Program-made: the position numbers and the translations under genes
Part shown: one piece after another, positions 1-64,000 of the stretch
Layout: each line of letters begins with the position of its first letter
Position numbering within the stretch: position 1 is the first letter of the stretch
Notes under the pieces: model-generated
The model's input: the letters and a program-made list of their open reading frames with translations, nothing else
Database searches by the model: none
What the model was told of the DNA's origin: nothing
Assembly: GCA_905250025.1 (NCBI GenBank)
Contig: CAJNOJ010000032.1
Location: forward strand, 357,501 to 421,500
Origin: Adineta ricciae
Lineage: Eukaryota > Rotifera > Eurotatoria > Adinetida > Adinetidae
Direction: 5' to 3'
DNA: 64,000 nt

Positions 1-1289
1 ACATCAACAATTCGGCAACGAAGACAATCGCAAATATCAGCGTAAGTGATTCAGCGATTTTCCTTCAAGCGTAAAGATGAAAATATTTTAGGACATTGAA
101 TACAGATGAGAACTTATTAGCAATAAAAAAGACTCAACAAGATGCACTTCGTCACGAAATCTCTCAGATCGTTCTCTGGCGACAGCCGATTTCGACAGTA
201 TCCTATGCAGTACTCGAAATGATTTATTTAATTCATCACAATTTTCAACTTTTTATTTCTTATCGGAAAACCTTATCTCTTCTATGTTTGTTATTGTTGT
301 CCTCATTGTTTATTTACAAGAGCGATGGTGCACATCAATCGAGTATTCAAACGATCGAAAGATTAATTTTCTGGTCTCTTTACTGGCTTGGACTTGGTGT
401 CGCTTCGTCCATTGGATTAGGCACGGGTTTACACACATTTCTTCTTTATCTTGGTCCATTCATTGCCCGAGTTACTCTAGCTGCATATGAATGTGATTCA
501 GTGCAATTTCCTCGTCCACCATATCCGAACGAAATCTTATGTCCGTTAAACAATCTAACCAGATCAAATGATTTCCTAGAATCTGGATCGATCTCTTTCT
601 GGAAGATTCTCTGGAAAGTCAAACTAGAAGCATTCTTTTGGGGTTTAGGTACTGCACTAGGTGAATTACCACCCTATTTCATGGCGCGTACAGCGCGTTT
701 AGGTCAAGCAGGTGACAGAGATGATGAGGAATTACTTGAATTCGAACAATTATTATTAAATGCCAAACTACACAACGCCCGAGATTTGACCTTATTCGAA
801 CGATTACGTTATTCAGTTTACTGTCTTATCCAACGTATTGGTTTTTGGGGCATCCTACTCTGTGCAAGTATTCCCAATCCATTATTCGATTTAGCCGGCA
901 TCACTTGCGGTTATTTTCTCATTTCATTCTGGCGATTCTTCTTTGCCACGATTCTTGGCAAAGCAATTATTAAAATGAGCATCCAAACGGTGTTTATTAT
1001 ATTCTTATTTAGTGAACATCACGTCGAGCGAATCATACGTTGGATGAAACACATCCCGTACTATGGTCGATTGTTACAAACTCCATTTAAAGATTGGTTG
1101 TATGAACAGAAAGGTAAAATGCATCGAACAAATGATGACAGTACTTCGGGACATTTAGCAAAAGTATCGATATTGTCAAAATTGTTTAGTTTCTTTGTTG
1201 CGATGATGATTGTTTACTTTATAATCTCAATCATCAATTCGTTAGCACAACGCTATTACAAACGAAAGCGTATAGCCGATTGTAAATAG
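1..1289 (+). CDS. VMP1: Vacuole membrane protein 1 (5' end outside window)
   Basis: VMP1 is an ER multispanning protein of the DedA/VTT superfamily. From family knowledge it acts as a lipid scramblase in autophagosome formation and organelle contacts. The match runs almost the full length of the family: IVLWRQP near the start, GLGTGLHTFLLYLGP, VTLAAYEC, PPYPNEI, ELPPYFMARTARL, SIPNPLFDLAGITCG, GKAIIKM and the terminal SIINSLAQ are all visible. Several hydrophobic segments alternate with short loops. The main exon is 92-1289. It is preceded by an intron at 42-91 (GTAAGT...TTTTAG). Bases 1-41 are open in the matching phase, so the true start lies to the left or in that exon. No ATG fits just upstream of the main exon. 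An AATAAA follows near 1488. Identification is very secure; only the N-terminus is unknown. Confidence 0.96.
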
Positions 1290-2261
1290 TTGTATTTCCT
1301 GTTCGATGTGGAATGATCAAAGATAAATGTGGATAAATGAAAAGAGCATAACTGTGAATTGATGATTTTTTGCTTATGATTTCTTTTGTTCTCGAATTTG
1401 TATTCTTCTTTTCCTATGAATTTATTTACATTTTTTTTCTCGTGTTTTCTTCCTATACGTCTGATGTATCTAGGATAAGATTTGAAAAATAAACAAGATA
1501 AATCATCACTTTTTCGTACAGACAAACGATATCTTCGATAGAACAATTTCATTCAGTATCGATGCACCAATTTCTCAAAGACGAATGTCATTCTGCCATG
1601 TATCAAAATGAGAACTGAGACCTATCCGATCCTGACAGATAGAATGTCATACATAGCGTGACTGTTGTCGTATACGAAACTGATATATTTGCGTTCCAAC
1701 AGAACAGATGCGGGCGTTCATCGAGTTGGCAGGCACTTGAAGAAAAGAAAATTTGATTCACACGAGAGGTTTATTACGTTACAGAGTGCGAGCCTTACAT
1801 AGCGTATCGAATTCATACTACTGAGAGAATTTTGAGTAAAATTTCAGAATACTCTGTTATAGAAGGAAAATATCTCATCAAACTGAAGTCTTTGTCGTCT
1901 TTCCATCGCTCTTGGCAAAGGAAACTGCACTCGAGAAGTACGCCTATAAAGTTTGTTATAAATAATTAAACTCTTTTAGCTGCTCATCTTCAAGCTAAAC
2001 CCATCGGCGTTGGTTTTTTATGTCTAATTATTTCATGGCGTAAATCGTTCAATCTTGAAAGTGCAGAAGGGTAAAATAACACGTATTCTTAAGAAAATCT
2101 GCATGACAGTTGATGCAAAAACATAATAAGAGGATACATCGAAGTAAACTTTTATTGAAAATATAAGCACATCCACTGATTTAAAATCTTTGACACGATG
2201 ACCTACACAACAGTTCACTTTAGAATATCAGACGACAAAGAACAAAAACAAGTTCATGCCA
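1290..2261. other. Intergenic, VMP1 3' UTR plus ILP1 3' flank
   Basis: This stretch is AT-rich and holds the VMP1 3' untranslated region, with an AATAAA near 1488, and then the 3' flank of the converging insulin-like gene. I see no coding pattern on either strand. Confidence 0.6.
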
Positions 2262-2771
2262 TTATTGATGACAATATCTCGTTAATTCCGGGATACTACA
2301 GAAATTTTCACAACAAGAGTCAGTAATAACGACACGATTGCTTGAAAATGTTGTTGATCGAAATTTTGAACGAGGAGATAAAGAAGTTGATCGTTTGAAA
2401 TTCGCAAATGAATGCGAATACGATTGAACATCTTGATCTATCACCCGGCAAACAAGACTTAACATTAAAAGAAGATTTGGACCACAAGCATGATAAACTC
2501 GTTCTAACGAACAATTTTCAACTCGAAAGTTTTTCTTTCGAATCTTGATCACAGCATTTTCCGGTAACAGTTGATTATCATATTCAACAAAACATTGATT
2601 CGATCGAACACGTTGACGATAGGTGATTCCAACTGCTTTAATGTGATACACAGTGCCATCAATTTCACGGCGAAACATCGCATCGACTTGTTCTTCATCG
2701 GATTCTGTACTATTCGTTGGCATTGTCGCAACTACAGCTAATATAGACAGAAATATATAGATTTTCAACAT
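2262..2771 (-). CDS. Insulin-like peptide precursor 1
   Basis: A secreted insulin-superfamily precursor of 169 residues. The start chosen is the ATG at 2771, which opens a signal peptide (MLKIYIFLSILAVVA). The B-chain core is C96-G-P then eleven residues in all to C108, the canonical spacing. The A chain at the C-terminus has C153-C154-x3-C158-x8-C167, exactly the insulin pattern, and ends YCHQ. A dibasic KR at 126-127 lies in the connecting peptide. Unusual is a long stretch (about residues 20-90) before the B chain, with two extra cysteines, C60 and C87. That stretch is clearly shared with the neighbouring insulin-like gene: DG-x-x-Y-x-I-K-x-V-x-I-T-Y-x-Q-R, and V-E-x-C before the B chain. 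The coding region is intronless; a 5' UTR intron probably spans 2842-2792. The ligand role is inferred from the family. Confidence 0.88.
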   Translation of the reverse strand: MLKIYIFLSILAVVATMPTNSTESDEEQVDAMFRREIDGTVYHIKAVGITYRQRVRSNQCFVEYDNQLLPENAVIKIRKKNFRVENCSLERVYHACGPNLLLMLSLVCRVIDQDVQSYSHSFANFKRSTSLSPRSKFRSTTFSSNRVVITDSCCENFCSIPELTRYCHQ

Positions 2772-2791
2772 GTTGAATTGTTTTCCAGAAA

Positions 2792-2842
2792 CTAAACAAA
2801 AACGAGTAGAATGATAATACAAAAGCTAAGCTATCGTCTTAC
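2792..2842 (-). other. Probable 5' UTR intron of ILP1
   Basis: On the minus strand a GTAAGA donor and a TTTGTTTAG acceptor frame about 51 nt between the TATA-like box and the ATG at 2771, the usual intron size here. Confidence 0.5.
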
Positions 2843-2889
2843 TTTTTCTAGTTTGGATATTTGAATATGTTGATTGTAAATAGTTGGCG

Positions 2890-2899
2890 TATTTATATA
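2890..2899 (-). promoter_or_regulatory. TATA-like box of ILP1
   Basis: The minus strand reads ATATATAAAT, about 120 nt upstream of the ILP1 start codon, with a putative 5' UTR intron in between. This suits a core promoter. It is only a motif call. Confidence 0.4.
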
Positions 2900-3117
2900 T
2901 TCACGCTCGAAGGAAGAATGATAAAAGAAAAGGAAAAGAAAAGGTAGAAGTAACACATGTGGAATGTCTTATCCTAGTTCTTTATTCAACATTTTGCTCC
3001 TATTTTTGCAATGATCACGACGTCAACTTGAATTATGCTTTTACCAACGAGCAGATGAAACATAAGGAACCAACGTTATGATTTTACGAGAAAATATCAA
3101 ACTCACGATATGCTTCT

Positions 3118-3360
3118 TCAAGTAATGATTTTCACCAAGACCTGACGCGTATGTCTTTCAATACGCCGAGTTCGTGATATGCAAACAATATTTCCAAGAT
3201 GATAGTACATTTTCGTGACGATTGAGCCTTGTTTAAAGTTGGAGTACTGAAGGTTAAAGTACACAGATAAATTCTTCGCGCGTGAACAAGCACATGATGC
3301 AGCTGCTAGTGGCGAACCCGAACATGAGTTGTTGGTGTTATTACAAATTATCCGAGTCAT
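3118..3360 (-). pseudogene. Possible third insulin-like gene fragment
   Basis: An 80-codon open stretch lies between the two insulin-like genes on the same strand. Part of it aligns by eye with their pre-B module. A G-x-I/V-V pattern is followed after 15 residues by a cysteine and an R-x-R run (KQGSIVTK ... NIVCISRTRR), with the same spacing as EGQVVKLK ... VEECRLNR in ILP2. It has no signal peptide, no B-chain CG core and no A-chain CC, and I found none nearby on this strand. It may be a decayed paralogue, an exon of a poorly seen gene, or chance. Confidence 0.25.
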
Positions 3361-3866
3361 TTGTTCTCTAGCTGTTTTCGAACGAACACATCGTCAAGTG
3401 TCGACAAACAATCTCACGAGACTTCGAAGTAGCTATAATCCGACACTTGTTTCATAGTAATTACATTAATAAATAAGATATATTTTGTTCATATTAACGA
3501 GTTAGTCACATGAGCCTATAGATACAATCATCAGAAAACTATTACAATGATTAACTTGAGTAAGTTTCTAATCAAATAGAGAGCAGAGGGAGTATGCAAA
3601 TAAACTTCTCCTTGACTTACTTCTCGACTCATACATACAACCATTGAATGTATGCAACAATGAGTTTCGATTTTTGTCACAAATTGTACGAGATAAGCAG
3701 ATTTGCTTCCTAGTTGTTTTCCTGCAGAATGTATGACAACGTGTCATGATGATTACAACTTAGGTGGAATACTGTTTTATGTCTGATGAGAAGATTAGAG
3801 TAGAATTACAATTTATGTCAATGGTAACAAAAGCGTCATGTTGAACAAGCACAACATCTAAAATAT
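3361..3866. other. Intergenic
   Basis: AT-rich spacer between the possible insulin-like fragment and the ILP2 3' end. Nothing recognised. Confidence 0.5.
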
Positions 3867-3872
3867 TTTATT
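3867..3872 (-). terminator. Poly(A) signal of ILP2
   Basis: AATAAA on the minus strand, about 100 nt after the ILP2 stop codon. Confidence 0.5.
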
Positions 3873-3967
3873 GGGGTGTTTTTTTTTCTATTTTCTTTTT
3901 TGACAAAATCAAGCACAAAAATTGAATAGTTCTTCTTTTGAGTGTTGAATATGTCTTTGTATGACCA

Positions 3968-4462
3968 TTACGACGAACAGTACTGAAAGAATTCAGCGAT
4001 TGTACAAGCAGTTTCACAGCATTCCGACGAGCCCGAGCTTTGAAGAAAGTTGATTGGCTCATAATTTGTCACTTGTCGTTGATGAAGAGTTTGTTTTGCG
4101 GTTGCACAAACTAAGTTTTGAAGTTGAAAAAACAATCTCGAACCGCAGGGTGCCCGATAAGCTCGATTTAATCGACATTCTTCCACTTTAAAAAATTTAC
4201 TCTTCAATTTAACAACTTGTCCTTCAACTAAATGTTTTGGTCGATCTTGAAGTTCGACACTGCATTGATCTAGTTCAAACAAAACACATCTCGAGCGACT
4301 TCTTCTACTACAAATGTACCTACTATGATCAGAAATGCGTTGGTTGTATGTGATGTTTACACTTTTAATCAGATATTGCATTCCATCGGTGTGTGTCGGA
4401 TTGATAGCTAATGATCCAACTAGAGATGTGCAACACGCGAATATAAGAAGGAAACTAAACAT
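3968..4462 (-). CDS. Insulin-like peptide precursor 2
   Basis: A secreted insulin-superfamily precursor of 164 residues, a diverged paralogue of the gene 1.2 kb downstream on the same strand. It opens with a signal peptide (MFSFLLIFACCTSLVG). The A-chain pattern at the C-terminus is canonical: C148-C149-x3-C153-x8-C162. The B-chain core is C96-G-S...C109, with twelve residues between the cysteines instead of eleven. The pre-B module carries C51, C59, C67 and C86 and shares the Y-x-I-K-S-V-x-I-T-Y-x-Q-R and F-x-V-E-x-C motifs with ILP1. The peptide between C109 and C148 is short and has no dibasic site, so the product may stay single-chain like an IGF, or be cut differently. No intron interrupts the coding region. 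Function is inferred. Confidence 0.82.
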   Translation of the reverse strand: MFSFLLIFACCTSLVGSLAINPTHTDGMQYLIKSVNITYNQRISDHSRYICSRRSRSRCVLFELDQCSVELQDRPKHLVEGQVVKLKSKFFKVEECRLNRAYRAPCGSRLFFQLQNLVCATAKQTLHQRQVTNYEPINFLQSSGSSECCETACTIAEFFQYCSS

Positions 4463-4504
4463 TTTGTTTGATTTCGTTCTTGTTAATAATAGAAATGACG
4501 AGAA

Positions 4505-4515
4505 TTATATATAAT
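4505..4515 (-). promoter_or_regulatory. TATA-like box of ILP2
   Basis: The minus strand carries TATATAAT about 45 nt upstream of the ILP2 ATG, consistent with a short 5' UTR. Confidence 0.4.
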
Positions 4516-7500
4516 AATAGTAAGAAATGAATATCGGAAGAAAAAAGAACGTCGACATTCTTAGAGAAGGAAAAAAGTGCTCGAGAGATACCGCATGAAC
4601 AACATTTGGAGATGATTGAATAACACAAGAAAGAGGAAAAAAAAAGAAATAATTAGTTCTAATTGCATGTAGAAGTGAGGATGACAGAAAATCTTTGTTC
4701 CTGGCTTCACAACGAACATTTATTAGTCTAAACGATGTCATATATAAATGACACGTCGAGAAAATCTTTTTTTCGCATTACGTTTAATAAGAATCTCCTA
4801 CATCAATCTTCGGAACCATTGCTCTAGACGGTGGGCGTTTGAATATGCTTCCTTCATTTCATGATAGTTTTCCGTCCTATGGCTTTATCTTACACTTGAT
4901 TACTCAGCTTACATCAACTGAAATGTTGGATGTCGAATTGATCTATAAAGCATCCTTTGATCAGATAAATCTCGTGTCGCTCCGATGACGCCAACTATAA
5001 TTATGAAACCCGGATGAATCGAAAACTAATCAGATTACAAATATATGTATATCGAGTGGAAAGGTCCTGTTTTTTTTTCTAGGAATTTCCTGACACTGAC
5101 GTATAAGCAGGGTAGTCAATGAACTCGATTAATTTGTACACAATGAAAACGGAATGTAATCTTTCATTTGCCAGATTCAATGCAAGTAATTACTCTTTTA
5201 TTCATTATTTTCTAGCTGAAATCATTTACTCTTTGTTACGATCGATGAATGATATTTCTGCTCAATGCACACAAGAGTTTATCAAGTGACAAAAATATGC
5301 TCATACTATTATTATATATTTAATTATGTACTAAACTTGATATTTCACGTTTGTTTCCACGCAACGTGCTCAAATGAAATGAGTTCCTTTCACGTTTTTC
5401 TCGTGATACGAGCTCGAAAGATGTTCCGAGTACGCATTGTTAAGTATTTGTTGTTTACAATGACAAGTAAATACTCGATCAGTTTAAAGTCCATCATCAT
5501 TGACGTATGTTCGAAAATAATTGTAATAATAACAAGAGTTGAAAAGTAATAATATGACTGGAAAGGAAATGAAGTGTTTTCTAGCAAACTCAATTATTTA
5601 TCATTCATTCTTCATTACCACGCATGCACTTAGAAGACTTTTAGCCATACTTGTGCTTCGTTTCTATTATAATTTGACAGTTATTATTAAAAAAAATTCA
5701 AATTCATTCTCTCGAATCGTCGTTCCTCGAGTGTGAATTTTTTTATTCACCACGAATTTACCACGTTCCGCAAAAGTTATCAGAAATAATTTTAAACTTC
5801 ATTAGTTCACATGAACTGTACTTTTGAAAGAAAGAGATAAAAGAACAAAAAAAGCATTTTTGCAAGTAAATGTCGCTAATGATATGTATAAACACATCAT
5901 CGAAGTTGCTAACGTTTCCCTATCGACCATAATATATCATTTAATTTGAGAGCAGTGATCAGGGGCAGTCCTTCTGGAATGAACATGCGCAATGCACATG
6001 TATGTTTTGTTAAATAGATTTCTAGACGATGTAATTTGACTAAAATGTTGCATTTGATCGTAATGCAAACGAGAGCAGATGGAGACAAAAGTACCTGAAA
6101 CTCCCCGGTGATCATTTTTCTTCGAGAAATAGTTCTACCAAGCACAAGATCAATCAATATTTATCGAAGACATTTCGTATAAGTAATAACTCAAATTTTC
6201 GTATGTTATTACAATCGAAGCCATGTTTTCGATCTAAGTGAGCTGCAGAAATGTCAAACAACCATTGAATATTGCACTTCCGATCAATTTCGGTGACAAT
6301 ACCAAACGAAAAGCCCAATCACTCGCTCATTCTGCGTACTTTTTAGATGTTGATCTAACTAAGTTCTTATTTGCTGAATACTTTCGACAAACGCGAGATT
6401 GTGTGTCGAAATCCAATCAAAATCCTGTGAAAGACGCAGGTTTCTGTTAATTTATCGATCTAATGTATATATTCGCATGTATATGCACATCTACTTGACT
6501 CAGTATGCGTAACCTAGATGAAACTCATTCATCCGGAGGATTGTCGATTAATATAGTAGAAAAAAAAAGAGCCGACGCGAAAGAAAAAGTAAAAATATAT
6601 TTCGAAAATAACTTCATATACTTATAACGCCGTTCTACACGGATAAATTCTTCGTTTTTTTTTTGTTCGCTAATATCACCCATCATCCCGACTTCTTTAA
6701 TACAACATTTTGCAATCGCCGATGAGTAAGAGGTGAGGAGAAAAAGAAGAAAAAAAAAAGAATACGAGGACCAACATTGTATAAAAACTTACTTATGTGC
6801 ATATGGATTTAATCCGTATACAATTCGATCGAGCATAAAACTTTCCTTTCATTTCTTTACCTCTTCACTTTGAAATCTTGAAATTGAAGCCGATTCCGAA
6901 GAATGTGATTACAATTCTTCTCAGTCAATCATCCATACAGCGACTTTTGTATTCATTTTCTCTCTCGTCGTTTTGCTCTTGTATTTATGTGCATATATTG
7001 TAACGTTAGTATTCGTATCCTTTAGATGAGATAGAATCAATCAAATCTATCATCATGCGAAATCATTGTGGACTTTCATTTATCTCTCCGCGCCGAGAAC
7101 TTTGATTTTCTTTGATTAAAACAGATCAACATACGAATTTCGTCTCGTATTTCGCCTTTTCTTCATTCTCAAACCATTTATATTTCGATCCCTTTGCTTC
7201 TAGTACCACTAAATCTCCTCGATGTATAATATGCGTTCGCCATTTTTCAATGCATTACATCTGCATATATTCTCGTTGTAGAAAAAAAATCTATTCATTC
7301 TTCTTTGTCTAGATTGACTGACACAAATATCGCTACTAGTTTTGCATTTAAAACAAAACGAAAAGTCTATAAGCCTTTCTCTTTCGTTTTCAAAATTATC
7401 AAAGAGAACGAGCCCGATATGAAATCGACTCTTAACATGTTAAAACTCTCATTAATTTTTGTACATATAAATTGATCTATATTTCGATATATGTGTGCGT

Positions 7501-8082
7501 ACAGGTAAGAATCCAACACATTAAAAATGTATGTAAATGTAAGAAATCGATTTTTCTTCACTGATCATGTCTGTCTATGTAATAGATGGTAAAAGCGACT
7601 GCATTTTCTTCTATCACACCTTTTTTTCTTCTTTCTTGAAATTGCTTACATATGACGTGCGAAAAGAAGATGATAATTGGAAGATCACGAAGAGAAGTAA
7701 ACGATGCTATGTGCATGTACATACGTCTTTGGCCTTCGATCTTCTCTTCTCTTCTTTTTTGGCGAAAAAAAAACTGCGTGCATACAAGCGCATCATATGT
7801 GCAATAGTCGCGCGCATCTTTTCTTCTTCTTCTTCTTCTTCCCTGTTCTCTGCCTGACATGTTCTATAATCACACCAATATAAAATGCATGTGTGTATCG
7901 AAAGAATACGTAAATTAAAAGGAAAGGGAGGGGGAGAGAACGAAAAGACAAAGAAATTGAGTGTTGAATATGTATAATGAAGACGAAGAGAAGAATGTTG
8001 CGCTTACATCCGTTCTCTCCCCTTTTTTTGTTATGGGATACGAGAAAAAAAAACGAAGATGTAAAAAGATTTCTTTTTCATT

Positions 8083-8116
<34 letters not shown>

Positions 8117-8810
8117 CTTATCTATACGTGCTTAGTATTATCTTCGAAGTATACATTCATCTATTCATCCCATTTATCATCCATCTGAGGAAATTGCCGA
8201 TCGATCGTTGTTTTAATTTCAGATTTTAGTGATTTGCAATTGTCTTCCGTTTCGACTTGCCAAGTCTGATGATTTCGTAGTACAATCATTACCAGTGATC
8301 AGGTAGGAAAAGAAGAAAGTCGAATATCACCTTAAGATACTGATCATCAACATTTTTTCGTGTCATATTTCTTAATGTTGACTACGGTTACGGTCTATCG
8401 TGTATGGATCGATCGTACATAGAAAACTTCGCATTCGATCAAGATGATTTATCTCCCTTCTTCGTTTTTCTCATTTCTCTAAGCTTTTTTCACGCAAGCT
8501 CTCTCACCTATGTACTACACCTGTAATCAAGTTAGAAGAACGAAGATGAGAGAACGACGATGATATGTTGTTATTTGTTGTTGTTATTTTTGTTCGAAAG
8601 GAAAAAACGGTGAAAAGAAATCGTATAAAATATCTCTAGCGAATAGATCGCAAAAGAAATATACATCTATAAAATGATGATCAATCAAAAGTGACATGTG
8701 CATATACATATAAATATGTAAAATATTCGAGACGACTAACTATCGATACATATTCGATTTTTCTTCTCTCTTCACTGTAACGCTCTTCCTCTTTGTTTTA
8801 AGCACCGGTG
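4516..8810. other. Long stretch without a recognised gene
   Basis: About 4.3 kb of AT-rich sequence with many homopolymer runs. Open stretches at 5909-6157 (minus) and 6238-6450 (plus) match nothing I know and lack good starts or splice partners. The right end is the upstream region of the zinc-finger gene and may hold its promoter and 5' UTR exons. A CT microsatellite lies at 8086-8114 and a TTC run near 7818-7842. Confidence 0.5.
8086..8114. repeat. (CT)n microsatellite
   Basis: An almost perfect CT dinucleotide run of about 28 bases upstream of the zinc-finger gene. Confidence 0.8.
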
Positions 8811-11800
8811 ATGACTGACGATGCATCCACAGCTTATATTTGCATCTATTGTCCGTTCAATTCAAGTAATCTTCAAGCACTTGAACAGCATTTAACAAGT
8901 ATTAGCTGAACTAAATGTTACCTTGATATACTATTTATATATTCAGGTGTACATGGACACGGATGTCAAGATACAGCGCAAGCCCAATCACCAACGAATA
9001 TGATTACCAAAACTAATAAACGTGAAGCGCCTGATGATGAACAGGTTATATTCAAACCTTGATTTTGCTTATTACTTCACTCTTTGTCTCTTTCTAATCT
9101 TATTTAGTCTCAATCATCCTTCGATGGAACTGAACAATGGACAGGTAAGGCGCACAACATAGCTTTTTCTTCTCCTTACTCTTTAAAATCGCGTTGTAGA
9201 GCATTCATCGGCTGCTAAACGGATTAAACGAGCATCTTCCCCAATACCAGCTGATGTCTATGGTAATACTAGTGATGATAATTCAGAATTTGATGACGAT
9301 GAAAGAGATTCGCCATTGAATTCATCGGCAACGCCATCAAATGCTTTACTAACATGTCCCGTATGCAACTCGACTTATCAACGTCTAGGTCATCTTGTAC
9401 GGCATGCGAAACGAAGACATCGCATTGATTTATCACATTACGACCAAGCACAAGCATTCGAGACCGCCCCCACGATAGATTTTGACAGAAGTGGCTCTGA
9501 AGAACAACAAAGTAGAGAACAAAGACTAGTTTTTCGATTTCAGAAGGAATGCATTGATGATTTTAACTTTTAGCGGAAAATTTACCATCATTATCGTCGA
9601 CAGCGGAAACCAATTCCGATCCAACCGCAACAACAACAACAACAACAACCGACTGTCCATATTGTGATTTTAAAACGACCGATATCGAACAATTCAAAGC
9701 GCATATCATCGCTCACATCCGTGATAAAAATTACCGTTGTTTATTATGTAATCGATTATATAAATACCGAGGTGAGGGTGATCTACTTACTAAATAAGTC
9801 GCATGTTTCGTATTTATGTTACTTTACTCTTCCAGGTGATTGTTCATTTCACATTCGTCGTAAACACCATCGATACAATGTTAATTCTAATGATTACATT
9901 CAGCGTTTTCTATTTGATACAAATGACGGCGACGAGTCCATGTCGACTCAAGTTGGTGGACATGGATCGTCTGGTAATGGTTCATCGAATAGTATAAATG
10001 CTATACGCGAAGCAGATGAACCTGTACGCTACTTCGGCTGTCCATATTGTGATTATACATCGAATTATGGCGGAGATGTTCGGTAAGGAGATAACTTCAG
10101 TGAAGAATGTTCGAATGATGTTCATCGTTTAGGAAACATCAAGCACGCAAACATCCCAACGCGGAATCGAAAGTGGTTAAGATTATTCGTCAAGATTCGG
10201 AACAGCAAAATCAGAATGGTTCAGATGAAGATGATGAAGGCGATAGCGTCAATTCTCCGATAAATATCCAGCAAAAGACCAAAGCCGCGAGGAAATTGGA
10301 CAAAAGTTTCATTCAACCACAGCCATCATCACTTTCCGTCCTACCAAATTTCGCTCCTGTTCGAGTCTTCCAATGTAGTTCATGTCACCAGCAAGGAACA
10401 TACAAATGGGTTGTCGAACGACACATTCGTGCCAAACATCCGGATCAAGCTAATGTGCATGTCATCGAATTACCAGCTGAATTATCTGTTCGCTTGCAGA
10501 AAATCTCGCCGCCATTGAAACGCTTTCGATGTTCTCTATGCCCGTTGCAATCTAAACATAACTGGGTAGTTATTCGAGTATGTAACACAACAGATCCAAC
10601 AAAATCAAATTCGAGTTTGTATCTTATAGCATATCAAACATTTCCATACATTACAAACGGCGACTGTTGTCGACATTCAACCAGATGGCAAACCCATTCA
10701 GGATGAATCAACAGGTAAACAGAACATAATTTCTCCTCTTGAAAAGAAATATCTTTTTTCGCAGGCGATTTTCCAACTAAAGTATACAATCAAGATTCGG
10801 AGTCGTCCTCAACGACTAGTTCGTGCAATGAAAACGGCATTGATCTTGATGAGGACGACAACCCTTCATCATTTTCATCGGCCAATGCCACTGAATCTGC
10901 GGCATCTGTATACAAATGTTCGTTATGCGACTTTCAATCGAATATTTCATGGAATATTCAAAAGCATCTCAATGAAATGCATGCTGGACAATCGAATGGA
11001 TATATGATAACACAATGTCGACAAGTGAAATTATCATCCAATGATAATAATCCAGCGAAAGTAAATTCGATGAAGAAGCTCAAGCATAAAAATGGTTTTC
11101 ATGGTTCATTGTCACCGTCAAGTGTGATCGCTAAAGCAAAATTTCCGCCGGCGTTCGAAGAAGCTATACTCTCATTGCAAGGTTCGAAATTAAATCCCAA
11201 TCTTTACGCTGTTCAACCGAAATTCGGAATTAAACGTCTAAAATGTCGACATTGCTTCTATCGATCGAATTGGAAAACCGATATGATTCGGCACGTTCGC
11301 ATTCGACATAGTTTAACTGAGCCTGATCACAACAAAGGTAAGCGCACTTTTCGTAATCGATTAACTTTCGATAAACTCGAGATAGGAAGGATTTCTGAAG
11401 GTTCATTTCGATGATCACCTTCGAAGATAGTTCTATTTTCTTGACATACTCATGTGTATCGATTAGTAATGCTTACCGCGTGTACCTATGCTGAACTTGT
11501 CAATTCCGATTTAGATATGATTATGATGACAGAACAAGAAGCTCGATCAACCATCGAACTGTATGAAAATACGTTCGGCAAAGAACTTCGCCGACGCACA
11601 TTTCGCACGTGGAATGATTGGGCGAAAGCGGAACAAGAATTCACACCGAAAGATGGTTCATTACAATATGTAAATCAAGCGAAGTCTTATGAGATTAAAA
11701 ATGTTCGTTTGCTTTAGACTGATATCAAAGGTGGTCAATCGTCTAGTGATCCAACGAAAACACTTCCGAAGAAATCCAATGAACAAAAACACGACGGTAT

Positions 11801-12750
11801 CAAACGAACGAATAAATCTGCAATCAAAACCGATTATCATCAGGAATCTCAACAACTGATTAAATCTTTACTTTTCAACAAATCTCCTCCATCGATTCAA
11901 CAGAAAACGGTAGGCAATTTTGACAAAATTAATTTTGTAACTGCTCTTTTTTTATTTTCAGTTAAATCAATTACCAAATTCATCGAACATCGTCTCTCGT
12001 TTACTTTCAACTCCCAACGATGACGACGACGCTCCATTAGATCTTTCACTAAAACCATCGAAAAAACTCGAAGATAATCATGTTGAACAAAGCGAAGAAG
12101 AATCCGATAGCAATTCTCGTGTTAATTATCTCTGCTCCGTCTGTTCATATAAACATTCCAATTGGTCCGTAGTTCAAAATCACATTTCACTTCATCTATC
12201 AGGTCAAGGACGGACTTGTCCTCTCTGTCCATACGTAACATCAAGTGAAACGTCGATGATTCGTCATCTCACATCAAATCATCCAACTAGTCAATTGCCA
12301 ACTCATTTCTCTGCCGCATCTCCGAACTTAACTGCACATATCCGTGAACAACATCAATGTTCACTATGTTCGTATCAATGCGATCGATTAGAAGCTTTGA
12401 ATCTCCATCGTCGTCTCGAACATGATGACGAAGAATTCGATATTGACTCATCGGATAACGGTGCCGATGATGAGGATGATCTGATGGCATCGACAACGAA
12501 AAATGCTTTTGACTGTCCATTATGTTCACCATCTTCTACAGCAAACAACTTCCAAGATCTTGAACAATTAACAATGCATGTGATTACCAATCATAACAAT
12601 CAAACATGTCCATTTTGTTCGTTCATCGCTCATACGACATCCACCCAAACGTTGAATCAACATGTGAAACTTCATTTCAATGGTACACTTGTTCAACCCG
12701 ATCCAATTGTTGGTATTGAACAAGTGAAAGAGTTACTAATGCTGGAATAA
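8811..12750 (+). CDS. Multi-C2H2 zinc-finger transcriptional regulator
   Basis: A 1,072-residue nuclear protein in 12 exons: 8811-8898, 8947-9044, 9108-9144, 9200-9511, 9574-9771, 9836-10082, 10133-10577, 10630-10714, 10765-11337, 11515-11669, 11718-11909 and 11962-12750; all phases fit. Widely spaced C2H2 fingers run through the protein (CIYCPF, CPVCNSTYQ, CPYCDFK, CPYCDYTSN, CSSCHQQ, CSLCPLQSKHNW, CSLCDFQSN, CRHCFYRSNW, CSVCSYKHSNW, CPLCPYVTS, CSLCSYQ, CPFCSF). Many have an S-N-W or H-N-W before the histidine helix. An acidic/Ser-rich linker and a PLDLSLKP motif in the last exon, of the CtBP-binding PxDLS type, suggest repression. The layout of scattered fingers recalls REST/charlatan-type proteins, but I cannot assign an orthologue. 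The ATG at 8811 directly precedes the first finger, so it may be preceded by noncoding exons. Confidence 0.85.
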
Positions 12751-13516
12751 AATCTCTTCTGATACTCTCATCGAGTTGAGCTTTCGTTTTCGCTTTCTTT
12801 TTTATATGGATATATTGTTACTTGTTTTACAGTTTCTTTTCGTTCTTTTTACTTTCTCACGGTGGTAGTTCGTTTCCTTCTTTCATTTCAATTCTTTTTT
12901 TTCTTTTCGTGTGGTAGTGAAACAAATCAGTATTTAACTGTGTTATCGTACCAATCTATGGGCTCTTTGCTTTTTCTATTTCAAGTCACATTTCATTTAT
13001 GAAGAAAAATATGCGATCTAAATTCGTTATTTAACTTGTCGGAAGCTCAAAGCGAGTTCATTTTGACCTTCAACGATGAGAGTCGTTTCTCAAGGTAATT
13101 ACTCGAGAAAATATTGTTCGTTCGAGCTAATCATTAGTGATGATGATGGTAGTAGTAGTATCATTATCAGTGTAATTAATTGCGACGTTCTTTCCTTTGA
13201 TTATAATGACAAATTAAAGGTAAAAGTCGCAGATGGTTGAAGAATCGAAAAATTTCATTGGTTGCAAGAAGAGCGAATGAATTTTCATTGGAGTAGAGTA
13301 TATTTTTATTTGAAATTGATTTAATTTGAACGTTTTTTTTTCGATTGTATCATTATTTCATATAATTTTTCTTATCATTGTGCCGGACGAAGTCGACAAC
13401 GATTGTGGCGCTCCTATCCGATTGTTTATTATCGGTAGCGAAAATATACGGACTTGATCATCTGTTGTTCTGTCCATGAGATTTATTTGTTACAAAAAAT
13501 ATTTGTTTTTCTACTG
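12751..13516. other. Intergenic
   Basis: 3' flank of the zinc-finger gene and upstream region of the MEK gene. AT-rich with T runs; nothing else seen. Confidence 0.5.
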
Positions 13517-15494
13517 ATGTCAAACATGCCACGAGCTGATGCAGCTGGAGTGAAAAAGAATAAACTCGGTTTGAAATTACCCGAAGTTCCAAAAGACGCT
13601 TCTGAACAAAACCATAGTGAAAATGGGTATGTACAGCATGCTGACTAGAAATCAATTCGAGCTTTTCTTTTTGAATGGATATTTTAGTATTCCGGATGTC
13701 TGCATCGAACGATTGCAAGAAGAATTCAAACAACTTGATTGTACTGATACACAGAAAAATCGAATGGAAGAATTCTTCAATTCAAAACGCGCCGTCGGTG
13801 AATTGAAACAAGATGATCTTGTCAATATTTGTGAATTGGGACAAGGCAACGGCGGTGTTGTTTGGAAAGTTCGACACAAACCCACGGATAAAATCATGGC
13901 TCGCAAGGTTTGTAAATCAGATCAAAGCATGTCTAACTGAAAGGAGTGAAACATATCAGTCGCTATGCTTTTGTTGCTTGTATCCGTACGCTGCTTGTTT
14001 AGTATTGTTCGTTTCCCAATACTGATTTCTATTGTTGCAATTGGTGCCAATGGTTTTGGAATTCTCTTGCACCGGGAAAGGTAGATTTGTTGCATGGCTC
14101 TTAAAAAAATACACACACACATATATATGTCTTATCTTTCGAGAGATTTTTTTCTTGTATGTGAAGTGAATCTAGACGCTAATTTCCTATTGTTTTAGCT
14201 CATCTATCTGGAAGTCAAACCAGCTTTGAAAAATCAAATTATTCGAGAACTGAAGGTATGCATCTGGTTTTGTTTGAAAAAATTGTGTGTAGGAGGAGAA
14301 AGTTTCTAGGTCCTGCATCAATGTAATTCACCGTACATCGTCGGTTTCTACGGAGCGTTTGCTGTGGAAGCTCAAATTAGTATTTGTATGGAATATATGG
14401 TAAATAGGGAATAGTATTTATCCGATATGCATAGATTTTGTTTAGGATGGTGGCTCATTAGATTTAATTTTGAAGAAAGTGATGCGTATACCAGAGAATA
14501 TTCTTGGTAGAATAACTGTCGCTGTAAGAATCAATGATTTCGAAGTAACGCTGGAATGTACTCTTTATTTGAAAAGGTTCTTCGCGGTTTGAGCTACTTA
14601 CGAGAACGACATCGTATCATGCATCGAGGTAAACATCTTCTTGTAATATTTCGATTCTATTCTATATGAATATCTCTTTGCGAAGATATAAAACCATCGA
14701 ATATTCTTGTCAATCATCAAGGTGAAATCAAACTATGTGATTTTGGCGTTAGCGCCCAATTAATCGATTCGACAGCGCTAACATTCATCGGTACACGTTC
14801 ATACATGTCTGTAAGTATGAGACTCATCTTGCTGGAGAAGACAGTATAGTAAATACAATTTATTTTCGTAGCCCGAACGACTTGAAGGTACACATTATGG
14901 AGTAATGAGTGATATTTGGTCATTGGGTCTTTCACTTGTGGAAATGGCCGTTGGCCGATACCCTATCCCACCTCCGTCAACTGAAGACGTCGTTGATTTA
15001 TTCAAAGAAGATCCCCACGGAAACCGGCCACGACCAGAAGGTTTGCTCTAAGCCGAACATAAATATTTAGCTTAACCGCAATTGATCGTTTGTAGGTTAT
15101 GGTAGTTACAGGGGTTTGGCTATTTTTGAGCTAATGGAATGGATTGTCAACGAAGCTCCTCCGACATTACCTCGTTCACTTTTTTCAGCTGAATTTTGCG
15201 ATTTTATCGATCGTTGGTAAATAAATCTCTTTTCGCAAGGCTTCCACCATCATTTTCCATTTTAGCTTAAAAAAAAGTACATCCGAACGAGCTGATTTAA
15301 ACTCACTTTTAGTAAGTGAACTTGTCCGATCGCATTCATTCAACATAATACCTGACTGTCTTTAGAATCATTCATTCTACAAACGATATGAAACCGAAAG
15401 TGATAATCAAGATGTAGCCGCTTGGATTCGGCAAGTCTGTCGAACCGAGTCCGATGGCACCAACGATAATAATCATCGACGTGTTGGTACTTAA
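13517..15494 (+). CDS. MAP2K1/2: MAP kinase kinase, MEK1/2 type (copy A, complete)
   Basis: A dual-specificity kinase that in animals phosphorylates ERK downstream of Raf. It has 398 residues (human MEK1 has 393) in 11 exons: 13517-13626, 13688-13907, 14199-14255, 14310-14399, 14446-14523, 14577-14628, 14686-14810, 14872-15040, 15096-15216, 15266-15311 and 15366-15494. Visible landmarks are the glycine loop [11 protein letters not shown], the catalytic lysine in MARK (K110), MHRDIKPSN (D203), DFG (221-223), SYMSPERL, and the MEK-specific VGRYPIPPP before a proline-containing insert. The activation loop reads [14 protein letters not shown], so the second phosphosite is Thr (T235) where MEK1 has Ser. 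The N-terminus keeps a LKLPEVP and GELKQDD region. The last nine exons recur at 19002-20297 because of an assembly join. Confidence 0.95.
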
Positions 15495-15993
15495 TCGCAA
15501 TATGACCAAGCCAACAAGTCAGATGCGTGATGATCTCTCTGGACACCTATAAAGAAAAAAAGAAAACTTTTACTTCAAAGCAAAATTCTTGTCGTTTCTT
15601 CGTTTGTTTGTTTTTTTTCTCCCTGTTCGTGTTGTTCGTTGTCTAGCAAGTCGTTTTCTTCTATGTACAGTTCGGTTTTCAATAAGTCTGTGTACGCGAG
15701 TGTTTTCATACAAACAGTGATTATTTTTTGTCTTCTCTTCTCGTCGTTTTTTCTCTATCTTTAACACATATGCGTTCTTCTCCGTGCAATGATGATCATG
15801 TATCGACGTGGATTTCGGTTGAGCGAGAAACGAGAAAAGACAATAGAAACGAAAGTCTATCTATGATACTCATTCCATTGCTCCAATCCTTCGTCTGTTT
15901 TTCTTTCCTACTCTTCACTCTTGTCATCGCAGCAAAAGATTCTCTAAAAACTAATATCTTTTCAACAATGCTTTACTTTAAGATTATCAAATT
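15495..15993. other. Spacer between MEK and TCP11L1 (copy A)
   Basis: MEK 3' flank and TCP11L1 5' flank, T-rich, with no coding pattern. It is well conserved between units A and B, as allelic sequence would be. Confidence 0.5.
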
Positions 15994-17929
15994 ATGTCGA
16001 ATCCGAATAATGAGGAGCAAAAAAGTGAACAGCAGCAACGGCCGTTAGGAGCAGTTCTTGGTTGGCTCAATCTATCACCAACGTTACCAAACACGCAAGA
16101 CAATATGGCGGGAGCGACAGCTGGTTGGTACTTCTTTTCTGTACAATTGAACATCATGCAATATTTTCGATTTTAGCTTCGCCTCCGAGATTCATCGATT
16201 ATAGTCAATTGATGGAAGCGAATCGAAACGCACAAAACCTTCAACTTGCGCATGAGATTGTATTCAATAAAGATTTTCAGTTACAATTGCCCGAATATGA
16301 AAAAGGAAGGTGAGTGACTGAGATTACCCTTGGCTATGACGGAACTCTTGTTATTATTCATTTCGATTTAGTATCGCTGAGAAAGTTCATGATACAATGC
16401 ATACGGCCTTTTGGGATGTTCTGGGCGAAGATTTGAAAGCAGATCCGCCTCGTTACGAACATATTATCAAATTAATCGGCGAAGCCAAAGAAGTAAGTTT
16501 CGCACTTTCAATTCAAAGCATTTCTTTTCTATTCAATGATTTCTAGGATCTTAAAACTTTAGTTTTACCTCATCAAACCACTTTAAAAAGTCATATCGAT
16601 GACGCGATTGATCTCGAAATCATCAAACGTCGATTCGAAGCCAATGAAGCTGATCCTAACGAATACACCAAATATTTCATCGATATGATGGCTAGCCTTT
16701 GCGCTGAATGCCGAGATGAGAACATTGCGAAACTACGGACAATTACCGATCCAGCGGAATGTTTTAGGTAGGTTCCGATCACTCCGAAAACAAAATTATT
16801 TCGCTTTTTTTGAAGAGGTATTATGGAAGTTTTGAGTTTAATGAAACTTGATATGGCAAATTTCAATATTCGCCAATACCGTCCGCTGTTACAACAACAA
16901 GCTGTAGCGTACGAAAAATCTACATTTGACAAATTCATGGAAAATCAACGAGGTACGTCGACATTTCTTTTTCCGAAACAGAAATTTTTCTTATTGATCG
17001 TTTAGCAATGGGTATTGATCCATTGTTGTCAACATATAAATGGCTTGAACGAGCTTTCAATCGCTTAAAAACCAATGATACCATTGGTTGGTATCAAACG
17101 CCAACTTCGTCTTCCATTGATAGTCCATTAGTCATTCTGAATGAAGCTTATTGTGAACTTTTACTCTGGAATCCTAAGTATCCATTTCCTGAAGTAAAAA
17201 ACATTCACAGCTAGTTTCCTCTATTGTTCGTTGTATTTTGATCCATTAGACATTAGAATTAGATGAAATTCGTTACAATCAAGTTCATGTTGCAACAATG
17301 CGTTTGTTATTAATTTCCACCATCATGACCGTCCTATCGCATTTAACTGGTTCTGTTCTACGAGATCATGAAGCGATCAAAACAATGCTCAAATCGGAAA
17401 TGATCATTCTTCTAGATGATTTTCCACAAAAAAAGTAAGTCGATTGCTTTTCTCTCTTTCCGAATACGTTGGTCATTGTCTTCGGTAGGAAGTTGAAAGA
17501 GGTGCTGATATCACTAAGCGAACAAGTAGTTAAAACAGCAAAAGAACAATTAGAAAAACATGACAGAGCAAAAGTTATCATCGATAACGAACAAAACATC
17601 AAAAAGGCAATCACAGCAATCGGCGAGCACCATGTCATCGAACACGCTGTTTTCAAGTTACTCTGTAAGTCTTTTTCATCTTCCCTAAACAATTTCATTG
17701 TATCCGTTTAGTTCAACGTTACATATCGTTTATTCATCATCTATTGGATCATCATTCGACAAGCGCTTCAGCGCTATCGAACGTTGCCATTCCGAATGGA
17801 TTGAATATCGTTATGAATGAAGTGATCACAACCGTCAGTTTTTTTCTTCGGTTGATAACTTACAACAAGATGGTTTTCAATGAACATTACGATCGGTTGA
17901 TTTCTCAAATTCAATCCTCAGCGAAATAA
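15994..17929 (+). CDS. TCP11L1: T-complex protein 11-like protein 1 (copy A)
   Basis: A member of the TCP11 family, whose testis-type member is tied to sperm motility and PKA signalling; the molecular role of TCP11L1 is unclear. The model gives 502 residues in nine exons (human about 509): 15994-16123, 16177-16309, 16372-16492, 16547-16767, 16816-16952, 17006-17193, 17250-17434, 17489-17664 and 17712-17929. Recognisable family blocks are ASPPRFIDYSQLMEA, LAHEIVFNKDFQL, HTAFWDVL, DPPRYEHIIKLIGE, LVLPHQT, MMASLCAECRD, LSLMKLDMANF and WLERAF. The stop lies about 80 bp from the converging immunoglobulin gene. Unit B holds a second complete version differing at a handful of residues. Confidence 0.93.
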
Positions 17930-18009
17930 TTTCTTTTTGTTATTCTTTTTCTAAATTAATCCTGAACAAATAGAATTCATCATGGACGGAAAATAGAAAA
18001 TTTTCTTTT

Positions 18010-18958
18010 TTATTGTTTATACAAACAGGATAAAAATGCTGAACATCCGAAAATAAATATGGTAAAAGAGTGTCTCGTCGATCGGTTCGCCATTTCATCG
18101 AGCTTTTCGGATAAGAATTCATCTAAAACTCATTCCTTTATTTCAAGCATTGAATTTCATCAAATGTTCTACCTGTCGTTGTCGAAACAGAAGATAACGA
18201 TGAACTGTATACTGACGTGGTACTTGTATGTCGATGTTTCTTGGTAAAATGATGACTTTCCAGCATGGTTATTATCTGTTCACCTTGACCATAACGATTT
18301 ATTGCACGACAAATAAAATTTGAGTTAAATAGACGCTTTGGGATACGCTGAATGAAAGAAACGGTTCGAAATGAAGGACAAAGTCGAAAAATACTATCTT
18401 ACTTGAATAAAAAGACTTGTTTTCCATCTTGTCGCATTTAACTGTTCGTGTTTAATAAACCAGATTCTATCTTCTCGTTTTTTATCTAATTTTTCCTGCG
18501 AATATTGTCGAGATAAGTCAATTTCTTGTTTCGTCTCATTTGAATATCGATGCAGCCATCGAATATCCGGTTCGGGATTGGCATCGACCATACATTCAAT
18601 CACTACTGCATCTCCAACCGAATGACGAACTTCTTCCCTTGAACTATGAACATACGGCGGGACTATTCAATAAAAATTCCTGTCTTTCTCGAAAACAAAC
18701 ATGACATTATCTTACATTGAACATCGACTTCATAGAAACGTCCGATCGTTCCCACACTATTCATTGCTATGCATTCATAGATGCCATTATCCCATCGATG
18801 AATATTAACAAGATTCAACTGACAGGTGGTAGGCGTTGTCGAACAATTAATCATAAGATTTTGATTATATTCTTTGAAAAAAAGTGACATTAGCGAAAAT
18901 GAGTCGATTTCATCAAATTAATACCGTCTGTCTTTCTTATCCAACTCAGATACGGTTC
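18010..18958 (-). CDS. Immunoglobulin-domain surface protein (copy A, 3' part)
   Basis: The 3' exons of the same gene as the complete copy at 22804-24366, cut by the N at 18959, which falls in the coding exon of the second Ig domain. It holds the YNQNLMINC...DNGIYECIA part, the third Ig domain (GDAVVIECMVDANPEPDIRW) and the hydrophobic tail. The lost 5' end is an assembly effect, not gene decay. Confidence 0.85.
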
Positions 18959-18959
18959 N
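18959..18959. other. Single N: contig join 1
   Basis: A lone ambiguous base. To its left the sequence is inside the immunoglobulin gene. To its right it restarts at the equivalent of 14157, inside a MEK intron. A repeat boundary falling exactly on an N is the mark of two overlapping contigs placed end to end. Confidence 0.9.
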
Positions 18960-19001
18960 GTATGTGAAGTGAATCTAGACGCTAATTTTCGATTCTTTTA
19001 G

Positions 19002-20297
19002 CTCATCTATTTGGAAGTCAAACCAGCTTTGAAAAATCAAATCATTCGAGAACTTAAGGTATGCGTCTGGTTTTGTTTGAAAAAGTTTTGCCTTAGATGA
19101 GAATGTTTTTAGGTCCTGCATCAATGTAATTCACCGTACATCGTCGGTTTCTACGGAGCGTTTGCTGTGGAAGCTCAAATTAGTATTTGTATGGAATATA
19201 TGGTAAATAGAGGATAGTATTTATTCGATGTGCATTGATTTCGTTTAGGATGGTGGTTCATTAGATTTAATTTTGAAAAAAGTGATGCGTATACCAGAGA
19301 ATATTCTTGGTAGAATAACCGTCGCTGTAAGAACCAATAATTTCTAAGTAACGCTGAACTTTACTTTTGATCTGAAAAGGTTCTTCGCGGTTTAAGTTAC
19401 TTACGAGAGCGACATCGTATAATGCATCGAGGTAAACATCTCCTTGTAACATTTCGGTTCTATTCTATATGAATATCCTCTTCACAAAGATATTAAACCA
19501 TCGAATATTCTTGTCAATCATCAAGGTGAAATCAAACTATGTGATTTTGGTGTTAGCGCCCAGTTAATCGATTCGACAGCGCTAACATTCATCGGTACAC
19601 GTTCATACATGTCTGTAAGTTTGAGACTTATCTTCCTGGAGAAGACAGTGTAGCAAATATAGTTATTTTCGTAGCCCGAACGACTTGAAGGTACACATTA
19701 TGGAGTGATGAGTGATATTTGGTCATTGGGTCTTTCACTCGTGGAAATGGCCGTTGGCCGATATCCTATCCCACCTCCATCAACGGAAGATATCGTTAAT
19801 TTATTCAAAGAAGATCCTCAAGGAAACCGACCACGACCAGAAGGTTTGCTCTAAGCTGAACATAAATATTCAGTTTAATCACAATTGATCGTTTGTAGGT
19901 TATGGTAGCTACAGAGGCTTGGCTATTTTCGAGCTGATGGAATGGATTGTCAATGAAGCACCTCCGACATTACCTCGTTCACATTTTTCAGCTGAATTTT
20001 GTGATTTTATTGATCGTTGGTAAATGAATTTCTCTTCGCAAGGCTTCCATGATCATTTTTCATTTTAGCTTGAAAAAGAGCACATCCGAACGAGCTGACT
20101 TGAACTCACTTTTAGTAAGTGAACCTGTCCGATTGCCTTCACTCGACATAATACCTGACTCTCTTTAGAATCATTCATTCTACAAACGATATGAAACCGA
20201 AAGTGATAATCAAGATGTAGCCGCTTGGATTCGGCAAGTCTGTCGAACCGAGTCCGATGGCACCAACGATAATAATCATCGACGTGTTGGTACTTAA
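19002..20297 (+). CDS. MAP2K1/2: MEK1/2-type kinase (copy B, lacks first two exons)
   Basis: Exons 3-11 of the kinase again, from [15 protein letters not shown] to the stop, with intact splice sites and reading frame. The residues are nearly identical to copy A; visible differences include EDIVNLF against EDVVDLF and RSHFS against RSLFS. The glycine loop and catalytic lysine exons are absent because the unit begins at the N at 18959. It should not be counted as a separate truncated kinase. Confidence 0.9.
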
Positions 20298-20786
20298 TCG
20301 CAATATGACCAAGCCAACAAGTCAGATGTGTGATGATCTCTCTGGACACCCATAAAGAAAAAAAAACTTTTACTACAAAACAAAATTTATGTCGTTTCTT
20401 CGTTTGTTTTTTTCCCTGTTCATGTTGTTCGTTGTCTAGCAAGTCCTTTTCTTTTTATGTACAGTTCGGATTTCAATAAGTCTGTGTGCGCGAATGTTTT
20501 CATACAAACAGTGATTATTTTTGGTCTTCTCTTCTCGTCGCTTTTTCTCTAACTTTAACACATATGCGTTCTTCTCTGTGCAATGATGATCATGTATCGA
20601 CGTGGATTTCGGTTGAGCGAGAAACGAGAAAAGACAATAGAAACGAAAGTCTATCTATGATACTCATTCCATTGCTCCAATCCTTCATCTGTTTTTTTTC
20701 CTACTCTTCACTCTTGTCATCGCAGCAAAAGATTCTCTGAAAACTAATATCTTTTCAACAATGCTTTACTTTAAGATTATCGAACT
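20298..20786. other. Spacer between MEK and TCP11L1 (copy B)
   Basis: Counterpart of 15495-15993 with small indels. No gene seen. Confidence 0.5.
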
Positions 20787-22720
20787 ATGTCGAATGCGAA
20801 TAATGAGGAGCAAAAAGGTGAAGAGCAGCAACGGCCGTTAGGAGCAGTTCTTGGTTGGCTCAATCTATCGCCAACATTACCAAGCACGCAAGATAATATG
20901 GCGGGAGCGACAGCAGGTTGGTACTTTTTCTTTGTACAATTGAACATCACGCACTATTTTCGATTTTAGCTTCGCCTCCCAGATTTATTGATTATAGTCA
21001 ATTGATGGAAGCGAATCGAAACGCACAAAACCTTCAACTTGCGCATGAGATTGTATTCAATAAAGATTTTCAGTTACAATTACCCGAATATGAAAAAGGA
21101 AGGTGAGTGACTGAGGTTACCCTTGCTATGAAGGAACTCATGTTCTTAATCATTTCGATTTAGTATCGCTGAGAAAGTTCATGATACAATGCATACGGCC
21201 TTTTGGGATGTTCTAAGCGAAGATTTGAAAGCAGATCCGCCTCGTTACGAACATATTATAAAATTAATCGGCGAAGCCAAAGAAGTAAGTTTCGCACTTT
21301 CAATTCAAAACATTTCTTTTCTATGCAATGATTTCTAGGATCTTAAAACTTTAGTTTTACCTCATCAAACCACTTTAAAAAGTCATATCGATGACGCGAT
21401 TGATCTCGAAATCATCAAACGTCGATTCGAAGCCAATGCAGCTGATCCTAACGAATACACCAAATATTTCATCGATATGATGGCTAGCCTTTGCGCTGAA
21501 TGCCGAGATGAAAATATTGCGAAACTACGGACAATTACCGATCCAGCGGAATGTTTCAGGTTGGTTTCAATCACTCCGAAAACAAAATTATCTCGCTTTT
21601 TTTAAAGAGGTATTATGGAAGTTTTGAGTTTAATGAAACTTGATATGGCCAATTTCAATATTCGCCAATACCGTCCGCTGTTACAACAACAAGCTGTAGC
21701 GTACGAAAAATCGACATTTGACAAATTCATGGAAAATCAACGAGGTACGTCAGCATTTCTTTTTCCGAAACATAAAATTTTTCTATTGATCATTTAGCAA
21801 TGGGTATTGATCCATTGTTGTCAACATATAAATGGCTTGAACGAGCTTTCAATCGCTTAAAAACCAATGATACAATTGGTTGGTATCAAACGCCAACTTC
21901 GTCTTCCATTGATAGTCCATTAGTCATTCTGAATGAAGCTTATTGTGAACTTTTACTCTGGAATCCTAAGTATCCATTTCCTGAAGTAAAAAACTTTTAC
22001 AGTTCATTTCCTCTATTGTTCGTTTCACTCCGATCCATTAGACATTGGAATTAGATGAAATTCGTTACAATCAAGTTCATGTTGCAACAATGCGTTTGTT
22101 ATTAATTTCCACCATCATGACCGTCCTTTCGCATTTAACTGGTTCTGTTCTACGAGATCATGAAGCGATCAAAACAACGCTCAAATCGGAAATGATCATT
22201 CTTCTTGATGATTTTCCACAAAAAAAGTAAGTCGATTGCTTTTCTCCTTTTCCGAATATGTTTGTCATTGTCTCGGTAGGAAGTTGAAAGATGTGCTGAT
22301 ATCATTAAGCGAACAAGTAGTTAAAACAGCAAAAGAACAATTAGAAAAACATGACAGAGCAAAAGTTATCATCGACAACGAACAAAACATCAAAGAGGCA
22401 ATTACAGCAATCGGCGAACATCATGTCATCGAACACGCTGTTTTCAAGTTACTCTGTAAGTCATTTTCATCTTCTCTAAACAATTTCATTGTGTATGTTT
22501 AGTTCAACGTTATATTTCGTTTATTCATCATCTATTGGATCATCATTCGACAAGCGCTTCAGCGCTATCCAACGTTGCTATTCCAAATGGATTGAATATC
22601 GTTATGAATGAAGTGATCACAACCGTCAGCTTCTTTCTTCGATTGATAACTTACAACAAGATGGTTTTCAATGAACATTACGATCGGTTGATTTCTCAAA
22701 TTCAATCTTCAGCGAAATAA
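20787..22720 (+). CDS. TCP11L1: T-complex protein 11-like protein 1 (copy B)
   Basis: A second complete TCP11L1 with the same nine-exon layout as 15994-17929. The protein differs at scattered positions: MSNANNEEQKGEEQ against MSNPNNEEQKSEQQ at the start, EANAADP against EANEADP, VLSEDL against VLGEDL, LKDVL against LKEVL, and KEAIT against KKAIT. All frames are open and splice sites are kept. It is most likely the other allele of the same gene, carried in by the contig join at 18959. Confidence 0.92.
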
Positions 22721-22803
22721 TTTCTTTTTGTTATTCTTTGTCTAAATTAATCCTGAACAAATAGAATTCATCATGGACGGAAAATAAAAAATTTTCTTTT
22801 TTT

Positions 22804-24366
22804 TTATTGTTTATACAAACAAGATAAAAATGCTGAACATCCGAAAATAAATATGGTAAAAGAATGTCTCGTCGATCGGTTCGACACTTCATCGAACTTT
22901 TCGGATAAAAATTCATCTAAAACTCATTCCTTTATCTCAAATATTCAGTTTCATCAAATGTCCTACCTGTCATTGTCGAAACGGTAGATAAAGATGAACT
23001 GTATACTGATGTGGTGCTTGTATGTCGATGTTTCTTGGTAAAATGATGACTTTCCAGCATGGTTATTATCTGTTCACCTTGGCCATAACGATTTATTGCA
23101 CGACAAATAAAATTTGAGTTAAATAAACGTTTTGGAATACGCTGAATGCAAGAAACGATTCGAAATGAACGACAAGGTCGGAAAATACTGTCTTACTTGA
23201 ATAAAAAGACTTGTTTTCCATCTTGTCGCATTTAACTGTTCGTGTTTAATAAACCAAATCCTATCTTCTCGGTTTTTATCTAATTTTTCTTGCGAATATT
23301 GTCGAGATAAATCAATTTCTTGTTTCGTCTCATTTGAATATCGATGCAGCCATCGAATATCCGGTTCGGGATTGGCATCGACCATACATTCAATCACTAC
23401 TGCATCTCCAACTGAATGACGAACTTCTTCCCTTGAACTATGAACATACGGCGGGACTATTCGATAAAAAATTCTTGTCTTTCTCGAAATCAAACACGAC
23501 ATTATCTTACATTGAACATCGACTTCATAGAAACGTCCAATTGTTCCCACACTATTCATTGCTATGCATTCATAGATGCCATTATCCCATCGATGAATAT
23601 TAACAAGATTCAACTGACAGGTGGTAGGCGTTGTCGAACAATTAATCATAAGATTTTGATTATATTCTTTGAAAAAAAATGACATTAGCGAAAATGAGTC
23701 GATTTCATCAAATTAATACCGTCTGTCTTTCTTATCCAACTCAGATACGGTTCGGGTTTGCCATGCGCTTCACAATCAATCGAAACGTTCCTTCCGACTT
23801 GCGTACGAATCAACGTGGAATAATCGTTGGTAATGAAATACGGCCGTTCTATCGGTTAGCAAGATGGGAAATTGTACGAAAAGGGAGAAACAGGTACGTA
23901 CCGACGATGTTTAATAAGAACAATTTGATGACTTTGTTATCTGCTTGACACGAATAAGTTCCACTATCAGTTAAACGTAGATCATCGATTATTAATGAAT
24001 AGGTGATGATCTCCGATGATGTTGTACTATTAATCATATGAAAACTTGAACGCTGTTCGATTTGAAAACGTTGATCAGAATTAATTCGACTAGTTGCATA
24101 GAAAAATACTTCTGCATCTTCTAACCGTAACCATAAGCCCTTGAACAAACGAAAATATCGTATTCAAATGTCAAACAGTCGACGAAAACTCTTACTTTTC
24201 GATTTCCATTGATCGTCGAGTTATTTAATTGACATTCAATTCGAATCCGTTTGCCTACATTGACATTGATCAACTCTCGCGAGACGAAACTCTCCTCCAT
24301 TAAGCAATTGGTCATTGTGTGCAAAACGGTACAAACGAACGCCGTCAGAAGACGACAGTCTCTCAT
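22804..24366 (-). CDS. Three-Ig-domain cell-surface protein (complete copy B)
   Basis: A 413-residue secretory-pathway protein in seven exons: 24366-24196, 24139-23902, 23848-23720, 23666-23511, 23456-23197, 23141-22967 and 22916-22804; phases fit. It starts with a signal peptide (LLTAFVCTVLH). Three immunoglobulin domains follow. The first has RIRIEC...LRLTDSGTYSCQAD, the second NVSIDCEAHGKPEPYLSW...DNGIYECIAMN, the third VVIECMVDANPEPDIRW...FICRAINRYGQG. A Ser/Thr-rich linker and a short hydrophobic C-terminus (FTIFIFGCSAFLSCL) look like a GPI-attachment signal or membrane anchor. The architecture is that of lachesin/IgLON/neurotrimin adhesion proteins. The gene ends about 80 bp from the converging TCP11L1. 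Confidence 0.85.
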
Positions 24367-25105
24367 TTGTTAACTTGGAAATAATGATTACTCATCTAAA
24401 AACACATCTGATCGGAACAGAAAGCATTCGGACGCGTCTTTCTCTTTCTCTAGATATAGGGATGAGTTCTTTCTATACTTCTCCTCCTACTCTTCGCACG
24501 TGCATATACAAACATTATTAGAATAAGAGAAGCTGATTAGTTGAAAGATATTCTTCACCAAAGAAAGAAAAAAAAGACAATCTTTCACCTGTAGCTGCTT
24601 ATGACTGATGGTTAACTTCTGACACATTATCGATGAAGCATTCATTTGAAATGAATATGTTCAGAAAAAGAAGAAGAACGAGAAAGGAGAAGAGAAATTC
24701 ACTTTCCTCTTCTTCCATCAAACTTTATGAGAGGTCACAAATGCACGGCGTGTAATCAGGCAAACACAGACGGTCCGTCTCATAATTAACTCATTGTTAT
24801 CATCATCCTTCTCCTCACAGTTCGTCATAGAAATGAACATATCCGTTGAAAACAGTTCCGTACCTGACTTTCAACGCAAGATTTGTTAATGCGAATGAAT
24901 AGAATTGACAAGTGGATGCCATACACTCACAATAAACTATATGAACAACGCTTCTCACACATATTAATCCTTCAAAGTCGATGATGAATGATTATGCAAG
25001 CATATTCTTTTTGATTCTCTCTTCTTGCTCACGCGATGAATTAACAATACTCCTACTTACTATTGTCTGAATAAGACAAGAGCAAATCTCCCAGCTGAAT
25101 GCGAA
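23896..25105. repeat. Overlap unit B' (repeated as unit C)
   Basis: About 1.2 kb holding exons 1-2 and the upstream region of the immunoglobulin gene. It is repeated at 25107-26313 with roughly 2% difference plus small indels. Confidence 0.92.
24367..25105. other. Upstream region of the Ig gene (copy B)
   Basis: Noncoding 5' flank on the right of the minus-strand gene. It is conserved in unit C. No other gene seen. Confidence 0.5.
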
Positions 25106-25106
25106 N
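25106..25106. other. Single N: contig join 2
   Basis: A second lone ambiguous base. The sequence after it restarts at the equivalent of 23896, the splice donor side of Ig exon 2. This is the same signature as at 18959. Confidence 0.9.
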
Positions 25107-25577
25107 ACGTACCGACGATGTTTAATAAGAACAATTTGATGACTTTGTTATCTGCTTGACACGAATAAGTTCCACTATCAGTTAAACGTAGATCATCGAT
25201 TATTAATGAATAGGTGATGATCTCCGACGATGTTGTACTATTAATCATATGAAAACTTGAACGCTGTTCGATTTGAAAACGTTGATCAGAATTAATTCGA
25301 CTAGTTGCATAGAAGAACACTTCCGCATCTTCTAACCGTAACCATAAGCCCTTCAACAAACGAGAATATCGTATTGAAAAGTTAAACAGTCGACGAAAAC
25401 TCTTACTTTTCGATTTCCATTGATCGTCGAGTTATTCAATTGACATTCAATTCGAATCCGTTTGCCCACATTGACATTGATCAACTCTCGCGAGACGAAA
25501 CTCTCCTCCATTAAGCAATTGGCCACTGTGTGCAAAACGGTACAAACGAACGCCGTCAGAAGACGACAGTCTCTCAT
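25107..25577 (-). CDS. Immunoglobulin-domain surface protein (copy C, first two exons)
   Basis: Exons 1 and 2 of the same gene: signal peptide and first Ig domain, starting at the ATG at 25577. It is cut at the N at 25106. It differs from copy B in a few residues (VLHTVANC against VLHTMTNC). It is a haplotype overlap, not a third gene. Confidence 0.85.
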
Positions 25578-26313
25578 TTGTTCACTTGGAAATAATGATT
25601 ACTCATCTAAAAACACATCTGATCGGAACAGAAAGCATTCGGACGCGTGTTTCTCTTTCTCCAGATATCGGGATGAGTTCTTTCTACACTTCTCCTCCTT
25701 CTCTTCGCACGTGCATATACAAACATCATTAGAATAAGAGAGGCTGATTAGTTGAAAGATATTTTTCACCAAAGAAAAAAGACGACAATCTTTCACCTGT
25801 AGCTACTTATGACTGATGGTTAACTTCTGACACATTATCGATGAAGCATTCATTTGAAATGAATATGTTCAGAGAAAGAAGAAGAAGAAGGAGAAAGAGA
25901 AGAGAAATTCACTTTCCTCTTCTTCCATCAAACTTTATGAGAGGTCACAAATGCACGGCGTGTAATCAGGCATACACAGACGGTCCGTCTCATAATTAAC
26001 TCATTGTTATCATCATCCTTCTCACAGTTCGTCATAGAAATGAACATATCCGTTGAAAACAGTTCCGTACCTGACTTTCAACGCAAGATTAGTTAATGCG
26101 AATGAATAGAATTGACAAGTGGATGCCATACACTCACAATAAACTATATGAACAACGCTTCTCACACATATTAATCCTTCAAAGTCGATGATGAATGATT
26201 ATGCAAGCATATTCTTTTTGATTCTCTCCTCTTGCTCACGCGATGAATTAACAATACTCCTACTTACTATTGTCTGAATAAGACAAGAGCAAATCTCCCA
26301 ACTGAATGCGAAG
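25107..26313. repeat. Overlap unit C (repeat of unit B')
   Basis: Matches 23896-25105 and then continues into unique sequence after the shared ...CTGAATGCGAA. Confidence 0.92.
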
Positions 26314-27093
26314 AGAGTGAGGGAGAAAAAGAAAACAATATTTATTGATTGTTGCTTGTAAAGCTCTCCCTCCCTCTCTCTCTCTCGTCTGAATCAATTA
26401 AATTTTCATTTTCAATACAAAACAACGAACAGACTTCGATTATACGTAACGCACCATTACTTTCTTTGTTTAACTATACAAATGCTTCTGAATACAAAAG
26501 AATAGATCGATTTACTTCTACCTCGTCACGAAGATGACACAAATCATCTTTCTCGCTCGATCAACATCGAATTTATACAAACGTAGTGTGTTTTGACAGC
26601 GCCTCGAAGCGTTTATTCAGATGAAATTGAATGGAAGAGTAATTAACGAGATGAACTATGGTTGAAAATATGTCAAACTGATAGACCTTGCTTCGTTCAA
26701 AACGTTGTCATGTACATTTTCCTCGTGCACTTGATTGATAAGTACGGAAAAGAAAGTGCACGTCAGAGGAGGAAGTCAATGATCAATTAGATGATATTGA
26801 TTGAAATAAACAGTTTATATCAGATAAGAATAGACGAAGAAAGGCATCAGTTTTATCATTTCTACAAACAATTGTCTTGTCTGACAAGAGATTTTTCATG
26901 TTTCTGCTTTCTTTCATGTTAACAACTGTTCAATATATCACACTTGTCGGGACCATTTTCCGATGACAAAAGTCAGAAGATCATTTGGATAGTGTACAAA
27001 TTCGAGATGATGTAATTCATGTCTTAGAAAAGTTCTGTTTTTGTCTTTCAATGTAGGTAAATAGAACGGAGAAAGAACAAATATGATTTTTGA
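25578..27093. other. Intergenic, upstream of Ig gene and 3' of W2-like gene
   Basis: The left part repeats 24367-25105. The right part is unique and AT-rich, with a CT-rich run near 26366-26387. No gene recognised. Confidence 0.5.
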
Positions 27094-28144
27094 TTAGAGT
27101 TGATCCAAAAATGATTGAGCAAATGGTTGGATTCGTTCGAAACCTCGGTAGACATTTGATTTTTCGTTGTGACACCAGTTCAGCAATGTTTCTTTGGTGA
27201 AAAATTGATTGTTCCAGAAGAATTGTAGCAAAGCGTTGAATATATGAACTGAAAATAATGAAACTGAAAGGAAATTTTTATCCGAGAACACTTTCCGTAC
27301 GTATTTCATCATCTGAACGATTCGACGAGGTGACAAATATTAGAATTGATGTGAGCATTGCGAGTTGATGTTCGGGTTTTTGGATATATTTCTTGATTGT
27401 ATTCATATGATAGGATAAAATTTGATCATTGGTATTCGACGAGTACCAAGCTTGAAAAAGTGAAACGAGTAGAGTCATTAACATTTGATCATGCGGAAGT
27501 CTGAGTAAATTCTATTGAAAATCAATAGTGCGAAGAATGTGAATCGTTCAGAAGAAAATTACCTTAGAAATGTAACGGTTCAGATATTGGTCACTCGTAC
27601 CGGAGATGATTTTGAAGCGATTAACTAATTTTCTGAAAGGTATGATTGAGGGAGGTTCAATTGTTTTTCGTGTTGAGGAATTTTCAAGCGAAGGAGATTG
27701 ATGTTGATGCTCAGGAGGTATTGATCGAATGTTTTCGTTTACAATCTCTGCAATAGCTTGAAGACTTTGCTTTCTTTGGATATTTTCATGTATTGTTTTC
27801 GCTTCTTTCATCACACGTTCTGTTAATTCAGTTTCTAACGTATTAATACGATCTTTTTTCCTTGCGATATCCCGAAATCTCTCTGTATATATTCGCTCAA
27901 CTTGATCTATTTGACATTGTCGCCAAGTTCGAAGTTGAGACGTTGCACTTTGACGATCACATCGTACTTTTTGTAACAAAACGTCCAACTCCTGTGCCAC
28001 ACCATTGATTTGCTTAGAAACTTGAACAGTATGTTTGACAACCTCTTCTCTATGAGCAAGAAGATGCGTTGAACATAGACGACATAAGCAATGCAAGCAA
28101 ATCGCTACTTGAGATTTCGCACACGAACTTTCTTGGCAATTCAT
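27094..28144 (-). CDS. Cys/His-rich coiled-coil protein with W2-like C-terminus
   Basis: A 315-residue protein in three exons (28144-27563, 27511-27301, 27248-27094), phases consistent. The first 40 residues hold a Cys/His cluster (CQESSC, CLHCLCRLCSTHLLAHR) resembling a B-box-type zinc site. A long charged helical stretch, likely coiled coil, follows to about residue 150. The last 50 residues (LLQFFWNN, FTKETLLNW, then FAQSFLDQL) look like the end of a W2/eIF5C domain, the W-containing bundle in eIF5, eIF2B-epsilon and eIF4G that contacts translation factors. I recognise no orthologue with this combination. Function is unknown; a regulatory or scaffold role is only a guess. Confidence 0.7.
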
Positions 28145-28581
28145 CAGGGTTTGTTTTTCACGAACACGATACTTACTTTTCAGTCAATGAAAAGAACCCG
28201 ATATGAGTCATCAGGTTTACTATATAGGTGGCCTCGCGATGCTTGGTAAACACAAAACATGTCAGAGACGATTTTCATCTGCAGCATCAACTAGTTTTAC
28301 ATTTACGAAGACGATCGGAGGAAATTGTAGTTTATTGACCTGTCGGAAGTTGTTTCTGTGAGAAAATTATCTTTCGAATGAATTGAAGAATTCGATTTTA
28401 ACTGAATTCATCCTTTCATAACGAATTAAATATATAGTTAATCAACGTCGAGATTTTTGCTCATCTCTCGAGAGACGAAGATGACTTATCGCTTACTGAA
28501 AATGAATTTGTACGAAAATGTATGAGTGAAAGCAAGAGTAAATGCATGGTTACGTCGAGATCTGCACAGAAAATAACTAGT
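28145..28581. other. Spacer
   Basis: Short AT-rich spacer holding the promoter side of the W2-like gene and the 3' end of the calcium sensor gene. Confidence 0.5.
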
Positions 28582-29260
28582 TTATTGGTTAAATGGTGAA
28601 ACGATATCAGATATATAGGGATTTTTGAGTACGCCTTCCACGAATTCATCTTTAGTTAATGAATGATCATTGTTAACATCGATTAATGAGAAAACATCGT
28701 TGACACAACGTTCCGGTGGGTATTCATCTTTGGATTTGCCTGATAGATCGTACATAGCCGACATAACTCGCACCATTTCTTTTCGATCAATTGAATTATT
28801 TTTATCTTTGTCATAAATGGCGAAAACATATTCCAATTTTTGCCGCATCGTACCCAATGATGTGATCGCGTACCCGCCTAAAACGTTCCGAGAAGAATTT
28901 CGCTTGGAATTTGAAGAACAATTAGTACTTACAGAGAAATTCTTCGAAGTCGATCTTGCCATTTGAGTCGCGATCGAACGCAGTAAAGATGAAATTAACA
29001 ATCTCTTTGACTTTATCATCCGATTCCATGCGTAACGAACGATAAAATTTAAAGAAATCCTTTCGATTCATTTTACCCGATGAACATGCACTGAGAAATT
29101 GTTTCCTAAAAAGAAAGCAAAAGGTGTCTTTTCTTGAAAGATTTTCCGTCGAATTGACAAACCTCCATGCTATAATCACTTCACGTTCTAAGCCTGTTTC
29201 TTCTGTTAATTTATCCAAAAGTGTTGGATCCAATGACGATTTCGTTGTTTTATTTCCCAT
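28582..29260 (-). CDS. Neuronal calcium sensor family EF-hand protein
   Basis: A 188-residue calcium sensor (family members are about 190) in three exons: 29260-29163, 29105-28933 and 28877-28582. The MGNK start gives a Gly-2 for N-myristoylation, the calcium-switch membrane anchor of this family. The first EF hand is degenerate (ACSSGKMN), as in the family. EF2 (DRDSNGKIDFEE), EF3 (DKDKNNSIDRKE) and EF4 (DVNNDHSLTKDE) keep the calcium-liganding positions. FEEFLCGYAITSLG matches the NCS-1/hippocalcin/recoverin linker. I cannot tell which subfamily it belongs to. Members of this family regulate channels, kinases and GPCR desensitisation at membranes. Confidence 0.9.
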
Positions 29261-30827
29261 CTAGTAAATATGCTTAATAGACAAGAAAAAGAAATACGAA
29301 CTAAGTATCGATCTAACAAACGACAACAACTTCACTCTTTCTCAAATTTTCATCGAACAAACAATAACTCGAAACTCATATGTTTCTTCTCTCTCTCTCT
29401 CTCCTTGCTAATTTCAAGTCAAATGTATAGATGTACCCATACGAAGAACAAAAGCACGCAATGAACAGCAATTCATTCCTCCTCTCGTGTAGTTTTTCAT
29501 TTGTAGTCTCGAAGTAGCATGCAGTTGTTTGGTCTCTTGAGAAACTAACACAGCATAACGTTCCTTCGACTAGTCGTCTCGATATTAGTTTTAATCAAAC
29601 ATGACACATAGAGGAACGAATATATTGTGACAGATCGATAGATCTATGTATCGAAGTAAAAAGAAGTAACTCCGACTGTTTGTTATTCTTTACTAAAGCA
29701 AAAAAACTGATCTAATGATGTGATCGTCTTTCCTTGAAAAGCATACGGCGGAGGAAGAAACTCGCGTTTTCTTTTGCCTCGCTCTTCTCTGCCTATTTAT
29801 TTAATGAATAAATGATCATCAGTTAAAAAACGACTTAAATCAATAGATAAATGTCGAAAGAGAAATGAACTGAAAACAAATGATCGTGGCCAGTCAATTC
29901 TTGATTGTCGGAAGAGAAAAATTCGCGAGTTTAACACGAATTCGATCGATAGATTCATCTCATTGATCGCTTACTTTCTCTGCTTGTGTGTATTGAGTTG
30001 AATCTGTTATCTTTCTCTTCTTCTTCTTATGTTCTGATCATTGAATAGAATGTTTCTGTGAAAGGCGACTTGTCATCATGTATTCTTTTTCTCATCGCTA
30101 CGTTTTTTTTTTCTTCTTTTCGTTCTTTATTCGTAGTTAAACAATTGGTGATTATCTTTCTCAAGAGATTTTCTCTTCTTTTTTTTTTCGGAACAAGAGA
30201 CATACTGAACAGTCGGACTGTATTCCAAAAGGCGTATCCGCAGAAGAAAAGATCAAACCGCCGGAGATTTGCAAAAGTTTTGATAATTATAAATTTGACT
30301 ATCTTATCTAATTCACCTGACTAGATAGAATTAATATTTTAAGAACAAACAGAAGAAATAAATCTATTCTCTGATTAGTATGGAGATTTATTGATTGACA
30401 AATGAATACATCGAAACAATTATTAGATTGTTTAGGAATGAAATAGAGATTTGTCTTTGTTATCGTAATATTATTCTTTTCTAAATTGGTTCTTTTTTCT
30501 CTGTCGGACCGGAACAATGAATCTCTTCTGTCTAATGTTCAAATGCAATTTGTCTTTACACTCAAGGCTACTGACATGTCAACTATTTCAGCTAGCAAAG
30601 CATTGTGAATGAGCTGATCGTTGGTAACTTTCGATTTCAAAGATGTTTACACGAATTATCTTGGTGTTGACTTGTAATGATAACATTGTACAAAGACAAG
30701 AGACAAGCTATTGATCGGATTAATCATAGGTCTCTTGTCTGGACAATGTTTATCGATGAATTAAACGTTGATAAAGAGCAAAAAAATCATTGTCACAATC
30801 AAAACACTTGTCATTTGATTGAACAAC
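29261..30827. other. Intergenic
   Basis: About 1.6 kb between two divergent genes (NCS minus, lectin receptor plus), so it probably holds both promoters. It is AT-rich with T and CT runs. No coding signal. Confidence 0.5.
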
Positions 30828-32467
30828 ATGCGAAATATACATGTAATCCTTTTCCTTTCCTTATCAGCGTTCACTCTCGCTCATACTGGTAAGTGAAAAA
30901 TCGAAGACTTTCGTTCGCTAATAGCAAATCTCCATTTAGGTTACTCGAGGAAAAGTTTCTGCCTGGATGAAATCGAAAGTTACATACTTTCACTCGAATG
31001 TCCAAGCAATCAATTGATTAAATTAGGTCGTATTATTTATGGGTATTCCTGGTCTAATGATTGCTCATATATCGACAAAGATTGTACAATGGATGTTCCA
31101 CGAGAAGATATTCTTTGTTCATCGATAAACAATTGTACGGTTCAAGTGGTTGAACACCCTTTGATTCTACAGGATTGTTGGAATTTGGCGGCGTCGTACG
31201 TTCAAGCAGAATACGAATGTGTACCGGGTAAACACGATAATCAATACGTTTTTATCGATGTCAGCGTGTTTTCTCTGTAGACTATTCCATTCAGGACATC
31301 TGTCAGTCACGAGATGTGACATCGACCAGTGGTTTTCTCTCTACTCCAATGTATCCGAATGGATTTCTATCGAATCTAAACTGCCCATGTTCGTTGGTTG
31401 CATCACCAGGTCATTCAGTCGTTTTGGAAATCATTCATTTTCATCTACCAACTTGTGCCGAGGCCGGACTTATCCTCTGGTTTGGTCAAGAGTTTCAAAC
31501 GAAATGTTTAACACATAGTCCAATTATATTAATTAGTACAGCCGATCAGAATGTCACTCTGCGATTCTATTCGCTGAAATCAATGGCACAAGGCGGATTT
31601 CTGATGAAATACTCGGTTTCTCCTGAATCAAACCAGGCATCAGTTCGATTACAATGCTATTCATCGTCAAATCTCACCCGATCGACGTTACCAGCCATAA
31701 AATCTTCAATAGCTATGCAACATACATTTGCACCGGAGTTGAGGAACGAATTCTTTGCATCCACTCCGAGTGATTTCGCGAAAAAATTACGACCAGCGCT
31801 TCAGAACGCAAGTGAAATATAACCATTCGAAATATGTTTTGAAAAAATCGTTTTAGGACATCAAAACTGTGAGTAAATCCCAACAATATCCAAATTATAA
31901 TCACTCAATGTACAAAAACTGTAATCAAATCGTTTCATTCTATTCACCCTCAAGATAAAACTTCGTTTTCTTCTTCATAGATCTCTTGCCAAATTCCTCA
32001 CCATCCACGAATATAAATATGACTTTAATTATCATATTTATTGTTGTAATTGTTGTCTTTCTCCTCGTAATGAACGTTCTGATTTGGTTTATGTGCACTT
32101 CACGGTAAATCTTTGATCCATTTGATTCTTCTCAATAAAAATTCATATTTCTCTTAGATCGAAAAGCTCGAAATCCACTTCATCACTTCAGAATCTTTAC
32201 TCTCAACCTACGCTTCCTCATAATGAATTAGTCAATCCATCGAATCGGTTAAAAACTCTTCATTCATTACTCTATACAAATCACAAACCAAGCAATGTCG
32301 ATCCACTTCCAATGACTTATCATCGCGAAATCGACTCAGTGTTATCGGAATATCCAATTGCGACAAATGCGTCATCCGTCAATCTCGACCATGGATTTAT
32401 TATCAAATCGAAATCAAGCGAAACACTCGATCAGCCACGTCAGATCAATTCTTGGGATGATATTTAA
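30828..32467 (+). CDS. SUEL-lectin / CUB single-pass membrane receptor
   Basis: A type I membrane protein of 441 residues in six exons: 30828-30888, 30940-31227, 31281-31811, 31857-31868, 31981-32104 and 32158-32467. A signal peptide (VILFLSLSAFTLA) is followed by a Cys-rich domain with LECPSNQLIKLGRIIYGYS...DCW...VQAEYEC, the pattern of the SUEL/rhamnose-binding galactose lectin. A CUB-like domain follows (GFLSTPMYPNGFLSNLNCPC...LILWFG...GGFLMKYSV). Then come a linker, one membrane helix (LIIIFIVVIVVFLLVMNVLIW) and a Ser-rich cytoplasmic tail of about 105 residues ending SWDDI. The fourth exon is a 12-nt microexon. Family knowledge suggests carbohydrate or protein binding at the cell surface; no orthologue is recognised. 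An AATAAA follows at 32551. Confidence 0.85.
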
Positions 32468-32550
32468 CATTTCAACAAATGAATTCATACCCGTGATTTT
32501 CTCACACGATAATCAGTTTCTCTGACCCTCATACATTTATTCAACAAAAA

Positions 32551-32556
32551 AATAAA
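32551..32556 (+). terminator. Poly(A) signal of lectin receptor gene
   Basis: AATAAA 84 nt after the stop codon, just before the converging DUF5672 gene. Confidence 0.5.
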
Positions 32557-32602
32557 ATATACAAAACTTGATTGTTCCACATTGTAAATTTCAATGAAAC
32601 AG

Positions 32603-33460
32603 TTACTGAATGTACGAAATATTCGTATTTACCATTGTGTGACATGCCGGAGTGATCAGATTCAATTCCGGACACTCATTACATAAACGAATCATATTTT
32701 CAACGCCAATCGTGCTTACACGAGGTCTATGAACACCAAATGGTCGAGTATGAAAGATCGTTTCAACAGAAAATCGTTGGGCTATGGAAACCGGTGCTAT
32801 ATAGCCATTAAAGTACGGTAAATACTGTGCAAACCATTCGTCTTCATTGGCACTATGCAATTTGTATTGAACATGGCCACTTTCAAGCATTTGTAAGATT
32901 TTAATTCGATTGCGTAGAGAAAGTCCACCATTGCAACAACCACCTCGATGCCAAGGCGCACCGATGAAATCGTATTCGAGAAAATCAGTTAAATTATACA
33001 GAGAATTCGAGCAAAGAACGGAATCAGTTTGGAAAAACAAAACTTTGTCACCTTGAACTTGATGCCAAAATGATGCAGACGTTAAAATATAATTCATAAA
33101 CTCCACATTTGACAAACCATTATTCGATTCTTCTAGCGGAGTGAGAAAAACACGATTTGACTTGATTAATAAACGAAGAGACGATTGATTGTAGAACGAC
33201 CAATGTTGAACTCGAGTTATAATTTGTACTTTCCAATCCGTTGGTAAATATTGTACCACATTCTGAACAACATTGACGAGAGCTTGACTAGCACGATCAT
33301 CAACAATAACTGCGATATAACGATATTTACTTGTGTAATTGAAGAAAACATTCAGCTGGTTAGATGAAGGTTGCACCACATTCACATATATGATGATCAT
33401 TACAATGCATATGACAACAATAAAAAACCATACGGGTTGCTTGGAAGTAAACAGTTTCAT
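32603..33460 (-). CDS. Type II membrane DUF5672-like protein (putative glycosyltransferase)
   Basis: A single-exon protein of 285 residues. The chosen ATG at 33460 is followed by a short basic tail and a membrane anchor (WFFIVVICIVMIIIYV), the layout of Golgi type II enzymes. The luminal part carries VLFFQTDSVLC, DFLEYDFIGAPW, CCNGGLSLRNR and NEDEWFAQYLP. These blocks match DUF5672, a domain with glycosyltransferase-like features (an acidic D/S-D pocket and the GGLSLR loop). An upstream in-frame ATG exists at 33559, but it lies beyond a likely splice acceptor (TTTTTTTAG), so I prefer 33460. Activity and substrate are not known. Confidence 0.78.
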   Translation of the reverse strand: MKLFTSKQPVWFFIVVICIVMIIIYVNVVQPSSNQLNVFFNYTSKYRYIAVIVDDRASQALVNVVQNVVQYLPTDWKVQIITRVQHWSFYNQSSLRLLIKSNRVFLTPLEESNNGLSNVEFMNYILTSASFWHQVQGDKVLFFQTDSVLCSNSLYNLTDFLEYDFIGAPWHRGGCCNGGLSLRNRIKILQMLESGHVQYKLHSANEDEWFAQYLPYFNGYIAPVSIAQRFSVETIFHTRPFGVHRPRVSTIGVENMIRLCNECPELNLITPACHTMVNTNISYIQ

Positions 33461-34235
33461 TCTGACACACCAATCTAAAAAAATGTGAATTGCATAGATG
33501 AAATGAGTAGTGAAGAAGAGGAGCTTCGCGTTGATCAAGTAGAGAATATATGTGATCACTCATATGTTCGAAGTAACATACTCTTTTATTTGTTTCCGTT
33601 TACTTTTTCCACCGACAACTTTTCCATTTCTTTTATTACTGGAGCACTCACTCTGCAATTGCTCGTTCTTCAGTACTCAATTAACCAGAAAGAAGACATT
33701 TGCACTTAATATTTGACATCGGCTCCGACAGAAAAATTGGGAAATATCTACATTAATCCGTGTTACTCTTTGAATATTTGATGTTCTCTTTTCGAATCTT
33801 CATTCAGTCATAAAACTTTTCTAACTGCAATCTTGCTCAGCGTATACTACTGACCCCTATCGACATAATTTTATCATTGATGACTCACACTAGTTTTAAC
33901 CAACAAAATTTGAGCTTGCGATAAATGACGTGGAAGCTTCTGGTTCCTTCCTACATTACATTAGACAGTTTGATTTTGCTTTCTCGACTGCTGCAAATAG
34001 ATTATTCATAACTTTCTTCCCTTTCTATCAATTAAATCATTTCGAAATTTTTTCCAGATTAACACACAGACACGTATATACTCCACAAACGATGGTTTGC
34101 TATTGAATTTTTTGCGCCATGACGCACTTTACTTGTCTATACGTAAGAACCTACTGATAAGTGATTATGAGAGTTTTCTTCTTTTATCCTTTTAGTATAA
34201 TATTATCTGCACGAAAAAACTACACGAAACTCCGA
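33461..34235. other. Divergent promoter region
   Basis: AT-rich region between the minus-strand DUF5672 gene and the plus-strand ATF6 gene. Nothing else seen. Confidence 0.5.
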
Positions 34236-36652
34236 ATGAGTACTGAAGAATTTTCCTATAGCCCTTTTTTTGGGAGCTCAGAAAGTGCTGAAACACTTTC
34301 GAATTACACGGTAAATTTAATGAATATTTTCTTTTATTCAAGAAGAATCATTTTTTCGTAGACATCACCGGTAACATCGTCGTCATCGGAAAACGACGCT
34401 GAAAGTGGCATTGCCACGACACCACCAATGCCTTTCGAGATGGATAGTACCGTTATCAATTTGGACAATTTTGGTAAGTGTATAAGCATCATGTGAAGGA
34501 AGAAACTAACAATCAATACCGGGTATTTAGATCTGTTTGCAATGGATAAAGAAAATCAACTGACTGTCGACACAAATGATGATTTCGAACGATTTTTAGA
34601 CGAACTCGATGTCGAAGTAAGAAACAATGACTTCACAAGCATTTCTTATCTTTTGTGTTACTTCAGAATCTATCTTCATCTATTGACAGCTCAACGTTCG
34701 ATAATTTTCTTAGCAGTCCATTAGGACAACCAAATCATGAAACACTTCAACAAGTATAACATTTCCTAGGGTTGAAGGAAAACAAAATCGATTTTGTAAT
34801 TTCTTTTTTTTCAGCTATCACCTTCTCCACCGGTTCTCTCACCTCCGTCAACCAATATTCCTCCAATAACCAATTGCATTCGAATCCAATCGTTTACTCC
34901 ACCCGTATTAAGTGGACCGAAAATTATCAAATGCGAATCGATCAATCCCAATATAACTATTCTCAAACAGGTTGTTCTGCCAACTGCACCACTCATTGCA
35001 GTTCCAGTGGTAGTTAATGATTCGGTACCTACGCCAGTTAATGCCATCACACCGCCGATCGCAAAACGACGTCGTTCCGATAGTCCTTCGGAGCAAAAAT
35101 CACAACATCTATTCGAAGTACCGACAGCAACAGTCGATCAATTGAAACTTCAATATGGAAATTTGAGTGTAGGTCGAATGGGCAAAGTTTGCGTTTGTAA
35201 TGTCTTTGCTATTTTCTCGAATAGGACGAAGCTTTGAGAAAACATATTCGTATGATAAAAAATCGCGAATCGGCATCGCTTTCGCGTAAACGACGAAAGG
35301 AATTGATGGAAAATCTTGATGTTACAAACAAACAGTTACAAGAAGAAAATAGTCAGCTGAAACAAGAGAATTCGAAATTAAAAATTAAAATCGAAACATT
35401 AGAAATGGAGGTTTGTACTGAGGATATTCACATGCCGAGATAGATAATCTAATCTGTCCTTTCGTTTTGCTTAGAATAAACTTTTGAAAGAATACGCTGC
35501 TAACAATCATTCAACCTCATCGCCACCAAAACGAAATCCATTCATTCTCAGGGGCCTTGTCCTCCTCATGGTCGTCGGTGTTGGTCTCTTTCAAATGAAG
35601 TAATTCACATATTTCATTCATCTTTCAACTAAACCATTTTCTCTTTTCTCAGCTCTTTCCTCCCAACATCAATGGATTCATCAAAACCAGTCGCTCTATA
35701 TGGAGATCAAACTGCCGTTGTTCCCAGTCGTACAATTCTTGAAAGTAGTCGTAGTATTGACCAAAACTCCTATCCAACGAACAGTATCTATGATTACGGA
35801 CCTAATGGAGATACTAGTAACAACAATGGACAAGCTTATCCTTACATACAATGTGTTGCTTACATCAATAAAACTCACTCACAAAGGTAAATATTTTCGT
35901 TGAGAATTTGTTTACTGTTATTCAGAGCTTTTTCTCTTTAGAATTAACCAAGATCTCCGTTCATGGGTGCAAGATCAAGCTGATAAGATTCAGGATGGTC
36001 AATCTGCAGTCATTCCAGATCCGAAATCGGTCGTAGTTTCATCGAATTCAGCTGTCGAAAAAAATAAAGGTTCAGTCATTGAACCTTTGCATCATATGAC
36101 AAGAAAAGTCGCTCGACAAGCAAAGTAGATTTTGTTTATCCTCGAAGGAAACATATCAAAATTGTTTTCTTATTATTTAGAATCCAAACAGTCGATGAAA
36201 CTGAACTTCAACCGTATAAAAATCATGAACATAATTATCGCGACTTTATTCATTCGTTGAATCGACGAAACGATACGTTATACTTCGTTTCGTTCAAACG
36301 CGTATGTTCAGCATTTTTTCGACTTTCAAATCTAATCTTCTCGTCTTTCAGGATAATCTTATTCTCCCAGCTACAATACAAAATCAAACTCAACGACCGA
36401 AAATATCACTTATACTACCAGCATCGATGGCGAATCTCAACAGTACGTTTCTGTTAGCATAAAACATGAAAATACTTGATTTTTCCTCTTTTAGAATCGA
36501 TTCATGTCCCGACCAATCACGTGCCGATGATGAAAATCGATTGTGAAGTTGAAGATACAAAGCTTCTTTTCGTTAAACGCACTCATATCCCATCGTCATA
36601 CCAGAACGATCTGTTTCAATACTATTCTTCAGCACCACAAGCAACTATTTAA
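34236..36652 (+). CDS. ATF6: ATF6-type membrane-bound bZIP transcription factor
   Basis: The ER-stress sensor of the unfolded protein response. The model gives 603 residues in 12 exons: 34236-34310, 34362-34473, 34531-34616, 34667-34753, 34815-35168, 35225-35410, 35475-35599, 35653-35886, 35942-36124, 36181-36301, 36352-36442 and 36495-36652. An acidic/Ser-rich N-terminal half leads to the bZIP (RMIKNRESASLSRKRRK at 247-263, then a leucine zipper) and a membrane helix at about 324-341. The luminal part has the ATF6 signature YFVSFKRDNLILPAT, RPKISLILPAS and MMKIDCEVEDTKLL. Regulated proteolysis is supported by an N-S-F-L-P helix-breaking end of the membrane segment (site-2) and an R-T-I-L at 368-371 (site-1 type RxxL). 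The N-terminal fragment would act in the nucleus. Confidence 0.94.
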
Positions 36653-37146
36653 TCTTAGTTTTTGTATATTATAAATCCTTCTCGTATTATTCATGAAAAC
36701 GAACATAAAATAATATTTTTTCATTGAATTCAGTGTACACATGTTATTGTTTTTTTTTCTGCATAAAATCATGTTTTGTCCGCGTAATCTTCTTTTTTTT
36801 TTGCTTTGCTTTATTGAGATTAATCGAGAAATTATTGATTAATGTGGAACATTCAAGTATTCGCTTCTCGAGAAAATCCTCGTAGTTCAAATACGTAAGA
36901 AGACATGGAGAGAAAAGGTTATATTCATTCGCGCATCATTGTTTCTTTCTTATCAGTGATAAAGACGTAAAACATAGAAATAATTTGTGAATACGAAGAA
37001 AGAGGAACGTATAACAACATTAACGAATGATTTTTCGAGCGTCATAAGTACTTTTCATACGAACAGAATATGACCTCTTCTTTTCAAGTACACATACATG
37101 TTTTCACATATCGTGCGTTTTTTCTTTCATTTGAAGATTTTCTCCG
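36653..37146. other. Spacer between ATF6 and transaldolase
   Basis: ATF6 3' flank and transaldolase promoter region, AT-rich. No coding signal. Confidence 0.5.
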
Positions 37147-38184
37147 ATGGCTAATGCACTCGAAGAGCTTCGTCAGTCGACAGTTATTGTAGCTGATACT
37201 GGTGATTTTGAATCATTGAAGAAGTATCAGCCAACAGATGCAACAACCAATCCTTCGCTGATCTTATCTGCAGCGAATATGAAGCAGTACGATCATATTA
37301 TTCAAGACGTGATTAACAAATGCCGAGAAAAACACGGATCATCATCGAATGAACAAGCACTCGTTGACGATATTATGGATCATGTTTTCGTTCGATTCGG
37401 AGAGGAAATTCTGAAAATCATCCCTGGTCGAGTGTCGACTGAAGTCGATGCACGTCTCTCATTTGACCGTGAAGGACAAATAAACAAAGCGCGACATATC
37501 ATAGAATTATATGAAAAGAATGGCATATCGAAAGATCGAATTTTGATTAAACTATCGTCAACATGGGAAGGAATTCAAGCGGCAAAAGAATTAGAAGAAA
37601 AACATGGTATTCATTGTAATATGACATTAATCTTTTCGTTCGCACAAGCATTAGCATGTGCTGACGCACAAGCTACATTGATATCACCATTTGTTGGACG
37701 AATCTATGATTGGTACATCGAGAAAAAAGGCAAACGTGAATATGATATCGAGGAAGATCCAGGTGTGGTGAGTAATGAGCGATTTATTTGTATTCTTAAT
37801 GAAATGAACGATGTTTAGATGAGTGTGACGCGAATTTATAATTATTATAAACAAAATAACATCAAGACGGTCGTTATGGGCGCATCATTTCGTAATATCA
37901 AACAGATTCTTGGTTTAGCCGGATGTGATTTGTTGACAATAAGTCCGAAATTACTTGATGAATTAGCATCAAGTAAAGAGAAAGTTCAAGTTTATCTGAG
38001 TAAAGAACGAATTGGCCACGTGCGAGACAAGAAACAGGAGAAACTCGATGAAAAAACATTCCGCTGGATGTTAAATGAAGACGAAATGGCCAATGACAAA
38101 CTAGCTGATGGTATACGAAAATTCGCCGTTGATGCCCAAAAACTTGAAGATCTCATTCGTGCTCGACTTCAACAAAGCAAATAA
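37147..38184 (+). CDS. TALDO1: Transaldolase
   Basis: The cytosolic enzyme of the non-oxidative pentose phosphate pathway: it moves dihydroxyacetone from sedoheptulose 7-phosphate to glyceraldehyde 3-phosphate. The protein has 328 residues (human 337) in two exons, 37147-37767 and 37819-38184, with a 51-nt intron between DPGV and [10 protein letters not shown]. The Schiff-base lysine lies in [14 protein letters not shown] (K135), the acid/base aspartate in VADTGD (D17) and the glutamate in [10 protein letters not shown] (E99). [36 protein letters not shown] and [10 protein letters not shown] are all present. Everything needed for activity is kept. Confidence 0.98.
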
Positions 38185-39200
38185 GCATTTAGATTTCCAG
38201 ACCGAATCTTACCTCCCGACTAATTAGTTTTTCATGATTTTTCATTCTTAACTTTAAAGCAATAAATACATGCGATATCAACACATTTTATTCCAAACAA
38301 AACCATTTCTGTTCATATCATTCACCAGCAAACTGTACATCAGATACATAACTGAGAGCTGACACTCGAAAATTAACGAACGGATTGTGTCAACAGATTG
38401 GTTTTCTACTATTAAAATGTCATTTGTATTCTCATGATGAAAGTCAATAGCTGTTGCGAGGGTGAGAAGTCTAATTACAAGGTGTTGGAAATAGAGTAAT
38501 TTATATTCATACGGGTGATGCGAAAGTGAACTGGTATTTTCTTTTGTGTAGAAGTATTTTTAGTCGTTCTTTTCTTTGTAACAAATAGAATTGATTGGCA
38601 CATTTGCTCCCGAATCGGAGAACGTGTTAATCAATCGTAGAAAAGTCATTATGTCTTTTTACGTATAACTTCGATGAATGGAATTTATCAAGAAAATATT
38701 TTACTTTCTCCTATCTCAATTCGTCTCACGACAGGTTGATTTTCACGTATACCAAGAGGTTTGTCTAAAAAGATACGTTTTCTTATGTATTGATTGCACA
38801 CAATATTCCCTTGATCTACCACACTCTATAAGACTGCTCTTTGTTTGATTAAAACAGCAAGTGAACAAACAATTTCTCACGCTTGTAATCATTAAAAAAA
38901 AATCCTCGATGTCTTCTAATCAGTAGTACTCGATACTGAACTTTGCAAGAATATGAAAAGAAGAGAGAACAAACAGGAACATTTGACTATTTAATGAATA
39001 CGTATAAATAGAAGCCGTAACGAAAATTTTAACAATAATATTCATGACGTAACTGTTCATTTAGTTTCAACTTCATCGTTCTCTTCAGTATCGATGAACA
39101 CAAATCCAAACATTTCTCTTTCTTCTCTTTGCTTCCACTGGCTCTAAGCCATTCGCAACAAAGTCAATGGTAACGTACCAAGATCTCTGGGTCGATTAAG
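38185..39200. other. Intergenic
   Basis: Holds the transaldolase poly(A) signal (AATAAA at 38261) and then about 900 bp without coding features. Confidence 0.5.
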
Positions 39201-42200
39201 ATGTCACAAATGGCAATCATATCAAGTCAACATGGTAACGACGAATTGAATGTATCCGAACGAATGAAACAAGTTCTTTTCACGCATTTTACAGGTAAAC
39301 GAAAGAACAGAGAAGAATTGTCAATACCTAATATTTTTTTCTATCCTTTAATTCAAAACTAACATCGAACATTGAAGGTAACACGAGAAGTGTTAATCAC
39401 TTCGTTTTCTTTTTTTACAAAACACATCGAATATTTACTTTGTTCTATTGAGAGAAATCTCTACAGTGTGAAATCCTCTCATTTACTTACATACTATAAC
39501 AACCACTACGAGAAGTTATATTTCAAACATTAAAGAAACGAGAAAAACATCAAATTTTCTTCTTCTTTTTTTTTAATGGTACATACACACTTTTATGTAT
39601 ATCAGAGAGAGAAAAACTACTAAATTCAAGTGGAAATAGTCGAGTAGTGCGAAAGCAGAAAAAAAAGAGCTTTGTACACCTACAAAAATTGCTTGATGTT
39701 GATTGAGAAAAAAAAACATCAGAGAAGCAAACGATGATCAGTTAATGATATAAATGGATGTATCAATGTTAAAATTACCTCCAATTATTCCCTCGACAAA
39801 TAATGATAGATCATTGAGTGTGAAAATTGGTAGGCAAATCATTTCGGAATACCATGACATGTTCATTTCCTTGAATCTTTTGACAATTTTCATTTTCAAT
39901 TAGATCCCACTGCGTATGAACAATGGCGTACGAGTATCCATCGTGAATTAGAAGAAGATCTTCAACGTCAAGTACGAGAACTAATTGAAGAATCTGAGCG
40001 ACAAGAGCGGCTTGTTAAATTACAAAAACATCATCGTCGGTAAGATAATCCTATCAATGTTTTCACTTCACTTTAACACACATTTGTCGAATGAAATGCT
40101 AATCGATGGATTATGGAACTTCATATTCACTTCGCACTCAAACGAATTTTGAATCAGTTTTTTTGCAAAGAATCCAAGAAAATCTTCATGTGAACTTTCT
40201 AATTAACATAATTACATATTTACAGTCATATTTGTCGAAAACAATTTACTAATTATGTTTGCTTTGATTGCAAATGTTTCACGAGATGTGTTTTTTTTTT
40301 GAAAAATTTATTCAAGCCATTCGTCAATGATGAAGTAATCATAGTTGTTTTCTTCTTTAGTTTATCACATAAATTACTTTACTTTTTCAAAAGCGATTCA
40401 TTGAACTATTTCAAAATCAATGGTCTATTGTAGAGTAACTAAAACAAATTAAATTTGAAAAACTCTCTCGAGAAAGAAAAAGAAAAAGAGGTGAAAGTGT
40501 TCTTTTTGTATTGACGTTTCCATCGGAAATTAGAGAAACGAGAAGAAAAAACATTTGCTGTCTTTCCTTCCATTTCCAAACTATTTCTTCATAATTTTTA
40601 TCAATGTCTGTTGTCTTTCGTATCAACGGATTACATTTTTATTTATCTTCTACATCACCACCTAGTACTGGTCAATGTCCTCCATTAAAACAAGAAGCTT
40701 CTGTCGACACATGGAGTGAAATTGATCGTCGCAATGCACGTGTTCTCCATCCACTCTATTCTAAATACACTTCCACAGCACCGAAACGTTTTGCATCATA
40801 TTATCACCAATTTGATAAAGACTCGAATAAATCCTTCTATTTCGATTCCTATCATAGTTATCATTGTCAACGGCGATCATCTCAACCTACTGATGATCAA
40901 GATTTTATGACCCCGACTGCTTATCTGAATAAATATATGAATAAACCATTGACAATACCTCCTATTAATAATGATGCAACACTTCTATTCGGAAATAGTA
41001 TCATCAAATCGAATAAAGCCGATGTTTTAAGTACATTCGAACGAAATGCATTGAGTGGTGATAATACTCATGTCTACGTCGATAAAAACGGTGTTGTTAT
41101 TACCGAAGATGGTCCCTTTTGGCCAGAAACTTATCGAATACTTCATCCTACTCCAAAATTACTCAGTCGAGATCTAAAACAAGAAAGTTTTTATCTTTCG
41201 TCGTCAGTTTCAAGTAAAAACAAGACATTCCTTGTTTCTCAAGTAATTCTCAGTTGTTTAGATCTTATTAATCAACAAACGTATGACAATCAACCAGCTA
41301 TTCATAAATATACCGAACCGTTTAAACATCCGGTTACCGTCTATGACATGGAGAAAACGGCTAAAATCCAGCATATTAAACCTACGGAAAATGAGCAAAT
41401 GTGCCCTCCATTGATATTCGAAGCTCGATTTGAAAGCGGCAATTTACGACAAGCGAAACGAGTGTAAGAAAAGTAAACACAAACCCTCGTTCGAAGTTCA
41501 ACTTGGATTTTCCTAGGGGACAATTTGAATATGAATTGATTCTTCGAACTGATCTCTACACTCGACGACATACACAATGGTATTACTTTCGCGTGCAAAA
41601 CATGATCGCAAATATCACTTACCGTTTGCGAATTATCAATCTGATGAAGAAAAGTAGTTTGTATAATGAAGGTAAATTTGTCACAGATAGAACATTTCGA
41701 GGAGGAATGATTTGATTGCATAGGTATGCAAATTCTTCTCTATTCGGGTGTCGATGCTCGGAGAGAATCTCGCGGTTGGCAACGTATTGGTCATCATATA
41801 AATTATTCGGAATACAAACAACGATCGTATAATTCATTACTTGATCGAGATATTAATTATTTTGAATTAGATTTTCAATTGGTATGTTACGATCAATGGT
41901 AAAATAAAACGTTCGTTTTGTTTTGTTTTTATAGGAATTTGCACATTCTGGTGATACGTGTTACATTGCTCATTGTTTTCCTTATACATATTCAGATTTG
42001 AAAGATGATTTGGAATATTTATCTCGAACGCGTCCATGCGATGTGTTCCGTCAGGAGGTTCTATGTGAATCACAAGCAGGGAATTCATGTTTTATGGTTA
42101 CAGTTACCGATGAATGTAAACTGAAGATTTTAATGAAGATTTTATGCAAAAGTCAAATATTTTCTTTTAGCTGTACCGATTAATAAGAAGAAATTTGTGT

Positions 42201-44974
42201 TTATAAGCGCTCGAATACATCCTGGTGAGACAAATTCAAGTTTTATGATGCGTGGAGTACTTGAATATATCACATCCAATGATAAAATTGCTCAAGTAAA
42301 ACTTATCATTTGAATCGACAGAGAAATATTTCTATCTGTTGCAGAAATTACGATCGCAGATAGTATTTAAAATCATTCCGATGTTGAATCCTGATGGAGT
42401 GATTGTTGGAAACTATCGTTGTTCATTGACAGGAAAAGATAAGAATCGAAATTTTCGACATCCGAGAAAACAGACATTCCCGATAATTTATCACATGAAA
42501 GAATTAATTCGTCGATTACAAAATGAACAACGCGAAGTAGGAAGGAAAACACCGTCGAGTTTTCGTCCAGAAAGATTTCTCACGTGTATTTTCAGATTTT
42601 AGCCTTTTGTGATCTTCATGGACACAGTCGGAAATTGAACGTATTTGCTTATGGTTGTGACGGATGCGATGGACCAGAACCGAATATGAAAGACTTTTTA
42701 GAAGCTCGTGTTTTACCATTTATTATGTCAAGAACAGTAAGAAGATTTATGTGCATAGTGAAATTTCTTAGTTACATTTACAGGCACCGGATATGTTCGC
42801 GTTTGATCATTGTAAATTTCATATACATCGCTGTAAAGAATCAACTGGTCGTGTTGTGATGTGGAAGGAAATGTTAATTAAGAACAGTTTTACCTTAGAA
42901 GCATCGTTTGCCGGTACAGGAATTGTGTAAGTGTTGAAGATGATGAGAGAAGATCGGATATTCTTGAGAATGTATTTTTCTTTTGAAGGGAACGACCATC
43001 ACATTTTAATATGAAAGATTATGAAAAATTTGGTCAAGCTATCTGCCATTCATTGAGACAATATTTGGATGTTGTGTCCGATTCATCGTAAGATTGAGAT
43101 ATTTTTCTTTTGAATTTGGAGATGATTTTTCGATGTTTTCAGCCGATTAGACTCGATTTTCATGGATATTACAAAAAGTATTGTTGGAACGTTAGATAAA
43201 GAAAATATTCCAATAGAATTATCCGTGCCATCAGATTCGGGTAAGTACATTGTTCTTGTCGAGTATATCAATGTTTCAATAACTCGTTTTCTAGAAGAAA
43301 AACAAGTAGTAATACCCAAACCTGTGATCAAATCTGTGTCAAACTGTTTGGAGATCTTGGCCAAATGTCACAAAACTATCAAAGCACGCGATGATTCGAG
43401 GTTGGTCTTTCTTTCAAAATGATAAACAACGTTTTCGTTGGTTCTTTCAGTTCCAGTGATTCAGATAGTGACCCTGAAGGTGGAGAAATACCAGAAATAA
43501 GCCATCCGAAAATCGTAAACACTCCGAAGAAAAAACAGAAGAAACGTCGATCGGAAAAAACTATTGAAGATCGTATTGAAAAACTAAATCGTAAACGTCA
43601 GGTAAATTTTCCTCTATTCACAATTTTCTTCGAAGTCATGAAAACATTTTTCTTATTAAAAAATCTCTTTAATAACACACACTCACACTTAGGTGAATGA
43701 ATGCAAATCCCTTAGTTTGCCAAAACATAGATTGGTGAGAAAAATACTTACTGTTGTACACATTCTTCTTCGATTTCGTTTCTTATCATTCATAACAAAT
43801 CATCGTTCTTTCATTAGGCTAAAGAGAACGTCGATAAATCTCGACCAATTCGTGTACCACATACATTTGCATCGGAAATCGACATAAACCCACAATTTAA
43901 ACAGATACTTCCTATCTATCAGGTTTCCATCTTTATATACATGTGCATATCACAACCCTATCTGCCTTGCTAACACACACACATATATATATATTCGCTA
44001 AATAAGTCTATATGCTACTTCCGCTTTAGAATCGTGCTTTTCTTTTTGGACAGCCGTATGTATTTTCATTTAGATGGAAAAAGCAACGCGACCATTGCCC
44101 GAACGAGGAACGTTGTTTACAAGTAAATACGCTAATCGAAATGGTTATGGTCTACCAATCTTTACGACTGAGAGAGCATTTGAACGGAAACATCAGGTAC
44201 GTCAAAAAACAAATGCAATTGTATTTTAGTAAAAGTGCTTGAGCGAAATTCTCGAAGATTTTCTACAAATATCTCTCGCGTTCTAGAAAATGGTAAATTC
44301 TGGTTTGTTGGACCCAAATGGTGATCGACAAACGGTGAGTTGATGGTTTTGGAATTATTCCTATTGACAATTTTTCGCTTTAGACGGATGAGCATGATAC
44401 TGATCCTGAACAAGGTAAGTTTAAAGTATTCAATCTGAAAATAATCGTGCAAATCAATTTTTATGTAGAAACTTATTTCACCATCACTCGTACTTCTCGA
44501 TGCGATCAAGTTGTTTTACTCGATTCTACTTTAAAAATTCAACGCGCAACTTCTCTCGCTTCCTTACCCGAGAAACAACTTCGGAAATTCTCCTCTGAGA
44601 ACGTCATCCGAAGTGCAGTAATCCCACCCGCTATCGCTGAGACAACGCCCATCCAGAAACAATCAAAACGGAGCAATTCTCATTCGAAACAAATCGAATT
44701 AACAGACCCACCATTCGACGCAACTTCTGCTCGATCATCGCCAAAACACGAAACATTACCTCCGCGAACAAAAATGCCCCAGATAAACAGCAACAATAAT
44801 CGCTATCGACGGTCCTTCGCTCAAAAACCATTGAATCCTATCGATTCCAAATATAAATATCGATCGATTGATTCGAATCAGGAGAATAACAATCTAGTGG
44901 AATCAATTGAACCTGTTAATCAACGTTTAAAAAGACAATTCAACGGATCATTGGAGAAACCTAGACGCATGTAA
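39201..44974 (+). CDS. AGBL2/3: Cytosolic carboxypeptidase 2/3-like tubulin deglutamylase
   Basis: An M14 metallocarboxypeptidase of the CCP family, which trims polyglutamate and related tails from tubulin, mainly in cilia. The model gives 1,143 residues in 20 exons: 39201-39294, 39904-40039, 40666-41463, 41517-41671, 41724-41881, 41935-42115, 42171-42295, 42345-42536, 42596-42736, 42784-42926, 42989-43087, 43143-43240, 43295-43400, 43451-43601, 43693-43734, 43818-43922, 44074-44196, 44287-44334, 44384-44414 and 44469-44974. The N-domain shows FESGNL, HTQWYYFRV and CYIAHCFPYTY. Zinc ligands are in HPGETNSS (H524, E527) and CDLHGHS (H621); the catalytic glutamate is in NSFTLEASF (E699). PMLNPDGVIVGNYRCSL and GRVVMWK confirm CCP2/3. 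A long, basic, Ser-rich tail follows the catalytic part. The first two introns exceed 600 nt, unusual here. Confidence 0.95.
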
Positions 44975-45540
44975 ATGATGTTTTATAGCAAACTTTTTGT
45001 TCCGCTGCGCTTTTTCACCACTTTTGTTTTGTTTTATTTATAACCAACTTCATTTCTAATAAATCTTTTCGACTAGCAATTTGTGTTCACTCCGATTCCG
45101 ATCGATTAAAGACTTGAATGGTATTACAATTAATGCTAATGAGACATGTCAATTGCTCTTGTATTACATTAATTAACGAATTCAATTACGTACCGACCTC
45201 ACTATTCTTTTTCGTCAGTTTATATATAAACAGATGAATTTCTGTTCATAGTTCATATCACAGATTTCAAGTAAGTCTAATTCAGTTGTGCACCAATCGT
45301 TCAACTTATGAATCTTTAAGAAAGATGCTTCTAACCAATCAGATATCGATTTGACCTGAGTAGAGAAAAGAAAGATATATAAATAAGCTGTTGCTGTTGC
45401 TCTTCTTCCTTTTCTCTCTTGTCATATCAAAGACGATTGAGTATTTGTACACATCAGACTTAGATTAACACATTGAGATGTCAAACAGATGAATCTAATC
45501 GTTTACATCTGATTAAGTCAAACCTTTCTTCTTCAGTTCT
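44975..45540. other. Spacer upstream of Twist
   Basis: AGBL2/3 3' flank and Twist promoter/5' UTR region. Includes a TATATAAA-like element near 45224 and another TATATAA near 45376. No gene seen. Confidence 0.45.
45058..45063 (+). terminator. Poly(A) signal of AGBL2/3 gene
   Basis: AATAAA about 85 nt after the stop codon. Confidence 0.5.
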
Positions 45541-46155
45541 ATGGATTATCATTCTCATCAAACATTATTAAACACATTGATCAAATCGGAATGTTCTTTA
45601 CGAACGATGAGTAGTGCAGGAAGTGAATCCAGTTTAAGTTCACCTTCACCATCGGTTCCTTTCGATGAAAACGACGAACGGCAGCATAAACGTCGGTTAA
45701 CACGTGCACAACGTCGATTGAATAATCATCCTTATTCTTCTTCATCGAAACGTCGACGCCATGAACAACAACAGCAAGCATTCTTATCTCATGATGATGT
45801 TCAAAACCAGCGCACGATCGCCAATGTTCGCGAACGGCAACGTACTCAATCATTAAACGATGCGTTTGCTCATCTTCGTTTGATTATTCCAACATTACCA
45901 TCGGATAAATTATCAAAAATTCAAACCTTGAAACTGGCCACTCGCTATATCGATTTCCTTTATCAAATTTTGCATAGTGAAGAGGAACAAAACCTCACCT
46001 TTCAAAACGACTCGACAAACGAACGAACATTAAGTTATGCATTCAGCGTTTGGCGAATGGAAGGTGCGTGGTCAACAAATGGAAATGCATCCAATGACCA
46101 TCCGAGCACGATGGATGACATGGCCTATTCTCCTGATGATTATCCAGACAATTAA
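45541..46155 (+). CDS. TWIST: Twist-family bHLH transcription factor
   Basis: A single-exon gene of 204 residues. In animals Twist controls mesoderm and mesenchymal or muscle fates as an E-box-binding dimer. The bHLH is nearly identical to other Twists: [34 protein letters not shown], then [12 protein letters not shown]. The diagnostic WR box follows, [15 protein letters not shown]. The N-terminus is Ser-rich with basic patches ([16 protein letters not shown]) that probably serve nuclear import. The acidic C-terminus after the WR box is specific to this protein. The start ATG is the first in frame after a stop-rich 5' UTR. Identity is very secure. Confidence 0.97.
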
Positions 46156-46918
46156 CAGATGTTAATTCCCTTTTAAAACGAATTCTTCTAGCGTTTTTTT
46201 CTCGGTCTGTTGTTCTTTTTTTGTTCTTATGAAGATCTGAAACATTTGCGTATTTTGCTTGTCGTGTATCCTGCAGAGATAGACTAAAATGAACTGTTGC
46301 AATCAAAGTATTCTTTTTCTTTATCTCGAACGAATTGTTAATCGGTCGATCGATCGAATCGAAAGAGATGATAAGTGAGAGGAAAATTCGTGCTAACTGC
46401 ACTTGTTTATCTAGCCGAGAGGAGAAAATGAAGACGAGTCGATATTTGAGTAAAGGCATACGCGTGTCGAACGAATCATAATATAAACATACAACATGAG
46501 CAAGAGGAGAAAGCAAAAGCAATGATATACAGATGTGCGCGAATTGAATTGTTCGATTTTTCTCAGGCGGCGACTTCGTCGAATGTGTTTGATATGTGAT
46601 AAACAAGAATTTAATAGATTTGATATTGAAAACGATGTCATTTTCGTACATCGTCGCGGTTCACTACTGAATTTCTTTCGAACAAATAAACAAATGTTTT
46701 CTTGTAAGTGAGTGTTCGATTTTGTTTATACGATCATTTGATTATTTGATATGAAAATGGAACTAGACGACAATAATCATTGATCAAGTCAATACAAATA
46801 AACTATATGACAATGCAATGATGAAGTTTAGAACAAAAATGTATCGCTTTCATCTTGTCGACGTGCTGAGATGATCAAACGAAAGATTTAAGTAAACAAC
46901 AGACTTGATGATGTCTTC
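46156..46918. other. Spacer between converging Twist and Epac
   Basis: Twist 3' UTR with AATAAA at 46685 and the 3' flank of Epac. No gene seen. Confidence 0.5.
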
Positions 46919-49900
46919 TCAGGTTTGTCGTGGTTCTAATTTATTCGATAATTGATTGAGAATACGTTGATTATCAATGACATGTAGTTCTCTAAAAGTG
47001 AAAAACTGACTTTTACGTAATGAAAACATTGGACAGACAAACCGAACATATTCTTGAATCTCGGACATGTTTTTTGCACCTTGAGGAACTTGAAGTTCTG
47101 TAAACACAAGAAGAAAAAAAAAGAGAGAATAGATCACTATCAGTAAACGTCGGTCGTGCTGTGCAGAACTCATGCTGCGTAGTGTCAATTCTCAACGGAC
47201 CGAAATCTATCTATTCGATACACTTGATTGTCATCTAATGATCACAATTCGTTTGTTTATATCGAATCAATGGTTTGATGGTGAGAGTGAACATTGTACT
47301 TACGCAAGACTTGACTACGACAGATTTTCTTGGTTCGCAATGTATGAGACAACATTCGCTAGAAGAGGAAAGGATCGTTGAGAGGGAAAATTGAAGTTTT
47401 TTGTTTACCATTTTCTCGAAATTGACTAAACCTTCGATCAGATAGGTTTTGTTTCCTTCGTGAATGAATGTTAAATCTAAAGAAGATGATTTGGTGTGTC
47501 TAGGGAAGAGAGAAGAGCGAGATAGCAACCTTTGAGCAAAAGTGGCATGAATAGGATGATGGGTGGAGTCATTTTGGTCAATGTTGAGCGGTAAACTCGG
47601 TGATTTCGTGACGGATCCATGAGGGTTTCGAATTCCGAGAACATTCGTTTGATTTTACTTGGCAATCTCTGTACAATTTCGAAGAATTTGATGTCAATCA
47701 TCGTTTTACATCCACTTACTTCCCAAGTTATCGATAATCGACTGACAGCGATATTGCTCAAACCCATCACAATGGCAAAGAACGCATTCAAATTTCGAAA
47801 TTCTTTACAACTAATCAAAATGTTCATTGAGAGAACGAAAATCTTTCAATTCGAAAAATGTTTACTATGATGCAAGTTTGATGAATTTTCTCAGAAGTTG
47901 TACACGTTTACCAGGACTCGGTGTTAAACATATTTCCGTCACGATCCAAAATTGAATTTCATTAAAACGTCGCATGAAAACATCTAAATTGGCGGTTATT
48001 TTGCCGTACTTATACCGGCCGAAGACTTGATATAGAAGTTCGTGCTAAAAACAATACGAAATCGAATTTTAAATTACTTTTGATGATTCGTACTTGATTA
48101 ATCGCCATAAATAGCTCATAATCGTACATTGTTATAGCATAGGCAAGTTCTTTTGAGCCGAACATTTCTAATTTCTGCCATGTACCACGTGTTAAGCCTT
48201 CTTGTTCGGGCAAGGGCACCTATAAATATCCAAATTTCAATCATTTAACAAGAAGTTTCATTTCAGGCTTCAAATGCGTTCTTAGTTTAATGAATTTCCG
48301 GGAAAAAACGCAGACTCAGATTATTCCAGTGTGTTTAATGCATAAGAGATTTTATGGAGCTTACCAAAGCATCAAGATGATCACCAGGAGCAAGAAATAA
48401 TCGACCATTTAATGATAATCCACATGAAATACTGACGTCACTCTCTTTGTAAATAATCCTTTCTAAAGAGAAAAAATATTCAAATTAGTTTCGGAAAGTA
48501 GTGAGAACAGACCTCCGGTCGATTTGACTTCACATAACTTCAGGTCATCGGGTTGATCAGAACGTAGACCTAATTTATCGGCTGCGACTCGAATGATTCT
48601 CGATGCGGGTGTATCAACTCTCATTTTCATTGTCGTATACGTATGATCTGCACAATAAACTTTGAAAATCACTAAACAAACAAGGAAAAACATTGTCAAT
48701 CGAATTTCGTTTTTCTACCTTCATCCGACGGACGAATCATTTTGGATTTATCGATACTATTCCGTTGTTTCCATGGTAATTTACTTTTTCGAATATCTTT
48801 GTGATCTCTGAAATGAACACACGATCAGTTGTTTATCATCAAACCAAACGAATACTTCTTACGTATCGTTATTTTCAATAATCGCTTCGATTAACTTGAT
48901 TTCTTCTTTCAATTGAACAAATATCTTCATATCGACTCGTATTAATTGATGTAATTCCTTTGAAATAGTCGTAAATCATCACGAAACTTCTTCGTACACT
49001 CATTCCGTTACTCACATCGAGAAACACATTGATCTTAGAGTCTTCGAAAAACGTTTCTCTTGACGCGTCATACCATTCCAAAATAAAGCGTATAACCTTC
49101 ACTTTCTGCTGTAAAACTAAATCAGCTGATTCGCCTAGTCGCTGTTGGGGCTTAGCTTTGTATATCGCTAGTAATCGCGTACAAATTTGATTAATTGGCA
49201 TAAAAATAACGTAAGTGGAGAGAAAATCGTCGAGACTAGTGTCACCTTCTTCGTAATTCACACAAATATACGTTTCAAGGAAATGTTCAAGAATTTTCTC
49301 AGCAGTACCAGACATAACAAAGTATCTAAAGGAGTCTCGTGTGAAAGATCTTCAAGATTCCACCGATGGAACATACTTATAACAAACTTGATACGTTCCA
49401 TCAGCTGTTTTGGCGTTGATTGGAACTTTATCGAGGATGAGAACATCTTTACCGAACTCTTTCAATTTAATCGTATTCGCTTCGACATCGCGAAGTATTC
49501 GATTGAAATCATCTTTATCCACACGAAGGAAATGAGTATTATCTTCATTTAAAATAATCGTCGATGTTCTAAAATTTCACATCAAAGTACAACGATCCAA
49601 TGGAGTAAAAGATGTGTGCGTAAATTACCCTGGTGAATTGTTGACTAAACTCAGTTTCCCGAAGTCATCACCTTCATGGAATGTTCCCACAACACCTTTA
49701 CCGTATACAACACATTGAACGGACCCTTTCAGTATGACATACCATGATTTGCCTTCTTCGCCTTGGGTAAATACTTTGAAAGGCAGAGGATTTTTCGTAA
49801 TAGTTTGATTAATTGTCTCAAGTTCTACGTACAAACTTCTCCTTTGAATGGATGTGCTTCGAAAATCAATACCCCAGCCAACTCACGTTTGACCAATGAT

Positions 49901-51578
49901 GAAAGATGAGACAATGCTTTCACATGCAATAGTTCATCGTAGATAATTTCAAGATCATCTATCGTTCGTTCGTGTGGTCTACGAAGAAACGCAATTTAAT
50001 CGGTGTATAGATTAGAATCGAAGAACGAACGGTTTGCGTAAGATCATTCGAAGCATGGCATCAGGTCCGACTTGTGCCAAAGTTAAAATTACATCAGCCA
50101 GTTGTTCTCCACATTCGTTCTGTTCAACATTACCCGGTCGAATCAACGTTCCATCTTCATCTCCAGAAAAGCGATAGAACAAATACTTATCTTTGAAGTA
50201 ATGTTCTTGTGACACTAAACTCAAACAATCAGTGTTTCTAAACCGGAAACGAACTGCAAGAAAATGATATACCATGTGCAATTGCTCCTTCTTCTAGTAG
50301 AGCTTGCCACATGCCTACTGCTTGACTTCGAGAATGAACGACTAAGAAGATAAAATGAAGATTTAAGATAATCCTGAGATTTCTACAGCGAACTTGGACT
50401 TTGATGAATTAACCAGTCGACCATTTCTGAGCCAACTAAACAACTTCGATGCATTTTCAGATGATATTTCCGATCACGAATCATCTGTGGTGCTTTGCCG
50501 AGAATACATGTGCGTAAAACATAGGCTGCATGTTGAATTCGAACGGATGTGTTCTAGCAAGAGACAGATCGTGATTTCTGGAAAAAAAATAAAGAAAAGC
50601 AATTTTCTTACGGGAACGATCGGTAACGCAGGATTGCGAGCTTAAAAGAGTTCGAAATGAGAAAAGAACCGAGAAGGAAAAAATGAACATGTGTACTTGG
50701 ATCATCTTTGAAAAACTTAGAACTAGCCACTTGAGGAATCAACGATGGATCGAATTCCGATGCACGTCGCTTAGGATCTAGATCAACATGACACTTCTCT
50801 ATATTAAAAAGTCAACAAGTCAACATACCTATTGTATTTGTTAATTGACTAAGGCTCGTAATGACTCCATGTAGATACTGTTTGTTTCGCTACATCAAAA
50901 AGAAAATCTCGATTTTTACTTGAAACTTCCAGAAAAAAATCTTCTTTACCTCCCATAGAATCTTAAAATCTTTCTGTTCCACGCGTAAAAGCATAACAGA
51001 TGAAGACGTAATAATCGTTGCATTTCGAGGTGTATCGTAAAGAATTGATTCTCCAAATGCTGTGCCAGCTCCGAGTGTACAAATCAATGTATGACCCTAA
51101 TGATCTAACAAAGTATATCTATATATCGTTGTAAAATTCGACGCACTTTGCCGTTTTCAGAGGGAACACAGACGTCAACATTACCACTGAGAATAGCAAA
51201 CCAATTAGCACCCAGATCACCTGTTCGGAAAACTATTCACAAAGAAAACCGACGCGTGAAGTTTTTTTAATTGAAAATGAAGCTTTTTCTCCTACGTGTA
51301 ACTCCTTTTTCTAAGTTTTCAAAGTAACTATAGTAACAAAGCTGTTGAATAAGTAACGGATGAAACTTTTCCAGCGCTTTCACATCTTTCAGCCGTGAAA
51401 ATATAACATCAAGGTCATCACTTGTACGATCTGTCGGTCTAAAACAAATTCTACTAGAAAACATTCATCTTTCCAGCAAGAACATCGCTTACCGTTTATC
51501 CAAACGCTCAGTCCAGTCCAATGACACGATGATTGGTTGCGTCTTGTCAGTTAACGGCGATCCACTTAACAATTTCAT
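46919..51578 (-). CDS. RAPGEF4: Epac: cAMP-regulated Rap guanine nucleotide exchange factor
   Basis: A cytosolic cAMP sensor that loads Rap GTPases. Many short exons run right to left; the ATG at 51578 opens [14 protein letters not shown]. Order of domains: cyclic-nucleotide domain A (about 51440-50890; [35 protein letters not shown]), DEP (about 50500-50150; [39 protein letters not shown]), domain B (about 49990-49390; [27 protein letters not shown]), REM (about 49310-48880; [16 protein letters not shown]), an RA-like part (about 48700-48480), and CDC25 catalytic (about 48220-46919; [45 protein letters not shown]). Two cyclic-nucleotide domains make it Epac2-like. In domain B the phosphate-binding arginine after [11 protein letters not shown] reads glycine. 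Exon edges were not all resolved. Confidence 0.92.
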
Positions 51579-54570
51579 CTTACATGACTAAGAGAACAAA
51601 ATCGACAGTTAGTTCTGTACATTATGGCCTGTTATGTCGATTTGTGAGTGAGAGAAAACGAGTAAATAAGGCACGAAACCCCCCCACACGAATCAGATTA
51701 TGGTTAATATCTCTTTGATCATTTTTAACATGAAATAAAGCAAGAGAAAAGAAACTGACAAATCCTGATGAGTTCCTTGATGAATGAGAAAGCTTTGTTC
51801 ATTCTTCTCCTTCTATTTCTTTTCATTTTTCACTCCGCCTGTCTGTTATCTATATTTATATTTAGCGGTGTCATTTATTCCGCTTAGTGCATCTCTAAAT
51901 CACAGGACTTGTGTTAGACAGCGGAAGAAGACACTTTCACTACCATCTCATCTAACAAATTGAGCATAGAAATAAAAGATTAAGTCGAACGGATATTTCC
52001 GAACAATTTACCTTTTGCGCTAACGAAGGTAAAGAAAAGATCTTTTTGACAACAACGTGTCTGAATGTCGATCAATGTTATCTGCACGAAGTTCTTTGTC
52101 AAATGATCTATGATTACATTTCATTATATGAAGACGAGAGAAACCCAACTCGACTGAAATAGATTCTCGTCGGACACGTTAAATATAATGGAGAAATGCT
52201 ATTAAAACGTCTTTTCACACTCATTATTGTCATCAACTGTAATTATTCGAAGTGATTACTAGAGCTGTGAGATGTTGAGAAAACGAACAAAAAGAAACGA
52301 CATTGAAACATGGTTTTCTTTCTCGATCAGATTGTTCCCCTTTTTTCTTCAATATATGAAATGTTACCGATTGTATGAAAAAAATAATCAGATAAGTCAA
52401 ACTTCAATCAACTGTGCATTCATCGAGGTGTTCATTTTCTTAATAAATCCTCATCTTCTTTCTCCGAGCCACTTTTCGGCTTGATGATCTAGTCTGCGAA
52501 TGGCTAATTGGTTTTCTCTGAAATGTTTCTTTTTGTCTGATTATATTGAATATTCTAAAAGACTTCAATAATAGAGAAAATTGACAAAAAAAGACGAATA
52601 TATTGCGACGATGACTTTGACGCGTTCTTTTATCGACTATTTTTGACACGAGACATATGCAAGTGTCTTTTGTTCGGTAATGATGGTGTCATCTTGTTGA
52701 AAAAATCCATTTTTATCACAAGATCAAATCAGTGTTTGCGAATAAAATCAGTTTCGTTCGTTCCATCGTACACATGAATGTTTTTTCCAGTGTAAAGTAA
52801 GTTCCGTTTGTCTTTTCACGCTATCTGAATATTAATCCTCGATGTTCGGCCTTTGCAATGCTGTTGGATTAGAAAATAAGAAATGAATTTGCATTTCAAT
52901 GACAAAAAACAGATTTATCATATTAGTTTCATCCATAAAACAAACGAAACTCCTATTCACATAATATCACACAAGTCTGTACGAATGTGATCGATATAAT
53001 TCGAACATATCGACTTCTTCTGTAATGTATGGAACTTTAAACCTCAACTCAATCTACGCGCTGTTGGCCATTATGACCACACCTCCTCTTGCGCCATTCG
53101 AACATAATATGACAAATGAATCGCTTCATTCAACTGATTTGTAAAGAGGTTTCGATCGGGGGGGGAAAAACTTTGCTCTGTCGCGCTCTAAAATTCCTCA
53201 CTGTGCTGGATTTTGCTCTTTTATTAATTTATCATCAAATCAGAATATCAAAAGAACAAATGCTTTCAATACGCACGTTCTTTATTTTTAAAAGGAGTTT
53301 CAACCAGGTTATGCAGTTCGTACTGAATGTGAACAAAAGAATTGCAATTGAAAATTTATGAACATGAAAAAAGTCTTTGTTAACATAAAAGAGGGTCATA
53401 AATAAATTTTCAACGAGAAAATTTTTATCTCAAAAATAACTTTTCCTTCTATTTTTCTTTGCAGATTAAGCATCTGTAGGTGTTGAATGGGTGTTAATTG
53501 TCAGAGAAACAAGATCGAATACAAATCGTTATGAAGCCATTCTTCATTAGATAGTATTCATCAATTTGGTTTAATTAGGAATGTTTATTCTTGCGCGAGG
53601 AAATCTTTGTCTTTCATTCTTCAGAAGACGAGCTTTTCTCGCGTAAGAATAACGCTCTAATTAAAATCAGTCGTTCGTATGAACCGATCGTGTTTTTCCT
53701 CAGAACAAACTTCTCAGATTTCGAGAAGAGATTGAGATAATCACTTGTTGCACGAAATACATCATCCAGGCAAGGCCAACACGTCGATTTCTTTCGTATT
53801 ACTTTTCATGGGTGAATACGAACAGAAAGTCTTTCGAAGAATTTTCTCCATAATTGATTTGACATGTGACGCACTGTTAAAGATGTTCTAATGGTAAAAA
53901 TCAGTCGCATAATTAGTTTATAGCCTAGATCGAGACTAATTGACAATTCAAAGATAATATTTGACAGATCAAATATAGATTCTGTCATATCGCATGATAC
54001 TTTCTTCTTACGAAATACTCATTGGAATTGAATAAAGAAGAAAAAACAAGTCATGACTTGGCTTGGCATGTTTTGATTTCTAGTACTTTTGTTCTATTAT
54101 TGATGCGATTTGATGAATATCTTTTCTAGATATCTTCTTTCCTGCTCGTTTCTTAAAAATGAGTGTGTGTGTATGTGTATAGAAACTGATTTTCATCGAA
54201 CGTCTTCACCATGCAATTATCATCTTATTTCCTCTCGGCGACTAGAAATTGTTTTCTTTTCTAATACAGGTATTTTCTCAATCTCATATATATTGATAGT
54301 CTATTAAGCAACACTGTCAGTGATGATTGATTTCGTTTCCTGTTAAGAGAAAAGAAAATGCCCATCATCGTCTTTTTCCTCTCTACAATATATTTCGAAG
54401 TACCTCCTACTTGTTAATAGTGACAGTAGGAAATCTAGGAGAGAGAAGAAAAAAAAAGAGAGAGAGAGAGACAGAACATGCGACTCCTTTTCTCATGTCG
54501 TGCTTTTTCTTGTTCTATGTTAAAATTTAGATATATATATAAGAAAAAGAAATTCACATTTATCATTTCA
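51579..54570. other. Three-kilobase stretch without a recognised gene
   Basis: This stretch lies between the divergent Epac (minus) and peptide-receptor (plus) genes. It is AT-rich, with an eight-G run near 53158-53165 and a GA dinucleotide run near 54458-54472. Open stretches at 52440-52649, 53116-53361 and 54110-54307 look random. It may hold regulatory DNA of either gene. Confidence 0.5.
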
Positions 54571-55984
54571 ATGACCTCCAATTCATCATTATCCTTCAAA
54601 GCAAATTGTTCGAATTTTGAAATTCGCGGACCCGAAGCGCCATTTTATCGTTGGTTGGCACTTGGCTATGCCTTCCTATTCGTTCTTGCTCTAACGGCCA
54701 ACTTACGTGTACTTTTCAAGCTATTTCACTACTCCCGTCGTCGTTTTCGTGATCATATACTTCTTCTCAATCTCTGTGCAGCTGACCTCTTCGTCACACT
54801 CGTTTACATCCCAAGTGAGATCTACACATATACCATCGCTCGTTGGCACAACGATGGCATATGTAAAACCTTAGCTGCTTTGAAAGGCTTAGGAATCTAT
54901 GTCTCATCATGTACAATTATCGGTATTTCTCTCGATCGATATCTCTCGATTGTTCATCCATTGACTGTATATCAATCAAATATACGAAATAAGTTATTTG
55001 TTATTGGCTCATGGCTGATATCCTTCATTGCTTGTATTCCACAAGTAAGTTTGATTTGAATTGCAGACTTGTGTGATGTGTTCGCTTGTATTTAGTTGAT
55101 TATATTCAAACGATTGACTAATGAAGATCTTTGTCGGGAAATGTGTGGAGATACACTCTCATCAGATCTGGCGAAACGTCTCACGTATAACATCGCCGTG
55201 GCAATATTCGCTTATATTGCACCATTATTAACAATTTTTTATTCTTATTTTCGCATTTTATATGTGTTACATAAACGCTCGGATCGGCGAACCTTTCGGT
55301 TTGTTCGTAGTAATAGCAGTAGGAATAGTTGTGATCTCAATCAAATCAATCTACCATTAACATCGACGAGAAAGAGTTTTAGTACGACTAATGGACCATC
55401 AGTCGTTCAAGAAGAGATTAATTCACATAATCTCAAAACAATCACACGAGCGAAATTAAAAACATTGAAGCTAACCGCTCTAATTGGTAAGAGAACAATG
55501 TCATCTTGCTAGTTCCCGAACTCATTTTCACGCTTTTTTTAGTTGTTTGTTTTATACTCTGTTGGACACCTTATTACTGTATTGTCTTCTTTCTTCTCAT
55601 AACTGATGCACGAACTGATCCTGAAATTGCTCAAGCAATTGTCATCGATTCATCTCAACCTGTTCAGCCAACAACTAATGAACGTTCACTCTTAATTGTC
55701 ATGATGCTCGCCGTTTCAAATTCCGTGTTAGATCCTTTGATCTATGGTAAAACTTCTGATTCTTTTCTGCATGTTCTACATCGAGTATTTCAGGTTGTTT
55801 CATGGTTCGAACGATTCCGTCGAATTGTTGCGATCGTTTACGAAACCGACGAGAGACAACGACAACATCGAAGCGTGCAGCGAATCAATTAGCAAGTGAC
55901 AAAGAATCAAAATTGACTCTTTTGAGAAGTCAAGTAAAAAACGGAAACAATCACCGCGATGCGATGATTGATTGTCAACTTTGA
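54571..55984 (+). CDS. GnRH/AKH/corazonin-type peptide GPCR
   Basis: A class A seven-helix receptor of 419 residues in four exons: 54571-55044, 55096-55486, 55543-55746 and 55794-55984. N-glycosylation sites (NSS, NCS) precede helix 1. Helix 2 has LLLNLCAADLFVTL. Helix 3 reads GIYVSSCTIIGISLDRYLSIVHPL with an intact DRY. Helix 6 has CFILCWTPYYCIVFF, helix 7 SNSVLDPLIYGCF. The Y-V-S-S before helix 3's end and D-P-L-I-Y-G in helix 7 are typical of the GnRH/adipokinetic-hormone/corazonin receptor group. The last intron is 47 nt; the spliced form gives a 63-residue tail with a CC pair usable for palmitoylation. An ATG 93 nt upstream is also in frame, but its extra residues are basic and unlike the family. 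Confidence 0.87.
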
Positions 55985-56821
55985 ACAAAGATCAATTGGA
56001 AAATTTTATTTGTTGTTGTTGTTGTTTTCTCTTCTTTCTCATATTTTTCACCAAGTAGAAACAGATCATCGAATCAATGTGGATATAAATATGAATGAAT
56101 TGCTAGAAGGAATGCGAATATAGAATGAAGATGCACTCCAACCCATTAATATCAAAGGTCATGAACATTCTTAAACTCCTCCGGATATCAGAAAGCATAT
56201 TTATGAAGTTATTCGCAAAGAAGCGAGCAAAATCCTAGATAAAATTGTGTGAAAGCTTTCCTCGAAGCTCCCAATGCTTCATAACTCGAGAAAACTATCG
56301 GATAACGAGGAATTGCACTTGGCCTCTTTCCACTTTCCTTCGTGAAAAATCGTTTCTGTCTTTAGTTCTCCAACGAAGTCAAATGATTGATTCATATGTC
56401 ATCGATAACAAATGACTCATATCACTCATGGATCGATTAATTTTATATAACAAACTCGTAGAACACATCGCGTGACATGCTGGTCTGTGAGAAATGAAAT
56501 TATCGTTGTTTCCTCTAATTTAATCATGTATGACAATGATGAACTAATCAAATTTTTACATAAAAATAAAATTAATTTAATCCTTCTTCCTCATACAAAA
56601 TCAGGCATACAATAGTTGTCATCGGTAAGGTCAATGTAACATTCGACACTCGTACACAGGTGATCGGGCTCCGATGGCATGCAGAAAATAAAGTGTTGAA
56701 ACAAAAGACGTATTTATTTTCTATTAGATTCAATAATTAACAGAAGAAAAACAAAACTACGAGAAAGATATTGAACAATAAATAAATAATTAAATAAATA
56801 AATAATCTTCTTCTTTGACAA
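55985..56821. other. Spacer
   Basis: GPCR 3' flank and homeobox-gene 3' flank. Includes an AAAT/AATA tetranucleotide-like repeat near 56776-56808. No gene seen. Confidence 0.5.
56776..56808. repeat. (AAAT)n-like repeat
   Basis: An imperfect run of AATAAATAAATAATTAAATAAATAA type near the homeobox gene's stop codon. Confidence 0.6.
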
Positions 56822-57805
56822 TTAACCATGATATTCTGCTGAAGGAGAATAGTTGCTAATATCATGAAAAACGAATGGAGAGTTATAATTAACGAAGTCG
56901 TACGATGGTTGAATTGGATAGCTAAACGACACGAAAATCAGATGAAAACGTGAAGAAAAGAAAGATTCAGTTTTTACTGAAAATTTTGCCACATGGAATT
57001 GTAAAATGATGGATGAGAATTTGGCAGATAGTATGGAGCAGGAGGTGGTGGAATATAAGGAAGTGGTGATGATCGAGGTAATAGATTTAATGGTGGACTT
57101 GTCGATGACGCACGAGATACGTCTTCTTCCTCGATGAACCAAAACAAGTTTTAGTTAGAAAATGATTTCACAGTAAATGAATACGTACTAAGTGAATTCC
57201 ACTGTCGTAATGTTGTGGCTCGTCGTGTTCGAATGATTGATGCTTTTCAAGTTTTTGTTGACTTTTCTTTAATCGTGCGCGACGATTCTGAAACCAAACC
57301 TAAAACGAAATCTCTTCGACGATCCTTTCCATTTGCAAAACGACTTACTGTAATCTTTTGGGTAGGTAAGTTAAGTTGTTCAACAAGATCATCGATCATG
57401 TCAATAGTTGGATAACGATGTTGTTGAAAAGTCGCTTCAAGTACATTGATCTTTAGTATGAAATGATGAAGTCAAATTGAAAATGAAGTTGTGACATACT
57501 TGTTCTTGGGTGAATTTAATTCTTGCCCGTTTTTTGTATACAACAGGCATTGGCATTTGTTCATTTTCATCTTGTTCGTGTTCAACGTGAGATAATTTGT
57601 CTTCATCACTTTGTTGGGGGAGATTTTGATCTAAATCTTTCATAGAAAATAAAGGAGATAATTAGAAGAAAAAAGAAAGTTTATTCTAACAATTTGCTGG
57701 GTATTGATATGGTAAACCATTACTAATATGTTGTTTCATCATTTCCAAGAGCATATTTTGTTGTAAATCAAGGGACAGATAATGATCAGCATCAGGTTGA
57801 TCCAT
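56822..57805 (-). CDS. Paired-like (Q50) homeobox transcription factor
   Basis: A 238-residue protein in six exons: 57805-57691, 57636-57500, 57450-57349, 57299-57189, 57129-56978 and 56921-56822; phases fit. The homeodomain is split over three exons (KKRARIKFTQEQ / INVLEATFQQHRYPTIDM... / VWFQNRRARLKKSQ). Residue 50 is Gln. R-Y-P-T-I-D and D-L-V-E-Q-L-N-L resemble the Hesx/Anf version (C-Y-P-G-I-D, D-L-A-Q-K-L-N-L), so it is a PRD-like factor near Hesx/Anf, though other orphan Q50 types are possible. The C-terminus is Pro/Tyr-rich (PLPYIPPPAPYYLPNS). The first intron has a weak GTTAGA donor. The last splice is inferred from phase; without it the frame stops at once after NFQ. Confidence 0.82.
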
Positions 57806-58178
57806 TGTTAGTAATGAAGAATGACGAGCGAACTGAATAGATATACTTCGTTTCACATGTGTATTTTTCCTTTCTTTTCTTTCCTTCGATTTCTATTTAT
57901 ATGATCACAGTCGACAAGGAATAAACAAAGACATGTCCGGATTGAATTCTATGGACAATCACCAGATATTCGATAAAGATACGTTTAGTAGATCTTAGAC
58001 ACAATGAATATGATTGTTTATAATTGGAATAGATTTGATCGATAATGAAAGAATTCATCTGCGAAATGTTTCTTTTTTCTGTTTAAAAAAAGTATTTCTT
58101 TTTTTTCTCTGACAACAACGAAATACAACAAGTTTATTCGAGTCTAGAAGACGGACATTGTCAATCAGATTGCGACGT
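57806..58178. other. Spacer
   Basis: Upstream region of the homeobox gene and 3' flank of SmD1. Nothing recognised. Confidence 0.5.
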
Positions 58179-58670
58179 TTAACGTCCACGACCGCCACCA
58201 CCACCACCACCACCACCGGGACCACCTCGACCACGACCGCGACCGCGACCTCTTCCTCGTCCACCTCGACCGCCGCCACCAGGCACAGCTAAAACAAATC
58301 GAATCATCGAAATCGACTTCAACTACACAAAACATACTAGTTCGTTCACGTTTCGGCTTAGCCTTCGGTGTATCATCGACGAGTAATGTATCCAACGGCA
58401 GACTATCCGGCAGTATAAAATATCGAATATTGTTACCTAAAGACGCAGAGAACGATGTCAAGATCTATTCGAATCGAAATGCAAACCTCGAATTGTAATA
58501 AAATCCAATGTAATTGGCTCTCCATTCTTCGGTGTTAACTTCGCTGATTTCAAATGTGTATTCATTGACATATCCACGCCAATAACCGTACCGAAAACAT
58601 TCGATCCATTCTTCAGTGCAATAGTTACACTTTCATGGGTTAATTTCATAAGAAACCGAACGAGTTTCAT
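58179..58670 (-). CDS. SNRPD1: Small nuclear ribonucleoprotein Sm D1
   Basis: A core component of the heptameric Sm ring on spliceosomal snRNAs. The protein has 130 residues in three exons: 58670-58487, 58436-58338 and 58288-58179. The N-terminus [20 protein letters not shown] is that of SmD1, followed by [15 protein letters not shown] (Sm1) and [23 protein letters not shown] (Sm2). The tail is a run of RG/GR and then poly-Gly, coded by CCA/CCT repeats around 58193-58220, and is the arginine-methylation and SMN-binding region in other animals. Everything is intact. The Gly run at the end is longer than in human, probably by repeat growth. Confidence 0.97.
58193..58219. repeat. (CCA)n trinucleotide repeat coding poly-Gly
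   Basis: Nine tandem CCA/CCG triplets on the plus strand within the last SmD1 exon. Confidence 0.75.
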
Positions 58671-58877
58671 TCTGTCTAACTAAATAGAAAATGAATCTTT
58701 GTCAAAAAACAACACAGATAGATGCAAGAATGTCTCGTTCAGCAATGGATACACTTCGACCAATGGGAAGTAAATTTTATTTTCTACCCTCCTTTTGAAA
58801 ATTTCAAGATTTCATCGCGCGACATCTAGAGTTTGTTTGCAATACTTTTAAGCAAAGCGATTTATTACAATAAAAAG

Positions 58878-59494
58878 TTAAGAAAAGATCTTTTGCATTT
58901 CCGTATTTTGCTGTTCGATCGACATCGTCGAATGGTTTATTTGTCCTTGAATATCTTTGATAGTTCCCGCCTGTATAGTCAACTGATCGTTGATTTCCAA
59001 CGCAATCCCTTTCAGGGATTGAATTGCATTGTCGAAATCATCAAGAGTAGCGTCTATAGGTCCATCAGGAAACGACTTTGTCGAAGGAATATTATGTCGG
59101 ATTAGTTTCGGAGATGAACTTCTCTAAAACAAAAGAATAACATCTTGCTGATGAACACAAGCTCGATCGAAGTTTTTACCGTTTGTGGTGATGATGTTGG
59201 GATCAAGTGCTGTTTTTTATTTGAACTCAAAAGTATTTTCGAGAAAACTTTACGATGAAACTTCGTTCGAACGGAATCAACGACACGTTGCGTAACACCT
59301 TTTAAACGATTGATGTTCTGTTTCGTATCAATAAGTGTTGCATCGACCGTTGTTAAACCTATCTTAATATTTTTCAATTGTTCACCTTGATGACTTAGAC
59401 TATAAAGTGTTTCCATGCCGATCGTTCTCGCATCATTACAACGCGATTGGATTTCATATTCTCGTCGACGAGTATCTTCAATAAGATCTTCCAT
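58878..59494 (-). CDS. SNAP-25/29 family SNARE
   Basis: A membrane-fusion protein with two SNARE helices (Qb and Qc). It has 186 residues in two exons, 59494-59180 and 59123-58878. The first SNARE runs over IQSRCNDARTIGMETLYSL, HQGEQLKNIKIGLTTVD and KQNINRLKG. The second is LDDFDNAIQSLKGIALEIN...IQAGTIKDIQGQIN...MQKIFS. The linker (KFHRKVFSKILLSSNKKQ) is basic and has no cysteine cluster, so unlike SNAP-25/23 it would not be palmitoylated and is closer to SNAP-29. The start ATG gives MEDLIEDTRRRE; an upstream coding exon cannot be excluded. The partner syntaxin/VAMP is unknown. Confidence 0.83.
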
Positions 59495-60757
59495 ATCTGC
59501 ACCGGTATTCCAACTATGAACGTTTGCGATATGAATAATATAAGGTGTTCTCTTCGACAGAAGGCTCAGGCTCTTTCCTTATGCAAATAGAAGCAGAAAA
59601 ACAAGTTTATCATGATTTTTCCCTTGTTCTTTTCTAGAACAGTATAATTCTGACGCAAATAGTTCCATTGCCGACGTCATTATTCCTTGAATTTGACGCA
59701 GCTAAGTTTCAAATGATGTTCCTACGATATCATTTTCTTATTGATGATGACATCAGTTTCGAATTGAAAATCTTAATTAATTATCCGTTGAGATTTTATG
59801 AAAAGCATCAACACCTTAACTTTCGTTTTTTAATGCTAAAAAAAGATCAAGCTCGTGTTTTATGTTTATCTGTTTATCGTCCGGTTTTTACAAAAGCCAA
59901 ATAGAAGGAAATACTAATCAACAGTATATACTATTTGCCTAAAAACATATGATGGAAAAAATATCTATGAACAGATTGAGTGAGAAACAGCCCGATTGGG
60001 ACTTTTCGCTGGAAAATATTTGTCTTGAATATAAGGTTAGACATTGATTGACTTCGTAATTGTAATATATGCATAAAAGACTAAGGACTTGAACGAATTA
60101 GTCATTATGTATGGTCGGCGTCACGTCCCATTTCTTGTTCTTCATGGAAATGTCGATATGTCTGTCACGGAATACGAGAAAAATGAAATGGACGGGTCGA
60201 AAGATATACACTCCGATAGGCCATTTCACGCTCAATCAAATATACTAATCATTCTCTCTTTTTTTCTTTCGTCGTTTGAGATTTGATAAGTACATCTCGT
60301 CATCAAATATAAATTAGCTTGCGGAAGACTAAATGATTGGTGAATCTTTTCGATTAATTGGATGATATCGTATCTTTCTTTCATGTTCAGTGTCAAAATG
60401 ATTAACTTCAATCAGGTTCGGCCTTCGAATCGCTGAACAATTTGCCAGATATTCTCGGAAAAACGCAACTAATTTCTTCGTTGCATACGAGACAGAAAAA
60501 AACGATCGAGAATAAAGAGGTATGATCTATGAGTAACAAAATCACTAAAGTGTAACGAGTGAGCACGTATGCGTAGTTTTAAATCAAGTATCTAATCCAT
60601 CTTCTCCGCATATGATTTGAAAGTAAACGAATATAAGCGAACATTTTCTCTCTCTCTCTCACTTCATTCTCAATGATCATTTTGTAAAGTTGCTCCTAAT
60701 CGAAGAACAAAAAATATCAAAACCTTTATTGTTTAAATCAAGACTATCGCATTAACA
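59495..60757. other. Spacer with weakly supported coding pieces
   Basis: An open stretch at 59638-59904 follows a TTTTCTAG acceptor. It has two L-x-x-x-P-x-x-F units 31 residues apart (ILINYPLRFYE, CLSVYRPVF), which faintly recall mTERF repeats. A possible small exon lies at 59949-60033 (MMEKISMNRLSEKQPDW), then open sequence to 60286. I could not build a consistent gene. Confidence 0.3.
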
Positions 60758-61968
60758 ATGGAACAAGGTCAATATCATTATCATCATCAGCAACACCATC
60801 ATGGCCGCGATACGAGTAGTGCGACCGAAGGACAAGGCAGTCAACAAGAACTAAGTTGTAAGAATACGATGTGTTTTGAGCAGACGAAAGGCCACGAATA
60901 TCTCATACGAGAATTTCTTTAGTACATAGTCAAATAAATGAACAACAACGATATGCTTCGCAATCCGTTGCTCAGCCAGTTAATGTTCATCGTGCAAGTG
61001 AACAAGCAGTTAGCGGCATACAAGCAACAGGTTCTTTCCATTCCGTTTCGAGTATCGATTCATCGGCAGAAATGGCACGATACTTTCCCGATCCTCAAAC
61101 GCCCACTCTATCACCATTCAGGCTTGATATTAATCTGTTTATATCTTGTAAACATGTTTTGATTTTGTTTCTTCTAATAGATATCATCAGCAAAATGGAG
61201 GTCAACAATTACAACAGTCAGCCACGTCTTCAACGATCACAACGAACATTATCAATGGAGGCCCGTATGCACCTGTGCCGGTACCCGCCACTGCCCAACC
61301 GGCTCCACGTCAACCCGCTCGAGCACCTGTCATAGTGCCACAGCAAGTATCATCTCAAGGGCCAGCCGCTCCACAACTTCCACCGGGTATTCCAAGTTTC
61401 TCAACCCAAATCGAAGGATTATCCGTGTCACAAGCTATTGTTAACGATGTGATTGTCGATCTTCAATCGAAAGTTATCAATGAAACTCAACAACAGTACA
61501 ATACCGATCCTATCAATGGAAGTTATCTCGGTAAGCAATCGACCATTTTGTTTTTCTATCGTCTCACAAGAATATATCAACATTCTGTAGAAACACTCAA
61601 TCCTATCTATATTCGAGCACCTAATCCAACTATTATACTTCGATCAGATCTTCATCGTCTTCGTGCTCAGCTGACTGCTCGTCCACCAGGTAATTCTTCG
61701 GCAAAGATCAAACTCACTCTCTTCATAAAATTCTCTTCTTCCTCTCTCTCCCTCTTTCTCAGGTGTCGTTCGTCCAGTTGCAACTATCAATCAATTCCAA
61801 CAGAATAACTTTCAAATACCAAGTTTCCCGCCGCCTCAGCAACAAACTATTCCTCCAGGTAAATGTTCTAAACGGGCAGACAGAACGAATGATTTTATTT
61901 ACATTTTGTTAACCTTTGTTTTAGAATGTTACGGCGATTATCACAATAAAACGCATGTGAATACCTAG
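60758..61968 (+). CDS. Gln/Pro-rich protein of unknown function
   Basis: A 295-residue protein in six exons: 60758-60857, 60923-61121, 61181-61530, 61591-61689, 61763-61858 and 61925-61968; every phase fits. It starts with His/Gln-rich MEQGQYHYHHQQHHH, then a Ser/Gln-rich part and a Pro/Ala part (PVPVPATAQPAPRQP, PQLPPGIPSFSTQ). The only ordered-looking block is around SVSQAIVNDVIVDLQSKVIN. No signal peptide, membrane helix or known domain is visible. The second intron (61122-61180) appears to start with GC instead of GT. The product looks largely disordered, perhaps a nuclear or RNA-linked scaffold; this is a guess. Confidence 0.65.
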
Positions 61969-62527
61969 ACGTTCAACATAACCACACGTACATCGAACAC
62001 AACGTTCTACTTTAATTTGTTTCTTTGTAAAAAAAAAAAAGAACGGTTCTTTCTTTCCTTGCTAGATACATATGTTATCGCTCGTTATTCAATACAAATA
62101 AATAAACTCGTAGACTATATACATCTAATTATGTCCATAGAAAAAAGAGCCTTCGCTTAAGAAACGAAACGTTTGCTCAGAGAAATAACAAATCCTTGTG
62201 CTGATTGTATTAGTTTTCGAAGTAACAGATAAGAGACGATATCGACAGGTCAAGAACATGTTGACTAAACAAAAAAAGAAAATCGATTGGATAATCAGTT
62301 TTTTCTTCGACACGCTCAATGTCGATAATATAAATGATAATAACAATCATAAACCGAATAATTTTCAAGGCTTATCTACCACATGAAACGCTCGTTACGC
62401 TTGCTCAAAATTACTTTCTTCATTTTTTGTACTATTAGATATACTATTGCTTCGAGACAAATAAAGGAGGAAGGCAACGAGACGACTGTATTCATAATTG
62501 TCTATACGTTTGAGAAATATCTCCAAC
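61969..62527. other. Spacer
   Basis: 3' flank of the Q/P-rich gene (AATAAA near 62097) and 5' flank of the next gene. Nothing recognised. Confidence 0.5.
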
Positions 62528-64000
62528 ATGTTTTCGAGACCTCTTTGTCCTGACTCGGATATGCCAGCGGATCTAGAAGAATGTCTTTACCGTTGTTTTG
62601 AAGCTCATCGTCAACGAGTGCTCCAACGGCGAAGTGCACGACAAGCCAAACGAGCTAAACATCGATCAGGTCAATCTCAGAATCTGACAACAGAACAAAC
62701 AATAGCCGATAATTTAGCATCTTCACAGTACCAAGACGCTTTCACAGATGAAACGACCGCGAAAAATTTCTCCGAGACGTATGACGCAATTTCACAACAA
62801 TATGACAGCTATCCAGCAACAACGACAGATCAATCGACGAACTATTCCAATCTATTTCAAGATACTCAACAACAATATGAAAACTATTCGACGGCGACAA
62901 CAACGGCAGCGGATCAAACCACAAGTTATTCAAATCTATTCCAAGATTCACAACAACAATATCAAAACTTATTGACACAACCAGAAGACACCACAAACTA
63001 TCAATCTGATGTTTATCAAGATTCATCGCAATATCAACAAGTGCCATCAAGTCAATCAGAAACACAAACAAATTATTCGAATTTGTTTCAACAGTATCAA
63101 GAGCTGCTGCAACCGTCGACTACATCCGTACCCATGGAAACGTCTCAGCAGAGTACGTATGAACAAACAAATATTGATCATTCCGTTACTGTACCAATCG
63201 ATGCACCCTACCAAACTAATGTTGTTAGTACACCAGAACCCTACCATCATTTGAAAGATGTTCAATATGCTTCTGAGCAAGCGACTACTTCATTTATTGA
63301 CAATCAAGAACAACACGACAAACCCACAGAATATAAGGAATCCGAAAGTGATTCTCAAGCATCGTTACAAACCACTCAAAATGAAACTTCGACAAGCCAG
63401 GCGTACGATGTTGAATCAAACAAAAGATTAGACGGCACATCTATGCCAACTGGTACGGTTGAATATACAAGAGAATCATCTTATTCTCAAAACACTACGA
63501 TCAATCAGCCAGAAGATGCGGCTTATGTGCAGCAAACACAAACATCCGCTACACAAGATTATGATATAAATAATTACACTAATGAACAAGCAGTTCCAGA
63601 ACAGCCCACTTCATTATCTTACGAACAGAACCAGCAGGTTACACAGCAAGATATTTCAAAAGTGCCAGTTCGATCTCCATCATCAAGTGATAGTGGAAGC
63701 AACGAAGATGCTCAAGAAGATGAAGAAATATTCGACTTGCGTAAATGCATCTGTACCTGTTACGCCAAATTTAAAGATGCATGGAATAAAGATGAACAAC
63801 ACAAATATCGTGAGCAGTTTCGCGGCATAAAACCACCAATCTTACAAATAAATGACCAACAGTATCACCAATTACACCAGCGACGAACACCTTGCCCGCC
63901 TTGTCCACCATGTCCTCCTTGCCCACCATACCAGGGTGAACCTCAACTACCAATAATACCTACCTATCAACCACCTTACCCGCCAGTTCCTACACAAGAA
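62528..64000 (+). CDS. Long Gln/Thr-rich repetitive protein (runs off the window)
   Basis: An uninterrupted frame of 491 codons from the ATG at 62528 to the window edge, with no stop. The N-terminus has a basic helix (HRQRVLQRRSARQAKRAKH) suited to nuclear import or nucleic-acid binding. From about residue 90 an imperfect repeat recurs: YDSYPATTTDQSTNYSNLFQ, then YENYSTATTT...SYSNLFQDSQQQYQN, then TNYSNLFQQYQELL. A long Q/T/S/Y-rich, prion-like stretch follows. Near the end come an acidic patch (EDAQEDEEIFD), CICTCYAKF, and a CPPCPPCPPCPPY run leading into Pro/Tyr-rich sequence. I do not recognise the family. It could extend far beyond the window. Confidence 0.75.
   Translation, partial: MFSRPLCPDSDMPADLEECLYRCFEAHRQRVLQRRSARQAKRAKHRSGQSQNLTTEQTIADNLASSQYQDAFTDETTAKNFSETYDAISQQYDSYPATTTDQSTNYSNLFQDTQQQYENYSTATTTAADQTTSYSNLFQDSQQQYQNLLTQPEDTTNYQSDVYQDSSQYQQVPSSQSETQTNYSNLFQQYQELLQPSTTSVPMETSQQSTYEQTNIDHSVTVPIDAPYQTNVVSTPEPYHHLKDVQYASEQATTSFIDNQEQHDKPTEYKESESDSQASLQTTQNETSTSQAYDVESNKRLDGTSMPTGTVEYTRESSYSQNTTINQPEDAAYVQQTQTSATQDYDINNYTNEQAVPEQPTSLSYEQNQQVTQQDISKVPVRSPSSSDSGSNEDAQEDEEIFDLRKCICTCYAKFKDAWNKDEQHKYREQFRGIKPPILQINDQQYHQLHQRRTPCPPCPPCPPCPPYQGEPQLPIIPTYQPPYPPVPTQE

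Follow-up and report, generated by a model that had tools for sequence, protein, structure and literature searches.

We describe an apparent head-to-tail duplication of 4.8 kb in the genome of the bdelloid rotifer Adineta ricciae which, judged from sequence comparisons, is in all likelihood an assembly artefact, with two allelic haplotypes of one locus laid end to end. The window, i.e. the whole stretch of DNA analysed here, comprises 64 kb (contig C32, positions 357501-421500) of assembly ARIC003 (GCA_905250025.1), a reference set meant to be haploid, for which 135.6 Mb in 4,302 sequences, a GC content of 35.5% and an N50 of 283.8 kb are reported (PMC7943196). The genome searched for comparison consisted of 130.46 Mb in 1,033 contigs. 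Four observations support a reading as an artefact: the coincidence of two repeat boundaries with two Ns, the allele-level divergence of the copies, the single-copy state of the ohnologous blocks and the finding that no other near-identical copy is listed in the contigs searched. At the real locus, MEK, the TCP11-like gene and the Ig-domain gene are probably each present once, the interrupted copies of the kinase and Ig genes being artefactual. The doubled stretch is composed of the following features:

13505..18958, plus strand: end of the left contig, carrying MEK, the TCP11-like gene and part of the Ig gene, namely its 3' portion (MEK1 match, exon conservation against C5, Pfam)
14157..18958, plus strand: copy A of the first overlap (4,802 bp), with which the left contig ends (BLAST and MAFFT against 18960-23753)
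18959..18959, no strand: lone N, very likely a false join; the contigs overlap, which puts their true distance at about -4.8 kb
18960..23753, plus strand: copy B of the first overlap (4,794 bp), with which the middle contig begins
23754..23895, no strand: 142 bp unique to the middle contig
23896..25105, minus strand: second overlap, copy with which the middle contig ends, exons of the Ig-domain gene
25106..25106, no strand: second lone N, very likely a false join, with about -1.2 kb as the true distance
25107..26312, minus strand: second overlap, copy with which the right contig begins

Exactly two letters of the 64-kb window are not A, C, G or T, i.e. the single Ns at 18959 and 25106. Self-BLAST of the window (E up to 1e-10, word size 11) lists two repeats beyond the self-match, the first aligning 14157-18958 with 18960-23753 at 94.5% identity over 4,810 columns and the second aligning 23896-25105 with 25107-26312 at 96.7% identity over 1,213 columns. 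Alignment with MAFFT results in gap-free identities of 94.9% for the first repeat (246 mismatches, 178 of them transitions and 68 transversions, and 20 gap columns) and of 97.2% for the second (34 mismatches, 8 gap columns). In both repeats the base before the N is the last of the left copy and the base after the N is the first of the right copy. The piece between the two Ns (18960-25105) has a length of 6,146 bp, made up of 4,794 bp of left overlap, 142 unique bp and 1,210 bp of right overlap. The two alignments begin and end with identical runs of 29, 74, 121 and 11 columns, in which no common k-mer length is apparent. An earlier note on this DNA had described 14157-18958 and 18960-23753 as colinear and a few percent divergent, with the repeat boundary exactly on the lone N at 18959, and both statements are borne out, the copies abutting the N to the base. 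Its account of the extent stands for the first overlap and needs widening beyond it, since the second N junction at 25106, the 142 unique bases and the third contig were absent from it; three contigs, not two, are involved.

What a lone N stands for in this assembly can be judged from 335,000 scanned bases (264,000 of C32, 48,000 of contig C5 and 23,000 of contig C187; GC content 35.9%), which contain four Ns, all of them single; two further 3-kb loci without Ns are left out of this count. At this density, an N would coincide with a particular junction with a probability of about 1.2e-5, and Ns would do so at both junctions with about 1.4e-10; these values are crude because the density used includes the two Ns at 18959 and 25106. 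Clean overlaps are present at two of the four scanned Ns, i.e. 18959 and 25106. The lone N at C5:89719 has no flanking overlap, and its allelic contig C187 has about 1,183 bp more there (between 62001 and 60817), the sequence missing from C5 apparently including part of an EF-hand gene that matches 28579-29215 of the window. The lone N at C32:293806 precedes the second copy of a tandem repeat by 17 bp and does not abut it in the way seen at 18959 and 25106; the repeat (about 288591-291073 versus 293823-296313) shows 76% identity over about 2.6 kb and 90% over the first 1.05 kb, and a further copy (83%) ends 13 bp before the N. For this repeat no other match is listed in the genome searched, and it may be either a real duplication or two dissimilar pieces that were joined. 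As C5:89719 has no overlap and C32:293806 differs, a lone N does not always mark an overlap; a single N here is a join of unknown size and not a one-base gap. Real-looking tandem repeats do exist nearby on C32, and a short overlapping direct repeat of about 290 bp with 89% identity was seen at C32:491275-491785. A search for telomere repeats gave 38 hits (12 forward, 26 reverse) versus 44 for the reversed control; as this control is itself a rotated form of the repeat, the comparison carries no information.

The first gene of the doubled stretch encodes a MEK1/2-type kinase on the plus strand, with N-terminal exons from about 13505 and a match of 13575-13940 to MEK1 among PDB sequences (E 1.2e-17). 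Compared to the ohnolog on C5, the coding sequence is conserved to about 13910, and the next MEK exon starts at 14199 in the coordinates of copy A. Position 18960 corresponds to 14157, between these two points, confirming that the right-hand unit starts mid-intron in MEK as had been noted before; the MEK gene of copy B is without N-terminal exons. We call the second gene TCP11-like: the name TCP11L1 stems from the earlier note, and the support found here is a weak Tcp11 match below the Pfam cut-off, in a single exon and with E 0.004. A Phage_integrase match in one exon of the TCP11-like gene, also under the cut-off (E 0.0066), was taken as chance. The third gene contains Ig domains according to Pfam hits and is encoded on the minus strand; its 3' part lies in the left contig and is cut by the N at 18959. 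The compared MEK and TCP11-like exons of copy B are open and the encoded protein is nearly identical to that of copy A. The 142 bp of the middle contig hold most of an open exon of the Ig gene (about 23849-23718, minus strand), for which translated matches show conservation in both ohnologs with 68% amino acid identity. The bridging contig therefore supplies real sequence and is not wholly redundant. At the second junction, the copy at 25107..26312 has its first bases where, by eye, an Ig exon appears to have its splice donor. The proposal made before, according to which overlapping contigs or haplotypes were placed end to end, MEK, TCP11-like and Ig genes are over-counted and their truncations are artefacts, is supported by these comparisons and appears highly probable.

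The divergence between the copies is informative on their origin. Across 14 exon segments of the three genes, 45 synonymous and 5 nonsynonymous differences separate copies A and B (dS 0.133, dN 0.004), and outside of these segments they differ at 196 of 3,045 sites (6.4%). The corresponding values for nine exon segments of C5 versus C187 are dS 0.097 and dN 0.003, and for A. ricciae homologs a median divergence of 4.55% and a mean KS of 0.135 are given in PMC5916493. The two copies are 94.5% identical and C5 and C187 are 95.5% identical (over 16.1 kb), far above the identity to the ohnologous block, which is 66-89% depending on the stretch, with aligned stretches alone being counted. The seven segments of the MEK copies are all open and carry 1 nonsynonymous and 17 synonymous changes; in a crude model with neutral decay of MEK copy B on half the divergence, the expectation is about 31 nonsynonymous changes, the probability of observing one or fewer being about 2e-12. 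The tandem copies thus resemble two alleles, with strong purifying selection in the compared exons of both, the "truncated" MEK included. The unlike divergence of the two overlaps (5.1% versus 2.8%) fits varying heterozygosity rather than one event.

Searching the genome with copy A as a query yielded high identity only to copies A and B among the 10 matches, with six candidates scored; next best were C5 and C187 with 66-77%, and C126 with 79% over one 63-bp stretch. C5 and C187 are collinear with the window (for C5, about 6438 to 35298). The counterpart interval of window positions 15479-18249 is shorter on both contigs (76.7-77.9 kb on C5, about 73.9-75.0 kb on C187). No internal repeats were found in the ohnologous blocks at E up to 1e-20 in 48 kb of C5 and 16 kb of C187, and each of these contigs thus has one MEK locus and one Ig locus. 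The pattern of homologs and ohnologs in the genome looks like that of a degenerate tetraploid, and degenerate tetraploidy has been published for bdelloid rotifers (PMC5916493). For query positions 1323-4123 of copy A, which include the TCP11-like gene, no match is listed in C5 or C187, which together with the shorter interval suggests that one ohnolog of this gene may have been lost from the C5/C187 block. For the flanks of the doubled stretch (5001-13000 and 26400-34000), no second near-identical copy is listed among the best candidates in the contigs searched. Among these contigs the second allele of the locus is therefore seen only as the tandem piece, and, since no separate contig with the second allele of the flanks was found, the assignment to haplotypes is confined to the overlaps. 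The flanks are without a listed second allele, whereas the ohnologous pair C5/C187 was assembled as two alleles. Collapse of alleles or removal of haplotigs may be uneven across the genome.

These data can be set against the alternative that a 4.8-kb and a 1.2-kb segment were each genuinely duplicated head to tail long ago, the assembly having failed at the junctions, which were left as gaps. Head-to-tail order and continuous alignment are compatible with such a history, and another tandem repeat (76-90%) is located about 80 kb away on C32. The end of copy A lying beside the start of copy B is also expected from a true tandem duplication, so that the geometry alone does not discriminate between the two. 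We nevertheless regard an old duplication as very improbable, because it needs two independent events 142 bp apart with junctions on the only two Ns in 64 kb, because both ohnologous blocks are single copy and because the divergence is at the allelic level. It is further disfavoured by the MEK copy without a start, which shows no neutral decay and no relaxed selection. A genuine tandem is expected to have continuous junction sequence; instead, an N is placed exactly at the boundary of both junctions.

The argument from selection would be compatible with a very recent duplication between diverged haplotypes. Unequal exchange of this kind would link two alleles on one chromosome with an allele-level divergence and would leave no time for the decay of truncated copies, and linked alleles are reported for the A. 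vaga assembly of 2013 as well as for A. ricciae in 2018, there with 2 tandem cases (PMC5916493). However, it leaves unexplained why an N is found exactly at two junctions and why three contigs tile the locus with 142 unique bases, and many breaks of collinearity span scaffold gaps according to PMC5916493. We assign little more than a trace of probability to it. If it were true, with alleles arranged head to tail, the locus could not be split into two haploid sets. That the middle contig originates from another individual, strain or amplification product instead of the second allele of the same line is barely credible: although ARIC003 was made from DNA obtained by whole-genome amplification from about 200 animals derived from one individual (PMC7943196), differences of 5% between individuals are unlikely in a clonal line and the divergence is at the level of the allelic pair within the genome; such an origin would moreover still mean a joining artefact.

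We thus return to alleles laid end to end, according to which the tandem duplication is, with high probability on the data compared here, not a feature of the chromosome. In this model the assembler would have built the two allelic haplotypes of the locus as separate, overlapping contigs, and the 6,146-bp contig bridging a 142-bp hole would have been scaffolded between its left and right neighbours. The overlaps, being about 5% and about 3% different, would not have been merged, so that each join would have been written as a single N and not as a negative gap. SSPACE-type scaffolders write one n for a negative gap that is not merged, and the default threshold at which Redundans drops contigs is 80% overlap; the middle piece overlaps its left neighbour by 78.0%. 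The software step behind the single-N joins is one that we infer; the treatment of negative gaps in PMC5368935 and PMC6733440 gives no notation used by SSPACE, and methods section 17 of PMC7943196 does not name the scaffolder applied to A. ricciae. The middle contig (18960-25105) presumably represents the other haplotype throughout.

The arrangement resembles the "duplicated overlapping contigs" (DOC), reportedly introduced by Kelley and Salzberg in 2010. DOC are a class of false segmental duplications (PMC2864568), and as in the description given there, the facing ends of adjacent contigs align, here to their very ends, probably because divergent haplotypes were assembled twice. In that work an alignment has to exceed 300 bp and to lie within 300 bp of both contig ends, with a better fit of mate-pair distances after merging as a further criterion; in the window 4,810 and 1,213 columns align, and the adjacent contigs are separated by only one N at each join. 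Unlike DOC as presented there, two joins flank one bridging contig, each being marked by a single N. The screen of vertebrate assemblies in PMC2864568 used an identity of >95%, a screening cut-off rather than a definition, which the second repeat exceeds with 96.7% and which the first falls just under with 94.5%, at an allelic level of 95.5% in this genome.

Among bdelloids, the closest counterparts are linked blocks ("tandem" or "palindrome") in the assemblies of A. vaga from 2013 and A. ricciae from 2018, in which allelic copies are likewise found on one scaffold. For the A. vaga assembly of 2013, 25 linked allelic blocks are listed, 2 tandem and 23 palindromic, and scaffolding errors are suspected behind such blocks (PMC5916493). 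In contrast to these blocks, for which at least five genes were required in the account of PMC5916493, the doubled stretch contains at most three genes and is below that screen. The presence of linked alleles on a single scaffold had at one time been taken as a sign that bdelloids evolved without meiosis (PMC5916493). One-N joins as found here would escape a filter for long gaps. The locus provides a small worked example of how linkage of alleles and false extra or truncated genes can arise at a scaffold join. Its biology is ordinary, and its value is that of a warning on how assemblies are read, as a smaller instance of the problem posed by the linked blocks of bdelloids as set out in PMC5916493.
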